Below, one piece after another: positions 1-57,792 of a stretch of 57,792 nucleotides of DNA. This stretch comes from an uncultured Acetatifactor sp. (lineage in GTDB: Bacteria; Bacillota; Clostridia; Lachnospirales; Lachnospiraceae). The stretch is from assembly GCA_947589505.1 (NCBI GenBank), contig CANQCF010000003.1:1-57792 (forward strand), read 5' to 3'. Each line of letters begins with the position of its first letter. The first letter of the stretch is position 1. A model generated the notes under the pieces. That model ran no database searches. It saw only the letters and a list, made by a program, of their open reading frames with translations, and had not been told where the DNA came from. The position numbers were made by a program, and so were the translations under genes.

Positions 1-227
1 AAATAAGGAATCCTCTTCCTTTTTGTAGTAGAATTAAGGTGTCAAATCAAAATCTACGCTAAACAATAAAGAAAGGGAACTCCTTATGTTCCATTCTACA
101 TCAATTACCTATCAAATGAAAAGGGGAATTTTATTTTTCAAATCACATCAATTGTAATAGAATCGAATATTTCAACCTGCAAGCGAAAATATTCGCCATT
201 TTAGGTAAATACAAAATCACTGGTTCT
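1..227. other. AT-rich leader without a gene
   Basis: No credible open reading frame is seen here. A 6-bp stem (AAGGAA/TTCCTT, 5-21) followed by a short T run could be the end of a transcript entering from the left. An imperfect inverted repeat built on CGAATATTTC lies at 164-195; its role is unknown. Confidence 0.4.
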
Positions 228-236
228 TGATATAAT
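228..236 (+). promoter_or_regulatory. Extended -10 promoter of the HTH-methyltransferase gene
   Basis: TGATATAAT is a TGn-extended -10 element with a perfect TATAAT at 231-236. There is no good -35 hexamer 17 bp upstream, which suits an extended -10 promoter. It would give a 5' UTR of about 50 nt before the ATG at 292, which has a GGGAGG ribosome binding site 8 nt upstream. Confidence 0.55.
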
Positions 237-291
237 TATAAAAACAAGAGAAAACTTATAAAACATCTCTTAATTTAGGGAGGTTTTAGAG

Positions 292-1446
292 ATGAATAAA
301 ATATTTCTGCGTATTGCAGACCTGCGTAAAAAAGCAAAAGTAACACAGCAGGAACTGGCAGACATCATAGGTGTATCATTTCAAACGATCAGCAAGTGGG
401 AAACCGGAGTTAATATGCCGGATATAACCATTCTTCCATTACTGGCAGATTATTTTAAGGTATCAACAGATCAGTTATTAGGTTTAAAACCACTTGACGG
501 TGAGACATATATTCCTGAAAAAACAGCAACAAAAGAGTTTTGGAATCAAAAGCTGGAATACCTTTTAAGGACACGAAAAAGTTATTGGAACGATGACTAT
601 ACGCGTTTTCTTATTTCACAGGTCTGGAAGATTGATAAACCAATTTCTATATTGGACTGCGGTTGTGGATATGGATTTTTAGGATTGTTGCTGCTTCCTT
701 ATCTGCCTGAGGGAAGCTCTTATACAGGAATTGATTTCGCAGAAGATTTGATCAAAAAGGGAAAAGCTCTTTTTGAAAGTCAAAAATTGGAGGCGGATTT
801 TCTCTGTGAAAATGTTTTTAATTATTCAGCGGAAAACCAGTATGACTTTGTAGTATGTCAGGCTGTTCTTAGGCATTTGGATAATCCGTCAGCCTTTATA
901 CAGAAGATGATTCAGTTTGCAAAACCAGACGGATATGTCGTATGCATAGATGCAAACAGAGAATTTGAGTGCTGTGGACTTTATATTGACGGCATGGATT
1001 ATCAGAAGCTATGCAGACATGAAGGGTTGGAAAAAAAGTGGCAGACTGAACTTGCAATGCAAGGGCGTGATTATGCGGTTGCCATCAGAACTGCACATAT
1101 GATGCAAAAGCTGGGACTTGTCGATGTTGATGTAAGAATGAACGATAAAGTAGAGTTTATAACTACGCAATATGCAGATTATGAAGAAACCAAAAATGGT
1201 TTTCTCGCATATAACGATTGGACCTCCGGCATTCATGATGAACAAAAGGAAAGGCTGATCCTCCATTTGTTGACCCATGGTTTATCCCGCAAAGAAGCCG
1301 AAGATTATTGCAGTCGAAATATTGAAATTGCGGATTTCTTTGCAGATAATCCGACTGCGGGATATACGTTTGTGAAAGGAAACATGATTTCTTATGGAAA
1401 GAAGATTGGAAAAAGGATCGGGGAAAAAGCAAATACTCCTGCTTGA
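292..1446 (+). CDS. HTH (XRE)-SAM methyltransferase fusion protein
   Basis: Residues 8-62 form a Cro/C1-type helix-turn-helix (TQQELADIIGVS, then QTISKWETG). After a short linker comes a class I methyltransferase domain with motif I LDCGCGYGFLG at about 121-131 and the acidic residue of strand 2 in YTGIDFAED. The substrate cannot be read from the sequence. The family joins a DNA-binding head to a small-molecule-type methyltransferase, so it is unlikely to be a DNA-modifying restriction enzyme. A GGGAGG ribosome binding site sits 8 nt before the ATG. The gene overlaps the HAD gene downstream by 53 bp, so the two are probably translationally coupled. Base composition is AT-rich, unlike the glycan locus. 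Confidence 0.8.
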   Translation: MNKIFLRIADLRKKAKVTQQELADIIGVSFQTISKWETGVNMPDITILPLLADYFKVSTDQLLGLKPLDGETYIPEKTATKEFWNQKLEYLLRTRKSYWNDDYTRFLISQVWKIDKPISILDCGCGYGFLGLLLLPYLPEGSSYTGIDFAEDLIKKGKALFESQKLEADFLCENVFNYSAENQYDFVVCQAVLRHLDNPSAFIQKMIQFAKPDGYVVCIDANREFECCGLYIDGMDYQKLCRHEGLEKKWQTELAMQGRDYAVAIRTAHMMQKLGLVDVDVRMNDKVEFITTQYADYEETKNGFLAYNDWTSGIHDEQKERLILHLLTHGLSRKEAEDYCSRNIEIADFFADNPTAGYTFVKGNMISYGKKIGKRIGEKANTPA

Positions 1447-2053
1447 TATGTATGGTGTAATCATAAAGGAAAGTAAAGGATATTTTATTCCATACACATT
1501 TGAGCATTTTGACAAAAAGGAATATGACAGACTTACAAGAGCATTCCGTGAGGAATGTTTATTTACAAAAGCTGGAAACGGAGAACTAAGTTCTGATGAA
1601 TTTCTTTCCCTGTTAGGATATCCGAATCCGGCGGAAACAATGCAGGATTATCTGACAAATTTTTTGACATTGGATCAGGAGTTCCTATGGTTTGCTGAAC
1701 GCAATTACAGGCAGTATGATTTTGTCCTGCTTTCAAATGATGTAAAAGAATGGAGCAAATATTTATTTGAATTATATGGACTTCAAAAATATTTTAAGGA
1801 AAGCATTATCAGCGGAGAAGTCGGTATGCGCAAGCCTGAAAACCGGATTTTTGCCTATGCAATCAAACATATGCAATGCGAACCACATGAGTGTATCTTT
1901 GTTGATAACAGCGTGAAAAACCTAAATGCGGCACAAGAAGCAGGAATCAATACAGTTTTGTTCAACAGGGATAATGCGGTTTATTCTGGCAATATTGTGA
2001 GTAATTTTCATGAACTGGACAGCCTGTTAAAAAATGTATTTTTGAATACCTAA
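1394..2053 (+). CDS. HAD superfamily hydrolase (HAD-IA type)
   Basis: Predicted cytoplasmic phosphatase-like protein of 219 residues. HAD motif I is LLLDMYGVI with nucleophile Asp18; the usual second Asp is Tyr20, as in the DxGGV/DxGNV branch of the family (for example YihX). Motif II is in LLSND, motif III the Lys in GMRKPENRIF, and motif IV IFVDNS. The start lies 53 bp inside the preceding methyltransferase gene; the next possible start would be Met19, inside motif I, so the overlapping start is needed. The substrate is unknown. It forms a two-gene plus-strand unit with the HTH-methyltransferase. Confidence 0.75.
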   Translation: MERRLEKGSGKKQILLLDMYGVIIKESKGYFIPYTFEHFDKKEYDRLTRAFREECLFTKAGNGELSSDEFLSLLGYPNPAETMQDYLTNFLTLDQEFLWFAERNYRQYDFVLLSNDVKEWSKYLFELYGLQKYFKESIISGEVGMRKPENRIFAYAIKHMQCEPHECIFVDNSVKNLNAAQEAGINTVLFNRDNAVYSGNIVSNFHELDSLLKNVFLNT

Positions 2054-2063
2054 TATCAATTGT

Positions 2064-2363
2064 TTAAGAAAAATAATACGGATATTTTGCCAGTTCTTTC
2101 AAACATTTTTCATATAAATGAGGTTCGCCAAATTCAAGCCCTGCCAAACTTTCTACAGCCGGGTGAATACTTTGTACCTCATCAAATCGACTCCAAAATC
2201 TATCAGCAGAATCATAATTATATCCGTAATCATTTATGTTCAGATCTACATGTTCCGTAAAACAAATAGTCGTTATGCCTTTCTTTTTTGCTTCTAAAAT
2301 ATAATCCTCCATTTTCGTTTCCGAATCACAGGAAAATTCTGTATGTATATGCATACCCCTCAC
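2064..2363 (-). pseudogene. Truncated PHP-domain phosphoesterase (histidinol-phosphatase-like)
   Basis: The 99-residue product carries the N-terminal PHP signature MHIHTEFSCDSE and the second metal site FTEHVD. PHP histidinol phosphatases are about 260-280 residues with four motifs; only the first two or so are present. The frame ends at KYPYYFS where homologues normally continue. The end lies 11 bp from the stop of the convergent HAD gene, so the 3' part was probably deleted when the neighbouring segment arrived. A fragment lacking the later metal ligands is unlikely to be active. Confidence 0.7.
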
Positions 2364-2416
2364 AGTTACTTACCTCTACAAAATACAATTTTTCAACTGA
2401 CCGATTTGCTTTACTA

Positions 2417-2833
2417 TTACAAAATAAAATCTTCTGATTTGAAATTACTATAATATCTTCCTCTGACTACTGTAAATTTTAAAACACAATAATCTGGATC
2501 AATCACTCCCTCTTTATAATACATAGTGTCACCCTTCCGCCATATTCTTTCTTTTGCTTCAGCAGTTTCTAATACCTCCATCGTTCCAATCAGGCTGACA
2601 CCTCTGAAAAACCGTTTGTCAATGAAATAAACGCTTGCTTTAGGATTTTTCTTAAAGCAGCTTACTTTTTGTGAGGAAGTATTCGTAGAAAACCATATTG
2701 TCTTAATTCCCTCTCTTTCTCTTGGCTTCAACATCGCCTTTGTAATAGGATAACCGCCATCATCTACATAAGCGATGAAACTTGTACTTGATTTATCAAT
2801 CATTTTTCCAATAGTTTTCTCTGCATCTCTCAT
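2417..2833 (-). CDS. Pyridoxamine 5'-phosphate oxidase family protein
   Basis: A 138-residue protein with the split-barrel flavin-binding pattern of general-stress-protein-26-like PNPOx proteins: FIAYVDDGGYPITKAML near the N-terminus, TIWFSTNTSSQKV and NPKASVYFID in the middle. Members bind FMN or F420 and often reduce small molecules; the substrate is not predictable here. It is probably cytoplasmic. It stands alone between the PHP remnant and the ankyrin gene, with short AT-rich gaps on both sides. Confidence 0.75.
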   Translation of the reverse strand: MRDAEKTIGKMIDKSSTSFIAYVDDGGYPITKAMLKPREREGIKTIWFSTNTSSQKVSCFKKNPKASVYFIDKRFFRGVSLIGTMEVLETAEAKERIWRKGDTMYYKEGVIDPDYCVLKFTVVRGRYYSNFKSEDFIL

Positions 2834-2893
2834 AATTCAAGTCTCCGTTTTTCATTTAGATACTGCTCTGTCCATGATGCCCTGAATTGATTT

Positions 2894-3340
2894 CTATATG
2901 ATACCATGGATATTATCATCTTTGTCAAAAGCACCATAATATTTTTCAATTATTTTATTGTATCCCTCATCATCAAATGACAGTATCTGCTTCAGCAGAA
3001 TTTCATTTCCCTCCGTCCGTTCTAAATCTAATCCATGCTGTAACATCATCTCTAAGATGATATTATTATTTTCATTTATACTGCCCAATGCGCTCAATAC
3101 GGGAGAAAAACCACGTTTATCCGTAATATTAGCATCTGCACCTAACTCTAACAGAATGGAAATCGCTTCCACAGAGTGTACCTGACACGCCACATGAAGA
3201 TAGGACGTCCCCTGAGAATCTTGAAAATCAGGATCTGAAACATTTCTTAAATCTCTTAAAACATCTTCTTTTTCTTCTAAACCTATATTAATATGGGCTA
3301 TTCGGTAAAACATTTCATCTCTGTTGAATCTGTCTTTCAT
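2894..3340 (-). CDS. Ankyrin-repeat protein
   Basis: A 148-residue protein. Two ankyrin units are recognisable: the first from GTSYLHVACQ through LLELGADANITD, the second from GFSPVLSALGS through MMLQHGLDLE. It has no signal peptide or membrane segment, so it is likely a cytoplasmic binding protein. It overlaps the upstream membrane-protein gene by 4 bp (3337-3340), which suggests translational coupling and a shared role. The partner is unknown. Confidence 0.75.
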   Translation of the reverse strand: MKDRFNRDEMFYRIAHINIGLEEKEDVLRDLRNVSDPDFQDSQGTSYLHVACQVHSVEAISILLELGADANITDKRGFSPVLSALGSINENNNIILEMMLQHGLDLERTEGNEILLKQILSFDDEGYNKIIEKYYGAFDKDDNIHGII

Positions 3341-3918
3341 ATTTCCACCCCTCTTAATCGTTTTGCCGCTTCGGCTGCCTTTTTTAAATGAGTTTGGATT
3401 TTTTCTGCATCCTCCAAAATTGCTTTTTCTTTATCTGATCCAACCATCAGCGCGTGATGCAGGGCAGCTCTATAGAGCCAAAGATCAAATTTTTTATGAT
3501 TCATGTGTAAACGGCAGCGCATGGAGGCAACTACGGATTTATCAAGTGTCTTCGTCACCATTTCAATATTTTCCATATCTTTCAAATCCATGTATTGAAA
3601 TCCGAATGGGCGAAAGACCATAATGCCGATCAGATATCCATTCGTACAATCAATAAAATACGATTCCGGAAGAAAAAAATCGGAGCGGAATCCGATCCCG
3701 CATATATTTTTTTCATCAACTAACCTTAATAATCTTTTTTGAAAAGAATTGGGATATATGTAATACAACCAATATGTCAAGCCAAACCATGCCGGCAGCG
3801 TTGCAAATCTTATAGCTGACGGGATTCCCCATTTTACACCTGCTTCCGTACCCATCGCACACAACATGGCAGTTATCAGCAGATATCCAATTATGAAGAT
3901 TAAACTCACTTTCTTCAT
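3337..3918 (-). CDS. Small membrane protein of unknown function
   Basis: A 193-residue protein that begins with two hydrophobic segments (about residues 5-25 and 36-55) followed by a soluble region of mixed charge ending in a Lys/Ala-rich helix (HLKKAAEAAKRLRG). I do not recognise a family. The layout suggests a PH-like or cytoplasmic domain anchored by a hairpin. Its stop overlaps the ankyrin gene by 4 bp, so the two form a small accessory operon, possibly an immunity or tolerance pair, but nothing in the sequence proves that. Confidence 0.6.
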   Translation of the reverse strand: MKKVSLIFIIGYLLITAMLCAMGTEAGVKWGIPSAIRFATLPAWFGLTYWLYYIYPNSFQKRLLRLVDEKNICGIGFRSDFFLPESYFIDCTNGYLIGIMVFRPFGFQYMDLKDMENIEMVTKTLDKSVVASMRCRLHMNHKKFDLWLYRAALHHALMVGSDKEKAILEDAEKIQTHLKKAAEAAKRLRGVEI

Positions 3919-4121
3919 TCCCGCGTTCCTCTCGCCATTTATATAATTTTACTCACATTAAATATATCCGTCATACATTCCTCTGTGACCATTACTATTT
4001 AGAAAAATACCTTTTTCAGTTCAGTAATATTCTTTTCCGTCAAATATCTATCTGTTTTGATAGTATGCCGAATTTGCCTATACCGAATTTATTCGGATAT
4101 AGTCTTTAACGCTCATCGTTT
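3919..4121. other. Intergenic stretch with a near-palindrome
   Basis: No gene is seen. A near-perfect palindrome with arms CTATACCGAAT and ATTCGGATATAG lies at 4078-4102, just beyond the stop of the MATE remnant. It has no T run on either side, so it is a poor terminator; a protein binding site or recombination scar are alternatives. Confidence 0.4.
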
Positions 4122-4283
4122 TTACATCTTTCTGCGTAAGTAAATCATCATGAAGCCACCTTCCGCCCACAATACTGGTTTTACAATAGTCATCGCTGCG
4201 ACCAACTCAAAAATGTCTGTCATTGCCTGTGCTGATATTGCCACCGTTCCCATTGTTGAGACAGTGGACTGAATATTTTCTCC
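4122..4283 (-). pseudogene. Remnant of a MATE-family efflux transporter
   Basis: An open stretch of 53 codons with no start codon, bounded upstream by an in-frame TGA at 4284-4286. The translation contains QSTVSTMGTVAISAQAMT, which resembles the late transmembrane helix region of Firmicute MATE exporters, and then jumps to KPVLWAEGG...YLRRKM, which resembles the extreme C-terminus of such proteins. The two pieces are too close together for an intact protein, so an internal deletion is likely. The assignment rests on my memory of MATE sequences and is moderate. Confidence 0.5.
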
Positions 4284-4380
4284 TCATATCGTGACGGTAT
4301 TTTTAATATGATACCATAATACCATTCCTTTTTCTACCGCATTTTCATTTACTTTCTCCATTCAGTCCGACATCTATGAT

Positions 4381-4411
4381 GAAAGGCATCTTCTATCTGA
4401 AAATGCCTTTC
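4381..4411 (-). terminator. Hairpin after the LytTR/DUF3021 pair
   Basis: A perfect 9-bp stem (GAAAGGCAT/ATGCCTTTC, loop 13 nt) lies 34 bp after the DUF3021 stop. The minus-strand sequence after it is not T-rich, so termination is only possible, not clear. Confidence 0.35.
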
Positions 4412-4444
4412 ACCGATATACATATCTATGCAACATCCGTTATA

Positions 4445-4897
4445 CTATCTTTCCTTTAGTTTGTTGTTCATCTGTTTAACTTGCTTTTTCATGGCATAAT
4501 ATCCGAAGAACCAAATTACTGCGTATATTGCAAAAAACATTCCGAAAAACATGAACGCTCCAAGTAGAGTATGAGGCATCCATTGCAGGCAGTAGGCAAT
4601 AGGAAAAGACGCTGTGGAGCATATAGCAAGGTGACTGAGTGTCATTTTCAGCAGACTCCAATTCTCTATTTCCCATATTGCCGAGGCTCCACCCCACATT
4701 GCGCCATAAACCATTCCCAAAACAGTTTGCAAAATAACTGCCTGTATCTCGCTGCGGCACATTGCTGTCAGCTCATGTGTCACTGGATAATACTCTCCGT
4801 TTCCGTAAATTAACGAAAAGATGATTGTGATCACTGTACAAATTGTAAGTCCGATGGGTGCCCCCATAAGAGAACGTACTAATATTTTCTTTTTCAT
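4445..4897 (-). CDS. DUF3021 family membrane protein
   Basis: A 150-residue protein with four predicted transmembrane helices (about 8-30, 50-72, 84-104, 112-134) and a basic C-terminal tail (KKQVKQMNNKLKER). This is the length and layout of DUF3021 proteins, which are regularly encoded next to a LytTR-domain regulator. It is 9 bp downstream of the LytTR gene. The likely role is as membrane-bound partner or antagonist of that regulator. Confidence 0.75.
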   Translation of the reverse strand: MKKKILVRSLMGAPIGLTICTVITIIFSLIYGNGEYYPVTHELTAMCRSEIQAVILQTVLGMVYGAMWGGASAIWEIENWSLLKMTLSHLAICSTASFPIAYCLQWMPHTLLGAFMFFGMFFAIYAVIWFFGYYAMKKQVKQMNNKLKER

Positions 4898-4906
4898 GTG
4901 CTCACC

Positions 4907-5347
4907 TCATATTCCCAAAACTTGTTTGATTTTATGGACATATCTTCTTGAAACATAAGTAACAATACCGTTCGACAATGAAACACATATAGTGCCTGTG
5001 AAACTCAGATCAAAATTCTGCACCTTTTGAATATTTACGATCTCTGAATTTGAAATGCGGACAAAGCGGTTTTTATCAAGCCTGTCTTCTAATTCATATA
5101 ATCGCAGCCGTAAAGTATATTCGCCTTTTTCCGTTTCAGCATATATTTTCCCGGCTGACGCATAGAAACGGTAAATATCGTTTTGTTCCAGTATCTCCAG
5201 AGTATCGTCCCGAAATCCGGAAAGAATTTGAGGAGTATCGTCCGATAGCTTTTTTACAATATCGGAAACTTCATCGGTAATATGATCTGTCAGAACAATG
5301 ATTTTGGGTTCCGTGCAGGCAGCGTCAATTTTTATTTCAACTTGCAA
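4907..5347 (-). CDS. LytTR-domain DNA-binding regulator
   Basis: A 146-residue protein. The C-terminal 100 residues match the LytTR fold: RFYASAGKIYAETEKGEY, then LEDRLDKNRFVRISNSEIVN, then VSRRYVHKIKQVLG. There is no receiver domain; the N-terminal 45 residues are a short separate segment (MQVEIKIDAACTEP...). Stand-alone LytTR proteins paired with DUF3021 typically control their own operon and a few transporters. A TATACT -10-like element is present on the minus strand near 5390, but I cannot find a matching -35. Confidence 0.8.
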   Translation of the reverse strand: MQVEIKIDAACTEPKIIVLTDHITDEVSDIVKKLSDDTPQILSGFRDDTLEILEQNDIYRFYASAGKIYAETEKGEYTLRLRLYELEDRLDKNRFVRISNSEIVNIQKVQNFDLSFTGTICVSLSNGIVTYVSRRYVHKIKQVLGI

Positions 5348-5538
5348 TTCTTCCTATTCCCCCTTCTTGTTTCATGTGTTTACGGACACAGTATAGGATA
5401 TTTTGAGCTCAGCTGCTACTGTTTTCTAATAGGCGGTCGTTTTTAACGTACAAATGGTAAAAATACGGCGGCGGTCTGTGCTTCGGGTTTTGCTGTCCCA
5501 CGCTTTTGGGAAATCGTGCTGTAAGGCGTTTGTCATCA
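5348..5538. other. Intergenic boundary between AT-rich and GC-rich DNA
   Basis: No gene is seen. Composition changes here from AT-rich accessory DNA on the left to GC-rich DNA on the right. The stretch carries the leader of the LytTR gene on the left and the region beyond the clpX terminator on the right. Confidence 0.45.
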
Positions 5539-5581
5539 CAAAAAAGTACGGAGCAGGGCAGTCAAGCCTATACTCCGTACT
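5539..5581 (-). terminator. Rho-independent terminator of clpX
   Basis: On the minus strand a 9-bp perfect stem (AGTACGGAG/CTCCGTACT, 5545-5581) is followed directly by a run of T. It lies about 75 nt after the clpX stop, so clpX ends a transcription unit. Confidence 0.75.
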
Positions 5582-5654
5582 GTTTGTTGTCCCATCCTTC
5601 TCTGACAGATGGCTTAATAGGATTTATCGGAAAACTTTTTTGCGGGCGCCCGGG

Positions 5655-7190
5655 TTAAACGCCGGGGCCCTCGATCGCCAGATTGGACCGGATCTCGATC
5701 AAAGGACCGCCGGAGCCCTCGATGTATTCTCTCGTGATCGTGACCTTTCCGATATTGTCGTCCTTCGGTATCTCGTACATGATATCCAGCATAAATTCCT
5801 CGATGATGGAGCGCAGGGCCCGGGCGCCGGTATCCCGCTTCATCGCCTTCTCCGCGATGCTCTCCAGGGCGTCGTCCGTAAACTCCAGCTTTACCTCGTC
5901 CAGCTCCAGGAGCTTCTGGTACTGCTTCAGGATCGCGTTTTTCGGCTCCTTCAGGATCCGGATCATCATCTCCTTGCTCAGACTCTCTAAGGTAAAGAGG
6001 ATCGGGAGTCTGCCGATGAACTCCGGGATCATGCCAAAGTTCCGGATATCCTCCACCGTGACCTTGGACAGGAGATTCTTGTCCTTGTCATACTTGTCCT
6101 TCAGTTCGCCGCCAAAGCCGATGGAGGCGGACTTTGTCAGCCTCTCCTTGATGATGTCCTCCAGGTCCGGGAATGCACCGCCGCAGATAAAGAGGATGTT
6201 TCTGGTGTTCACCGTAGCCAGGGGAACCATGGCGTTCTTACTGTTGGCGCCCACGGGAACTTCCACCTCCGCGCCCTCCAGGAGCTTCAGCATCCCCTGC
6301 TGCACGCTCTCGCCGCTGACGTCGCGGCTCCGGGTCTCCTTCTTCTTGGCAATCTTATCGATCTCGTCGATAAAGATGATGCCCCGCTCCGCCTTCTCTA
6401 CGTCATTGTCCGCCGCTGCCAGGAGTTTGCTCACCACGCTCTCGATATCGTCGCCGATATACCCCGCCTCCGTGAGGGAGGTGGCGTCAGCGATGGCGAG
6501 GGGCACGTCCAAAAGCCTTGCCAGGGTCTTTACCAGATAGGTCTTGCCGCATCCGGTGGGCCCGATCATCAGCATATTTGACTTTTCGATCTCGATCTCG
6601 TCCATCGTGTTGGTGGCTACGCGCTTATAGTGATTATAGACGGCGACGGAGATCACTTTCTTTGCGTGCTCCTGTCCCACCACATATTCGTCCAGGCTGG
6701 CCTTGATCTTATGGGGAGCAGGGATGTTATGGATATCCAGGACAGGCTCCTGCTTCTCCTTGGGCTTTTTCTTTTTCAATTTTTGTTTGTTGGGGATCCC
6801 GCCGTCTCCCTGGAGATCCGCCAGGTTCACAAAGCTGATATTGGGGAAGCCTTTCTGCCCGGTGGTGAACTGCTTCATCTGATCCTGGAAATCCGGGTTG
6901 TTCAGCATACCCTGATAGTCGAACTGGCTCACCGTCTCCATGGTTTTGTGCATACAATCGTCGCACACGCAGATATGATTCGGCAGCCTGAACATCCGCC
7001 CGGCCTTGCTCTCCGGCCGGCGGCAGATAAAACAGACGTCCTCGTATTCCGCGTTGTCGCTCTTTCCCGCCCGTGAAGTAGCGGAGGCGTCCCCATGGGA
7101 GTCGCTGGCCTTTCCGGTCAGAGTTTCTCCGGAATCGCCGCCTTCTTCCTGATCCTGAAGTTCCTTTGTCTCATCCTGATATTCCGACAT
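5655..7190 (-). CDS. clpX: ATP-dependent Clp protease unfoldase subunit ClpX, long form
   Basis: AAA+ unfoldase that feeds substrates to ClpP. In the 511-residue form the order is: acidic N-terminal extension (1-50), Cys-rich zinc-binding domain (CFIC then CVCDDC, about 53-79), a Lys-rich linker, Walker A GPTGCGKT (about 210-217), pore loop GYIGD (about 243), Walker B IIFIDEID (about 271-278), and the ClpP-docking loop IGF (about 357-359). Usual ClpX is about 410-430 residues; the extra length is the extension and the linker. I chose the ATG at 7190 because GGAGG sits 4 nt before it; an ATG 24 nt upstream has no such site. No clpP is adjacent, so this may be a second, specialised ClpX. Confidence 0.9.
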   Translation of the reverse strand: MSEYQDETKELQDQEEGGDSGETLTGKASDSHGDASATSRAGKSDNAEYEDVCFICRRPESKAGRMFRLPNHICVCDDCMHKTMETVSQFDYQGMLNNPDFQDQMKQFTTGQKGFPNISFVNLADLQGDGGIPNKQKLKKKKPKEKQEPVLDIHNIPAPHKIKASLDEYVVGQEHAKKVISVAVYNHYKRVATNTMDEIEIEKSNMLMIGPTGCGKTYLVKTLARLLDVPLAIADATSLTEAGYIGDDIESVVSKLLAAADNDVEKAERGIIFIDEIDKIAKKKETRSRDVSGESVQQGMLKLLEGAEVEVPVGANSKNAMVPLATVNTRNILFICGGAFPDLEDIIKERLTKSASIGFGGELKDKYDKDKNLLSKVTVEDIRNFGMIPEFIGRLPILFTLESLSKEMMIRILKEPKNAILKQYQKLLELDEVKLEFTDDALESIAEKAMKRDTGARALRSIIEEFMLDIMYEIPKDDNIGKVTITREYIEGSGGPLIEIRSNLAIEGPGV

Positions 7191-7222
7191 ACATCCTCCA
7201 AATGTTAAAATCATAAACCTTC

Positions 7223-7387
7223 ACAACAGTTCAGCTCGCGCCATTCGCAAAGTCGCGCTGACGCGCTTCCCGTCGCTTCGCGACTATCTTTGCTCATAGA
7301 ATGGCGCTCCCTCAGCCGCCAGATTTTGGGAAAAACCCGTGCGAGCACGGTTTTTCCTCAAATCTTGGCGGCTGGCTGAACTGTTGT
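7223..7387. repeat. Double-hairpin inverted repeat between htrA and clpX
   Basis: Outer arms of 13 bp (ACAACAGTTCAGC at 7223-7235, GCTGAACTGTTGT at 7375-7387) enclose two strong hairpins. Hairpin A pairs GCGCCATTC (7238-7246) with GAATGGCGC (7299-7307) and continues inward. Hairpin B pairs AGCCGCCAGATTT (from 7314) with AAATCTTGGCGGCT (to 7373) and continues with GGAAAAACC/GGTTTTTCC. A degenerate relative lies at 55921-55996, so this is likely a dispersed palindromic element of the genome. Confidence 0.8.
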
Positions 7388-7492
7388 AACTATTCTAACA
7401 AATCCGGCATTTGTTGTAAAGAAAATCCGTCATTTATTGTAAAAAGTGAAAAGGGGCGGTTCCGGCAGGGGTAACGGCGGGGACGCCCCCGC

Positions 7493-7524
7493 GAAAACAG
7501 GGCGCCTCCGAAACGGACGCGCCC
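7493..7524 (-). terminator. Probable terminator of htrA
   Basis: On the minus strand GGGCGC pairs with GCGCCC, and inside it TCCG pairs with CGGA around a TTT loop. TGTTTT follows. It lies about 40 nt after the htrA stop. A further GC hairpin (near 7477-7492) follows it. Confidence 0.6.
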
Positions 7525-7565
7525 CAGTCGTAAATCTTTATGTCATATCCGGCAAACTCTGCCTT

Positions 7566-9008
7566 TTATTCCGGTCTCTCTCCCAGAGTGATGGTGAACT
7601 CGTGGGGCACATATTCCCCGCTCTCCTGTCTCTGAATGGTGACCTTCACAGTCTCTCCCACCTTGAAGTACTCCAGGATATCCACCGCCTGCTCCTTGGA
7701 AGTCACTCTCTCGCCGTCCACCTTGGTGATCACGTCGCCGTGAATGATCCCGGCCTTATCCGCTGCGCTGCCGTCCGTCACTTCTACGATATACGCGCCG
7801 CTGGGTATGTTGTAGTACTCCACTGCCTCATTGGACACAGTCTGAAGGGTCACGCCCAGATAGCCTCTCTCCTCATCGCCCACCTTATCCGTCCTGGTGG
7901 TGCGCTCCTTGAGTTCGGAGATGATGTCGCTGGCGGCATCGATAGGAATCGCATAGCCCATGCCCTCTACTTCCACGTCGTCGATCTTACCGGACACAAT
8001 GCCGATGACCTCGCCCTGAGCGTTCAAAAGCGCGCCGCCGGAGTTGCCATGGTTGACTTCCGCATTCGTCTGGATAAAGGTTCCGGTAGTACCGTCCTCG
8101 GAGGTCATCTCCCGGTTCAGTCCGCTGATGATGCCGTCCGTCGCGGAGATGCCGATCCCCAGGGCGTTGCCGATCACTACCACAGGCTGCCCGATCTTTA
8201 ACTGATCGCTCTCACCCAGCTTTGCAACGGCGATGGCGTCCTTGGTTTCCTGCTTCATGTCGTTGAGTGCAATGGCGACCACCGCCAGATCCATCTCCGC
8301 ATCCTGGCCCTTCACCTTGCCCTCCACGGTAGTCCCGTCGATAAAGGTGATCTCCAGCTTTACAGTGTCCGCAACAACGTGCTGGTTTGTGGCGATCAGG
8401 AGCTCCGTGTCATTCTCGCCGATGATGATGCCCGTGCCGCTTCCCACCGCTTCTCTGGATACGTACTGTCCCCAGAAGGTGGGCTCGTTCACAACGCAGG
8501 TGTTCTGAATCGTCACCATGGCCGGGGTCACTTCCTCCACCATCTCGGAATAATCATATACCACTGCTGTGGTTGCCTTGACATCTTTGATCTCGGAATT
8601 CGTATTTGGCTCGTCGGGCCTCATCACGCCCTCCTGGGGCAGCTGCTGGGAGTTGGAAAGTCTTGACTCCTGTACGTCAAACACGCCCGTATATCTGCAG
8701 ATCCCGTAAAATGTCCCCCCGGCTACCGAGCCGAAAATTGCAGCCAGCGCCACGGCGCAGACCGCTTTCTTGAAAAATCCGGTTCCCTTGCCGTTCTTTT
8801 TTTGTTTCTGTTTTTTCACAGGCTCCGTGGGATAGGGATTCGCGCCCGACCAGGTATCGCTCTGATAATGGCGGCTGCTCTCCTCCACCCTGTCGAAATA
8901 GCGATTGCTCTCATCCTGCCGCTGTGTATCGGAAGCCTGCGCCTTCTGATCTCCAGAAGCAGCCGACTGATAATGTTCCCCGTTGGAATACAATTCGTTC
9001 TCGTACAT
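7566..9008 (-). CDS. htrA: Membrane-anchored HtrA/DegP-type serine protease with PDZ domain
   Basis: Extracytoplasmic quality-control protease of 480 residues. Order: hydrophilic cytoplasmic head (1-75), one transmembrane helix (about 79-104), a linker, a trypsin-like domain and a PDZ domain (about 385-475). The catalytic triad is visible as His210 (ATNQHVV), Asp240 (EMDLAVV) and Ser323 (HGNSGGAL). The long cytoplasmic head is common in clostridial HtrA. AGGGG lies 7 nt before the ATG. It is upstream of clpX on the same strand, but a terminator and the double-hairpin repeat separate them. No clear operator is seen in the 112-bp leader. Confidence 0.9.
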   Translation of the reverse strand: MYENELYSNGEHYQSAASGDQKAQASDTQRQDESNRYFDRVEESSRHYQSDTWSGANPYPTEPVKKQKQKKNGKGTGFFKKAVCAVALAAIFGSVAGGTFYGICRYTGVFDVQESRLSNSQQLPQEGVMRPDEPNTNSEIKDVKATTAVVYDYSEMVEEVTPAMVTIQNTCVVNEPTFWGQYVSREAVGSGTGIIIGENDTELLIATNQHVVADTVKLEITFIDGTTVEGKVKGQDAEMDLAVVAIALNDMKQETKDAIAVAKLGESDQLKIGQPVVVIGNALGIGISATDGIISGLNREMTSEDGTTGTFIQTNAEVNHGNSGGALLNAQGEVIGIVSGKIDDVEVEGMGYAIPIDAASDIISELKERTTRTDKVGDEERGYLGVTLQTVSNEAVEYYNIPSGAYIVEVTDGSAADKAGIIHGDVITKVDGERVTSKEQAVDILEYFKVGETVKVTIQRQESGEYVPHEFTITLGERPE

Positions 9009-9120
9009 AATACATTCCCCTTTCTGAAATATATTCTGGAAGTCCGGAATCTTTTCCTTCCTTTCATGAGATCAGTTTACCTTCGAATTGTGTAGGTTTT
9101 GTGTCGCTCTTATGAAAAGA

Positions 9121-10050
9121 TTATGATTTTTCTATCCAGTACGATTTATTGTCCGACGCCCATAAAACCATTTTTTTTGGCAGTTTTTTAAAATTTTTTC
9201 CTAGAAGATAGCCCGCGTACTTAAAGCCGCACTGCAGATAAAATCCCAGGATCCGGCCGTTCTGACCGTTTTCCTTGAAATAGGCTTTCGCGGCTTTCAC
9301 CAGTTTCTTTCCCTCGGACTCGGATTTGATCCCGCCAAAGACTTCCGGATGCTCCGCCTGGGAGACGCCCAGATCGAAATTCCTGTGAAACTGCTGCATG
9401 CAGGTGTAATTGTGGGAGTGGACGACCTGGGCCCGGGCCTCATAGGAGATCAGATATCCCGCTTTAACCGCTTTTGCCGCATAAATCATATCTTCATTAA
9501 AAATCGTGTGTCTGGGAAATCCCCCCAGTTCTTCATAGATATCCCTCCGGTACGCAGCGCATACATTCGAACAGAAGTAGGTCTTGATCCCCAGTTCATT
9601 CAAATCCTGAAGACCTTTCTTCCGGGAGGCCTCCGGGTAATTGAACTGCCTGGAAATCTTTTCCAGGACGCTGCTGTCCTCCCGGGGAAGCTGGCGCGCA
9701 TAAGCTGCCGCCACTTGTCCGGAGAGATTCTGCGTCAGTTTTTCCAAGAGAAACTCATCCGTCGGCACGGCGTCCTGGGTCATCATCACAAAAACGTCCC
9801 CTTTAGACTTCTGCACGCCCTGCCGTCTTGTCCCGCCGTGGTCGAACTCCCTTTTTGAGAGGTGAAAGACCTGCACATTGCGGTATTTTGTAGAAAAATC
9901 CGTGCCATAGACCGCCTCTTCAAAATAGCGTTCCTCGGTATTCATCAGAATAATCCGATCTGCCGGAACCGTCTGTTTTGAGAGCAGGTCCAGCAGCGTA
10001 AATAATTCTCTTCCCGGTTTATACACCGGTATGATCACGTCTATCTTCAT
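9121..10050 (-). CDS. Family 2 glycosyltransferase, rhamnosyltransferase-like
   Basis: A cytoplasmic GT-A enzyme of 309 residues. It opens with KIDVIIPVYKPG and contains KREFDHGGTRRQG, a pattern typical of dTDP-rhamnosyltransferases of the RfbF/WbbL type, then MTQDAVPTDE as the metal/nucleotide site and FNEDMIYAAKAV further on. It probably adds a deoxyhexose to the lipid-linked glycan. The ATG at 10050 with GGAAG 5 nt upstream is preferred over the TTG at 10062. A terminator hairpin ends just at the gene start, so transcription from the LCP gene is probably reduced here. Confidence 0.8.
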   Translation of the reverse strand: MKIDVIIPVYKPGRELFTLLDLLSKQTVPADRIILMNTEERYFEEAVYGTDFSTKYRNVQVFHLSKREFDHGGTRRQGVQKSKGDVFVMMTQDAVPTDEFLLEKLTQNLSGQVAAAYARQLPREDSSVLEKISRQFNYPEASRKKGLQDLNELGIKTYFCSNVCAAYRRDIYEELGGFPRHTIFNEDMIYAAKAVKAGYLISYEARAQVVHSHNYTCMQQFHRNFDLGVSQAEHPEVFGGIKSESEGKKLVKAAKAYFKENGQNGRILGFYLQCGFKYAGYLLGKNFKKLPKKMVLWASDNKSYWIEKS

Positions 10051-10060
10051 TTCACTTCCC

Positions 10061-10088
10061 AAAAGAGGAGCCCCGGAAGGCTCCTCTT
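10061..10088 (-). terminator. Rho-independent terminator after the LCP gene
   Basis: A perfect 10-bp stem (AAGAGGAGCC/GGCTCCTCTT) with a 6-nt loop, followed on the minus strand by TTTT. It lies 13 nt after the LCP stop, and its T run abuts the start region of the next gene. Confidence 0.8.
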
Positions 10089-10101
10089 ATCTGCCCGTCT
10101 T

Positions 10102-11277
10102 CTATTGTTTTGGATACTTTGAGGAGAAGGTTTTGATGTAATCGCTGGCCTCTTTCACGTTGCCCGTGACGGTATAATCCTCATCATCAAACAGGAACTG
10201 ATGCAGCCACACCACATTGGCCTCCAGATCCTCCGGCACAACGCAGCTTCCCTTCGCTCCCATATTTCTTACAGAGCGGCTCTCCTCCAGAGGGAATCCC
10301 CCTTCATCCGCAATCCGGTAACTCCAGAGATCCGATATCAGGGAAACTATCTCGTCAGGCTGAAGGCTGGTGTAGATATCCCTCTGAGCATTCTCAAAAG
10401 CGGTGAGAAGGGTATCCAGATCAGATTTTTTTGCCTGGGCCTCTATGGCCTTCAGAACCTCCCGCTGCCGCTCCGCCCTGGCAAAATCATTGCCGACTGC
10501 GCGGATTCTGCAGTAACCGGCGGCCTGAATGCCGCTCACCAGCTGGTACCCCGGAGTACTCAGCGGTTCATAGGGAACATCCATCGTCTTGCCGATGCTG
10601 ATCCCGTAATTGTTCAGATGGGGAAGTTCATTCTTGTCAACGTCAATATATACGCCGCCCAGAGCGTCGATCACTTCCACCAGTGCCCAGTAGCTGACTG
10701 TCACAAAATCCTTGATATCCATATCCAGATTGGTGTTCAGCATCTTTACAGCCTGTTCCGCGCCTCCCGTGGCATAGGCCGCATTACACTTGCTGTAGGA
10801 ATCACCGAGATTTAAAAAGGTGTCTCGGTAAACGCTGACCAGCTTGATGTCGCCTGTGTCCTGATTGATGCTGGCGATCATGATGGTGTCGCTTCGAAAG
10901 CCTTTCAGAAGTCCGCTGTCCCTCAGCGTTCCTGCCGGAAGCAGATCAATGACCTGTCCCCCCGCATCCGTCTTTGCCTTGCTGATATCCACACCGAACA
11001 GCGCGATGTTCCGATATCCCTTCATAACCTCACTCTGCTGGATCTCGTGAGGAATTTCCAGATCTCCCTCATCCAAAACCTCAATTTTGATGCCTGTCTC
11101 ATCAGATCTTGTAACCCTTGTCACTATATAGAGAACTGTCAGCATCACCGCAATGATGATCAGTTCCACCATAAATATGACAATCTTTGCCGTCTTGGAT
11201 TTTTTTGCTTTTTTCTTCTTCCCGGATGTTCTCCTGCTTTGCGCTGTTGTACTTCTCTGGTCATAATTTGTTGACAT
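10102..11277 (-). CDS. LytR-CpsA-Psr family glycopolymer ligase
   Basis: Membrane-anchored phosphotransferase that moves a lipid-linked glycopolymer onto peptidoglycan. The 391-residue protein has a basic cytoplasmic head (KKKKAKKSKTAK), one transmembrane helix (about 30-53) and an extracellular LCP domain. Family signatures are FRSDTIMIASI, KLVSVYRDTF and the hallmark RIRAVGNDFARAERQREVL. It is 13 bp downstream of the WbaP-like gene and shares its promoter, which fits: one gene starts the polymer on the carrier lipid, the other attaches it to the wall. Confidence 0.9.
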   Translation of the reverse strand: MSTNYDQRSTTAQSRRTSGKKKKAKKSKTAKIVIFMVELIIIAVMLTVLYIVTRVTRSDETGIKIEVLDEGDLEIPHEIQQSEVMKGYRNIALFGVDISKAKTDAGGQVIDLLPAGTLRDSGLLKGFRSDTIMIASINQDTGDIKLVSVYRDTFLNLGDSYSKCNAAYATGGAEQAVKMLNTNLDMDIKDFVTVSYWALVEVIDALGGVYIDVDKNELPHLNNYGISIGKTMDVPYEPLSTPGYQLVSGIQAAGYCRIRAVGNDFARAERQREVLKAIEAQAKKSDLDTLLTAFENAQRDIYTSLQPDEIVSLISDLWSYRIADEGGFPLEESRSVRNMGAKGSCVVPEDLEANVVWLHQFLFDDEDYTVTGNVKEASDYIKTFSSKYPKQ

Positions 11278-11290
11278 GATACCTCTCCTC

Positions 11291-12697
11291 TTAAATTGCG
11301 TTTTTGTTTATAAACCCCGTAAAAAAAGTCATGATGATAATCTTTACGTCAAACCAAAAGCTCCAGTTTTCAATATAGTAAATATCGTATTCAATCCTCT
11401 TGCGGATAGATGTGTCTCCGCGATACCCGTTGACCTGGGCCCATCCGGTAAGTCCCGGGCGGACCTGGTGTTTGATCATATACCTGGGGATCTCCTCCTT
11501 AAACTTCTCCACAAACAACGGTCTCTCGGGTCTCGGCCCCACAAGGCTCATATCTCCTTTCAGAATATTGAACAGCTGCGGAAGTTCGTCCAGGCTCGTT
11601 CTGCGGAGGAACTTGCCTATGCCCGTGACCCTGGGATCATTCCTTGTAGTCCAAGCCTTTTTCTCCTCAGCCGGATCCTGCTGTGCCATACTTCGGAATT
11701 TATACATAAAAAAAGTCTTATTGTGCAGGCCAACCCTCTCCTGCCGGAAGATGACCGGCCCGGGGCTGGAGATCTTCACCAGAAGGGCACATAGAAGCAT
11801 GATGGGGGAGGTGATCACAATCCCAAACAGAGAACCCACGATATCCATCGTCCGCTTCAGGACCATATTTCCCGTGTTGGAGAGCGGGACATACCTGATA
11901 TTGATAACCGGCAGTCCCATCAGATCCTCCGTATAAGGCCTGGTAGGTATCAGGCTGTTGTAGTCCGGAATGAATTTTGTGTGCACGCCGGTCTTCTCAC
12001 AGATCCTCACAATTTCTTCCAGATAATCGTAATCTTTCAGGGAAAGGGTGATCGCCACCTCATCCCAGTCGTTCTCCTCCAGCATCTTCGGGAGAAGTTC
12101 GATGGTTCCCAGCACCTTCACGCCCTTATAGAGGGCCTCCGCCGGCACATGGTCATCCAGGAATCCGCTCACGGAATATCCCCACTGCGGATTGTCCAGG
12201 ATACGGTCCACATACGCCTCCGCAGCTCTGGAATACCCAACCAGAAGAATGTGTTTTACGTTATATCCCTTCTTCCGGATCGACTGCAAGGATTTCCGAA
12301 GCACTACCCTGGAAAGTCCCGTCAAAAAGCAGTTCAGGAGATAAAAGAACAACATCACGGATCTGGAAAAATTAAACTCCCTGACTACCATGTACAACAC
12401 GATAATCAGCAGCGCAATTCCCACGGTATTCGCCTTTATGATGTCAAAGATCTCAAATCTCCGCTTCGCTGCACGCCTGGGAGTATAGACACCCAGACGG
12501 TAATATAGAACCATATATCCGGGGATGATAAAGATCAGCAGCGATACATAAGACCCCAGAGGGAGCACACCGAGGCCCGGACCGTTGTTCAAAATATAAA
12601 ATTTGAAGAGATAACTCAGGATCAACGAAACCGCGGTGATAACAGCATCGATCAGAACCAGCAGTCTGTTGAACACCTTTTGATTGTCCTTAATCAT
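11291..12697 (-). CDS. Polyprenyl-phosphate sugar-1-phosphate transferase (WbaP/CpsE type)
   Basis: Initiating enzyme of the glycan pathway; it transfers a sugar 1-phosphate to undecaprenyl phosphate. The N-terminal half has four to five membrane helices and a Rossmann-like region (VKHILLVGYSRAAEAYVD). The C-terminal catalytic domain starts with KRTMDIVGSLFG and contains FRQERVG, FMYKFRSM, RRTSLDELPQL, DMSLVGPRPE and PGLTGWAQVNGYRGD. Its length of 468 is normal for the long form. The sugar (glucose or galactose) cannot be decided. A strong promoter and an operator array lie just upstream. Confidence 0.9.
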   Translation of the reverse strand: MIKDNQKVFNRLLVLIDAVITAVSLILSYLFKFYILNNGPGLGVLPLGSYVSLLIFIIPGYMVLYYRLGVYTPRRAAKRRFEIFDIIKANTVGIALLIIVLYMVVREFNFSRSVMLFFYLLNCFLTGLSRVVLRKSLQSIRKKGYNVKHILLVGYSRAAEAYVDRILDNPQWGYSVSGFLDDHVPAEALYKGVKVLGTIELLPKMLEENDWDEVAITLSLKDYDYLEEIVRICEKTGVHTKFIPDYNSLIPTRPYTEDLMGLPVINIRYVPLSNTGNMVLKRTMDIVGSLFGIVITSPIMLLCALLVKISSPGPVIFRQERVGLHNKTFFMYKFRSMAQQDPAEEKKAWTTRNDPRVTGIGKFLRRTSLDELPQLFNILKGDMSLVGPRPERPLFVEKFKEEIPRYMIKHQVRPGLTGWAQVNGYRGDTSIRKRIEYDIYYIENWSFWFDVKIIIMTFFTGFINKNAI

Positions 12698-12743
12698 CTT
12701 TCCCTTTGTACAGCCCTTTCACAGCCAACCCACCACTCAATAC

Positions 12744-12772
12744 ATTATAATTCACAGACAGCACATTGACAA
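12744..12772 (-). promoter_or_regulatory. Sigma-A promoter of the wbaP-like/LCP operon
   Basis: On the minus strand TTGTCA (12767-12772) and TATAAT (12744-12749) are separated by exactly 17 bp. Transcription would start near 12737, giving a leader of about 40 nt. Confidence 0.8.
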
Positions 12773-12815
12773 TTTAAGAATTTATGAAGATAATTCTTAA
12801 GATTTCGTAAGAATG
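12773..12815 (-). promoter_or_regulatory. Phased AAG-repeat operator array next to the -35
   Basis: Read on the plus strand, AAG cores occur at 12776, 12787, 12799 and 12809, a spacing of 11, 12 and 10 bp, within TTTAAGAATTTATGAAGA and TTCTTAAGATTTCGTAAGA. The array touches the upstream edge of the -35. Direct repeats of about 11 bp are the classic target of OmpR/PhoB-type response regulators. Close relatives lie at 39545-39645. Confidence 0.6.
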
Positions 12816-12858
12816 TGACATATTTTTTGTCTTCTCTCTTTTTCCTAAAGAATTCAGC

Positions 12859-13824
12859 TTATCTGCAAAAAGTTCCCTGGATCAGCCTCCATTCAATCCC
12901 AAGATAATGGATCAGGTTGCGAAAACGAAAAACAATTTTCTTCGACCTGCCTTCCCTTGCAACACTCATGCGCAATCCGTCCGCCAATCCCTGCAGGTAT
13001 AGTCTTCCCATTTTTTTCTTCACAAAAAACAGGTATTTTATGAGAAATCCTGCCATTAAAAACGGGAAATTCAAGAGGATCTGAAGAAGAGGCATATTCT
13101 TTGCGATTACATAGACGCTGTTCGCGGCCGCCCGGCGGGTCTTCCATTCATTATACCGGGAACCCGTGGACGCGCTGCCGTAATGGATCACTCCGGCGGC
13201 GGGCTCATAGACATTCTCATATCCGTGTATCCTCGCCCGGTAACCCAGATCCAGGTCTTCGAGATAGGCAAAATGCCGCTCGTCAAACAGACCGATCTCC
13301 TCCAAAATACTGCGCTTGTAGAGGGCCGCTCCGCCGCAGGCGGAAAATACCGTTTTCCTCTCGCTGTATTTTGCAAAGGGTTTTCCCTTTCCCCTTGCAA
13401 ACGCCCAGCCAAAAATGCAGTACTGATCTCCTGCGTCGTCCATCCGATCAGGTGCATCCCACATGCGCATGGCGGCGCTGACGGAAAAAATTTTCGGATC
13501 CTTCCGCGCCGTCTCATACAATCTCAATAGAAAATCCGGAAAAACCTTCGTGTCATTGTTCAAAAGAACCACATAGGGAGCGCTGCTCTCCCGGATCCCC
13601 ACATTTACCGCGCGGCAAAACCCTGTGTTTTCCTGCAGGCAGATCAGTTTTACCTGCGGAAACTCCCGCCGGATCAGTTCCACGCTGCCGTCGCCGGAGG
13701 CGTTGTCCACTACCACGACCTCATAATCCGGCGTTTTGGGATCCTGGGCGTAGAGCGCTGTCAGACAATCCCGGATAAACCGAATCCCTTTATAATTTGG
13801 AATCACCACCGTGATCTCCGTCAT
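12859..13824 (-). CDS. Family 2 glycosyltransferase (WbbL-like)
   Basis: Cytoplasmic GT-A enzyme of 321 residues. TEITVVIPNYKGIRFIRDCL opens the nucleotide fold, VVVDNASGDGSVE follows, and VVLLNNDTKV is the divalent-metal motif. FDERHFAYLEDLDLGYRARIHG is the acceptor-side motif typical of N-acetylglucosaminyl-diphospholipid rhamnosyltransferases. A C-terminal hydrophobic stretch (LLQILLNFPFLMAGFLIKYLFF) suggests membrane attachment. It overlaps the upstream glycosyltransferase gene by 4 bp and is probably co-translated with it. Confidence 0.85.
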   Translation of the reverse strand: MTEITVVIPNYKGIRFIRDCLTALYAQDPKTPDYEVVVVDNASGDGSVELIRREFPQVKLICLQENTGFCRAVNVGIRESSAPYVVLLNNDTKVFPDFLLRLYETARKDPKIFSVSAAMRMWDAPDRMDDAGDQYCIFGWAFARGKGKPFAKYSERKTVFSACGGAALYKRSILEEIGLFDERHFAYLEDLDLGYRARIHGYENVYEPAAGVIHYGSASTGSRYNEWKTRRAAANSVYVIAKNMPLLQILLNFPFLMAGFLIKYLFFVKKKMGRLYLQGLADGLRMSVAREGRSKKIVFRFRNLIHYLGIEWRLIQGTFCR

Positions 13825-15788
13825 ATCTCGCTCCCTTCCTGCCCCGGATCCCAGAGGATCCTTCTGCCCTGCTGCCGGAGGGCCTGTCCGAACCGGAGGC
13901 TGAGCTGCGCCACATCCGCCTCCGCCGGGATTACAGAGCTGTCAAACCACTGGCTCCCCGGCCGCGTCACATAGGGGATGCCCGTGGTCTCCTCAAAAAG
14001 CTTCCGGCAGTCTTCGGCCACGCAGATGCAGCGGATGTCCACGGCCTCCGCGTCCTGGGTCAGAACTGCCCGGTGAAGATACCCGCTGTAGCCGGGTTTC
14101 AGGCCGTAATAGTACACCCTGCCCGCAAAATCCATGCGGCCCCCTGCCAGACAGCCCCTTTTCAGCCTGGCTCCCGGATATGCCGCTTGTTCCCGCGGGG
14201 AAGGGCGGTAGTTTCTTCCAACCGTCACTCTCCCGCCAACCGCGCCCAGATCCGAGCGCTGAAGCAGAACCGCCGGCAGCGAACTTTTAGGGGCATCGCT
14301 CTCCGGGGACAGTCTCTCGAATGTCTTATACCCGGGCTCCTGCTCCGCAGAAGATGTTCCTCTCTCAGGATATTGCCCTGCTGCAGATGTCCCTCTCTCA
14401 GACTTCTGCACCGCTTCGAAAATACTGTTTTCAGGTTCCTGCACCGCTGCAGCTGTTCCTCTCTCAGGCTTCTGCCGCTGCACAGGTTTCTCCCCGGGGA
14501 GATATTCCAGGCGGTAGAATCCCACATGCTTCAGGTTCACCGCCCGGGCGTTCAGGCCGTTCCGATCCGCGTAGTCCTGCAGGGCCCTTCGCCCCGCCTC
14601 GTAGGCGTAGGTCTTGCTCCGGGGATTCTCCGCCGTGGAAGCGCTGTGACAGCGCCAGTGATACAGGACTTTTGGAATATGCCGGACAGCCGCCCCTCCC
14701 CCGAGCCTCTCCGCCGCCCGGAGAATCAGGTCATAATCCTGGGCCCCGTCGTACTCCTTCCGGAGCTTTAATTCCCGGAAAAATTCCCTTTCCAAGACGA
14801 GGAAATGGCAGATGTAATTGTTGGAGAGCAGAAGGTCCAAATTAAAATCTTCTTTAAAATTGGGCTCATAGAAGCCGTTTTCTTCCCCGTTCCACTTATC
14901 CTCATCCGAATACAAGAGCTTTACATCAGTTTGACAGGTGTCCCCCATTTCCCCGATGTTCTCCTGCCCCAATATCACCTCCGCCATGCACTGGATGGCG
15001 TCCGCCGTCAGCACGTCGTCGTGATCCAGGAGCCCGATATACTCTCCCCGCGCCAGGGGAAGGCCCGCATTGGTGTTTTCGGAGATTCCTCCGTTTTTCG
15101 AAAGCCTGACATACCGCACCAGAGAAAATTGCCCGTCACATCCCCCTGCCGACCCGTTTTTCTCAGCGGCGCTGATCGCATCACCGACGCCTTCTGAGGG
15201 TTCTTCAGGCAACCGGGATTCCAATGGCCTGAAAATCGCATCACCGGCGCTCTCTGGGGTTTTCTCAAAGGGCAGCCGGGATTCCAGGGGCCTGAAGATC
15301 GCATCACCGGCGTCTTCTGGGGTTTTCTCAACGGGCAGCCGGGATTCCAGGGGCCTGAAGATCGCATCACCGGCGCCTTCCGGAGTTTCCTCTGAGAGCA
15401 GGACTTCTTCCCTGCCGCAAAATTCCCGCAGCGCATCCCTCACCACGTTATCCTCCGAGGCGTCCAGGATCAGCAGTTCCCAGAGAGGGTATGTCTGATC
15501 CAAGAGAGATTTGACAAGCTCTCCCAGGAACCGGGGATCCGTGCGGTACGCGGGCACAAGGATGCTGAAGATCGGCGCTTTTTTCCCGGCTCTTCCCGCC
15601 TCCCGGATCACTTCCAAAGAGCGCTCCCTGCCAGCCTTCCACTGGTCTTTTGTAAGAGGCTGCCAGACATAAGGTTCGCTCTTTCTCTGTTCCAGACGTT
15701 CCATAGCGGCCTTCCATGTGTTTTTCAACCCATTGCGCCGCAGATAATATATGGTTTTTTTCAGATTGGCAATGTCGAGGGCGGCCAT
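13821..15788 (-). CDS. Family 2 glycosyltransferase with two internal repeat arrays
   Basis: A 655-residue cytoplasmic protein. The GT-A core is visible in IFSILVPAYRTDPRFL, ILDASEDN, GGISENTNAGLPLARGEYIG and LLDHDDVL (about residue 254). A 21-residue repeat (DAIFRPLESRLP...EKTPE, three full copies and a partial one, about 136-206) interrupts the core before GGISENTN. A second array of about 11-residue units (QxPERGTSAA) lies at about 439-491. The C-terminus (VGGRVT..., AVDIRCICVAED, WFDSSVIP) matches only the end of a second GT domain. The ATG at 15788 is chosen because GGGAGG lies 4 nt before it; an in-frame ATG at 15839 lacks a site. Confidence 0.8.
   Translation of the reverse strand: MAALDIANLKKTIYYLRRNGLKNTWKAAMERLEQRKSEPYVWQPLTKDQWKAGRERSLEVIREAGRAGKKAPIFSILVPAYRTDPRFLGELVKSLLDQTYPLWELLILDASEDNVVRDALREFCGREEVLLSEETPEGAGDAIFRPLESRLPVEKTPEDAGDAIFRPLESRLPFEKTPESAGDAIFRPLESRLPEEPSEGVGDAISAAEKNGSAGGCDGQFSLVRYVRLSKNGGISENTNAGLPLARGEYIGLLDHDDVLTADAIQCMAEVILGQENIGEMGDTCQTDVKLLYSDEDKWNGEENGFYEPNFKEDFNLDLLLSNNYICHFLVLEREFFRELKLRKEYDGAQDYDLILRAAERLGGGAAVRHIPKVLYHWRCHSASTAENPRSKTYAYEAGRRALQDYADRNGLNARAVNLKHVGFYRLEYLPGEKPVQRQKPERGTAAAVQEPENSIFEAVQKSERGTSAAGQYPERGTSSAEQEPGYKTFERLSPESDAPKSSLPAVLLQRSDLGAVGGRVTVGRNYRPSPREQAAYPGARLKRGCLAGGRMDFAGRVYYYGLKPGYSGYLHRAVLTQDAEAVDIRCICVAEDCRKLFEETTGIPYVTRPGSQWFDSSVIPAEADVAQLSLRFGQALRQQGRRILWDPGQEGSEI
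14316..14474 (-). repeat. 33-bp in-frame tandem repeats in a glycosyltransferase gene
   Basis: Degenerate units of about 33 bp encode QxPERGTxAA-type peptides five times or so. They join the GT-A core to the fragmentary second GT domain and keep the reading frame. Confidence 0.65.
15171..15383 (-). repeat. 63-bp in-frame tandem repeats in a glycosyltransferase gene
   Basis: Three nearly identical 63-bp units plus a partial one encode DAIFRPLESRLP(V/F)EKTPE. They lie inside the GT-A domain. High identity between units suggests recent expansion. Confidence 0.8.
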
Positions 15789-15843
15789 TCTTCCTCCCTT
15801 CCCTCCGGGGATATTCCCCTTTTCTTCCCATCTCATCAAAAGA

Positions 15844-16000
15844 CTCTATGCTGTCTCCGTTTTCCGACAATGCAGCACCAATGCGGGCCCGTTTCAGCCG
15901 ATGCCTCTATGCTGCCGCCGTTTCCCACACGCAGCACCAGTGAAGGCCCGTTTCAGCCGACGCCTCTATACTGCCGCCGCTTCCCGACAGTGCATCCCCG
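15844..16000. repeat. 60-bp intergenic tandem repeat
   Basis: Three copies, the last partial, of a unit starting CTCTATGCTG and including GCCCGTTTCAGCCGA; copies begin at 15844, 15905 and 15964, a period of 61 then 59 bp. The changing period breaks any single reading frame. It lies between the phosphoglucomutase terminators and the repeat-bearing glycosyltransferase. Confidence 0.75.
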
Positions 16001-16095
16001 GAATTCCAGCGGCAAATACCGCCTGCCCTTACGAAACAGGTGGCCTGTTCAGCGTACTCTTTTCTTTGCCTGCTGCCGCAGTACTCAACATAACA

Positions 16096-16122
16096 GTAGG
16101 GAAGCGCGGCGCACTTCCCTAC
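16096..16122 (-). terminator. Second hairpin after phosphoglucomutase
   Basis: A perfect 9-bp stem (GTAGGGAAG/CTTCCCTAC). TGTTATG follows on the minus strand, only weakly T-rich. Confidence 0.45.
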
Positions 16123-16139
16123 CTGATATTTCTTCTTCA

Positions 16140-16158
16140 GGCCGCTTTTTAAGCGGTC
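16140..16158 (-). terminator. Hairpin just after phosphoglucomutase
   Basis: On the minus strand GACCGCTT pairs with AGCGGC (one G-T pair) around an AAAA-type loop, 6 nt after the stop. No T run follows, so it may act only with the hairpin at 16096-16122 or stabilise the 3' end. Confidence 0.4.
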
Positions 16159-16163
16159 TTTCC

Positions 16164-17885
16164 TTACAGCTGCGCCTTCAGATCCTCTGTGAGCTGTGCG
16201 GAGCGGGCGGCCGCGTCCTCCAGGCTGGTGCCCTTCACGCCCATGTAGAACTTGATCTTCGGCTCGGTGCCGGAAGGTCTTGCGCAGCACCACTCGTCGC
16301 CGGGCAGTTCAAAATAGAGCACATTGGACTTGGGAAGACCCGTGGGCGTCTTCTCTCCGGTAGCCATATCCAGGATCACGTCGTTCTGGTAATCTCTGAA
16401 CTTGAGAACCTTTCTCTCCCCGAAAGCCTTGGGAGGATTCTCACGAAGCTTGTTCATGATCTCCTGAATCTGCTTTGCGCCGTCGATGCCCTTTAAGGTT
16501 ATTGTGTACTGGGTCTCCTTAAAGTATCCATACTTTTCATACAGTTCCACCATCATATTCCAGAGGGTCTTGCCGTGCTTCTTGCAGTAGGAAGCGACCT
16601 CGCACAGGCACATCACGGCGACGATGGCGTCCTTGTCCCTTGCGTGGGTTCCCGCAAGACATCCGTAAGACTCCTCCAGGCCAAACACATAGTGATTGCT
16701 GCCGGTCTGCTCGAACAGCTTGATCTGCTCGCCGATGAACTTAAAGCCCGTCAGCACCTCGATCAGCTTGACATTGTAAGCCTTGGTGATGGGGAAGGTC
16801 ATATTTGTGGTCACGATCGTGGTCACCAGGGCGGGATCCTTGGGCATGGTTCCCATAGCGGTCTTTTCCCTCAATATGTATTCCGCGATCAGCATGCCGG
16901 ACATATTTCCGGTGAAGGAGACATATTCTCCCGTCTTGGTATCCTTGGCGTACACACCCAGACGATCCGCGTCGGGATCGGTGGCGAGAATGATGTCCGC
17001 GTCCTTCTCCTTCGCCAGGCGAAGCGCATAGGTGAAGGCCTTGGGATCCTCAGGATTCGGGTACTCCAGCGTCGTAAAGTTGGGATCCGGGTTCTCCTGC
17101 TCGGGAACCACATACACGTTCTTGAAGCCCAGCTCGGAGAGCACTCTCTGCACGGGCTTGCTTCCGGTGCCGCAGAGCGGGGTATATACGATCTTGATAT
17201 CGTTCGCAACTTCCGCGATGATCTCGGGATGGATGATCTGCTTCTTCAGCTCGACCATGTATTTATCGTCCATCTCTTTGCCGATCACCTGATACAGGCC
17301 TTTCTTCATGGCCTCTTCCTTGTCCATGGTCTTCACAGTGTGATAATCCGTGATCGCCCGGACCTCTTCTATGATCTGCTTATCCTTGGGAGCGGTCACC
17401 TGGGCGCCGTCCTCCCAGTATACTTTATAGCCGTTGTACTCCGGAGGGTTGTGGCTTGCGGTCACCATAACGCCTGCGGTACAGCCCAGGGTGCGGAGGG
17501 CAAAAGAGAGCTCCGGGGTAGGTCTCAAACTCTCGAAGACGTAAGCCTTGATGCCGTTGGCCGCAAGGCAGAGCGCGGTCACATCCGCAAACTCGGTGGA
17601 CATCCGGCGGTTGTCGTAGGAGATCGCAACTCCCTTGTCCTGGGTGCCCTGCTTTAAGATAAAGTTAGCCAGGCCCTGCGTGGCTTTTCTCACAGTGTAG
17701 ATATTCATACGGTTCAGTCCCGCGCCGATCACGCCGCGAAGGCCGCCGGTGCCGAACTCAAGCTCCTGGTAAAAACGATCCTCGATCTCCGCCTCGTTGT
17801 TGCGGATGGCCAGCAGCTCGTTCTTGGTCTCCTGATCAAAGTAATCGTCTTCCAGCCAGAATTTGAATTCCTCCATATAACTCAT
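16164..17885 (-). CDS. Phosphoglucomutase/phosphomannomutase family protein
   Basis: Cytoplasmic enzyme that interconverts hexose 6- and 1-phosphates, feeding nucleotide-sugar synthesis. The 573-residue length and layout fit alpha-phosphoglucomutase of the PgcA type. Key motifs: catalytic serine loop VTASHNPPEYNGYK, metal loop ATDPDADRLG, sugar-binding loop FGLEESYG and phosphate loop RPSGTEPKIKFY. It has its own weak promoter and hairpins downstream, so it is probably a single-gene unit. Its glucose 1-phosphate would be the direct substrate of RmlA in this locus. Confidence 0.9.
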   Translation of the reverse strand: MSYMEEFKFWLEDDYFDQETKNELLAIRNNEAEIEDRFYQELEFGTGGLRGVIGAGLNRMNIYTVRKATQGLANFILKQGTQDKGVAISYDNRRMSTEFADVTALCLAANGIKAYVFESLRPTPELSFALRTLGCTAGVMVTASHNPPEYNGYKVYWEDGAQVTAPKDKQIIEEVRAITDYHTVKTMDKEEAMKKGLYQVIGKEMDDKYMVELKKQIIHPEIIAEVANDIKIVYTPLCGTGSKPVQRVLSELGFKNVYVVPEQENPDPNFTTLEYPNPEDPKAFTYALRLAKEKDADIILATDPDADRLGVYAKDTKTGEYVSFTGNMSGMLIAEYILREKTAMGTMPKDPALVTTIVTTNMTFPITKAYNVKLIEVLTGFKFIGEQIKLFEQTGSNHYVFGLEESYGCLAGTHARDKDAIVAVMCLCEVASYCKKHGKTLWNMMVELYEKYGYFKETQYTITLKGIDGAKQIQEIMNKLRENPPKAFGERKVLKFRDYQNDVILDMATGEKTPTGLPKSNVLYFELPGDEWCCARPSGTEPKIKFYMGVKGTSLEDAAARSAQLTEDLKAQL

Positions 17886-18206
17886 CTTGCTCTACCTCGT
17901 TTCTGCACGGCTTTTATACGTAATCCCCAGCGGCCCCTGCCCGCCGCGCTTCTCTCAGCGCCGCTTACGTCTATCTTACCATATCCAGGGAAAAATTGCC
18001 ACCCAATTTTGACGTTTGTTACGCGTTTATTATCCGCGTTTCTCAAATCCGCAATCCCGCCGTCAGGCCGCGGAAAACCGGGCCCCGCAAATCCCCGGCA
18101 GACTGGACGCGAAAGGCGAAACTCTCCGAGTCTGAGCAGATTGCCGCGGCCTACGCAAATCCCCTGGGGCTATGGTGCGAAAGCCCGGGCCGAAGCGGTA
18201 TGCGCG
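17886..18206. other. Intergenic stretch upstream of phosphoglucomutase
   Basis: About 320 bp without a supported gene. It contains a candidate promoter at 17973-18001 and otherwise GC-rich sequence in which I see no RNA gene or repeat. Confidence 0.4.
17973..18001 (-). promoter_or_regulatory. Weak candidate promoter of phosphoglucomutase
   Basis: Minus-strand TGGCAA (17996-18001) and TAAGAT (17973-17978), spaced 17 bp. The -10 is fair but the -35 matches only three of six positions. Confidence 0.35.
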
Positions 18207-19289
18207 CTATTCCCGGACCGGATAATACCGGAAGATCTCTTCCGTGCAGATGCGTTCCGCCAGCCGGCGCATATCCGCGATCAGCCCGTCGATCCCCTCC
18301 GCCGTGACCTTGTTCTCCCCCGCCGCCATCCTGCGCAGCATCAGATCGTTGACCTCCGGGGAATAGTGGATCATGTCCATATAATGATCGAGATCACACA
18401 CGATCTCCTCTTCGTCCTGAAAATAATAGACCTCCACGTTTTCAAAGGAGAGAAGCGCCGGAAGCACCTCCTCCAGGATATAGAACCGTTCCTCCAGCTC
18501 GCCGTTTACATAAGCGCAGTCCCACCAGAGCAGCGAGTACGGCGGGATCAGGAACCGATACCGGATCCGGGGATTCGCGGCGATGTGCTCCGTCAGAAGT
18601 TTGATATTCCGGGAAATCAGCTCCTTTTTATCAGAAAAATCTTTCTGCTCGATTTCCTCATTCACGACAATGTCCGCCCTGTCGTAAGCATTCATCGCTC
18701 TCTGGGCGCTGAATTCCTTATCCCTCGACCAGTTGTAAGCGTCTCCATCCACATAGATCCCCTCATGGGAATATGCCAGCATGGAAGGTATCTTCTCCAA
18801 AAGAATCTCCTTGTTGAACAGATAGGGCAGATCATCAAGGATCGTATCCGTATGCAGGTACAAGGGGGTGTCCCCATCCCGCAAAGTCACATCTACAGGC
18901 GCGTCCAGGGCAAAGAGATCCAGACACCAGAAGATATCTTTGATCTGATGTTTCTCCTGGGCCATATTGATATAGTAGAGCAGATCCGCCGTGGAACCGG
19001 AAGCCCGGATCACTTTCAGCGAATGGCACCCATACGTCTCATCCAGATAGGAACTGTCAAAATTTTCTGCGACGGAGGATCCCACCAGAAGACTGTCATA
19101 TTGAAAATTGCGGATGGTCCCCGCCATCTGGTTGTCCCTGTCGTTGAGCACCGCCTTCATTCCGGGCAGCGGGCCATGATATTGATAAAAGGGATCAAAA
19201 AGCATTACCAGCGCTGCTGCCAGCGCCAGCTCCAGCAGGATCAGCGCCAGCAGGCGAATTCCCGCCCTCTTTTTTAATGTACTTTCCAT
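18207..19289 (-). CDS. SGNH/DltD-like partner of the MBOAT acyltransferase
   Basis: A 360-residue protein with an N-terminal signal anchor (about 9-32) and an extracytoplasmic domain. SLLVGSSVAENFDSSYLDE carries the probable nucleophile serine and DMIHYSPE near the C-terminus supplies the DxxH pair, as in SGNH-fold acyl-transfer proteins. DltD- and AlgJ-type proteins of this kind work with an MBOAT channel. The MBOAT gene is directly upstream (146 bp gap). The pair most likely O-acetylates the wall polysaccharide outside the membrane. Confidence 0.7.
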   Translation of the reverse strand: MESTLKKRAGIRLLALILLELALAAALVMLFDPFYQYHGPLPGMKAVLNDRDNQMAGTIRNFQYDSLLVGSSVAENFDSSYLDETYGCHSLKVIRASGSTADLLYYINMAQEKHQIKDIFWCLDLFALDAPVDVTLRDGDTPLYLHTDTILDDLPYLFNKEILLEKIPSMLAYSHEGIYVDGDAYNWSRDKEFSAQRAMNAYDRADIVVNEEIEQKDFSDKKELISRNIKLLTEHIAANPRIRYRFLIPPYSLLWWDCAYVNGELEERFYILEEVLPALLSFENVEVYYFQDEEEIVCDLDHYMDMIHYSPEVNDLMLRRMAAGENKVTAEGIDGLIADMRRLAERICTEEIFRYYPVRE

Positions 19290-19435
19290 GTTCGCTCTCC
19301 GCCGCCCCTCAGATCCTTTTTTCGATGTAAGTATTCCCTGATTTCATAGAGAATCTTTCACTCCCTGTCATTCTCAAAACCGCCCTTGCGATCTTTCCGT
19401 CGTTCCGCCTCCGGGCTTTGCTCCATACAACCCGG

Positions 19436-20908
19436 TCAAAAGTTAAAATATAAGAACACGCTGACCCGGGAGAGGGAAAGGAAAGACCAGACGAACAGGG
19501 TCGCCAGGACCAGGCTGCCGCTTAGGGTCCTTCCCTTCTCCTCGATCCATTGTTCTGCCTTTCTGCCCCGGATCAGTATAAGACTTACCGCCGACAAAAG
19601 AAGCATGCAGGAGATAAAAAAAGGATTCAGAAGTCCGGGAAACGCCTTCTGCAGGAATTTTAGGACTGCGAAATTCTCCGGAAACCAGAGCGTATTACAG
19701 ATCCCCGTAAGCATTCCCGTATTTCCGCCCAGAAAAAGCTTTTTCCACAACAGTCCCGCCATCGCCAGGGAATCACTGCGGAAGATGGAAAAGCTCAGGG
19801 TCACAAACACTCCCGTGACCAGCTTGTTTAAGGGTTCCCAGCGGAACCTTGCCTTTGGAAACAGCGTCTCGAAAACGACGGCGCACCCGTGCATCAGGCC
19901 CCAGACTATAAAAGTCCAGTTCGCGCCGTGCCAGAGTCCGCTGACCAGGAAGACCGTCAGCAGGTTCAGACATTGCCTGGCTCTGCCCTTTCGATTCCCG
20001 CCCAAAGGGATATAGACATACTGCATTAAAAAACGCGAAAGGGTGATGTGCCATCTGCGCCAGAACTCCCTGACGGAACCGGCGTGGAAGGGCGAGTCGA
20101 AATTTTCCGGCAGACGGAAACCCAGCATTCCGGCGGCTCCTCTGGCCATATCGCAGTACCCGCTGAAGTCAAAATACAGCTCCCCCATATACCAGAAGAT
20201 CACCAGCCAGGCGGAGGGCGCGTCCAGCGCCGGGAGATTGTCAAACTCCGCCGTCACCAGGACCGCCAGGGAATCTGCCAGCAGCACCTTCTTTGCCAGC
20301 CCCAGGATAAACAGTGTCATTCCGTCATAAAAATTGTCCCAGGAAAAGTATCTGTTTCTTCTCTCCTGAAGCTGCGGCAACAGCTCGCTGTGCAGCACGA
20401 TGGGCCCGGCGATCAGCTGCGGGAAGAAACTCACGAAAAAGCAATAGTCCTCCAGGGAAGGCTGTTCCACATTCCCCCGGCCCCGCTCCACCAGAAAGGA
20501 GATCTGCTGAAAGGTAAAAAAGCTGATCCCCAGCGGAAGCGCGATCTCTTCCACATGAATGTCCGTATGCAGGAAAAAATTGCAGTTGTCAATAAAGAAA
20601 TTAAAATACTTAAAATAAAACAAAAGCCCCAGATTTCCCAGGACGCCCACAGCCGTAAGGATCTTCTTCCCCCGCCGCGGCCCCTCCGCCCGGCATTTTT
20701 CCATCCCGCCGCTGACCAGATAATTAAAACATAAGCTTGCCAGCAATATCCACAGATAGGAAATGTTATAATATCCGTAAAACCAGAACGACATTCCTAT
20801 GAGAAAGAGCTTCGCGGGGGCCGGGTTCTCCAGCTTCTGCAGCAGATACCAGCCCGCCAGGGAAAGCGGGAGAAAGACCGCGATAAATATCACCGAATTA
20901 AACAGCAT
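19436..20908 (-). CDS. MBOAT-family O-acyltransferase (AlgI/PatA type)
   Basis: A multi-pass membrane protein of 490 residues. It starts MLFNSVIFIAVFLPL, a typical AlgI-family opening, and has LPLGISFFTFQQISFLVE, LYFDFSGYCDMARG, NFDSPFHAGSVREFWRRWHITLSRF and the catalytic-His region VSGLWHGANWTFIVWG. The family moves acetyl groups across the membrane to an extracellular acceptor. With the SGNH-like protein downstream it forms an O-acetylation module. It follows a glycosyltransferase gene by 12 bp, so it is part of the same operon. Confidence 0.9.
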   Translation of the reverse strand: MLFNSVIFIAVFLPLSLAGWYLLQKLENPAPAKLFLIGMSFWFYGYYNISYLWILLASLCFNYLVSGGMEKCRAEGPRRGKKILTAVGVLGNLGLLFYFKYFNFFIDNCNFFLHTDIHVEEIALPLGISFFTFQQISFLVERGRGNVEQPSLEDYCFFVSFFPQLIAGPIVLHSELLPQLQERRNRYFSWDNFYDGMTLFILGLAKKVLLADSLAVLVTAEFDNLPALDAPSAWLVIFWYMGELYFDFSGYCDMARGAAGMLGFRLPENFDSPFHAGSVREFWRRWHITLSRFLMQYVYIPLGGNRKGRARQCLNLLTVFLVSGLWHGANWTFIVWGLMHGCAVVFETLFPKARFRWEPLNKLVTGVFVTLSFSIFRSDSLAMAGLLWKKLFLGGNTGMLTGICNTLWFPENFAVLKFLQKAFPGLLNPFFISCMLLLSAVSLILIRGRKAEQWIEEKGRTLSGSLVLATLFVWSFLSLSRVSVFLYFNF

Positions 20909-20920
20909 TTCCTTTTTCCT

Positions 20921-23062
20921 CTATCCCTGTGTTTGCTGCTGGTTTCCCCGCAGGGAAAAATCGCTCCTGTCCAGAGAAAAGTTGGGGTTATAGTAAGGAT
21001 CCCCCGCCGCCAGCACTTTTTTCCACTTCTGCCGGAACCTCTCCGACTCCCGGTTGTAGCGCTCCGCCTTTTCCCCCTGATCGTCCGCCCCTCTGGATAC
21101 GGACTCATAGTGATACAGCTCCGCAAAAGGCGTCCACACGTTCAAAAGCCCCTTCTCCCGCAGCTTCAGACAAAAGTCCACATCGTTCAGGGAGATCTCA
21201 AAACCTTCGTCCAGGCCCCCCACTTCCTCATACAGGGATTTTTTCACAAGAAGGCAGGCCCCCGTCACCGCGCTGACGTTCTGGGCGTAACAGAGCCGCC
21301 CCATATAACCCAGGTTCTGCTTCGGAACCCGATAGTGGCTGTGCCCCGCGGTGCGGTGTGCCCCAAGGCCGAGAACCACGCCCGCATGCTGGATGGTTCC
21401 GTCCGGGTAATAGAGCTTCGCGCCTGCCGCGCCCACGTCCTCCCGCTGGGCGTACATGAGCAGCTCTTCCATCCAGTTGGAAGTGATCACCTCCGTATCG
21501 TTGTTCAGAAGGAGAATGTAGTCGCCGGAGGCGTACTTTTCTCCCAGATTATTGACTGCAGAATAGTTGAAACGTCCCCGGTAAGTGACGACCGCCGTCC
21601 TGCCGTCCCGGCTCCTGAGACAGTCTCCGTCCTCCGGCCCGCAGGACTTTGTCTCTCTTTCAGGCCCGGAAAAGCCTTCCTGTCCCACAGCCGCCGATCC
21701 CTTTTCAGCCATACCGTCCGTCCCTTCACCGGCAGCCGCACGGGCGTAGTCATATCCCAGAAGACGGCTGTAATACTCCCGGATCTCCGAAGTCTCGCTG
21801 TTGTTTTCCAGGATCAGGATCTCATAATTTTCGTAAGTGGACTTTTCCAGTATGGAAGAGACGCAGCGCCGCAAATCCTCCGCGTGGTCCTTATTGGGGA
21901 TCAGTATGGAGATCTTCGGACTGCCCTGGATCCGGTAGCGGATCCGGAAGATGGTCTCGCAGGCACGGGTGCTGGTGATGACAAAGTGCGAGAACCCGTG
22001 GTGCCTCAAATGGTCCGCCACAGCCCCCTTCGCCGCCTCGATGGCATAGGGCTTCGCGCCGATGCCCGACGCCGTGCTGTCCGCATGACTCCGCCAGTAA
22101 TACATGAGCTTCGGCACATGGACGATCCTTTCCGCCCGGTCCGTGAGCCGCAGGATCATATCGTGGTCCTGGCTGCCGTCAAAATCCGTCCGGAACAGTT
22201 CCTCCCCCTCCAAAAGCTTTCTCGCAAAGACGCTGAAATGGCAGATATAATTGTTTGCCCGCAGGTTGTCCAGGGCGTAGTCCGGCTTAAAATGCATGGT
22301 CAGCATCTTGTCGATATTGCCGCTCTGGAAGGTGGTCTCGTCGCAGTAGAGGTAGTCCGCCCCCTGTTCATTGACGGCCTTCACATATTCATAGAGGACG
22401 CTGGGGTGCAAAATGTCGTCATGGTCAAAAAGACCGATATACTCCCCCGTGGACATGGCGAAGCACTGGTTCGTATTCCCTGAGATCCCTTCATTCTTTT
22501 CCAGCTTCCGGTAGAGGATGCGTCCCTCCGACTTTTCCTGATACTCCCGGCAGACCTCCCCCACATAAGCGTGCTCTTCGTCGGAACCGTCCGCCAGACA
22601 CAGCTCCCAGTTCCGGTAAGTCTGATTCATCACCGAGTCCAGCATCTCCCGCAGAAATTCCCGGGGCGTGTTCCACAGGGGGACAAGGATACTGATCTTT
22701 ATCATCCGTTCAAACCTGGCGTTCCGCTGGGCTTCCGCCTGCTCCGGGGTGGGAAAACTCCCCGTGCCGTAGCTCTTCATCAGGGATTTCTGGCGGCGTT
22801 TCGCCGCGATCTTCCGGGCGATATCCTTCGGCCCTCCACAGTGGGACAGTCTCTCCATCTGCCGGGCCCCGAAGTGGATCAGCCCCCTGACAGGTTTCGT
22901 GAGCTTCCAGAGTTTGTTGTTCTTGATCCTGTCCAGCTGAAACTGCAGGTCTTCCTTCTCGCTCTCCAGCAGCACCACCCTGTCCGCGAGATCCTCGCTG
23001 CGCTCCTGTTCCCTCTCGTATGCTTTTTTGTAATCGAACTCCTCCAACTTCCTCAAACCCAA
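20921..23062 (-). CDS. Two-domain family 2 glycosyltransferase
   Basis: A 713-residue cytoplasmic protein. Residues 10-48 are a charged coiled coil. The first GT-A domain (about 121-340) has IKISILVPLWNTP, CLADGSDEEH and LFDHDDIL; the second (about 381-640) has PKISILIPNKDHAEDL, ILENNSETSEI and LLLNNDTEV. A low-complexity Gly/Glu-rich insert (about 440-490) sits inside the second domain. Such double GT2 proteins make two linkages in O-antigen and rhamnan clusters. The start is TTG with GGAAGG almost adjacent; a TTG two codons later has better spacing, so the exact start is uncertain. Confidence 0.85.
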   Translation of the reverse strand: MGLRKLEEFDYKKAYEREQERSEDLADRVVLLESEKEDLQFQLDRIKNNKLWKLTKPVRGLIHFGARQMERLSHCGGPKDIARKIAAKRRQKSLMKSYGTGSFPTPEQAEAQRNARFERMIKISILVPLWNTPREFLREMLDSVMNQTYRNWELCLADGSDEEHAYVGEVCREYQEKSEGRILYRKLEKNEGISGNTNQCFAMSTGEYIGLFDHDDILHPSVLYEYVKAVNEQGADYLYCDETTFQSGNIDKMLTMHFKPDYALDNLRANNYICHFSVFARKLLEGEELFRTDFDGSQDHDMILRLTDRAERIVHVPKLMYYWRSHADSTASGIGAKPYAIEAAKGAVADHLRHHGFSHFVITSTRACETIFRIRYRIQGSPKISILIPNKDHAEDLRRCVSSILEKSTYENYEILILENNSETSEIREYYSRLLGYDYARAAAGEGTDGMAEKGSAAVGQEGFSGPERETKSCGPEDGDCLRSRDGRTAVVTYRGRFNYSAVNNLGEKYASGDYILLLNNDTEVITSNWMEELLMYAQREDVGAAGAKLYYPDGTIQHAGVVLGLGAHRTAGHSHYRVPKQNLGYMGRLCYAQNVSAVTGACLLVKKSLYEEVGGLDEGFEISLNDVDFCLKLREKGLLNVWTPFAELYHYESVSRGADDQGEKAERYNRESERFRQKWKKVLAAGDPYYNPNFSLDRSDFSLRGNQQQTQG

Positions 23063-23166
23063 TCCTTCCGTATAAAGTCAAACCGCGTTCCGTTCCTATC
23101 CGGCGCTCCCGGCGCGTATTTTCCGCCGGGGATCCAGAGATCCCGCTTTAAAAAACGCCGGCCTTT

Positions 23167-25062
23167 TTACTCCCCCGCCGGTGTCCGAAGGCTCTTTCCC
23201 GACCACCCCAGGAGCTTCAGCCGTGAAAACCGATGGACGGCCAGTACGCCGATGCGGTAATCGCCGGATGGCAGATTTTCTCCCTTCCGGCCTGCCCGAA
23301 ATTCCGCCAGCGCCACATGCTTCTGATCCGGAAGATTTTCCTCCAGATCCCCCCGGTACTGCTTCTCCAGCTTCATGCAGAAAAGCTCTCCCCCATCGGC
23401 CCCGGACTTTTCCTCGGGGCATAGAATCAGATACTGCTCATAGCAGGCGTTGTCGTCCCCCAGCACCACGCTGTACCCCTGGATCCTCTCCGGCCCGGCA
23501 GTCTCCACCCGGACCATCACGCAGGGATCCTCCCGGTATGCCGCAAGGTGCGCCGGCAGCCGTTTCCAGGCCGGCGGCTGGGTAAACGACCGGGAGTACA
23601 CATAGCCCGGCAGAATATGACTGTCCAGCCCCTCCCCGTTTAACTGCTCCGGGTAGTAGGGATCCCGCCCCTTAAGGGCCGGGTGCAGCTCATAGAGCAG
23701 CTTCCTCTCCTTCTCCAGACGTCTGAGCTTCTCCGGATCCGCCTCGTCATTTCCCCGGCTCAGGGATTCATGGTGCACCGCGGAAAAATGGTTCAGCGTC
23801 ACATTCTGATACCCCGACTCCCACAGGCGGAAACACAGCTCCACGTCATTGTATGCGATCTTTAAGTCTTCCCGGAAACCGCCGGCCTCCAGAAACTTTT
23901 TCTTCTCCGTCATCAGACAGGCCGCCGTCACCGCCAGTCCGTTGTAGTTCAGCCGATTCCTTCCGAAATAATGGTCGATATCGTCCCGCAGATACTGCAT
24001 CTTGTGGACCGGCCCCACGGCCAGGTTCGTGACCCCGGCGTGCTGGATCTTTTCGCCTCCCGGATAGAGAAGCTTTAATCCCGCGGCCCCCACATAGGGC
24101 AGCGCCGCCTTCCGCTTCATGGCCTCCAGCCATTCCCTGCCGCTGACTTCCACATCATCGTTCAGAAACAGCAGCAGATCCCCCTTCGCCTGGGCTGCCC
24201 CCAGGTTGCACATGGCCGAGAAATTAAATTCCATCGGCCGATAGAGATAGGTCCCTCCCCGGGTCAGTTCTTCCAGGATCCTTCTGTTTTCGGGACTGCT
24301 GCCGTTATCCACCACGATAATGTCCAGGTCCCGCCTGCTGCCGCCCTGGGTCAGCGCACTCAGGCATTTTTCCAAAACCCCGGGATTGTCCCGGGAGGGA
24401 ATGATCACTGACACTGTGCCCGGGTCCCGCCCGTCTTCCCGCTGCAGCTCTGACGCCGCGCGCAGATATTGTTCCCAAAGGGAAGGGTCCTGTGCGTGAA
24501 ACAGGATCTCCGGCAGCCGGGCGATAGAACCGCAGCCCCGCTCAAAGCCCCCGGCAGCGGAAAACGCCCTGTCCAGACAGTTTCGGACGTCATCCGATAT
24601 CTCCTCAAAGAGGATCCGATCCCCTTTTTTCGTAAGCTCCCGGGGCAGAGTCAGGACTTTCTCCGCAAAAGACTTCCGAAGGGCCACAACGCTCCCCGGA
24701 TAAAAGCAGTCCAGATAGAGGTCCGGGGACCAGCAGGGCTTGTACCAGGGATCTCTCCGGATCCCGTCCTCCCCCAGAATATCCTCGTCCCCATACAGGA
24801 TCAGACACTCCTGATGAGCCGCGAAAAACCTTCCGATGCGGTCTTCTGCGCCCTCGTTCATCCGGCCCTTTTTCTGACAGAACAGGATATACTCCTCCGA
24901 AGCGCCGTCTCCGGCCGGAATCGGATCTTCCCCATGCCGCAGCTCCGCCTCCTGCTCTCTGACCCAGGAATCGTAGTCTACTTTTTTTTGCGCAAGCGCT
25001 TTTTCATATTCCCGATCCAGCCGCTCTGTCAGCAGCTCCTTCACCCTGCCTCTGATCCCCAA
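23167..25062 (-). CDS. Family 2 glycosyltransferase with degenerate first domain
   Basis: A 631-residue protein. The N-terminal part keeps only the second half of a GT-A fold (LYGDEDILGEDG, then WSPDLYLDCFYPGSVV). A full GT-A domain follows (about 210-450): TVSVIIPSRDNPG, IIVVDNGSSPEN, LLLFLNDDVEVSG and IAYNDVELCFRLWESG. The C-terminal 130 residues are a separate beta-rich region without a family I can name. It begins with TTG after GAGGGCGGAA. A promoter lies about 210 bp upstream, so this is the first gene of the operon running to the SGNH/MBOAT pair. Confidence 0.8.
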   Translation of the reverse strand: MGIRGRVKELLTERLDREYEKALAQKKVDYDSWVREQEAELRHGEDPIPAGDGASEEYILFCQKKGRMNEGAEDRIGRFFAAHQECLILYGDEDILGEDGIRRDPWYKPCWSPDLYLDCFYPGSVVALRKSFAEKVLTLPRELTKKGDRILFEEISDDVRNCLDRAFSAAGGFERGCGSIARLPEILFHAQDPSLWEQYLRAASELQREDGRDPGTVSVIIPSRDNPGVLEKCLSALTQGGSRRDLDIIVVDNGSSPENRRILEELTRGGTYLYRPMEFNFSAMCNLGAAQAKGDLLLFLNDDVEVSGREWLEAMKRKAALPYVGAAGLKLLYPGGEKIQHAGVTNLAVGPVHKMQYLRDDIDHYFGRNRLNYNGLAVTAACLMTEKKKFLEAGGFREDLKIAYNDVELCFRLWESGYQNVTLNHFSAVHHESLSRGNDEADPEKLRRLEKERKLLYELHPALKGRDPYYPEQLNGEGLDSHILPGYVYSRSFTQPPAWKRLPAHLAAYREDPCVMVRVETAGPERIQGYSVVLGDDNACYEQYLILCPEEKSGADGGELFCMKLEKQYRGDLEENLPDQKHVALAEFRAGRKGENLPSGDYRIGVLAVHRFSRLKLLGWSGKSLRTPAGE

Positions 25063-25368
25063 ATTCCGCCCTCACTTTATCGTCACAGACTTCTAGACTT
25101 CTCCTTATCTCCGGCCGCCGCTGATCTCGTTCAGACAGAGCCGTCCCAGCATTTTCCGGGTTTGTCGCTTTCCCATCTCCGAAAAAAACAGAAGGCCTGA
25201 TGCCTAAGGATTTGCGGGGTATTTTCCACATGAATTTTTATGGGTACATCCGTTTTGCTTCTATACCGCACAAAATATAGCCTTAGGACATTTAACAATC
25301 AAGCGATTTCCGACCGTCATTCCCGGAAAAACGCTGCTTTATTCCCGGCATCTCCGTGGTATAGCCCG
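25063..25368. other. Intergenic stretch with a long leader
   Basis: About 306 bp without a gene. It holds the promoter at 25274-25302 and a leader of about 200 nt for the downstream glycosyltransferase. No terminator hairpin is evident after the methyltransferase-kinase gene, so read-through is possible. Confidence 0.45.
25274..25302 (-). promoter_or_regulatory. Promoter of the glycosyltransferase/O-acetylation operon
   Basis: Minus-strand TTGATT (25297-25302) and TATATT (25274-25279) are spaced 17 bp. They lie in a short AT-rich island inside GC-rich DNA. Confidence 0.6.
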
Positions 25369-27447
25369 TCAAAAAATCTTCTTCACCGACGCCGCCATGT
25401 CCTCCGCCATATCCTGGGGGAGCCTCACCACTTCAAGCCTCACGGACAGCGTATTTTCCGCCTGGCGGTCCAGCGCTTCCAGATCCAGGCTGATATTGGG
25501 ATCCGCCGTGGGAAAGACATAACTGGACTTCATCACCTTTCCGTTGACTGTCACAACCCCCTTTTTCCCCAGGGGCACCTCTCTCCCGTTAAATACCATG
25601 TCCAGCACCTTGCAGATACAGGGCTCCATCCCGGGATCAATGCGCAGCCGCCGCACATCCCCGCTGAGGGAAATCGTAAACTCCGCCTCCCTCTCACTCT
25701 GCCAGGGGTCCTCCAGGAACTCGGACTCCTCCTCCCGGTATCCGCTGCCCGTATCCCGGTAGATCTGGATGCGGGACGCGCCCTTGTCTTCCTGGTACCT
25801 GTGGATCCACTTTTGCGGGACGAGGACTTCCCCGCCCGTCAGATCCCGGATCTCCGCCATCGCCAGGCGATTCCCCGTGACAAACTTCTGAAACTCCCTC
25901 TCCTGGGCCCGGTAATTCTCCGCATCCTCCGGGGTGATCTCCAGCTCCGCCAGGATCCGGTCCAGATCCATGCGGTTGCGCTTTTCATCCTCCAGGAGAT
26001 AACAGTAGACAGCCCGAAATGCCGCTTCCTTTACAGGAACAGGTTTTCCAAAAGTCCATTCATAATCGATCAGCGTCCAGGTATCTCCCTGTATCAATAA
26101 ATTGGAAAAGATCAGATCGTAATCCGCCGCTTCATAATCGCTGTTGTAGCCGACCCGCTCCAGGTATTCCCGGAAAAGCCTGTGAAACCCTTCCGTATCC
26201 CCCTTTTCCAGACATTGATCCATCAGCTGGGAGAGGGGCGTGCCCTCCACAAACTCAAACTCCGCGTACAATTCTTCCGAGTCTTCCAGCCGGCAGCGGT
26301 TGATCTCCAGCCGGCCGCCCTCGTATTTTTTTACAAGGCTTTCATAAGCCGCCGCCATGCCGCGCACATGCTCCCGGGCCTCTTCCGAAAGAGGATATTT
26401 GCGGACATATCTCTCTCCCGATTCCTTTCTGCCGATCTCCGTGCGGATGGCAAACTTCGCCGCCCGGTCGTTGGAATACTTCACATAATCGCAGACAAAG
26501 CCGGGCCCGATCACCGCGAGATAAGAGTTTGCGAACACGGGGAACAGCCCGTCCTTCGCCGCGCCGTCAAAGGCCGCTTTTTCCGAAAATAAAAGCATCC
26601 GATCCCTGTCGAAATTCCGAAGGTTGTCGGTGAGTTCCCCCTGCCCCGGCAGCCGCCCGTCGCTGTACAGCGTGGTCATGAACTTATAGTCGGGGTAGGG
26701 GTAATAAAAATGCCGCTCCCCCGCGCCGCAGCGGTCGAAGATCTGCTCCAGCCCCTTCCGGCTGAAAGTCCTCACGCCCCCGCCCGCCTCATAATCCTCG
26801 ATCCCGGAGAAGAAAGTCCCCAGGTGATCCTCCCGGCAGCCCGCAAAATATTTCATGCCGTACTTGTTTTCGATGGCGATGAGAAGACGGCCGCCCTCCT
26901 TCAGATGGGGCAGGAGGATTTTCAAAAAGTCCCCATAGGGGTCCTCCCCTCCGATATAGCTCTGCCCGTACTCAAAGACGCCGATCAGGCAGATCAGGTT
27001 GTAATCCCTGTCAAGCTCCGGCTCGATATCCTTAAAATTGCCTACGCGGATGGTCACATTCTCACATTCGCTGTGACGGTACGCGTTTATCAGACTGCGC
27101 TTCCTCGAGAGTTCCACGCAGGTCACACTTCCGGCTTTCCGGGAGAGCACCCCCGTGATGGCGCCGCAGCCGCTGCCCACCTCAAGGACCTTTTCCGTCC
27201 CCTTCAGAGGAAGCCACTCCACGATATTTTCCCGCAGGGGCGAAAAATGATACAGGATCGGCCAGCTTTTGCTCTCTTCTATGACGCGGGCATACTCCAC
27301 CGGGGAAAGATCCCTGGCGATCCGCAGAAGCTCATTTTCCACTTCGCCGTCGCAATAAAGATCCTGTCCGGAATACTTTCTGTAATCCAGCGTCACTTTA
27401 CCGATGGTCTCCTGCTCCCCGTGCAGCGGCATCTCCCGTTCTTCCAC
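25369..27447 (-). CDS. Methyltransferase-kinase fusion, WbdD-like chain-capping candidate
   Basis: A 692-residue cytoplasmic protein. Residues 83-200 are a class I SAM methyltransferase (KVLEVGSGCGAITG, VTCVELS, LICLIGVFEY). Residues 330-490 look like a small-molecule-kinase fold: candidate beta-3 Lys350 in YVRKYPLS, hinge FEFVEGTPLSQLM, catalytic-loop Asp444 and Asn449 in YDLIFSNLLI, and metal Asp461 in LIDYEW. A C-terminal region (about 570-692) is beta-rich. In Gram-negative WbdD the same two activities methylate and phosphorylate the glycan end to stop growth. Here the gene sits directly after a Wzt with a C-terminal carbohydrate-binding-type domain, exactly the WbdD context. The kinase part is inferred from motifs only. 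Confidence 0.7.
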   Translation of the reverse strand: MEEREMPLHGEQETIGKVTLDYRKYSGQDLYCDGEVENELLRIARDLSPVEYARVIEESKSWPILYHFSPLRENIVEWLPLKGTEKVLEVGSGCGAITGVLSRKAGSVTCVELSRKRSLINAYRHSECENVTIRVGNFKDIEPELDRDYNLICLIGVFEYGQSYIGGEDPYGDFLKILLPHLKEGGRLLIAIENKYGMKYFAGCREDHLGTFFSGIEDYEAGGGVRTFSRKGLEQIFDRCGAGERHFYYPYPDYKFMTTLYSDGRLPGQGELTDNLRNFDRDRMLLFSEKAAFDGAAKDGLFPVFANSYLAVIGPGFVCDYVKYSNDRAAKFAIRTEIGRKESGERYVRKYPLSEEAREHVRGMAAAYESLVKKYEGGRLEINRCRLEDSEELYAEFEFVEGTPLSQLMDQCLEKGDTEGFHRLFREYLERVGYNSDYEAADYDLIFSNLLIQGDTWTLIDYEWTFGKPVPVKEAAFRAVYCYLLEDEKRNRMDLDRILAELEITPEDAENYRAQEREFQKFVTGNRLAMAEIRDLTGGEVLVPQKWIHRYQEDKGASRIQIYRDTGSGYREEESEFLEDPWQSEREAEFTISLSGDVRRLRIDPGMEPCICKVLDMVFNGREVPLGKKGVVTVNGKVMKSSYVFPTADPNISLDLEALDRQAENTLSVRLEVVRLPQDMAEDMAASVKKIF

Positions 27448-27505
27448 GCTTCCCGCCCCCTTTCTTCCAAATCAGCCGCGCCGCCGGACTTCCGCAGCGC
27501 AATCC

Positions 27506-28987
27506 CTATGCCTTTTTTGCAAAGGGGATCACCGTCTCTTCGTCCCTCCGCACGTCCGACACCTGGATTCTGGACCCCATATCGTAAAATCCCACCGTGT
27601 TCTTATCGGAGATCACGGTGATATTCAAGACATCGTAAAGTCGATGATACACCTCAAAGTTTTCCCCGTTATAGCCCGTCACGCCCAGGGACAGCAGATA
27701 TTCTCCGCCCTGCAGGCTCATTTGCTGAGTGAAGGTCACGTCCTTCACCTGACCGGCTCTCCCGGGTTCCAGATAGGCCTTCTCGATCATGGAATTCGTC
27801 CCCGTGATCTCCGTCCCCTGCACGTTTTTCACGCTGAACGCGAAGATGGGCGCCGGCACAGTTTCCAGGAAATGCACCCTCATGTGTACGGTAAACTCCG
27901 TTCCCTTGATCACCGCCGTGCTTTTCACGTCCCGCTCATCCGTAATGTAGAATTCCTCGATCCGGGCCTGTCCCGTACCATATTCCAGGGTTTCCGGATT
28001 CAAGGCATCCCTGTGCGTCCCTGCAGCGTCGGAAACAGTCTCCCCGGACTTTCGGTTCTGTTCCACTCCGGAGGTGTCTTCTCCTGCCGCGGCTTTTCCA
28101 TCCTTCCTCTTTTCTCCACTGCGCGCCCGGCCCTCCAGAGACCGCCCGGCGGCACGGCGAAGCTCCTCGTCTTCCAACAGGGTATCTTTTCCCCGATCCG
28201 GTATCTCATACTGTCCCACGAGAACGCGCTTATAGGTGTCGATCATCTCCTTGGGGCTTCCCTCCCCCAGGAGATTTCCCTGATTCAGCAGAAAAACCCT
28301 GTCGCAGTACTTGCTGATGCTGCTCAGGTCGTGGCTCACAAAGACGATGGTCTTGCCCATCTTCTTAAATTCCTCGAATTTATGGTAGCACTTTGCCTGA
28401 AAGAACACGTCGCCTACGGAGAGCGCCTCGTCCACGATCAGGATCTCCGGCTCGATATTGATAGCAACTGCGAACGCCAGCCTCACAAACATGCCGCTGG
28501 AATAGGTTTTGACCGGCTGGTACACATAATCTCCGATATCGGCAAACTCCAGGATCGACGGGAGCTTTTCGTCGATCTCTTTCTCAGAAAAGCCCATCAT
28601 CGTGCCGTTCAGATATACGTTTTCCAGTCCGCTGTACTCCTGGTTAAATCCCGCGCCCAGCTCCAAAAGGGCCGATATCCGGCCGTTTACATGAACCTCC
28701 CCGGAGGTGGGATTCAGCACGCCGGTGATGATCTTCAGAATCGTGGATTTGCCGGAGCCGTTAGTGCCGATGATGCCCACAGTCTCTCCCGGGTAAATCC
28801 GGAAACTGAGATCGTTCAGCGCATAATGGAGCTTATAGTTGGCTTTTCTGCGCAGGCCAAAGGCCTCCTTGACCCGGTCAAAGTTCCGCTCGTACAGTTT
28901 ATAGATCTTTTTTACATGATTCACTTCTATGGCGGGAGACTCTGCCTCCCGCGCCGTGTTCCGCTCTTCTTCCATGCTCCTTGTCAT
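27506..28987 (-). CDS. wzt: ABC transporter ATPase Wzt with C-terminal glycan-recognition domain
   Basis: ATPase of a polysaccharide exporter, 493 residues. Walker A GTNGSGKST (74-82), signature SSGMF (163-167), Walker B ILIVDEA (182-188) and switch His219. Residues 262-335 form a low-complexity linker rich in Gly, Ala, Glu and Arg. Residues 336-480 form a beta-sandwich-type domain (FAFSVKNVQGTEITGTN, GEYLLSLGVT) like the C-terminal domain of E. coli O9a Wzt, which binds the capped glycan end. The permease gene is two genes upstream, separated by a multi-pass protein gene. The methyltransferase-kinase gene follows after 58 bp. Confidence 0.9.
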   Translation of the reverse strand: MTRSMEEERNTAREAESPAIEVNHVKKIYKLYERNFDRVKEAFGLRRKANYKLHYALNDLSFRIYPGETVGIIGTNGSGKSTILKIITGVLNPTSGEVHVNGRISALLELGAGFNQEYSGLENVYLNGTMMGFSEKEIDEKLPSILEFADIGDYVYQPVKTYSSGMFVRLAFAVAINIEPEILIVDEALSVGDVFFQAKCYHKFEEFKKMGKTIVFVSHDLSSISKYCDRVFLLNQGNLLGEGSPKEMIDTYKRVLVGQYEIPDRGKDTLLEDEELRRAAGRSLEGRARSGEKRKDGKAAAGEDTSGVEQNRKSGETVSDAAGTHRDALNPETLEYGTGQARIEEFYITDERDVKSTAVIKGTEFTVHMRVHFLETVPAPIFAFSVKNVQGTEITGTNSMIEKAYLEPGRAGQVKDVTFTQQMSLQGGEYLLSLGVTGYNGENFEVYHRLYDVLNITVISDKNTVGFYDMGSRIQVSDVRRDEETVIPFAKKA

Positions 28988-28991
28988 CCCG

Positions 28992-30530
28992 TCACTGTGT
29001 TTCTTCCACTACGCACATTATGGCTTCTTTTTTATACCAATTTGCCATAAACCGATTTGCTTCATTATTGGGGTCTGCCGATAATTCACCCGCAAAAATC
29101 GGCGATGGTATGAAATGATAAGGAGGTACTCCTACTACGCTGCCTCCCTGTTTGATCATTTCCACCCTCTTCAGATATTCCTTGTGGAACTCATTGGCCT
29201 CGCCCGTGTGGACAAAGTGATACGCGCAAAACGAAGAATAGTCCCTTGCCTGATAGGGATCCAGCGAAAATACCAGCAGCATGAATGCTGCCACCGCCAG
29301 ATAATGAACCAGCGGAATCCCTTCTCCGCCTCCCTTGTATCGTTTCCTCAGCGTCCGGGCTGCCGCCGCTGCCCTGCCTTCCTTTTGGGTTTGATTCTGC
29401 AGCCATCCCAGCCAGTACACCGTATTAAGCAGCAGAAGAATCTGGTAAGTGATCTTTACCGCGTTCAGCGTTCTTCCAATTCCCTCATGACCCATTGCGT
29501 AAAAACTGGGTGTAAAACCTGTTGCGTAAAAGCAGAAGGACCAAAGCAGGATCAATCCGGGGTATGAGAATGGAAAAGATATTTTTTTCACCATCCTCCA
29601 GATGACCGGCGCCAGCAATATCAAAAACAGCACCGTCCTAATACCTGTAAAACCCCACATATTGCGAAATGCCGCCAAAAAAGACTGCACTATGGAATCC
29701 ACAGGCCCCAGACCGGTAAAATTTGCCTGCCGGACATTGTTGCCGGGAGCCGATACATTTTTGTAAAATCCAAATGCATACACCGCGAGAGAAGGCAGCA
29801 AGAGCAGGGTCCGCAGGCGGCGGAGCAAAATTCCCAGAGCAATGATACTGACGATCAGGATAAGTCCCTGCAGCGTTGTCACATAATTGGAGCCTCCGCC
29901 TATAACAGCTCCCAGAACAGCTAGCAAAGACAAAATGACAGCATTCAACTTTCCCTTCCCCGCAAGCAGCCGGATCCAGACCGCGGCGGTCAGCATCAGC
30001 ATCGAGTGCATTCCCACATAGTGGATGCCGGAATTGTACCAGTAAAAACCCGCCCTGTCACTGTGAATAAATTCCACCAGGATGGCAGCGGAAGCAGCGG
30101 ACAGGATCACAGCGGAAGAGATGTCCGCCTTCAGCACCTTTCTCAGGCATGTCCAGCTCAGCACAAAGGCCGAAGCGGTCAGAAGACAGATCAAAAACAT
30201 CGGCCCTGCAAAATAGAGGGATTCATTCCAGGCCAAAGGCGCGATCGCCATAAAAAAGCAGGAAGAAAAGGTTCCCTGCCACGCATACCACTGGGTTTTT
30301 ACACAGTATAGCGCTCCCTTCCAGGCATTGGCCAGCGTGTAGTCCAGGGACAGAAAACTCCTCACGCTTTCAGCATATCCGTAATCGTCATACCAGGGTA
30401 TCGTGTAGATCGCGATCCGCAGCAGCGGTACGAGCAAAAGAAGCATCGCCGCCACCGCCAGCACGGCCACCAGCCTCATGTCCGGTTTCCATAACCCAAT
30501 CTTTTTGATTTTCTCCCACAAAGTTTTCAT
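28992..30530 (-). CDS. Multi-pass membrane protein, DUF6056-like, possible GT-C glycosyltransferase
   Basis: A 512-residue protein with about ten to twelve hydrophobic helices. The first extracytoplasmic loop holds IPWYDDYGYAESV and QWYAWQGTFSS, an acidic loop like that of GT-C enzymes and of DUF6056 proteins. GT-C enzymes use polyprenyl-phosphate sugars outside the membrane, so a side-chain transferase is plausible. It stops 4 bp before wzt and lies between wzm and wzt, an unusual position that suggests a direct role in export or decoration. The family name is from memory. Confidence 0.6.
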   Translation of the reverse strand: MKTLWEKIKKIGLWKPDMRLVAVLAVAAMLLLLVPLLRIAIYTIPWYDDYGYAESVRSFLSLDYTLANAWKGALYCVKTQWYAWQGTFSSCFFMAIAPLAWNESLYFAGPMFLICLLTASAFVLSWTCLRKVLKADISSAVILSAASAAILVEFIHSDRAGFYWYNSGIHYVGMHSMLMLTAAVWIRLLAGKGKLNAVILSLLAVLGAVIGGGSNYVTTLQGLILIVSIIALGILLRRLRTLLLLPSLAVYAFGFYKNVSAPGNNVRQANFTGLGPVDSIVQSFLAAFRNMWGFTGIRTVLFLILLAPVIWRMVKKISFPFSYPGLILLWSFCFYATGFTPSFYAMGHEGIGRTLNAVKITYQILLLLNTVYWLGWLQNQTQKEGRAAAAARTLRKRYKGGGEGIPLVHYLAVAAFMLLVFSLDPYQARDYSSFCAYHFVHTGEANEFHKEYLKRVEMIKQGGSVVGVPPYHFIPSPIFAGELSADPNNEANRFMANWYKKEAIMCVVEETQ

Positions 30531-30628
30531 CTTTTCTCTAATGCCTTTCTACCGTTTTACAGGGTATCCGTTCAGTCCGATATATTCGCAAAGCTGCGCT
30601 GGCGCGGGCCGGCCTATAATCTATAATC

Positions 30629-31609
30629 CTATAACACATCCGCAAAATGAACCTTAAGACGCTTAAAAATCACCACGCCAATTCCAAACAGGACAACCGT
30701 TGCGATCCAGAAGTACATCGTGGAGAAGAAATCCTGAAAGAACCATTCCCGCCGATAGACCGCGCTCCTGTACCCCTCAACAATGTAGACGAGAGGATTC
30801 AGTTTTACAAAAATCACCCACTTTGACGGGAGACTGTTGATATCCCACAGAATCGGCGTCGCCCAGATACCGATCTGCAGGACAATGTTGATAATCTGAG
30901 ACAAATCCTTAAAAAACGCCACAATAGCGCATGTGGAGTAACTCAAAGCAAGGACAAAGACAAACAGACAAGCGCTGTAATAAAAGATCTGAAGCGTATA
31001 CACAGTAGGGTAATAACCGTACATCGCCGCGACGATCAGGAGAACCAAGATAAAAAAAGCGTGGATAAAGGTGGCGGCGATCACTTTTATAACCGGCAGT
31101 ATGCTGATCTTAAAGACCACTTTCTTCACCAGATAATCGTATTCCCGCAGCGCATTTGTCCCATTGTTCCAGGCCTCGCTGAAAAAGAACCATGGCACAA
31201 GTCCCGCCGTGAGGAACAGTACAAAGGGCGCTTCCTGCGTCCTTGACGCTCCCGGCATTACTACCTCAAAGACCACATAATACATTGCCACCGTTATAAC
31301 CGGCTGGACCATGGCCCAGACCGCGCCCAGATAGGAACCTGCGTACCGCTTTTTAAAATCGTTTTTTGCCAGCTTCCAGATCAGGTGCCTGCTCTGATAC
31401 AATTCCGCCGGAAGCGTCGTAAATTTATCGTATCCCGTCGCAAAAATCACACAGGAAATCAGGATCACCACACAGGAGATCAGCTTTTTCAGCAGTTCCT
31501 CCCGGGGATCAGCGGCAGGGCCGCGGTTCTGGTGAAGGACTATGACCACCGCCATAAAAAACCCCGCCAGACAGAATATCGTAATCCCACCCTTTTTGCC
31601 AAGCTTCAT
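30629..31609 (-). CDS. wzm: ABC-2 type polysaccharide exporter permease Wzm
   Basis: Permease of the glycan exporter, 326 residues. The usual family core begins at LIWKLAKNDFKKRYAGSYLG (about residue 76) and continues with GAVWAMVQPVITVAMYYVVF, WFFFSEAWNNGTNALREY and LNPLVYIVEGYRSA. An N-terminal extension of about 70 residues adds two hydrophobic helices that typical Wzm proteins (about 260 residues) lack. rmlC ends 6 bp upstream. With wzt it moves a finished, lipid-linked polymer to the outside. Confidence 0.85.
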   Translation of the reverse strand: MKLGKKGGITIFCLAGFFMAVVIVLHQNRGPAADPREELLKKLISCVVILISCVIFATGYDKFTTLPAELYQSRHLIWKLAKNDFKKRYAGSYLGAVWAMVQPVITVAMYYVVFEVVMPGASRTQEAPFVLFLTAGLVPWFFFSEAWNNGTNALREYDYLVKKVVFKISILPVIKVIAATFIHAFFILVLLIVAAMYGYYPTVYTLQIFYYSACLFVFVLALSYSTCAIVAFFKDLSQIINIVLQIGIWATPILWDINSLPSKWVIFVKLNPLVYIVEGYRSAVYRREWFFQDFFSTMYFWIATVVLFGIGVVIFKRLKVHFADVL

Positions 31610-31615
31610 TTGCTA

Positions 31616-32185
31616 TTACCTTCCGATCCCGTGTTCCTTTTTGTACTCTGCGATGCCGCCCCACTTGGTGTCACGGTCGGAGAAGATCAGCTCCATATCC
31701 TCCGCGATGGGCCAGTCGATCCCGATGTCCGGGTCGTTGTAGGCCAGTCCGCCCTCGTCCCCCGGGTGATAGAAATCGCTGCACTTATAGCAGAACTCCG
31801 CGTAATCGGACAGCACCAGAAAACCGTGGGCAAAGTTCTTGGGGACGAAAAACTGCTTCTTATTTTCCTCGGAGAGGACGACCCCGAACCACTTTCCAAA
31901 GGTTTTGGACCCCTCCCGGAGATCCACCGCAACGTCGAAGACTTCTCCCCGGATCACCCGGACCAGCTTGTCCTGGGGAAACTGCTTTTGAAAGTGAAGC
32001 CCCCGGATCACGCCCCTCTTGGATGCGGACTGATTGTCCTGCACGAAGATCTGGGGGATCCCCGCCTCCTTAAAATCGTTGTACTGATACGTCTCTATGA
32101 AGTATCCTCTCGCATCCCCATGTACCTGAGGCGTAATGATCTTCAGGCCCTCGATCTCACAGGTCTCCACCGTAATCTGTCCCAT
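31616..32185 (-). CDS. rfbC: dTDP-4-dehydrorhamnose 3,5-epimerase
   Basis: Third enzyme of dTDP-L-rhamnose synthesis, a cytoplasmic cupin of 189 residues, the normal length. Signatures: HGDARGYFIETYQ, FVQDNQSASKRGVIRGLHFQ (catalytic His in GLHFQ), VAVDLREGSKTFGKW, VPKNFAHGFLVLSD and the C-terminal AYNDPDIGIDWP. GGAAGG precedes the ATG. It lies with rmlA and rmlB in the operon, but the final reductase RmlD is not in this window. Confidence 0.95.
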   Translation of the reverse strand: MGQITVETCEIEGLKIITPQVHGDARGYFIETYQYNDFKEAGIPQIFVQDNQSASKRGVIRGLHFQKQFPQDKLVRVIRGEVFDVAVDLREGSKTFGKWFGVVLSEENKKQFFVPKNFAHGFLVLSDYAEFCYKCSDFYHPGDEGGLAYNDPDIGIDWPIAEDMELIFSDRDTKWGGIAEYKKEHGIGR

Positions 32186-32440
32186 CGTCCTTCCCCTTTG
32201 CTGTTTTTTTGTCGGGCAGGTTCCTTCCGAACCGCCTCTCTCTTCTTCCCGGCTCCCTCTGATCCGGTGTGTTCGCCCGGCGCCGCCCTCCGCGCTCTCT
32301 GATCCTGCGCTTTTGCCGGGCAGCCTTGCCCTGCTTTTCTTCCGGGCGCTTATTCCTTTATTCCTCGTATTTCCCGCCTTTTTCTTTTAGCGGCGGTTCG
32401 TTTACAGGCTGCCATCCCTGTCAGGCACTTTTACGCCTTG

Positions 32441-33712
32441 TCATCGGTAGCTGATATCCAGATCCACATTCCCGTCGATTCCGTCGATGGAACCCTTGGA
32501 GGTATGCTGCCACATCTCGTAGTACCCATCATATGTGGGAGCACTTCGATATTCCGCAAGCCAGATCACATACTTTTCCAGCTTGCTCACATCGACACGG
32601 GTCTGGTACCAGTTCTTGCTGGCGTACACGCCTGCGGTATAGCCCGCGTTCCGAATCGTCCGGCAGAACGCCTCGCAGACAAGGGTTCTGGTCTCCACAT
32701 CCAGGCCGTCCGCCCTGCCGTTTCCTCCGGCCCCCTCCGTATCGATAAAGATGGGGTATTCCGGGGAAAAATCCCGGATGAGCTCCAGCACCATGGAAGC
32801 TTCTTCCACCGCCTCCACCTCGTTCGTGGCCTGGGTGAAGAAATACACGCCGGTGGGGATCCCTGCCGCCGCGGCCCCCCGCATATTGCTTTCAAAACAG
32901 GGGTCTTCAATCAGTGCCCCAACGGTGGATCCTCGATAGCCCGCCCGGATGATGGCAAACTCCACGCCGGCCTCTTTCACCCGCTGCCAGTCGATATCTC
33001 CCTGCCACTTTGAGACGTCGATGCCTACTTTTGTCTTCTTGGTACCCTGCTGAAGGTCTCGGATCTCCGAGCCATCCGCCTCCTGCTCTGCCTCCCGGCC
33101 GCCGGTATCCTCCGCCTCCGCGTCGATCTCATCCTCCGTCTTGATCAGAAGGGAAATATCCTCGATGGGGATATACTCCACCTTTTCCTTGACGCGGACG
33201 CGGGTCTCGTTTTCAGGAACCCGGTAACCCTCTATGGGATTCAGGGAGACGTAGTACTCCCCGGCATTCAGATCCCCGATATAGATGACTCCGTCCTGGT
33301 CCAGATCCTTGAAATCTCCTATTCCGTCCAGCGTCACATAAAAACTCTCTCCCGTCACCACCCTGTCTTCCTGATCCAATATCTGGATTCTCAGATCCTT
33401 TTCCACAGAAGTGACAAAGAGGGAGAGCCGATTGGACTGATCCATAAGTTCATCCAGGAAAGCGTTCCTCTCCGGATCAAAAAAAGTACTGTCCGTTTCA
33501 AAAGCGGAGAGATCCGTGCCGATCTGGCCCGGAAGCCCCTGCTCCGCCTCTGATCCCGACCCGGCAGTCCCTCTTTCCGTACTCTGGAGACTTCCGCCCC
33601 GGGAGTTCCCGCTGCTGTCCCGGTTCAGCAAAATCACCAGGAAGGACACCAGAAGGACTGCCGCCAGGGATACCAGGATGGTAATCTTTTGCAGCCTAGA
33701 GTCCATTTGCAA
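32441..33712 (-). CDS. Membrane-anchored GH25 muramidase with Cna-B-like domain
   Basis: A 423-residue protein: N-terminal transmembrane anchor (about 8-27), a spacer, a Cna-B-like module ([33 protein letters not shown]; about 100-170), and a C-terminal GH25 domain (about 222-423). GH25 signatures are [26 protein letters not shown] and YPIFIDTEG, with the Asp and Glu of the active site. The enzyme cuts the N-acetylmuramic acid bond in peptidoglycan, perhaps to open sites for polymer attachment. Its start overlaps the end of rmlA by 17 bp. The 1200-residue protein upstream shares the anchor/Cna-B/GH25 order. Confidence 0.85.
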
Positions 33713-34565
33713 CCTCTACCAGATATTTGCCGTAATTGGTCTTCATCAAAGGCTCCGCCAGCTTTAAGAGCTGATCCTTATCTATAAATCCGCGCTTATA
33801 GGCGATCTCCTCGATACAGGAGATATACAATCCCTGTCTCTTCTGGAAGGCCGCCACAAAGTCGGAGGCGTCCAGCAGCGCGTCGTGGTTTCCGGTGTCC
33901 AGCCAGGCAAAGCCCCTGCCCAGGGTCTCCACATGAAGCTTTCCCCTTCTCAGATATTCATTGTTGACGCTGGTGATCTCGATCTCTCCCCGGGCGGATG
34001 GCTTCACATTCTTCGCGATATCCACCACATTGTTATCGTAGAAGTACAGCCCCGGCACCGCGTAGTTGCTCTTGGGGTTGGCGGGCTTTTCCTCGATGGA
34101 AAGCGCCTTGCCGCTCTCGTCAAACTCCACCACGCCGTACTCCCTGGGATCACGGACATAATAGCCGAAGATGGTAGCGCCGTCTTCCCTGGCGGCGACC
34201 TCCCTCAGCACCCTGGAAAAACTCTGTCCATAAAAGATATTGTCTCCCAGAACCAAGGCCACCCGATCGTCTCCAATAAACTTTTCTCCGATGATGAAAG
34301 CGTCCGCCAGGCCTCTGGGGTACTCCTGCACCGCGTAGGAGAACTCCATGCCGAGCTGGTTCCCGTCCCCCAAAAGCTCTTCAAACACAGGAAGATCCCG
34401 GGGCGTAGAGATGATCAGGACTTCCCGGATCCCCGCCAGCATCAGCGTGGACAGCGGGTAATAGATCATCGGCTTATCATACACCGGCATGATCTGCTTG
34501 GAGACCGCCTTGGTGAGAGGATAAAGTCTGGTGCCGGAGCCCCCGGCCAAAATGATTCCCTTCAT
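33696..34565 (-). CDS. rfbA: Glucose-1-phosphate thymidylyltransferase
   Basis: First enzyme of dTDP-rhamnose synthesis: dTTP plus glucose 1-phosphate gives dTDP-glucose. A cytoplasmic protein of 289 residues, the family length. Signatures: [17 protein letters not shown] (nucleotide loop), [45 protein letters not shown] and [14 protein letters not shown]. It is 21 bp downstream of rmlB and overlaps the GH25 gene by 17 bp. The phosphoglucomutase at 16.2-17.9 kb supplies its substrate. Confidence 0.97.
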
Positions 34566-34586
34566 ACTATAGTAGTCTCCTTTTCC

Positions 34587-35669
34587 TTAGGACTGATACA
34601 TTTCAGAGTAATATTTCTGGTAATCGCCGCTGGTCACGTTCTTCATCCAATCCTCATGTTCACAGTACCAGGCGATGGTTTTTTTGATCCCTTCCTTAAA
34701 CATGGTCTCAGGCTCCCACCCGATCTCCGCCTTGATCTTGTCGGGAGCGATGGCGTACCTGCGGTCGTGTCCCTTGCGGTCCTGCACATAGGTGATCAGA
34801 TCCCGGTTGATATGAGCCTTCCTGGGATCGCTGTCGGGAAGCATCTCCTGGAGGGTCTCCAGAATGATCTCTATGATCTCAATATTTCTCTTTTCGTTGT
34901 GTCCGCCGATATTATAGGTTTCGAAGAGCCTGCCCTTCTCCTGCACCATGTCGATGGCCTTGGCGTGATCCTCCACATACAGCCAGTCGCGGACGTTCCT
35001 TCCGTCGCCGTAGACGGGAAGACTCTTTCCCTGAAGGGCGTTGTTGATCATCAGGGGGATCAATTTCTCCGGGAACTGGTAAGGACCGTAGTTGTTGGAG
35101 CAGTTTGTGATGTTCGCCGGGAAGTGATAGGTGTCCATATAGGACCTCACCAGCATATCCGAACTGGCCTTGCTGGCGGAATAAGGGCTGTGGGGAGAGT
35201 AGGGCGTCGTCTCATAGAAAAAGGCGCTGTCGTCGTCCGGGAGGGAACCGTACACCTCATCCGTGGAGACATGCAGAAACTTCTTGTCCTCCTTAAATGT
35301 GCCGTCTTCCTTTTCCCAGGCTGTCTTTGCGCAGTTCAGCATCACCGCGGTGCCCATCACATTGGTCTGCACAAAAACCTCGGGATTGCGGATGCTCCTG
35401 TCCACATGGCTCTCCGCCGCAAAGTGCACCACCCGGTCGATATCGTTCTCCGCGAAGATCTTTGAGATGGCTTCCTTATCGCAGATGTCCGCCCGGATGA
35501 AAGTATAATTAGGAAGATTCTCCACATCCTTCAGGTTTTCCAGGTTGCCTGCGTAAGTAAGGACATCTACGTTTATAATGCGGATGCTGTCCCCGTATTT
35601 CCGAAACATGTAGTGGATATAATTGGAGCCGATAAATCCGGCGCCCCCCGTCACCAAGTATGTTCTCAT
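34587..35669 (-). CDS. rfbB: dTDP-glucose 4,6-dehydratase
   Basis: Second enzyme of dTDP-rhamnose synthesis, forming dTDP-4-keto-6-deoxyglucose. An extended short-chain dehydrogenase of 360 residues. NAD loop VTGGAGFIGSNYIHYM, catalytic STDEVYGSL and YSASKASSD (Tyr-x3-Lys), and FPEKLIPLMINNALQG are visible. Its product is a branch point in this locus: RmlC leads to rhamnose, while WecE (44.8-45.9 kb) would aminate the same intermediate. It is the second gene after the large GH25 gene. Confidence 0.97.
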   Translation of the reverse strand: MRTYLVTGGAGFIGSNYIHYMFRKYGDSIRIINVDVLTYAGNLENLKDVENLPNYTFIRADICDKEAISKIFAENDIDRVVHFAAESHVDRSIRNPEVFVQTNVMGTAVMLNCAKTAWEKEDGTFKEDKKFLHVSTDEVYGSLPDDDSAFFYETTPYSPHSPYSASKASSDMLVRSYMDTYHFPANITNCSNNYGPYQFPEKLIPLMINNALQGKSLPVYGDGRNVRDWLYVEDHAKAIDMVQEKGRLFETYNIGGHNEKRNIEIIEIILETLQEMLPDSDPRKAHINRDLITYVQDRKGHDRRYAIAPDKIKAEIGWEPETMFKEGIKKTIAWYCEHEDWMKNVTSGDYQKYYSEMYQS

Positions 35670-35709
35670 AATTTCCCTCGCTTATCTGTTTTATTTATTT
35701 TCTTATGAT

Positions 35710-35752
35710 AGCTCCCGGCCGATACGCTGATCCAGCGTTCTGACCGGGAGCT
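35710..35752. repeat. Strong hairpin between the large GH25 gene and rmlB
   Basis: Arms AGCTCCCGG (35710-35718) and CCGGGAGCT (35744-35752) enclose a second hairpin ACGCTG/CAGCGT. No T run follows on either strand, so it is probably an mRNA processing or stability element, not a terminator. Confidence 0.55.
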
Positions 35753-35810
35753 GTCCAAGCCGTTCTGCGGCCAGGTGTCCCGCCCCGCGAAATTCCGGCA
35801 GTACAGATTT

Positions 35811-38800
35811 TTAATATCCCATATAACTCAGATTCATGTCCACGTCCCCGCTGATCCCGTTGATCGAGCCGGTGGATTTGTACTGCCACATATCATATCT
35901 TCCGGTGTAGGTCGGGGTCGAAGCATACTGGGCAAGCCAGATGCGGTACGCGCCCAGCTCGCTGGCGTTGATCTTTTCGGTAAACCAGTTCTTGTTGGCG
36001 TAAACCCCCGCGGTGTATCCCGCGTTCTGGATGGTCTGGCAGAAGGCCTTGCACACCTGGGTTCTGGTCTCCTTGCTGATCTTATCCCCGCGGCCGCCGC
36101 TGGCCTCCACATCCAGGAAGATAGGATAACTCAGCTTGTAGTTCTTTACCTTTTCCAGGACATAGGACGCCTCATACACGGCCTCCACCTCGTCCACTGC
36201 CTGGGTGAAGAAGTAAACGCCGACCTTCAGTCCTGCATCCGTGGCCCCCTTGATGTTTGCCGTAAACTTTGGATCTTCCACCAGCATACCCTGGGAGGAT
36301 CCCCGGTACCCGCAGCGGATAATGACGAAAGTCACACCGGAATTCTTAACTGCCTTCCAGTCAATGGTTCCGTTCCACTTGGACACGTCAATGCCAAGCA
36401 CACCGTTTCCGCTCATCAAAACGCCGTCCGGTCCAAAGTTGTATTTTGCCCCCTGAATCACCTGCTCACCGGTCACATACTGGCCTTCCGCGGTATAATA
36501 ATATACTTTTCCGTCAAGGGTCTGCCAGCCGGTATATTTCACGCCGCTCTGAACAAAAAATTTGACGTCGGAATAATAATCTGCGTACACTGCTTCCCTA
36601 TACGCATTGTTCTCCATGACGTAAAGCGTACGTCCGCCATTGTCGAGAAGCTTCGTCGTCCTGTCATTCTTCGGATGGGGCTTAATGGTAACGGCACACT
36701 TAGCGCTCACCGTCTCCCCGCCCTCCTGGTAACTCACGTTCAAGGTACAACTCTTCTTTTCCGTCAAAACCTGGGGCGTGAGAGTCAGCTTTACGGTAAA
36801 GCTGCCGTTTGCTCCCATGGCAAACTCTTTCTTCGTCACCACAGCCACTGCGGAATCGGAGGTTTGGGCGGTCAGATTCACATTGTTTCCCAGATCCTCT
36901 GCCTTCAGCATGCTGTTGCTTACGGTAACCGTAACCTCGAGAGGCTTGTCCTCCGAATAGGCCAGCAGTTCCGTCTTGTCAAGGGACATCGTCAGCGCGG
37001 GCTTTTCCGTAACTTTCACCGAAATGTCCTTGGATGCTTTGACCTCGGCACCGGTTTCCGGCTGATACGATGCTGTCACAGTTATTTTTGTCTCGCCGAC
37101 ACCCACGGCGGTGATATTGATTACAGCCTCTCCGTTCTGCGTTTCCGAGGCAACCGCCGTTGCCACATTTCCATTAGCTGTGCTGCAGGAAATAGCAATG
37201 TTCTCCGCTTGCGCACCTTCCGTCTGCACAACAGCCTTCACGGAAGCCTTTTCCGCAGTCACGCTTCCATCCCCTGCCTTCATAACCTGCAGGTTCTTCT
37301 GCTCAGCGTCCAAAGAAAGGGTGAGTTTTACTTCCGGCGAAACGCTGGGTTCCGTCGAGGGCGTAGTACTGGGCTCTGTCGTGGGCTCGGTACTGGGCTC
37401 CGTCGTGGGCGTGGTGCTGGGCTCTGTCGTGGGCTCGGTGCTGGGCTCTGTCGTGGGCTCGGTACTGGGCTCTGTCGTGGGCTCGGTGCTGGGCTCCGTC
37501 GTGGGCTCGGTGCTGGACTCCGTCGAAGGGCTCTGGCTGGACTCCGTCGAAGGGCTCTGGCTGGACTCCGTTGAAGGATCAGTACCGGGATCCGGCGAAG
37601 TCGTAGTGTTGGGATCCGGCGTGGACTCGGTGTTGGGATCCGTGGAAGGACTCGGGTTCACCTCATTGGTAACCCTCCTAAACGCCTTGGCGACCTGAAT
37701 CGGCTGTGTCAAAGGATCCGGAATCGCACTCTTAAGCACTTCCACATAAGTATTTCCCGTGGAGGTGCTGGGCACCCAGGCCACAGTATCCGTCAGGGAA
37801 GATTCCTCGCTCGTCTCATTCTTCTTGGTGTCTTCCTCGTTCGCGTTGATTTCGCTCTCTTTCTTACCCTCTCCGGTAACGTCGACTTTCTTATATTCAA
37901 TATTGCTCTTTACCGTTACCGTCTGGGCAGTTGCGGGAAGTACCAGATTGGAATATTTTTCTTCCTCCAGTGTCTTTAAGGCAATCGAATACTTTCCCGC
38001 AGTGATATTTTTTTCATAGATGATTCCGTCCAAGTCGGAATCCGTCCAATCCTCCACCGTTCCATCCGGCTTTGTGACCTCCGCTACAAACCGCACATTT
38101 CCGATCAGCTTCGACGATTCGCGGTTACAGAACTTAATCTTCAGGTCATTCTTGACCGAGGTCAGTGTCATGACAACTGCCACAGTAGTAGTCAGATCGC
38201 TTTCATCGTAATCGGAATCCAAATCATCCGCATTTATATCAGCGTTATTCGCGTCGGCAATCTTCTGCATTTCCGCGTTTGCAACCGCCGCAATTCCCTT
38301 GCCGCCGATCAGCTCAATGCCCTGTATCTGATTTCCGACAGAAAGGAAATCGGGTTCTTTATTCCCCTGTGATCCGGAGCGGAACAGAAAGATGCCGACA
38401 ACTACTGCCAACAGCACTACTGCCACGCCGCTGAACGCTATGGCACCGTCAATTACACTTGCTCTCTTCCGTCTGTTTCTCTCTTTCTCCCGTTCCTTTC
38501 TGCGCTCCAGCTCCCTGTATATTTCTTCCTCTTCCGTGTTCTCCGTTTCGTCTTCTATATACTGGATATCCGAGGAATTCCTACCTTCATACTCCTCCTC
38601 ATAGCCTGTTCCATCCAAGGCTTCCACATCATCGCCGTATCCGATTTCCTCCTCGTACTCTCCGTCCTCGTCATACCCGGTCTCTTCCGCGTATTCCCCA
38701 GCGCTTTCCTCCGGCTCTTCCAGATACTCTATACCGTCGTCAGAGTCCTTGTCCTCCAAATATTCTCCACTCTCATATTCTGATTCTTCCTCGTACTCTC

Positions 38801-39413
38801 CGTCCTCGTCATACCCGGTTTCTTCCGCGTATTCCCCAACGATTTCCTCCGGCTCTTCCAAATACTCTATACCGTCGTCAGAGTCCTTGTCCTCCAAATA
38901 TTCTCCACTCTCATATTCTTCCTCGTACTCTCCGTCCTCGTCATACCCGGTCTCTTCCGCGTATTCCCCAGCGCTTTCCTCCGGCTCTTCCAGATACTCT
39001 ATGCCGTCGTCAGAGTCCTTGTCCTCCAAATATTCTCCACTCCCATATTCTGATTCTTCTTCGTACTCTCCGTCCTCGTCATACCCGGTTTCTTCCGCGT
39101 ATTCCTCAGCGCTTTCCTCCGGCTCTTCCGGATACTCTATACCATCATTGGATTCCACATTCTCCTGATATTCCCCGTCGTCATATCCCGATTCTTCCGG
39201 ATACTCCTCGCTGCCAGCCTCCTCCGATTCCCCGGCGGATTCCACAGAATACTCTGCAGGCGCCTGCTCCGGTTCCTCATCCACGCTGTCTTCATAATCC
39301 CCGTCTCCCATCTCTTCGTAGGAGAAATCTTCATCTTCCCAATCATATCCTCCACGGCGATTTTCTTCCCAGTATGCCGACGGCTTTTTGGTGTGTCCGA
39401 AAATCCTTTTCAT
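35811..39413 (-). CDS. Giant GH25 wall protein with acidic cytoplasmic repeats
   Basis: A 1200-residue protein. Order: acidic cytoplasmic region (1-300) with four copies of a 44-46-residue repeat ([17 protein letters not shown]...[11 protein letters not shown]); basic stretch and one transmembrane helix (about 321-344); Cna-B-like module ([19 protein letters not shown]); a Thr/Ser/Pro/Glu linker (repeated TEPSTEPT); Ig-like segments; wall-binding-type repeats ([21 protein letters not shown]); and a C-terminal GH25 muramidase ([25 protein letters not shown]). The ATG at 39413 is chosen because AAAGGA lies 8 nt upstream; an ATG at 39494 lacks a site. It is the first gene of the rml/wzm/wzt operon. 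The cytoplasmic acidic part could bind a basic partner. Confidence 0.85.
37348..37646 (-). repeat. Coding repeats for a Thr/Ser/Pro/Glu linker
   Basis: Short units encoding TEPST(E/T)PT and related SQSPSTES peptides are repeated more than ten times. They form a flexible extracellular spacer in the large GH25 protein and keep the frame. Confidence 0.8.
38691..39130 (-). repeat. 132/138-bp coding repeats for the acidic cytoplasmic region
   Basis: Copies are anchored by GTATTCC(C/T)CA words starting at 38691, 38829, 38961 and 39099: periods 138, 132 and 138 bp, all multiples of three. The short copy loses two residues. Unit identity is high, so copy number may vary between strains. Confidence 0.85.
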
Positions 39414-39506
39414 AAAATCTGTCCTTTCATATACGCGTATAGGCCATGGACATAAAATCCATTTCTTTTTAAAGTTAGACATTTTATTGTTCATTTTATC
39501 ATGCTC

Positions 39507-39535
39507 ATTATAACATCACCTTTTCAACACTTCAA
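39507..39535 (-). promoter_or_regulatory. Promoter of the GH25/rml/wzm/wzt operon
   Basis: Minus-strand TTGAAG (39530-39535) and TATAAT (39507-39512), spaced 17 bp. Transcription would start near 39500, with a leader of about 87 nt to the chosen ATG. Confidence 0.65.
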
Positions 39536-39544
39536 GAGATAACC

Positions 39545-39590
39545 CCATTTCTTCAGAATTTCTTAAATTTTACCCAAAATTTTCTTCAGA
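39545..39590. promoter_or_regulatory. Phased CTT/AAG operator array, GH25 side
   Basis: CTT cores at 39551, 39562 and 39584 (11 and 22 bp apart) lie just upstream of the -35 at 39530. The minus-strand core TTTAAGAAATTCTGAAGA matches TTTAAGAATTTATGAAGA in the array at 12773-12815 at 16 of 18 positions. Confidence 0.6.
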
Positions 39591-39612
39591 CCGCCTGCAG
39601 ATACGCTGTCTC

Positions 39613-39645
39613 ACATTTCTTTAGATTTTCTTAATTTTTTCTAAT
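39613..39645. promoter_or_regulatory. Phased CTT/AAG operator array, SGNH side
   Basis: CTT cores at 39619 and 39630 and a CTA at 39641, all 11 bp apart, in ATTTCTTTAGATTTTCTTAA. This closely copies the start of the neighbouring array (ATTTCTTCAGAATTTCTTAA). It ends just before the expected -35 position of the plus-strand promoter. Confidence 0.6.
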
Positions 39646-39664
39646 ATTATAGACTTTCTCTTCA

Positions 39665-39670
39665 TATAAT
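39665..39670 (+). promoter_or_regulatory. Likely -10 element of the plus-strand SGNH gene
   Basis: A perfect TATAAT. The position 17 bp upstream has no -35-like hexamer but is occupied by the phased array, as at activator-dependent promoters. Leader to the ATG is about 50 nt. Confidence 0.5.
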
Positions 39671-39728
39671 TGTAAGATAAACGTAGTCTTGAGCTTAATT
39701 ACTTACAAAAACCTGCTAAAAGGAGCCT

Positions 39729-40751
39729 ATGATGAAAAAAGACAAATCCCCTGCCGAAGGAGCAAGGTCGAAAACCTGGCGGGACTATCTTCTGAATCCC
39801 CACACATTCTTTTTCCTTCTGTTTGTGGTCATTATTTTAATTATTGTATTTCGGATCTCCAAATGGGGAAACCGAATCAGTTCATACGAGTTTTTTCAGG
39901 AAAATCCTTTGATCCAGGAAGGTGCGGAGGCCTATGACGTCATGGCGCCAAAGACGGACGAAAACGGGAACATAATCGCAAACAAAAGCCCTCACACCAT
40001 TCTCTTCTTCGGGAACTCCGTGTTTGCAGATGACCGAGGCTCAAAAGACAACGTGGTCAATATGATCGCCGAGCGGACCGGTTCCACCGTCTACAACTGC
40101 TCCGTCGGCGGCAGTTACCTGGCGTCAGGAAATTTCGACATGAAAAAAGACCGATCCGGGCTGGACGTCTACAACTTTTATTTTTTAATCCTTTACCTGA
40201 ACTGGTGGGAGCGGCTTGATTACTTTGACTGGCTGGAATCCAATCCCGAAGCCAATCTTCTCCCCGAAACCCAGGAAGTCCGCCATACTTTGGAAACCAT
40301 TGACATGGATACCGTGGACACCATCGCCATCCTGTACGACGGAAGCGATTACCTTGCCGGACATCCCCTGGTCAATCCCGACGATTCCTCAGACGTCACC
40401 ACCTTCACCGGGAACCTGGAGGCCGGCATCGATGTACTCCAGAGGGAATACCCTCATATCCGCATAATTGTCATGTCCCCCACTTATGCCTTCGGGCTGG
40501 ACGAAAATGGCGATTATGTCAGCAGCGATACCATATTCTACAATGAGGAAGAGCGGCCTTTGAGCGCTTACATGCTCCAGGAATGTTTGTCTTCCGTCAA
40601 CCATAATGTCACGTTCATAGACAATATTTACGGCACCTTCAACGAGGATGAAGCCTCTGAATACCTGACCGATCATCTGCACTTAAACCAGAAAGGCCGG
40701 GAAAAAGTCGCAGAGCGGTTCATCCAGGCCCTGAATTACTATGACGAATAA
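39729..40751 (+). CDS. Membrane-anchored SGNH-hydrolase-like protein
   Basis: A 340-residue protein with one N-terminal transmembrane helix (about 25-46) and an extracytoplasmic domain. TILFFGNSVFADD holds the probable nucleophile serine, YNCSVGGSYLASG the oxyanion Gly block, and YLTDHLHLNQKG the Asp/His pair, as in SGNH-fold esterases and acyltransferases. GNS replaces the usual GDS. AGGAG precedes the ATG. It is the only plus-strand gene in the glycan locus and diverges from the GH25 operon, sharing phased operator arrays with it. It may add or remove acyl groups on the polymer. Confidence 0.7.
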   Translation: MMKKDKSPAEGARSKTWRDYLLNPHTFFFLLFVVIILIIVFRISKWGNRISSYEFFQENPLIQEGAEAYDVMAPKTDENGNIIANKSPHTILFFGNSVFADDRGSKDNVVNMIAERTGSTVYNCSVGGSYLASGNFDMKKDRSGLDVYNFYFLILYLNWWERLDYFDWLESNPEANLLPETQEVRHTLETIDMDTVDTIAILYDGSDYLAGHPLVNPDDSSDVTTFTGNLEAGIDVLQREYPHIRIIVMSPTYAFGLDENGDYVSSDTIFYNEEERPLSAYMLQECLSSVNHNVTFIDNIYGTFNEDEASEYLTDHLHLNQKGREKVAERFIQALNYYDE

Positions 40752-40757
40752 CGATTA

Positions 40758-40796
40758 AGACCCTGCGGCGGCCGGCATCCCCGGTCTGCAGGGTCT
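40758..40796. terminator. Shared terminator of convergent genes
   Basis: A 9-bp perfect stem (AGACCCTGC/GCAGGGTCT) sits 7 bp after the SGNH stop and just before the end of the convergent metalloprotease gene. Flanking T runs are weak on both sides (TCTCAGTTT on the plus strand). Confidence 0.6.
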
Positions 40797-40798
40797 TC

Positions 40799-41428
40799 TC
40801 AGTTTCTGTTTCCAAGCATCCGCTCCATAAGCGCCGGACCGTTTTCCTTGAGCCACCTGCGTCTCTCCCGGTAATCCGGCATTTCTCCCTCCACCAGTTC
40901 CCAAAATCGTCTGGAATGATTCATCTCCAGCCTGTGGCAGAGCTCATGGACCACGACGTAATCTGCAACCTCCGGCGGCGCCAGCATCAAAAGACAATTG
41001 AAGTTCAAATTTCCCTTTGCGGAACAGCTCCCCCAGCAGGTTTTCTGGTTGCGGATCGTAATCCTGCCGTAGGACACACCGAGCCGCTCAGCGTACCACT
41101 GAACCCTTGCCGGCAGAACCTCCAATGCCCTGTCGGCAAGCCGCTGAAGTTCCTCCGCGGCGAGATACCCCGACCGGGCGCACTCTTCCTCTATGCGGGC
41201 AAGTCTCTCCATCTGCTTGAAAATCCAACCTTTTTTCTCCTCCAGTACTTGCCTGATCTCTCTGTCAGGAACCCCGTACGGCGCTTTCACAGACACACAA
41301 TTTTCCCTCTGAACAGATATAGAGATGGACTTACGCCTGCTTTTGACCACCGAAATATTCCATTCCTCCGGAAGCATCTTTTTATCTCCCTCGCTGTCTT
41401 TTTCTGCCTGCTGCCTATTCTCCGGCAT
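40799..41428 (-). CDS. YgjP/SprT-type zinc metalloprotease
   Basis: A 209-residue cytoplasmic protein. Family signatures are ISVQRENCVSVKAPYGVPDREI near the N-terminus, KTCWGSCSAKGNLNFNCLL in the middle, and the zinc site VVHELCHRLEMNHSRRFW, where HExxH is spelled HELCH and a third His follows. Members of this family (DUF45) are encoded near many loci; substrates are poorly known. It has no obvious tie to glycan synthesis and is 70 bp downstream of the membrane-protein genes. Confidence 0.85.
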   Translation of the reverse strand: MPENRQQAEKDSEGDKKMLPEEWNISVVKSRRKSISISVQRENCVSVKAPYGVPDREIRQVLEEKKGWIFKQMERLARIEEECARSGYLAAEELQRLADRALEVLPARVQWYAERLGVSYGRITIRNQKTCWGSCSAKGNLNFNCLLMLAPPEVADYVVVHELCHRLEMNHSRRFWELVEGEMPDYRERRRWLKENGPALMERMLGNRN

Positions 41429-41498
41429 CGCAGTTGATTTTTATCTTAACTCCTGAAACTTTCCGCTCCCCGCGCCCGGCTCCTGAATACACGTTTTT

Positions 41499-42266
41499 TC
41501 ACTTTCCCTCCGCGGAGAAAAACACATTGAAATTCATGGTGGTATCCATATAGATCACATATTCCCCCACCTTGCCGAAGAACCGGTAGTCATAGTCCTC
41601 CATCCTGCCGTTCAGGACCTTGTCCTCTGAAAGGATCACATAATGACATTCCATCTCCTTCGCCAGTTCCGCCACCCTCTCCACGTCAACCTCGCTCTTT
41701 AACAGTTCCAGGTAAAGGTCATTCGTCCAGGGATACAAAATCGCGTCTCTTCCATACGGCATACACACCACCGGGGAATACTGGCGGACATACGTCAAAA
41801 ATTCCACTGGAAAAGCAGCCCGTATCTCTCTCCCCTCCACCCGGATCCGGTCGCAGATCTCCACTACCTCCCAGGGGACATGGTAAATGTTTTCAGCCCG
41901 GGAAAACAGAGGATTCCGATATACCAAGTTTCCGGAAATCATAATCAGAACGGCAGCTGCAGCCGCAAGGCACACCCGTCCCCGGCCCCTGCCCAGCCGA
42001 CACAGGCGTACGGCACAGTATGCCAGGGTAGGGGACATAGGCGCCATCCACAGCATTCTAAAATAGATCTCCTGCCCGAGAAATTTCTCGAACAGCCGGG
42101 CAAACAGCGGGTTAAAAAAAAGCAGAAGCACGATAGACGGCACATACAAAAACAGTATGCGGACCGGTTTGTTCTTTTCTTTGAGAAAGAGAAAAAGCAC
42201 CGCCGCCAAATACAGGATCAGGATCGTGCCGCTCCCCAAATATTTGTAAAAAGTTTCCAATATCAT
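41499..42266 (-). CDS. C-terminal half of a DUF6077-like membrane protein
   Basis: A 255-residue product with three or four membrane helices (about 13-28, 36-52, 68-85, 97-112) and an extracytoplasmic tail containing YGRDAILYPWTNDLY and HYVILSEDKVL. It looks like the second half of a GT-C-like DUF6077 protein. It lies in the same reading frame as the gene just upstream, separated by one TAG stop (42276-42278) and three sense codons. GGAGAG, which overlaps that stop, could serve as its ribosome binding site. So it is either a split gene pair or one gene broken by a nonsense change. Confidence 0.6.
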   Translation of the reverse strand: MILETFYKYLGSGTILILYLAAVLFLFLKEKNKPVRILFLYVPSIVLLLFFNPLFARLFEKFLGQEIYFRMLWMAPMSPTLAYCAVRLCRLGRGRGRVCLAAAAAVLIMISGNLVYRNPLFSRAENIYHVPWEVVEICDRIRVEGREIRAAFPVEFLTYVRQYSPVVCMPYGRDAILYPWTNDLYLELLKSEVDVERVAELAKEMECHYVILSEDKVLNGRMEDYDYRFFGKVGEYVIYMDTTMNFNVFFSAEGK

Positions 42267-42275
42267 TCTTCTCTC

Positions 42276-43358
42276 CTACAACAGTACATAAAGACAGGCA
42301 AAGAGCACCGGCGCCGCCACGCAGAGCGAAGTCCCCACCAGCAATCCCCATCTATGATAGGCCAGCACAGCACAGACCGTGAAAATCCCCAGAAGCAAAC
42401 AGACCAGAAGGCTTCCCAGAGTACTGCAGAGACAGCCCGCGGTCATGGTCAGCCCCAGAAGAACCCAGGACATTTTTTTCACTTTTTCCCCCTGCTCCAG
42501 CTTTTCCAGCATGACAAACATTTGATAAAACAGAAAGGGTATGATCAGATTTGCCAGCACGGACTTTCCCTGGGCTCCCCGCACCAGCAAAAAATTTTCC
42601 GCGGAAAAAAGAGAATACCCGCCAAAGAGAACCAGCAGCGCTGTAAAGCACATAAAAAGCGGCATCTCCCAATCCCTGTCTGTCTTTTTTCCCCCCAGCA
42701 GCTTTCTTCCTATAAGATAATACACGCAATATGTCATGGGAACCAGCAGCAGCGGGAGCGTTACATGGGCTGTCGCCGCCCCGGAAAAGCCGGAAAACCC
42801 GGAGATCACGGAAACCCACATGGGGAGAGGAGCCAGCGCATGTCTGGCATCCAATCCCACAGTTTCTCCCGTATATGGATCCTTAAAATACATGAATTGA
42901 TCTGAAACGCCGTTTGTGGCCACCGCCACATAATAGGCGTCGTCCCCCTCGTCATAGGCCAGATAACACAACAGGAAGAGCTGAACCCCTAACAGCAGAG
43001 CAAATACCGTCCAGAGCGCCACCCCGGCCCGGCTTTTCCGGCCGGACAGCTTCTCCTTATCGGCCGCAGACATCTTCTTCGATTTTCGGCGCCGGATTGC
43101 TGCAGCGATCCCCGCCAGCAGCACAAGCACCCCCACATAGGAAAAAAAGAATCCCTCCATTTCGCTGAAAGTACGCTTCGCTAAAATAGCCGGCACACAG
43201 ATACACTGGAATCCTGCCCATAGCAGGATCTGACCTGAAATCCAGCAGAAGGGCAGTCTGATGTTTTTTTCCTCCAGCGGAATAAAAAGCGTTCCCGTCC
43301 ACAGGGAAACCGCTGTCATCACTATCAACGTCACCAGAATTTTAACTGCACTCATCAT
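42276..43358 (-). CDS. N-terminal half of a DUF6077-like membrane protein
   Basis: A 360-residue product with about eight to ten membrane helices. The region YLAYDEGDDAYYVAVATNG, followed by DPYTGETVG, is the acidic extracytoplasmic loop seen in DUF6077 and other GT-C-like proteins. It ends abruptly at LYVLL with TAG, and the same frame continues after the stop into the next product (41499-42266). Together they would be about 620 residues, a normal length for the family as I recall it. It overlaps the upstream gene by 4 bp. A role in adding sugars from polyprenyl-phosphate donors is inferred. Confidence 0.6.
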   Translation of the reverse strand: MMSAVKILVTLIVMTAVSLWTGTLFIPLEEKNIRLPFCWISGQILLWAGFQCICVPAILAKRTFSEMEGFFFSYVGVLVLLAGIAAAIRRRKSKKMSAADKEKLSGRKSRAGVALWTVFALLLGVQLFLLCYLAYDEGDDAYYVAVATNGVSDQFMYFKDPYTGETVGLDARHALAPLPMWVSVISGFSGFSGAATAHVTLPLLLVPMTYCVYYLIGRKLLGGKKTDRDWEMPLFMCFTALLVLFGGYSLFSAENFLLVRGAQGKSVLANLIIPFLFYQMFVMLEKLEQGEKVKKMSWVLLGLTMTAGCLCSTLGSLLVCLLLGIFTVCAVLAYHRWGLLVGTSLCVAAPVLFACLYVLL

Positions 43359-44800
43359 GATTGCTCATCCGTCCCTATTTCCCTGATCACTCTGAAACAC
43401 ATCCACGCAAACCAAAGCACCGCAACCGCCATGCTGTTTTTACAATCCATTCTTCCCTGTCCCTGCATGGTGTACCAAATACAGATCCAAATCCCCATCG
43501 CTCCGCAGACCAATCCTGCGGAGATCTCTTTTTTTAGCTTTTTCTTCTGAGGAGCGATCCCTGCAGTACACAGACGGGCCATAAGCCCCAGAACCGCCGT
43601 CAGCCCCAATCCCAGGACAAAACAGCAGCTTCCATATCTCACCGCGAGAGCTGTGAGAAAAGGCGTCTGCCGTCTCATCACATCATAATTTCCCCTCGCA
43701 TAAGAGTCATAATATGACATTCTGAGATACACTCTGCCGAAAACCGGAGCAAAACCGTATCCCAGCAGATCCAGAGCGATGTCACTGACAATTTTTTCCC
43801 TATCGTCCGCCCAGCCGAGGCCAACCATCTCCAGATACAATCTCCTGACCGTCCGGTCATCGAGAGCGCTCTCGATCTTCCTCCCCATAACCAGGTCAAT
43901 CCCCTCGCTGCCGCTCATACACGTTTTGAGATCCTCCTGGGATATGCGGGATCTCAGCTCCCAGGGCCAGTTCCCGTAATAAACCTGCAGCGTTCCCCCG
44001 CAGAATCTCCGCATCATCGCTCCCTCAAAGGTATTTTCCATCCGGCCGTACGCGCCGGTCTGCGCAGTCAATTCTGCAGCCAGGGGCGTAAGTCCCAGAA
44101 AAACAGCAGCCAGCAGCACAACCCCCAGATTTTTCCGAAGATTCCCCCTGTCGGATTTCAGAATACTCAGAATACCGTACAAAATCACCGGAATAACTCC
44201 AATCCAGCGATATTCCGGCATCAAAAGCGTTTCCGCCAGCCAGAGGATTCCCAGCTCCGCCTCTGCCTTGGCGGAAATTCTCACGGAAACGCTTCCGTCC
44301 GCTTCCCGGCCCCAGGCCCCCCTGAGAAATACTCCCAGCTGCAGCAGAAGAAGAGATCCTGTCAGCGAACAGGGCAGGACCGCCAGATGACACTGCATTG
44401 CCACAGGTACCGTCACGAGAACCAGCGCGCCCCAATGCGTCAAAAGAGCAGGGGGAGTGCTCTTAGAATTTCCTCCAAGAGACAGAAGACATTTTAAAAA
44501 AAAGAAGGCTGAGGCATACCCCGCGCCGAGCTGCAGGAGAGAAAGCAGACAGTAATACGGCACGGGAACCACCGCAGCAGCTCCCCGCGCCGCACGAATC
44601 AAAAGGGGGTACAGAATCCCCGTATAATCGTCGCAGACCAGGCTCTCACTGACATTCACCAGAAACAGGCTGTCTCCATATTCCTGAAAAGAGGAAATAT
44701 TACAGAATATCCACAGGAGACCCAGCACGGCCTGGACAGTCAAGCCTATGAACAATACCCTGCCGATCACCGCAGAGAGATGTCTCGCCGCCTTGCGCAT
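43355..44800 (-). CDS. Multi-pass membrane protein, GT-C-like, unknown
   Basis: A 481-residue protein with about ten hydrophobic helices. The first large loop (YGDSLFLVNVSESLVCDDYTGILYP) is acidic and follows helix 1, the position of the catalytic acidic residues in GT-C enzymes. I do not recognise a named family. It is 4 bp downstream of wecE and overlaps the next gene by 4 bp, so it belongs to that operon. A transferase that uses a lipid-linked amino sugar would fit, but the evidence is only positional. Confidence 0.5.
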   Translation of the reverse strand: MRKAARHLSAVIGRVLFIGLTVQAVLGLLWIFCNISSFQEYGDSLFLVNVSESLVCDDYTGILYPLLIRAARGAAAVVPVPYYCLLSLLQLGAGYASAFFFLKCLLSLGGNSKSTPPALLTHWGALVLVTVPVAMQCHLAVLPCSLTGSLLLLQLGVFLRGAWGREADGSVSVRISAKAEAELGILWLAETLLMPEYRWIGVIPVILYGILSILKSDRGNLRKNLGVVLLAAVFLGLTPLAAELTAQTGAYGRMENTFEGAMMRRFCGGTLQVYYGNWPWELRSRISQEDLKTCMSGSEGIDLVMGRKIESALDDRTVRRLYLEMVGLGWADDREKIVSDIALDLLGYGFAPVFGRVYLRMSYYDSYARGNYDVMRRQTPFLTALAVRYGSCCFVLGLGLTAVLGLMARLCTAGIAPQKKKLKKEISAGLVCGAMGIWICIWYTMQGQGRMDCKNSMAVAVLWFAWMCFRVIREIGTDEQS

Positions 44801-44804
44801 ACCT

Positions 44805-45941
44805 TCACCCCAGATAGAATTCCCTGACTTTTTCGCAGATATAGTCCACCTGCTCCATGGTCAGCCCATAATACATCGGCAGGCGCACCAGGCGCTCACT
44901 CTCCCTCGTGGTATATCGATCCTCTCCGTGGAACCGGCCGAATCTTTGTCCCGCAGGGGCAGTGTGGAGAGGCACATAGTGGGATACGGCATAGATGCCG
45001 TTCTGCGCTTTCAGATATTCATCCATAAAGACCTTGCGCTCCGCCCCGTCCTTCACCTTCAGATAAAACATATGGCCGTTGTGCACACATCCCTCCGGAA
45101 CAACGGGGAGCTCGATCTTCCCCTGATCCGCCAAAGGTTTCAGCGACTCATAATAACGGTTCCAGATGGCCAGCCGTGCACTGTTGATCTCCTCCGCAAT
45201 TTCCAACTGGGCGTACAGATACGCCGCATTCATATCGCTTGGCAGATAGGAGGAACCATAGTTGATCCAGGTATACTTATCGATCTTGCCCTGAATGAAC
45301 TTGGTCCGGTTTGTCCCCTTCTCCCGGATAATTTCCGCCTCCTCCACATTCTCCGGATCCCGGATCAGCAGCGCGCCTCCCTCTCCCATGCTGTAGTTCT
45401 TTGTCTCATGAAAGCTGAAGCAGCCGTAATCCCCGAAGGTTCCAAGGGCCTTTCCCTTATAGGTGGCCATAATTCCCTGGGCCGCGTCCTCGATTACTTT
45501 CAGGCCGTATCTCCCGGCAATCTCCATGATCGTGTCCATCTCGCAGGCGACTCCGGCATAGTGCACCGGTACAATGGCGCGGGTCTTGTCCGTGATGGCT
45601 TCTTCAATCTTCTTTTCATCGATATTCATGGTGTCGGGCCGGATATCCACAAACACCGGCACCGCACCGCGCAGCACAAAGGCGTCCGCCGTGGAGACAA
45701 ACGTGTACGACGGCATGATCACTTCGTCCCCCGGCTGGATATCCGCCAGGAGCGCGGCCATCTCCGTAGCGTGGGTGCAGGATGTGGTCAGCAGGCACTT
45801 TGCGGTCCCCGTCTTCTCTTCAATCCACTGACTGCACTTTTTCGTATAGGCGCCGTCGCCGCAGATCTTCTGGTTCCGCACGCACTCTTCCATATACTTC
45901 ATCGCATTTTCCGCACAGGGCGGCACATTAAAATTGATCAT
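44805..45941 (-). CDS. wecE: dTDP-4-amino-4,6-dideoxygalactose transaminase (WecE/RffA)
   Basis: PLP-dependent sugar aminotransferase that converts dTDP-4-keto-6-deoxyglucose to dTDP-Fuc4N. The 378-residue protein follows E. coli WecE nearly block by block: LLTTSCTHATEMAALLADIQ, VDIRPDTMNIDEKKIEEAI, AIVPVHYAGVACEMDTIM, IEDAAQGIMATYKGKALG, CFSFHETKNYSMGEGGA (PLP Lys in TKN) and FGRFHGEDRYTTRESERL. The ATG at 45941 with AGAGGAG just upstream is chosen over one at 46004, which would add 21 unrelated residues. A consensus promoter lies about 110 bp upstream. Its substrate is made by RmlB in this locus. Confidence 0.92.
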   Translation of the reverse strand: MINFNVPPCAENAMKYMEECVRNQKICGDGAYTKKCSQWIEEKTGTAKCLLTTSCTHATEMAALLADIQPGDEVIMPSYTFVSTADAFVLRGAVPVFVDIRPDTMNIDEKKIEEAITDKTRAIVPVHYAGVACEMDTIMEIAGRYGLKVIEDAAQGIMATYKGKALGTFGDYGCFSFHETKNYSMGEGGALLIRDPENVEEAEIIREKGTNRTKFIQGKIDKYTWINYGSSYLPSDMNAAYLYAQLEIAEEINSARLAIWNRYYESLKPLADQGKIELPVVPEGCVHNGHMFYLKVKDGAERKVFMDEYLKAQNGIYAVSHYVPLHTAPAGQRFGRFHGEDRYTTRESERLVRLPMYYGLTMEQVDYICEKVREFYLG

Positions 45942-46051
45942 AGTCTCCTCTTCCCAAAACACCTTTTTCTCTGTCGGGGCGTATCGCGCAAGATTCCCTG
46001 CCATGCCTGTTCACACGGGCACGGGCCCCATGCCGTCCCAGCATTATTTTC

Positions 46052-46080
46052 ATTATAGTAAGAATCCCGGATATTGTCAA
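46052..46080 (-). promoter_or_regulatory. Consensus sigma-A promoter of the wecE operon
   Basis: Minus-strand TTGACA (46075-46080) and TATAAT (46052-46057), spaced exactly 17 bp: a full match to consensus. It lies between the GtrB-like gene and wecE and would drive wecE and the three membrane-protein genes after it. No phased AAG array is present here. Confidence 0.85.
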
Positions 46081-46124
46081 ACCCGGGGCCGGGGATCGTT
46101 CAAAGCAGCCCGGGGAATAAGAAC

Positions 46125-47081
46125 CTAGGGCTTCTTCCAGCTCCCCGTCACATTTCCCCGCACATTGTCGGTGACTTTGCTGATAATATACTTCGGCCGC
46201 CCCTTGACTTCCTCATAAATACGGGCAATGTAATGTCCTATGATCCCCAGGCTCAGCATAATGAACCCGCCGATGATCAGGACCAGCAGGATCACTGTGG
46301 TGAAACCTTCCACCGCATTTCCCATGAGATAGCGGGCCAGAGTCTGCACCGCAAGGATCACGCTGAAACCGATGGAGATCATGCCCATTATCGTCACGAG
46401 CTGCAGCGGAAGAGTGCTGAAGGAGGTGGCATTGGCAACAGCATACTTCATCAGGCTGAAGAAAGACCACTTGCTGGAACCGTACTTTCGTTCCTGCACC
46501 TCATACTCCACCGTCTTTGTCTCAAAACCGGCCCAGAAAGTCAGAGCCCGGAAGAAGGTATTCCGCTCCGGAAGATTCAGAAGCACCTGAACCACCTTGC
46601 GGTCCAGAAGCTTAAAGTCTGAAGAGGAACTCATATCCATCTTGATCAGACGGCTCATGATCCTGTAAAAAAGGCCCGCGGAGATTTTGTAGAAAAAATT
46701 CTCCCTTCCCCTTTTGGACTTGATGCCCTCCACGATCTCCGCCCCCTCCTGCCAGAGCTTCCACATCTCCGGGATCGCCTCAGGGGGATGCTGCAGGTCA
46801 CAGTCCATCACCACCACCGCGTCCCCCGAGGAAAGTTCCAGGCCGGCAAAGATTCCGGCCTCCTTTCCGAAATTGCGCGAGAACTCCGCTCCCCGGATGC
46901 AGGGATTTTCTTTTGCAGCCTTGCAGATCTCCGCAAAAGTATTATCCCCGGAGCCGTCGCTGATAAAAATCAGCTCATAGTCTATTTTTTCCCGCTCAAA
47001 GAGATTCCTGAGCGTTTCCGCCGTGTTTGCGATATTCATCTCTTCATTATAGGCGGGCAGCACCACCGATAAAAGCGCCAT
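46125..47081 (-). CDS. Polyprenyl-phosphate glycosyltransferase, GtrB/DPM1-like
   Basis: A family 2 glycosyltransferase of 318 residues that loads a sugar onto polyprenyl phosphate at the inner face. LLSVVLPAYNEEMNIANTAE, FISDGSGDN, GAEFSRNFGKEAGIFAGLE and VVMDCDLQHPPE are the GT-A motifs. Two C-terminal helices (about 230-255 and 262-290) and the tail IARIYEEVKGRPKYI are typical of GtrB. It lies next to a GtrII-family gene. No GtrA flippase is seen. Confidence 0.9.
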   Translation of the reverse strand: MALLSVVLPAYNEEMNIANTAETLRNLFEREKIDYELIFISDGSGDNTFAEICKAAKENPCIRGAEFSRNFGKEAGIFAGLELSSGDAVVVMDCDLQHPPEAIPEMWKLWQEGAEIVEGIKSKRGRENFFYKISAGLFYRIMSRLIKMDMSSSSDFKLLDRKVVQVLLNLPERNTFFRALTFWAGFETKTVEYEVQERKYGSSKWSFFSLMKYAVANATSFSTLPLQLVTIMGMISIGFSVILAVQTLARYLMGNAVEGFTTVILLVLIIGGFIMLSLGIIGHYIARIYEEVKGRPKYIISKVTDNVRGNVTGSWKKP

Positions 47082-47110
47082 AAGCTTTCTCCTTTTTTAT
47101 GTTGCCGGCA

Positions 47111-48682
47111 TCAATCCCTGTCGCTGTTCTCCGTCTTGACATACAGGATTCCGTCCACCACCTTTGTGGAATTCTTTCCCGGGAAACTGTCCATCTCCAT
47201 ATATTCCGGCGAGTAATAGATATCCCCCATCACTTCTGTATCCAGAATATTCAAAGTCGCTCCCAGGTAATACTTGATAAACGCTTCGTAGTTCTTCCCT
47301 GTGTAGAGAAGACTGTCCCCGGAAAGTCCGATCATATTTTCAGTCACCTTTCCGGTGAGGTCTGTGACGGGGAAGGCGTCATCCCCCACCACACCGATCA
47401 TGGCGATGGGAATGCCCTGATAATATCCCGGCGTCTGCTCAATCCGGTCCAGAAGACGCAGACAGTAGGCATAGGTCTTTTCATACCGTTTTTCCAGATT
47501 AGTATAGGCGATATTGTCCGTCAGCGCATAGCAGAACAACAGCACCGCCAGAGCTGCCGCCGTCACCCACTGGAAACAGAGATCCGCGGAGCCGGCGTGT
47601 TCTCCCCCGGCAAAATAATGATCCACATAAGCCCCCATTCCGATCAGAAACAGCACCCACTGGTACCGCATCAAAAGATGATATGTGACTCCCGGGGATA
47701 CAAGGAGAACACAGCTGGCCGCCAAGGGCAGGCAGACTGCCAGTCCCGCCAGCGTTCCGTAAAATCCCGCCCGTTTCCACCATTGTCCCTTCGCCGCCAG
47801 CCGGATAACCACATAAACCGCCGACGCTGCCAACGCCAAAAAAGCCGCTGCGGAAAAAGGGTTCTGAAACAGCACCCGTCCCCGGAGCGTAAAAGCGAAA
47901 AAGTCCCGATAAATCGTCCCAAGGGCGGCAAGGATTCCTTCTTTTCCTATCGTTCCCACGGAATTGATCCCCTGGTAAGAGGCGAGCTCCTTCCCCTGAA
48001 GCAGAAGCAGAACCCAAAGAATCACATAATAGAAGACCGCGCCCAGAACGCCCATGCCAAGATACTTCCCCATCTGCCCCAGGGCCCGTCCCCGGTTTTT
48101 TTTGAACGCTCCGTCCGTCTCCAGCAGAAGGATCTGATAAATGCACAGGAGCACCGCAAAGGGCAGATACGCCTGGTAAATACCCATACTGAAGGCCAGG
48201 CACAGCGCCCCCGGCAGAAAACCCAGCCGGTACTTTTTGGTAAGCGCCACCGCCAGAACCGCCAGAAACATGGCCATCATATAGCCGTCCAGAGTAAAGA
48301 CATAGGCGAAGGTGGAAGCCAGCGCCGGAAACACCGCCAGCAGTCCGCCGGTCAGGCAGATTGTCAGAGGATTTTTCAACTCCAGGAGATCCGTCAGCAC
48401 CGCCGCTGTCAGCCCCAGAAAAAAAAGTCCGATGAGGCCGATGATCCAGGGCACGGTAAAATAAGAGGAAAAACCGCACGCCACGGTCAAAAACCATCTC
48501 CCGGAAGTAATCATATTCTGGTCAAAGTACATGCTGGCCAGCCCGTCATGGTTTGGAATATCCGAGAGCATTGCCGGCAGATGAACCAGCAGTCCTGTAA
48601 AAAACGCCGCCAGAAACGCCGTCTTCTGACGCGGATCTGTTTTACTTTTGAGATTTTTGATAAGTTCCAAAGGAGTGTTCAT
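47111..48682 (-). CDS. GtrII-family membrane glucosyltransferase
   Basis: A 523-residue protein with about ten to twelve helices. The first periplasm-type loop, DIPNHDGLASMYFDQN, followed by SGRWFLTVACGF, is the signature I associate with GtrII-domain proteins, which transfer a sugar from polyprenyl phosphate to the surface glycan. The C-terminal 110 residues form an extracytoplasmic domain (TKVVDGILYVKTENSDRD at the end). It overlaps the upstream SGNH gene by 4 bp and is followed by the GtrB-like gene, a functional pair for decorating the polymer. Confidence 0.8.
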   Translation of the reverse strand: MNTPLELIKNLKSKTDPRQKTAFLAAFFTGLLVHLPAMLSDIPNHDGLASMYFDQNMITSGRWFLTVACGFSSYFTVPWIIGLIGLFFLGLTAAVLTDLLELKNPLTICLTGGLLAVFPALASTFAYVFTLDGYMMAMFLAVLAVALTKKYRLGFLPGALCLAFSMGIYQAYLPFAVLLCIYQILLLETDGAFKKNRGRALGQMGKYLGMGVLGAVFYYVILWVLLLLQGKELASYQGINSVGTIGKEGILAALGTIYRDFFAFTLRGRVLFQNPFSAAAFLALAASAVYVVIRLAAKGQWWKRAGFYGTLAGLAVCLPLAASCVLLVSPGVTYHLLMRYQWVLFLIGMGAYVDHYFAGGEHAGSADLCFQWVTAAALAVLLFCYALTDNIAYTNLEKRYEKTYAYCLRLLDRIEQTPGYYQGIPIAMIGVVGDDAFPVTDLTGKVTENMIGLSGDSLLYTGKNYEAFIKYYLGATLNILDTEVMGDIYYSPEYMEMDSFPGKNSTKVVDGILYVKTENSDRD

Positions 48683-49548
48683 GGATTTTCCTCCAGATAA
48701 TCCGCTATGGCGGAGGCAATCTTCTCCCGCCCGGCGTCGTTGGGATGGATCCCGTCCCAGGTATACAGATTCCAGTCCTCCATTTTTTCATGGGGGTAAA
48801 AGTCATGGTAGAAGTCCAGGATCTCCACTCCGTATTCCCGGGCCACCTCCAGCTCTTTCTCCACGTAATCCTCCAAAACCCCGCCCCCAAAGCTATATTC
48901 CTCACAGGTAAAGCCGCGGTCCGGGTACCAGGAATAAGTTGGCGTGGCAAGCAGGATACGCGCCTCCGGATAGCGTCTCCTCAGCAGGCTTATAACCGTC
49001 CTCAGCGCGCCGGCATACGTAGTCTCGTTTAAGGAATTTTCCTCATCATCCACCGGAATGCCGCAGTGATAGTCGTTCATGCCAAAGTCCAAAAAAAGGA
49101 TTCCGACGTCATCAAAATCCACGGCGTCTATCTCGTCAACCGTCCCTTCAAAATACCAAGTCACAGGCTCTGTCATTTTTACGCTCTGCTGTGCCAGAAA
49201 ATCCTCCGATGCCACTGCCCTTGTCAGGACTGCCATGGAGAGTATATCCTGACTGAAATCCATGGTATTTTGTGTATTCTGCCTCGCCAGGCAGGTTCCA
49301 CCGAAGGCTCCATCCAGAATTGTCAATCCGCTCTTTTCCTGAAGCCTGTCGCTCACGGAGCGGGTTCCCTGCATCTTTGCGAAGATGCTGTCCCCAAATA
49401 TGACCATATCCGGAGATTGATTCTTATTTTCTTCCGAAAGAAAGATTCCGGCCAACAGCAAACCTGTAAAGAGCAGGACCGCGGCGATCCAGTACAGGAC
49501 ACTTTTATTCTTTGTTCTGTCCGGAGATCTCTCTGGCATACCACCCAT
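48679..49548 (-). CDS. Membrane-anchored SGNH/GDSL hydrolase-like protein
   Basis: A 289-residue protein with one N-terminal membrane helix (about 17-35) and an extracytoplasmic SGNH domain: MVIFGDSIFAKMQG (nucleophile Ser), LDGAFGGTCLARQN, LDFGMNDYHCGIP and WDGIHPNDAG (catalytic Asp/His). The order matches the plus-strand SGNH gene at 39.7 kb, so the two are paralogues. I chose the ATG at 49548 because GGAGG lies 9 nt upstream; the longer frame to 49611 would add Arg-rich residues before the anchor. Acyl transfer or removal on the glycan is likely. Confidence 0.75.
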   Translation of the reverse strand: MGGMPERSPDRTKNKSVLYWIAAVLLFTGLLLAGIFLSEENKNQSPDMVIFGDSIFAKMQGTRSVSDRLQEKSGLTILDGAFGGTCLARQNTQNTMDFSQDILSMAVLTRAVASEDFLAQQSVKMTEPVTWYFEGTVDEIDAVDFDDVGILFLDFGMNDYHCGIPVDDEENSLNETTYAGALRTVISLLRRRYPEARILLATPTYSWYPDRGFTCEEYSFGGGVLEDYVEKELEVAREYGVEILDFYHDFYPHEKMEDWNLYTWDGIHPNDAGREKIASAIADYLEENP

Positions 49549-49632
49549 TGTTCCCATCCTCCGCAATCCCACGCGCTCTCTGTCCCCACGTTTTCCGGTC
49601 CGGCCGCCCACAATTTTCCTGATCCGGCGGCT

Positions 49633-51372
49633 CTATCGCTCCCTCTCGATCCTGCCGTCCATCACCCGGTAAACCATATCGCACTTCTCAATGGTCTGAA
49701 GACGGTGGGCAATGATAAGAAGGGTCTTTCTCCCTTGAAAACGATTGATGGATTCCATAATAGCGGCCTCCGTATCGTTGTCCAAGGCAGATGTCGCCTC
49801 ATCCAGGATCAATACCTCCGGGTCTGCATACAAAGCTCTCGCAATGCTGATTCTCTGTCTCTGGCCGCCGGAGAGCCGTATGCCCCTCTCTCCGATCCCG
49901 GTGTCCAGTCCTTCCGGAAGGCTCCTGACGAAATCGTCAAGCTGGGCCTCCCGGAGTACCTCCCAGACTCTCGCCTCATCAATCTCTTCCTCCGGGACGC
50001 CGAAAGCTACATTTTTGCGTATTGAATCGTCCAGCATAAAGATCATCTGCGGAATATAGCCCACGTTTTTCAGCCATCCGCGGTAATTCGTCATGATATC
50101 CGTGTTGTCCGCAAGGATTTTTCCTTCCCGGACTTTCAGAAGACCCAGCAGGATATCTACAACCGTGCTCTTCCCGGCCCCGGTGACGCCAACGATGCCC
50201 ACGGACTTTCCGACGGGTATCTCCAGATCCGCATGGTCGAAGATCAGCCGGTCAGAGTTGGGATAAGCGTATGTGATGTCCCTCATCCGGATCGCCTCCT
50301 TCACCGGAAGCTTTTCCACTGGTTTCTTAAAGTCCGTAAAATCTACTTTTTCACCGCTGATCTCATCCTGAAGATTATCTGCGACACCCATAAAAAACGG
50401 TTCAAAATAAGCCAGGGAATTGATCTGGTTGTTGATGCGGTTTACACAGGGAAGCAGTACAAAAGCCGCTGCCGCCAGCGTGCTGAGCACAGCCATCATC
50501 TCTTCCGTGGAAACTCCGCTCAGCACCTGCACCATCATATATCCCACCAGAATGGTTACACAGACCGTCTCGATCAACAGTTTCGGAATATTGTTGTATA
50601 GACTGTACTTCTGCACTGCCTCCACATATCCCTTTCCGCACTTCCGGTACTCCTCTAAGAAATAATTTTCCTTCCCGGAAATCTTTACATCCTTGATCCC
50701 CTGAACCGTCTGGGAGATCCACTTAAAAAGACCGCTGTAATAATCCTGGTTGTCCTTTCCCGCCTTATACAGAATGGGTTTCAGGATCTTTTTGATCGCC
50801 AGCATCAGGATTCCCAGGGCAAGCCCCATGATGATCGTCATCACCCCGTTCGTCAAAAGGCAGTACGTCACCACAAAAACCGTTACCACGCTGTCTGAAA
50901 AGAGCTGCAGGAGCGCAAGGATCAGCGCGTACATATTGTTCACATCTGAGGTAATGCTTCTCTGTACCACCGCCGTGTCCGCGTTCAGATAAAATTCGTA
51001 CCCTCTCCTCAGATAATTGCGCATCAGTCTCTCCGAGGTTCTGAACTGATTCGTATAGACAAAGGCATACATCAGTTTCTGTTGGATATACAGAAAACTG
51101 TTTTTCAATACATAGATCAGGATCAGCAGCGACATCACCAATACGGCAAAGCGCTTATAACTCCCGCCCCCCAGCAGAGCATACAAAGCACCCGCCAGCC
51201 GGCTGTTTTCCACCGCCTGGGGATCTATGACCAGATTGACCACGGAAACCAGGAGTCCTACGCCCGCCGTCTGCAGGAAAGCGCCGATCACCATCAAAAA
51301 GATCAGGCCGGCCATGGATCTCTTTTGCTTTCCGTCCAGCAGTTTGTTCATCTTCCGAATAATTTGTATCAT
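49633..51372 (-). CDS. PglK-like ABC flippase (permease-ATPase fusion)
   Basis: A 579-residue half-transporter. The N-terminal 320 residues hold six membrane helices; the C-terminal domain has Walker A GVTGAGKST, signature LSGGQRQRISIARAL, Walker B VLILDEATSALD and the switch His in IIAHRLQTI. Fusions of this kind in polysaccharide clusters resemble PglK, which flips lipid-linked oligosaccharides. It follows the GtrB-like gene at 51.5 kb after about 120 bp and precedes the SGNH gene. The lipid-linked substrate is not known. Confidence 0.8.
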   Translation of the reverse strand: MIQIIRKMNKLLDGKQKRSMAGLIFLMVIGAFLQTAGVGLLVSVVNLVIDPQAVENSRLAGALYALLGGGSYKRFAVLVMSLLILIYVLKNSFLYIQQKLMYAFVYTNQFRTSERLMRNYLRRGYEFYLNADTAVVQRSITSDVNNMYALILALLQLFSDSVVTVFVVTYCLLTNGVMTIIMGLALGILMLAIKKILKPILYKAGKDNQDYYSGLFKWISQTVQGIKDVKISGKENYFLEEYRKCGKGYVEAVQKYSLYNNIPKLLIETVCVTILVGYMMVQVLSGVSTEEMMAVLSTLAAAAFVLLPCVNRINNQINSLAYFEPFFMGVADNLQDEISGEKVDFTDFKKPVEKLPVKEAIRMRDITYAYPNSDRLIFDHADLEIPVGKSVGIVGVTGAGKSTVVDILLGLLKVREGKILADNTDIMTNYRGWLKNVGYIPQMIFMLDDSIRKNVAFGVPEEEIDEARVWEVLREAQLDDFVRSLPEGLDTGIGERGIRLSGGQRQRISIARALYADPEVLILDEATSALDNDTEAAIMESINRFQGRKTLLIIAHRLQTIEKCDMVYRVMDGRIERER

Positions 51373-51492
51373 TCCGATCTCCCAGGCACCGTGCCTCCCG
51401 TCCTATCCTGTTCCCGCACAGTGTACTTAAAAAAATAGATTTCCGAACTACCCTCTGACGCTTCAAACTATCATCCGCCGGGTTCCATGGCT

Positions 51493-52431
51493 CTACATGT
51501 TGATCTTTTCCCGTATCACATACTGGGGCGAGTTGTTCAAACTGATGTAGATCCTCCCGATGTATTCCCCGATCAATCCAAGCATCACCATGATCATCCC
51601 GCCGAAAAAGACGATGGCCGCCATGGTGGAACTGAATCCCAGGGGCACATCCGGCCGGACGATTTTCTTGACGACAGTGTATATGCCATACAGAAATCCC
51701 AGCGCCGCGCTGAAACTCCCTATGGCGGTGGCGATGCGCAGAGGTTTTACGGAAAAAGCCGTAAACCCATTGAACCACAACCCCAGCAGTTTTTTTAAGG
51801 TATACCCGGAACTTCCCGTCTCCCTCTCCCGGTGATCCACGTCCACATTCGCAATGCTCTTCGTGGCCCGGAGCACCAGCCCGATCACGTAGGGGTACGA
51901 GTTTTGATAACGGATCATATCCTCCGCCACAAAGCGCCGCACGATAAAGTAGCTGGAGATATACAGTTCCTTCGGTTTCCCCAGCATCACCCGGGCCATC
52001 ATCTCATTCACCCTGCTCCCGAGATTTCGGAAAGCGGAATGCTGCTTGTGAGCGTACTTCGCGTAAACCGCGTCATAACCCTCCTCCAGCTTTTTGACCA
52101 GCCTGTCCACCTGGTTTGCAGGCGTCTGCCCGTCGTCGTCCAGACAGACCACATAATCTCCCTCCGCGGCCCGAAGCCCCGCCATCAGCGCCGAGTGCTG
52201 TCCAAAATTTTTTGCAAAACTAATCCCCTTGCGCATGCCGCTGCCTGACGGTTTCTCCTCACAGAGCCGGCGGATTGTCAGGATCGTGTCGTCCGGGGAG
52301 CAGTCGTTCACCAGAATTACTTCATAGGTGTAATCCTGCATTTCCCGCATCTTTTCGTCGATCTCCGCCACAACTTTTCCCAGCGTATCCTGGGAGCGGT
52401 AACAGGGAATCACAAAACTGATCTTTTTCAT
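51493..52431 (-). CDS. Second GtrB/ArnC-like polyprenyl-phosphate glycosyltransferase
   Basis: A 312-residue GT2 enzyme with KISFVIPCYRSQ, LVNDCSPDD, ISFAKNFGQHSALMAGL and VVCLDDDGQTPANQ, then two C-terminal helices (FSAALGFLYGIYTVV and AAIVFFGGMIMVMLGLIGEYIG). It would load another sugar onto polyprenyl phosphate; ArnC-type enzymes use 4-amino sugars, which would fit WecE or PseC products. I chose the ATG at 52431 because GAGG lies 8 nt upstream; two further upstream ATGs are possible. It follows the GNAT gene. Confidence 0.85.
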   Translation of the reverse strand: MKKISFVIPCYRSQDTLGKVVAEIDEKMREMQDYTYEVILVNDCSPDDTILTIRRLCEEKPSGSGMRKGISFAKNFGQHSALMAGLRAAEGDYVVCLDDDGQTPANQVDRLVKKLEEGYDAVYAKYAHKQHSAFRNLGSRVNEMMARVMLGKPKELYISSYFIVRRFVAEDMIRYQNSYPYVIGLVLRATKSIANVDVDHRERETGSSGYTLKKLLGLWFNGFTAFSVKPLRIATAIGSFSAALGFLYGIYTVVKKIVRPDVPLGFSSTMAAIVFFGGMIMVMLGLIGEYIGRIYISLNNSPQYVIREKINM

Positions 52432-52454
52432 TTCCATTTCCTCTTTATCTTCCA

Positions 52455-53033
52455 TCATTCGTCCGATGCGGCCGAATAATCCTGTTCCAGAATCCCCATC
52501 AGCACGATGTCCCGATATTCCCCATCCAGAAAAACGCTCTCCCGCAGATATGCCTCTCTCCGGAAGCCAGCCTTTTCATAACTCCGGATGGCCCGGGCAT
52601 TGTCGGAAAGGACCCTTAAAAATACTCTGTGCAGCTTTTCCTCTTGGAAACAATAGCGCAGCATAAGCCTTGCGGCCGCCGTGCCGACGCCTCTTCCCCT
52701 GGCGCTTTCTTCTCCGATAAAGATCCCATACTCCGCCTTTTTGTTCTGCCTGTCGATATCCCGGATATAAACGCTTCCCAGGGGATAGTCCGTCTCCAGA
52801 TCACAGATGATGGTCTGCACCACTTTTCCCGTCTCAATCATGCTGCGGATCCAATTCTCATGACCCTGCCTGGTAAAAGGTTCCCGGTAAAGGAAACGGC
52901 TCCGCACCGCCTCCGAGTTGCGCCAGGCCACAATCTTATCCGTATCTCCCCAGTCCATCAGCCGCAGATAGATCCCCGCGTCCCGGTCGCTGTATATCGC
53001 TCTGTTCCACGCATCCGACATTTTTCTGTTCAT
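52455..53033 (-). CDS. GNAT acetyltransferase, PseH/RimL-like
   Basis: About 190 residues. It opens with YLRLMDWGDTDKIVAWRNSEAVR, the form shared by RimL-type and PseH-type enzymes, and has the acetyl-CoA loop ARGRGVGTAAARLML and AIRSYEKAGFRREA. In this setting, between amino-sugar genes, acetylation of a nucleotide-linked 4-amino-4,6-dideoxy sugar is more likely than protein acetylation, but this is context only. The start is uncertain: AAAGGA touches the ATG at 53033 and is 12 nt from the one at 53021. Confidence 0.7.
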   Translation of the reverse strand: MNRKMSDAWNRAIYSDRDAGIYLRLMDWGDTDKIVAWRNSEAVRSRFLYREPFTRQGHENWIRSMIETGKVVQTIICDLETDYPLGSVYIRDIDRQNKKAEYGIFIGEESARGRGVGTAAARLMLRYCFQEEKLHRVFLRVLSDNARAIRSYEKAGFRREAYLRESVFLDGEYRDIVLMGILEQDYSAASDE

Positions 53034-53289
53034 TCCTTTCGCGCATCCAGACACAGACCGCTGCTAAAACCACTTCTGTTATTACACTTCCTGCGCGCCT
53101 GTATCTGTGTATCCCGGGCCCAGGCAGTTCCAAAACCGTTTTTATTTTGCACTTTCCGTACGCAAAGTTTCCGGTTCATCCGGCCATTCAGCCCTGTGGG
53201 ACTTCCGGCAGGAAGAGACGTCCCTGTCCTGCGTTCCTCGTCCCCGTATTCCGCGCTTTACCTTTGTCCCCTCGCCATAACCATATCTC

Positions 53290-54495
53290 TCACTGCCAGA
53301 AACTCACCCCAAAAAGGAGCCTGATGAAAAAGTAGATTCCGCAGTACAGGTGATACCCATATACCAGAAACAGACCCGCCCGGAGAACGCGGGCCGCTTT
53401 TTCCCGCCCGGCGGGAAAGAGTTTCGGCAGGGTAAGCGCCTTCACTGCCGTCACTGTAAAAAGGGCAAACAGACAGAAACTATATCCCCATAAGAAGTTT
53501 CCATCCACCGCGCGGCTCCCTTTCTCCACCAGGCAGAGGGCCTCCAGAAATCCTAGGACTGCCATGGCGATCAGAAAGCGGTAGCGCTTCTCCTCCGGAG
53601 CAAAGACATTTTTCAGCGTGCAGAGGATCACAAGTCCGCAGAACAGAGCGGAACAGACTGCCGCCAGTTTCGGAATATTCGCATGCAGGGAAAAAGTGTA
53701 CCACGGATCAAAGGCAATCCCGTTTCCCGTCTCTTCTCCAAAGAGGACGGAATTCTGCCAGAGGATCACAAGCCCGGAGGGCAGGAGCGCCGAACCGAAC
53801 AACAGGATCCTGCGAAAAGGCAGCTTCCTGTCGGTCAAAAGATCCCACAGCAGGCAGAAACCCATAATCGGCGAAAAAGCCACCAGAAAACTGGGCTTGA
53901 TCCCCGTGGTCAGAATGTTCAGCAGGGCAAATCCCACCCACTGCTTTGCCGTCAGGCCCTCCCGATAAGTCTTCTCCAGAGAGAAGTACATACAAAGCGT
54001 CAGAAGCGCCGCCAGACGCATGCAGATATAGGTGGAATTGTGCCAGATATTGGGGGACTGGTAACTGACATAGCGGAACTCGCCTATAAACGGCACATAA
54101 GCGGGCATGACAAAGTTTAAGGAGAGCGCAAGGAAAAGGGTTCCCGCCCCCTTTTTCCAGCCGCTTAAATTTACCACCAGCTTCTCCGCGGCATACACGG
54201 TGCCCCAGGAACACAGCGCAAGGAGCAGCGCAATGCCCAGGGTCCCCCGAAAGATCCGGTACAATATCCAATAGGCGATGGCGGTAAAGCTGTACATCCA
54301 GCCGTCTTCCACCGCCATGCTGATGTGCAGGGGAAGATCGGACTGAAAGAGGATCTTCTCCGCGGAAAGGTCCGCCATTGACTGCCGGTAATATAAATAA
54401 AAGCAGGCAAGCCCATACGCCGCCGCGCAGATATGCGGCAGAATACGGGCGTGTGGCCATTCCCTGATCCTTTTCCAAAAAGCCTGATTTTCCAT
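53290..54495 (-). CDS. Multi-pass membrane protein, GT-C-like
   Basis: A 401-residue protein with about nine to eleven helices. The first extracytoplasmic loop (ILFQSDLPLHISMAVEDGWMYS) carries acidic residues after helix 1, as in GT-C glycosyltransferases; a second loop has YVSYQSPNIWHNSTY. No precise family is assigned. The start overlaps the glmM stop by 1 bp, so it is in the same operon. The gap after it (53055-53289) shows no gene or clear promoter. Confidence 0.55.
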   Translation of the reverse strand: MENQAFWKRIREWPHARILPHICAAAYGLACFYLYYRQSMADLSAEKILFQSDLPLHISMAVEDGWMYSFTAIAYWILYRIFRGTLGIALLLALCSWGTVYAAEKLVVNLSGWKKGAGTLFLALSLNFVMPAYVPFIGEFRYVSYQSPNIWHNSTYICMRLAALLTLCMYFSLEKTYREGLTAKQWVGFALLNILTTGIKPSFLVAFSPIMGFCLLWDLLTDRKLPFRRILLFGSALLPSGLVILWQNSVLFGEETGNGIAFDPWYTFSLHANIPKLAAVCSALFCGLVILCTLKNVFAPEEKRYRFLIAMAVLGFLEALCLVEKGSRAVDGNFLWGYSFCLFALFTVTAVKALTLPKLFPAGREKAARVLRAGLFLVYGYHLYCGIYFFIRLLFGVSFWQ

Positions 54496-55847
54496 TACGC
54501 CTCGTAACCTTTTTTCCTGATCACATCGATCACCTGGGCGACATATTTTTCACAGGTCTCCATATCCCCTGCCTCCACCATGACGCGGACCAGGGGCTCG
54601 GTACCGCTCTCCCTCACCAGGATCCGGCCGTCGTCTCCCAGGGCCTTTTCCACCGCTTCCACGGCGGCCCTCACATCCGGATCGTCCTGGGCCTTCTTTT
54701 TATCGGTGACACGGATATTCTGCAGCAGCTGAGGGAACTTCTGGAAGGGCGCGCAGAGCTCGCCGAGAGTCGCTTTCTTCTCCAACATGACCTCCATCAT
54801 CTTGATGGCCGTGAGGATCCCGTCGCCGGTGGTGGCGTACTTCTTAAAGATAATATGCCCGGAATTCTCCCCGCCTAAACGATAGCCGTTCTGAACCATA
54901 TTGGCGTACACGTATTTATCGCCCACCGCAGTCTTTTCGTATTCGATCCCCGCCGCGTCGAAAGCCTTATACAGGCCAAAATTCGACATGACTGTAGTGA
55001 CCACTTTGTTTCCGTATAACTCTCCCCGCTCCTTCATATAGGAACCGTAGACATAGAGGATGGCATCCCCGTCCACCAGCCGGCCCTTCTCATCCACGCA
55101 GAGGCATCTGTCCGCGTCGCCGTCAAAGGCAAATCCCACGTCCAGACCGTTCTCCACCACATATTTCTGCAGCCCCTCGATGTGGGTGGAGCCGCAGTCC
55201 GTGTTGATGTTCAGGCCGTCGGGCTTGTTGTTGATCACATAGGTTTTCGCCCCCAGGGCGTCGAACACGCTCTTCGCGATCATCCAGGCACTTCCGTTGG
55301 CGCAGTCCAGGCCAACCTTCTTATCCCGGTAGGAACGGCTGGCCAGGGAGATCAGATAACCGATATAGCGGTTGCGGCCCGCCGCGTAATCCACCGTGCA
55401 GCCGATCTTCTCCCGCTCCGCGTAGGGAATCTCCCCCGTGATCCCGTCCAGGTAATCCTCGATCTTCAGGATCGTTTCCTCGTCCATCTTCTCACCGCCT
55501 GCGTTGATGAGCTTGATGCCGTTGTCATAGTAAGGGTTGTGGCTGGCGGAGATCATGATGCCGCAGTCAAAATCCTCCGTCCGCACCACATAGGACACGC
55601 TGGGTGTAGTCGTCACATGAAGGAGGTAAGCGTCCGCTCCGGAGGCGGTGAGTCCGGCGCCCAGCGCGTATTCAAACATGTAGGAGGAGCGCCTGGTGTC
55701 CTTGCCGATCACTACCCTGCATTTCTCCCCTTCCTGCTCATGGCGGAAATACCACCCCAGAAAACGTCCGATCTGATATGCGTGCTCCGCGGTCAGTCCC
55801 TTGTTTGCCTCGCCCCGGAACCCGTCCGTGCCAAAATATTTTCCCAT
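54495..55847 (-). CDS. glmM: Phosphoglucosamine mutase
   Basis: Makes glucosamine 1-phosphate for UDP-GlcNAc, thus for peptidoglycan and for the PseB substrate. The 450-residue length is typical. Motifs: GKYFGTDGFRGEAN at the N-terminus, catalytic serine loop MISASHNPYYDNGIK, metal loop FDGDADRCL, GEQSGH-type loop seen as GGENSGHIIF, and phosphate loop RESGTEPLVRVMVE. The ATG at 55847 gives the usual family start; one 12 nt upstream is also possible. A palindromic repeat lies in its leader. Confidence 0.93.
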   Translation of the reverse strand: MGKYFGTDGFRGEANKGLTAEHAYQIGRFLGWYFRHEQEGEKCRVVIGKDTRRSSYMFEYALGAGLTASGADAYLLHVTTTPSVSYVVRTEDFDCGIMISASHNPYYDNGIKLINAGGEKMDEETILKIEDYLDGITGEIPYAEREKIGCTVDYAAGRNRYIGYLISLASRSYRDKKVGLDCANGSAWMIAKSVFDALGAKTYVINNKPDGLNINTDCGSTHIEGLQKYVVENGLDVGFAFDGDADRCLCVDEKGRLVDGDAILYVYGSYMKERGELYGNKVVTTVMSNFGLYKAFDAAGIEYEKTAVGDKYVYANMVQNGYRLGGENSGHIIFKKYATTGDGILTAIKMMEVMLEKKATLGELCAPFQKFPQLLQNIRVTDKKKAQDDPDVRAAVEAVEKALGDDGRILVRESGTEPLVRVMVEAGDMETCEKYVAQVIDVIRKKGYEA

Positions 55848-55920
55848 CTCAATATCCATTCCTTTCGCTTCTCTAATGCCGGGAAATTCTCTTGCCTTGC
55901 CGGCCTTATTCTATCTTATG

Positions 55921-55996
55921 CAACAGTTCAGCCAACCGCCGGATTTTAGGAAAAATTGCGCCTCTGCGAATTTTTTTAAGAATCGGCGGCTGAGAA
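55921..55996. repeat. Partial copy of the palindromic element
   Basis: Begins CAACAGTTCAGCC like the 7223-7387 element and contains CCGCCGGATTTTAGGAAAAA, pairing imperfectly with AAGAATCGGCGGCTGA. Only the equivalent of hairpin B is present. It lies in the leader of glmM. Confidence 0.65.
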
Positions 55997-56020
55997 AACT
56001 CCGTTTTATAGGAAAGGGGA

Positions 56021-56042
56021 GCCGTCCGCTCACAGAGACGGC
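56021..56042 (-). terminator. Possible terminator after pseC
   Basis: Minus-strand stem GCCGTC/GACGGC with a 10-nt loop, 19 nt after the stop, followed by TCCCCTTTCC. The T run is weak. Confidence 0.45.
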
Positions 56043-56060
56043 GCTCTGTCCGATGCCTCT

Positions 56061-57254
56061 CTACTTCCGATAATATGCCACAACCTTTTTCACCGCCCGG
56101 ACCACATCCTCCACATCCTCATCGGTGAGGGAATAATACAGCGGAATACTCATGACTTCCATGTAAAATTTCTCCGCATTGGGACAGAGTCCCCTCGGAT
56201 AACCGAGCTTTTCATAGTAGGAATGCCAGTAAACCGGCAGGTAATGCACCTGCGGGCAGGTGTTTTCCGCATAAAGAGCGTCAAAGAACTGTCTTCTGTC
56301 ACAGTTCAGCCTCTCCAGGTTCAGGCGAAGGATATACAGGTGCCTCGTGGTGTCCGACTCCGGAATTTCCTCCTGGACCGTCAATTCCGGCATCTCCCGG
56401 AAAACGGCGTCATACCTGGCCGCGATCTCCTTCCTGCGGGCGGAAAATTTCGAAAGTTTTTTCAGCTGGCTTAAAAGGAGCGCCGCCTGGAAATCCGTCA
56501 TGCGGTAGTTGTATCCCAGCTCCACCTGTTCGTTGTACCACATATCGTCCGTAGGATGAACCATCTGCTCCGGATCCCGGGTAATGCCATGGGTGCGCAG
56601 ACGGACCAGTCTCTTATAAAACGCCTCGTCGCTGGTGACAATGGCGCCGCCCTCCCCGCCGGTGACGGTCTTCACCGGGTGAAAGCTGAAACAGGTCATA
56701 TCCGCAAGGCTTCCCACAGGCTGCCCCTTATATTTTGTGCCGATGGAATGGGCCGCGTCCTCGATCAGGATCAGGTGATGTTCCCTGCAGATCTCCCGGA
56801 TCTCATCCAATTCCACAGCCTGCCCGGTAAAATCCACCGCCACGATCCCTCTTGTGCGGGGCGTGATCTTTCTCCGGATATCCTCCGGATCGATATTGTA
56901 GGTCCGGGGATTGATGTCCGCGAACACCGGCGTCGCTCCGCAGTACCGGACACAGTTTGCGGAAGCCGCAAAAGTAATGGAGCTGACGATAACCTCGTCC
57001 CCCTCCCGGAATCCTGCCGTCATCGCCGCCAGGTGCAGCGCCGCCGTGCCGCTGCTGACCGCTGCGGCATATTTTGCTCCGGAGACCTCACAGAGTTTTT
57101 TCTCCAGTTCAACCACTTTCGGTCCGCAGGTGATCAGATCGCTGGTCAGGGTCTCCACCACCGCCGCCACGTCTTCCTCGTCGATATATTGTCTGCCGTA
57201 ATAGATCGGTTTCTCCCTCACGGGAGTGCCGCCGAAGATCGCCAATGTTTCCAT
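56061..57254 (-). CDS. pseC: UDP-4-amino-4,6-dideoxy-AltNAc-type transaminase (PseC)
   Basis: PLP-dependent DegT/DnrJ-family aminotransferase of 397 residues. Features: YYGRQYIDEEDVAAVVETL near the start, AAVSSGTAALHLAAM, VDFTGQAVELDEI, LIEDAAHSIGTKYKGQPVG, CFSFHPVKTVTGGEGG (PLP Lys in VKT) and LGYNYRMTDFQAALLLSQL, all in the PseC pattern. It acts on the 4-keto product of the upstream PseB, which ends 25 bp before it. The product would be a 4-amino sugar nucleotide for the glycan or for pseudaminic acid. Confidence 0.88.
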   Translation of the reverse strand: METLAIFGGTPVREKPIYYGRQYIDEEDVAAVVETLTSDLITCGPKVVELEKKLCEVSGAKYAAAVSSGTAALHLAAMTAGFREGDEVIVSSITFAASANCVRYCGATPVFADINPRTYNIDPEDIRRKITPRTRGIVAVDFTGQAVELDEIREICREHHLILIEDAAHSIGTKYKGQPVGSLADMTCFSFHPVKTVTGGEGGAIVTSDEAFYKRLVRLRTHGITRDPEQMVHPTDDMWYNEQVELGYNYRMTDFQAALLLSQLKKLSKFSARRKEIAARYDAVFREMPELTVQEEIPESDTTRHLYILRLNLERLNCDRRQFFDALYAENTCPQVHYLPVYWHSYYEKLGYPRGLCPNAEKFYMEVMSIPLYYSLTDEDVEDVVRAVKKVVAYYRK

Positions 57255-57279
57255 AATTTCCTCTCAATGCAGTTCTTAT

Positions 57280-57792
57280 TTATTTCTCCAGGTCCACCGT
57301 TTTCAACAGCTCCCGGATCTGTTCCACGCTAAGCCACTCCGAATTGTTTCCGGAACTGTAGGAAAAGCCCTCCGGAACCTTTTTCCCGCCCTCATGGATG
57401 ATCTGATTGTTGTTCCAGCGCATCTGGGGATATACAATGTAATGGTTTGCATACTCATATGTAGTCAGGGAATCCTCCACGGTCACCATGATCTCATGAA
57501 GTTTCTCACCCTCGCGGATGCCAATCTCCGGCATTTTGCAGCCGGGCAGCATGGCTTGGGCCAGATCGTCCACCTTAAAGGAGGGCAGCTTGGAGATAAA
57601 GGTCTCTCCTCCCCGGGAATCCGCCAGCGCCTTAATCACCAGTTCCACGCCCTGCGGGAGGCTGATCCAGAAACGGGTCATCCGGTGGTCTGTGATCGGC
57701 AGCTCAGTCCCTCCATTTTTAATGATATTATGAAAGAACGGGATCACGGAACCCCTGCTGCCCGCCACATTTCCGTAGCGCACAATGGAAAA
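57280..57792 (-). CDS. pseB: UDP-GlcNAc 4,6-dehydratase (inverting) PseB, C-terminal part
   Basis: Only the last 170 residues are in the window; the frame is open to the right edge (FSIVRYGNVAGSRGS). RYGNVAGSRGSVIPFF, TDHRMTRFWISLPQGVE and PEIGIREGEKLHEIMVT are PseB/FlaA1/CapD-type signatures of the short-chain dehydratase family. It makes the 4-keto-6-deoxy sugar nucleotide that PseC aminates. The gene lies 25 bp upstream of pseC and must start beyond 57792. Confidence 0.88.
   Translation of the reverse strand, partial: FSIVRYGNVAGSRGSVIPFFHNIIKNGGTELPITDHRMTRFWISLPQGVELVIKALADSRGGETFISKLPSFKVDDLAQAMLPGCKMPEIGIREGEKLHEIMVTVEDSLTTYEYANHYIVYPQMRWNNNQIIHEGGKKVPEGFSYSSGNNSEWLSVEQIRELLKTVDLEK

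Follow-up and report, generated by a model that had tools for sequence, protein, structure and literature searches.

The window analysed here, a 57,792 nt stretch from an uncultured Acetatifactor sp. (GCA_947589505.1, contig CANQCF010000003.1, positions 1-57,792 forward), carries a gene for a methyltransferase-kinase, MTK, which we propose to be a chain terminator. MTK lies beside genes for the ABC transporter subunits Wzt and Wzm, the glycosyltransferases GTa and GTb, and enzymes of the dTDP-rhamnose pathway; an LCP ligase and an initiating sugar-phosphate transferase are encoded further away (Table 1). No rmlD was found among the 39 window ORFs scanned, and the DUF6056-related gene between Wzt and Wzm is missing from some related loci.

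Table 1. Genes and domains of the MTK locus, with their positions in the window.
Feature	Position	Strand	Basis or remark
LytR-CpsA-Psr (LCP) ligase, candidate polymer-to-peptidoglycan transferase	10102..11277	-	Pfam
Initiating sugar-phosphate transferase, Bac_transf with CoA_binding_3	11291..12697	-	Pfam
GTa, GT2-GT2 glycosyltransferase	20921..23062	-	Pfam and homology
Predicted coiled coil, GTa residues 16-52, candidate ruler	22907..23017	-	Home-made heptad score
GTb, GT2 glycosyltransferase	23167..25062	-	Pfam
MTK, methyltransferase-kinase, proposed chain terminator	25369..27447	-	692 aa, GTG start
MTK C-terminal domain, residues 563-692, beta-rich, CBM-like by position only	25372..25761	-	Structure model
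MTK kinase domain, residues 303-562 (K350, D444, N449, D461, E463)	25762..26541	-	
MTK class I SAM methyltransferase domain, residues 12-302	26542..27414	-	
Wzt, ABC transporter ATPase with C-terminal glycan-recognition domain	27506..28987	-	493 aa
Wzt_C domain, residues 334-470	27578..27988	-	Pfam, E 2.5e-39
DUF6056-related protein, between Wzt and Wzm	28992..30530	-	Under Pfam cut-off
Wzm, ABC-2 membrane subunit	30629..31609	-	Pfam
rmlC, dTDP-rhamnose pathway	31616..32185	-	Pfam
rmlA	33696..34565	-	Pfam; NCBIfam rmlA above cut-off
rmlB-like dehydratase	34587..35669	-	Pfam GDP_Man_Dehyd/Epimerase; named from family and position

The sequence-only reading had described a 692-residue protein 58 bp past Wzt with a SAM motif I at about residues 88-96. 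Coordinates and gap agree, the proposed terminator gene adjoins a Wzt with a reader domain, and the motif, LEVGSGCGA, is found at residues 88-96. Residues 71-241 match Methyltransf_23 (Pfam, E 1.3e-7), and the SAM methyltransferase feature of an ORF6-type terminator is thus present. Numerous homologue matches open only at residue ~11-13, suggesting that the real start may lie a few codons 3′ of the GTG.

In MTK, Pfam finds methyltransferase families and no kinase family. Because the Foldseek and VIA lists for the whole-MTK model were taken up by methyltransferases, the kinase domain (residues 303-562) was refolded by itself, and it was then predicted to adopt a kinase fold with the catalytic Asp, Asn and Asp. 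This bears out the kinase-like domain proposed earlier: its candidate residues K350, D444, N449 and D461 are invariant across 47 homologues. In the raw HMM alignment D444 is kept in 101 and N449 in 106 of 119 proteins, but inspection of the sequences attributed the misses mostly to shifted alignments, and the pattern is absent from two proteins (L097 and one copy in L093). The kinase residues are shifted in a Citrobacter relative, which has Glu at the D461 position. By Pfam and predicted structure, MTK is a methyltransferase joined to a kinase-like domain, as in WbdD.

KEOPS Bud32 equals APH as a structure match to the MTK kinase, so the APH reading is not unique, and the top sequence-profile matches are eukaryotic kinases with weak scores (GCN2, E 0.0037). 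WbdD was not among the phmmer matches listed for MTK (E up to 1), the matches listed for the kinase-domain profile (E up to 10), the best 60 of 91 matches of the whole-MTK profile (E up to 10) or the 50 structure matches listed in each kinase-only search, the last of which does not imply a different fold; its absence from these lists is compatible with kinship between WbdD and the MTK kinase.

Within the C-terminal domain, the predicted model is beta-rich over residues 587-675. This domain aligns weakly with the Pseudomonas fusion (3 of 300 shuffles were equally good), and its PDB sequence search gave nothing with E below 1. A home-made heptad score, calibrated with shuffled window proteins, called no coiled coil after MTK residue 521; the candidate ruler sits instead in the N terminus of GTa, a protein whose homologue is the C-terminal portion of the Pseudomonas asturiensis fused terminator-polymerase. 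Since the score is home-made and also flags MTK 475-521, Wzt, Wzm and GT672, we treat the GTa coiled coil as a lead.

The beta-type domain noticed earlier at the C terminus of Wzt is recognised by Pfam as Wzt_C. The best PDB sequence match to its profile is 2r5o (E 6.8e-8; titled ‘putative ATP binding component of ABC-transporter’), which we take to be E. coli O9a Wzt-C, while the best PDB match of the window Wzt is chain 8dku (listed as ‘ABC transporter’), presumably A. aeolicus Wzt. YHRLYD is conserved in this domain, and Arg449 occupies the column proposed as the lid of the cap pocket. The C-terminal domain of A. aeolicus Wzt (Wzt-CBD) reads a chain cap, described there as a methyl ether beneath a lid residue, Trp362 (PMC9445017); the window Wzt has Arg at that column. 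The 14 Wzt_C hits without MTK give a weak control for the conserved Arg: seven fall short of the column, three are gapped, two show an Arg in a different context, and Tyr and Trp occur once each.

Our survey covered 120 neighbourhoods from the window's phylum, plus a plasmid search, in co-occurrence counts that ignore descent. Methyltransferase and kinase domains occur together in 118 of them. The kinase is fused to GT2 modules in a single ORF in 32, and 27 of these fused ORFs have a coiled-coil segment near the kinase/GT2 junction by the home-made score. The expected co-occurrence of the fusion with Wzt-C held across the bacterial family, where the pairing of kinase/methyltransferase and Wzt_C recurs with a conserved gene order and with fused and split variants, but it has exceptions among the 120 neighbourhoods. 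Acetatifactor muris DSM 23669 is among the species with an MTK homologue (L050). L101 and L186 have both enzyme domains and a Wzt without the C domain; L215, a short contig, has the kinase domain only, its Wzt likewise being without the C domain; and Wzt is absent within the stretch in L102, L103, L179 and L195, the last a short contig. Genome-wide, only G076, G186 and G188 are without any Wzt_C. Seven genomes that appeared to have a high-scoring Wzt_C without MTK (threshold for MTK, E 1e-20) were rejected as such, as divergent methyltransferase and kinase domains adjoin their Wzt, and these genomes therefore support the pairing. Eight short loci from outside the family (3.2-4.0 kb) gave Wzt_C in three, the Wzt N domain alone in one and neither in four, with a kinase domain detected in four of the eight.

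For distance correlation we rely on the run of 53 loci, in which the kinase has a partial r of 0.62 with WztC and 0.40 with WztN, a weaker contrast than in an earlier run of 17 loci (0.53 and 0.0). Across the 53 loci the WztC-Wzm correlation (0.63) is as strong as that between WztC and the kinase, the methyltransferase shows no significant contrast (bootstrap -0.03 to 0.35), and the Mantel p values all lie at the 300-permutation floor and give no discrimination.

By layout, and by homology via the Pseudomonas protein, the best tested relative of MTK appears to be ORF6 of K. pneumoniae O7 (cluster MN173773.1) rather than WbdD. ORF6-O7 puts methyl-phosphate onto terminal rhamnose and has a kinase reported to be unlike WbdD's (PMC11231755). 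As in MTK, the methyltransferase is followed by a kinase (AmiN-like in ORF6; Asp 441 there, 444 in MTK) and then by a further domain (a CBM in ORF6, beta-rich in MTK), with a GT2-GT2 polymerase downstream, and the O7 glycan contains rhamnose where the window has rhamnose genes (PMC11231755). Unlike MTK, ORF6-O7 bears its coiled coil and GT2-GT2 in one chain, parts that are encoded by separate genes in the window, and O7 builds an LPS O antigen, whereas the MTK locus is from Bacillota and has an LCP ligase gene; the ORF6 orthologues described are alpha- and gammaproteobacterial and cyanobacterial, and their GT2 modules are optional (PMC11231755). WbdD also joins methyltransferase and kinase, and the spacing of its D351, N356 and D369 resembles that of D444, N449 and D461, but its kinase is eukaryotic-like and a coiled-coil region follows within the same protein (PMC3482155). 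The label ‘WbdD-like’ fits the joined domains, while the C terminus, where no coiled coil was called, and the apparently closer ORF6-O7 speak against it.

The sequence-only reading had also seen O9a logic in a Gram-positive wall locus. The LCP gene in the window agrees with this, but capping before export in Gram-positives is not a new idea, having been preceded by WsaE and C. difficile Ox247. Chain termination is required for ABC export in E. coli O9a (PMC3482155). The G. stearothermophilus WsaE system is, like the MTK locus, Gram-positive, with a rhamnose glycan and ABC export, and the N-terminal methyltransferase of WsaE was proposed as chain capper; it differs in its 2-O-methyl cap, its fused glycosyltransferases and the transfer of the glycan to S-layer protein, and the account in PMC2943079 describes no kinase, as far as it bears on WsaE. 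C. difficile SLCT-11 (Ox247) likewise has an ABC-exported, rhamnose-rich clostridial glycan, and this S-layer glycan terminates in 2,3-cyclophosphoryl-rhamnose, for which its authors draw the O9a comparison (PMC6254364). Here the phosphate is reported to be cyclic, the glycan is protein-linked and the capping enzyme goes unnamed in that source, whose main text contains neither ‘methyltransferase’ nor ‘kinase’ (PMC6254364).

We consider it likely that, taken as a whole, the locus makes a rhamnose polysaccharide that is capped by MTK and whose cap is read by Wzt-C before Wzm/Wzt export. From its gene content, the product would be a rhamnose-containing, lipid-linked polysaccharide made by the ABC-transporter polymerase-terminator route. 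By analogy with the homologous K. pneumoniae O7 system, the MTK kinase would phosphorylate the sugar at the non-reducing end, for which rhamnose is the likeliest candidate, and the methyltransferase would next methylate that phosphate, stopping chain growth. The N-terminal coiled coil of GTa may act as a spacer that delays capping, with terminator and polymerase as separate proteins here and as one chain in several relatives. Wzt-C would then bind the cap and license export, and an LCP enzyme would probably attach the chain to peptidoglycan, although 14 kb separate the LCP gene from MTK and the tie of that gene to this polymer is inferred.

MTK might instead add phosphate and methyl to internal or side-chain sugars without ending the chain, Wzt-C merely recognising the modified polymer. 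The window terminator is indeed unfused to polymerase or ruler, but the 32 fused ORFs, most with a junction coiled coil, resemble the layout published for terminators, terminal rhamnose is what the homologue ORF6-O7 modifies (PMC11231755) and the partner Wzt bears a reader domain typical of cap-dependent systems; we regard internal decoration as improbable. We think it similarly improbable that the kinase leaves rhamnose capped with a phosphate monoester or 2,3-cyclic phosphate, with the methyltransferase targeting a sugar hydroxyl or being accessory. The Ox247 chain end (PMC6254364) and the plain 2-O-methyl cap yielded by WsaE (PMC2943079) would fit a different cap, but a phosphate-only cap needs no methyltransferase, the near-constant presence of both enzyme domains across the survey argues against it, and the O7 homologue makes methyl-phosphate (PMC11231755). 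The cyclic phosphate reported could also be a degradation product, since, under alkaline conditions, a methyl phosphodiester next to a free hydroxyl may cyclise.

Both Gram-positive precedents are S-layer glycans that also come with Wzm/Wzt and rhamnose genes (PMC2943079, PMC6254364), and the polymer could accordingly be an S-layer or other protein glycan in place of a wall polysaccharide. We judge this unlikely, as the window has an initiating transferase besides the LCP gene, and as Pfam listed no O-oligosaccharyltransferase family for the 39 ORFs scanned, which are part of the window's ORFs.

On the wider scale, chances seem about even that roughly half of the sampled genera in this gut family apply a cap-and-read checkpoint to a wall polysaccharide anchored on peptidoglycan, in which a kinase-methyltransferase would place (methyl-)phosphate on terminal rhamnose, Wzt-C would read it via the conserved Arg, and length would be set by separate or fused terminator and polymerase. 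To our knowledge, the way in which Gram-positives control chain length in wall polysaccharides exported by ABC transporters is poorly settled. If the system is O7-like, clostridial wall glycans would have a defined end group and be checked for quality by the pump, and the natural fused and split variants could be used for testing the molecular-ruler model. If capping and reading do occur as proposed, gut commensals would show a distinctive and so far unnoticed chain end. The glucorhamnan of R. gnavus, likewise a gut bacterium, is a rhamnose polysaccharide described in a review as immunologically active, and an unrecognised phosphate end group could therefore matter for host sensing.

The methyltransferase-kinase (MTK), a proposed chain terminator, lies downstream of Wzt, an ABC transporter ATPase whose C-terminal domain (Wzt_C) is a putative glycan reader. 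Pfam assigned ABC_tran and Wzt_C (residues 334-470, E 2.5e-39) to Wzt, and methyltransferase families were the only ones above chance in MTK. On the same strand the genes run rmlB-like, rmlA, GH25, rmlC, Wzm (the membrane subunit), DUF6056-like, Wzt, MTK and the glycosyltransferases GTb and GTa; beyond GTa lie an MBOAT/DltB-like protein, a phosphomutase, further GT2 proteins, an initiating sugar-phosphate transferase and a LytR-CpsA-Psr (LCP) ligase. No rmlD was found among the 39 window ORFs scanned.

Features of the window and of two surveyed loci
Feature	Coordinates	Strand	Remark
MTK ORF	25369-27447	-	692 codons, GTG start
Wzt ORF	27506-28987	-	493 codons; 58 bp upstream of MTK in reading direction
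DUF6056-like protein	28992-30530		between Wzm and Wzt; not found or located elsewhere in some related loci
DltB-like MBOAT protein and unannotated 360-aa neighbour	18207-20908		within polysaccharide locus; only in some relatives; possible acyl decoration of polymer
Two GH25 lysozyme-like genes	32441-33712 and 35811-39494		adjoin rhamnose genes; one encodes a 1227-aa protein whose choline-binding repeat match falls slightly under the Pfam cut-off
SAM methyltransferase domain fused to helix-turn-helix domain	292-1446		Pfam
Methyltransferase-kinase and Wzt without reader domain, locus L101 (G076)	2485-4087 and 7472-9355		rhamnose-type locus; natural exception to pairing
Two adjacent methyltransferase-kinase ORFs, locus L093 (G086)	3905-8200 and 8207-10075		622-aa copy adjoining Wzt lacks the D-x4-N pattern; 1431-aa copy has it

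The MTK/Wzt_C module is real and well conserved. Of 250 genomes from the window's family (Lachnospiraceae, judging by relatives' titles), 122 carried MTK (E 1e-20) and 147 carried Wzt_C (E 1e-5), with both in 119, MTK only in 3, Wzt_C only in 28 and neither in 100 (Fisher p 2e-39, shared descent ignored). Among the 119 MTK places listed, 111 had Wzt_C no more than 5 kb away on that contig, always on the same strand, with Wzt upstream in 109 and within 300 bp in 86. Scanning 120 neighbourhoods with purpose-built domain HMMs recovered methyltransferase, kinase and Wzt with its C domain in 113, seven of them from genomes initially scored MTK-free; the two enzyme domains were fused in 57, fused also to a glycosyltransferase in 12, split into separate ORFs in 24, and present as a methyltransferase plus a kinase-glycosyltransferase ORF in 20. 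Two of the remaining seven (L101, L186) had a Wzt without the C domain, one (L215) had only the kinase and such a Wzt, and four (L102, L103, L179, L195) had no Wzt within the stretch.

One scan of genome contigs yielded 468 MTK relatives; the 80 kept carried mostly Lachnospiraceae or Acetatifactor titles, and Wzt preceded MTK in 79, within 300 bp in 76, the last locus starting at a contig edge. The window's own genome has one MTK copy. Of 398 genomes sampled across the phylum, 12 matched at 1e-15, four from the window's family; the other eight loci, just 3.2-4.0 kb long, held Wzt_C in three, the Wzt N domain in one and no Wzt in four, with the kinase domain in four.

Against PDB sequences, the Wzt_C profile best matched 2r5o (E 6.8e-8), then the ABC transporter 8dku (E 0.012), which we take to be Aquifex aeolicus Wzt. 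In the A. aeolicus protein, Trp362 lids the methyl cap (PMC9445017, excerpt). The aligned 8dku chain numbers its Trp 363, implying an offset of one, and the window residue in this column is Arg449, within YHRLYD; the motif reads DRRYD in 2r5o and HDRRYD in Wzt from two plasmids described below. Arg occupied the column in all 112 MTK-linked domains reaching it (113 hits, 117 loci). A weak control of 20 MTK-free Wzt_C loci, with no methyltransferase or kinase domains by our HMMs, gave 14 hits: seven short of the column, three gaps, two Arg in a different context, one Tyr and one Trp. The Arg pattern may partly reflect shared descent.

Two records in a plasmid collection matched MTK. Pseudomonas asturiensis pCC1524 encodes Wzm, Wzt and a single 1457-aa protein joining MTK, a predicted coiled coil and GT2-GT2, whose glycosyltransferase part is 37% identical to GTa. 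Citrobacter braakii pF217-3 carries rmlBACD, then Wzm, Wzt, a 649-aa MTK-like protein (predicted coiled coil 559-599; match to MTK over residues 31-357 only) and two glycosyltransferases. The Pseudomonas layout is that published for Klebsiella pneumoniae O7 ORF6, whose AmiN-like kinase and methyltransferase give a mixture of phospho- and methylphospho-products at O-3 of the terminal rhamnose, and whose D441A variant lost activity (PMC11231755, excerpt). Six of seven residues named for O7 fall at identical numbers in the Pseudomonas protein, the catalytic Asp being two positions off; in Citrobacter they are shifted, and the D461 position is Glu. The sequence-only reading had likened MTK to WbdD of Escherichia coli O9a. 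That functional parallel holds, but O7 ORF6 is the better relative, given its layout, the shared residues and a kinase stated in the same excerpt to differ from WbdD's.

The module is a variation on an already known type of system. No paper on it in Lachnospiraceae appeared among the matches listed from the open PMC literature. Gram-positive precedents, from excerpts, are Geobacillus stearothermophilus WsaE, with a 2-O-methyl cap and Wzm/Wzt (PMC2943079), and Clostridioides difficile Ox247, with a 2,3-cyclophosphoryl-rhamnose cap and ABC export, whose authors cite O9a (PMC6254364). Speculatively, the Ox247 cyclic phosphate could be the alkali product of a methyl phosphodiester.

Capping followed by export is the best-supported account: the kinase would phosphorylate the chain end, the methyltransferase would then methylate that phosphate, Wzt_C would read the cap for Wzm/Wzt to export the chain, and LCP would probably ligate it to peptidoglycan. 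Kinase distances gave a partial r of 0.62 with Wzt_C versus 0.40 with the Wzt NBD, a contrast whose bootstrap excluded zero for the kinase but not for the methyltransferase (n=53); Wzt_C distances correlated equally well with Wzm (0.63). By a home-made score, a candidate ruler in the window is a 37-residue predicted coiled coil at the N terminus of GTa; the same score called such a segment in that place in 50 of the 50 GTa homologues taken, and close to the junction in 27 of 32 ORFs joining kinase and glycosyltransferase.
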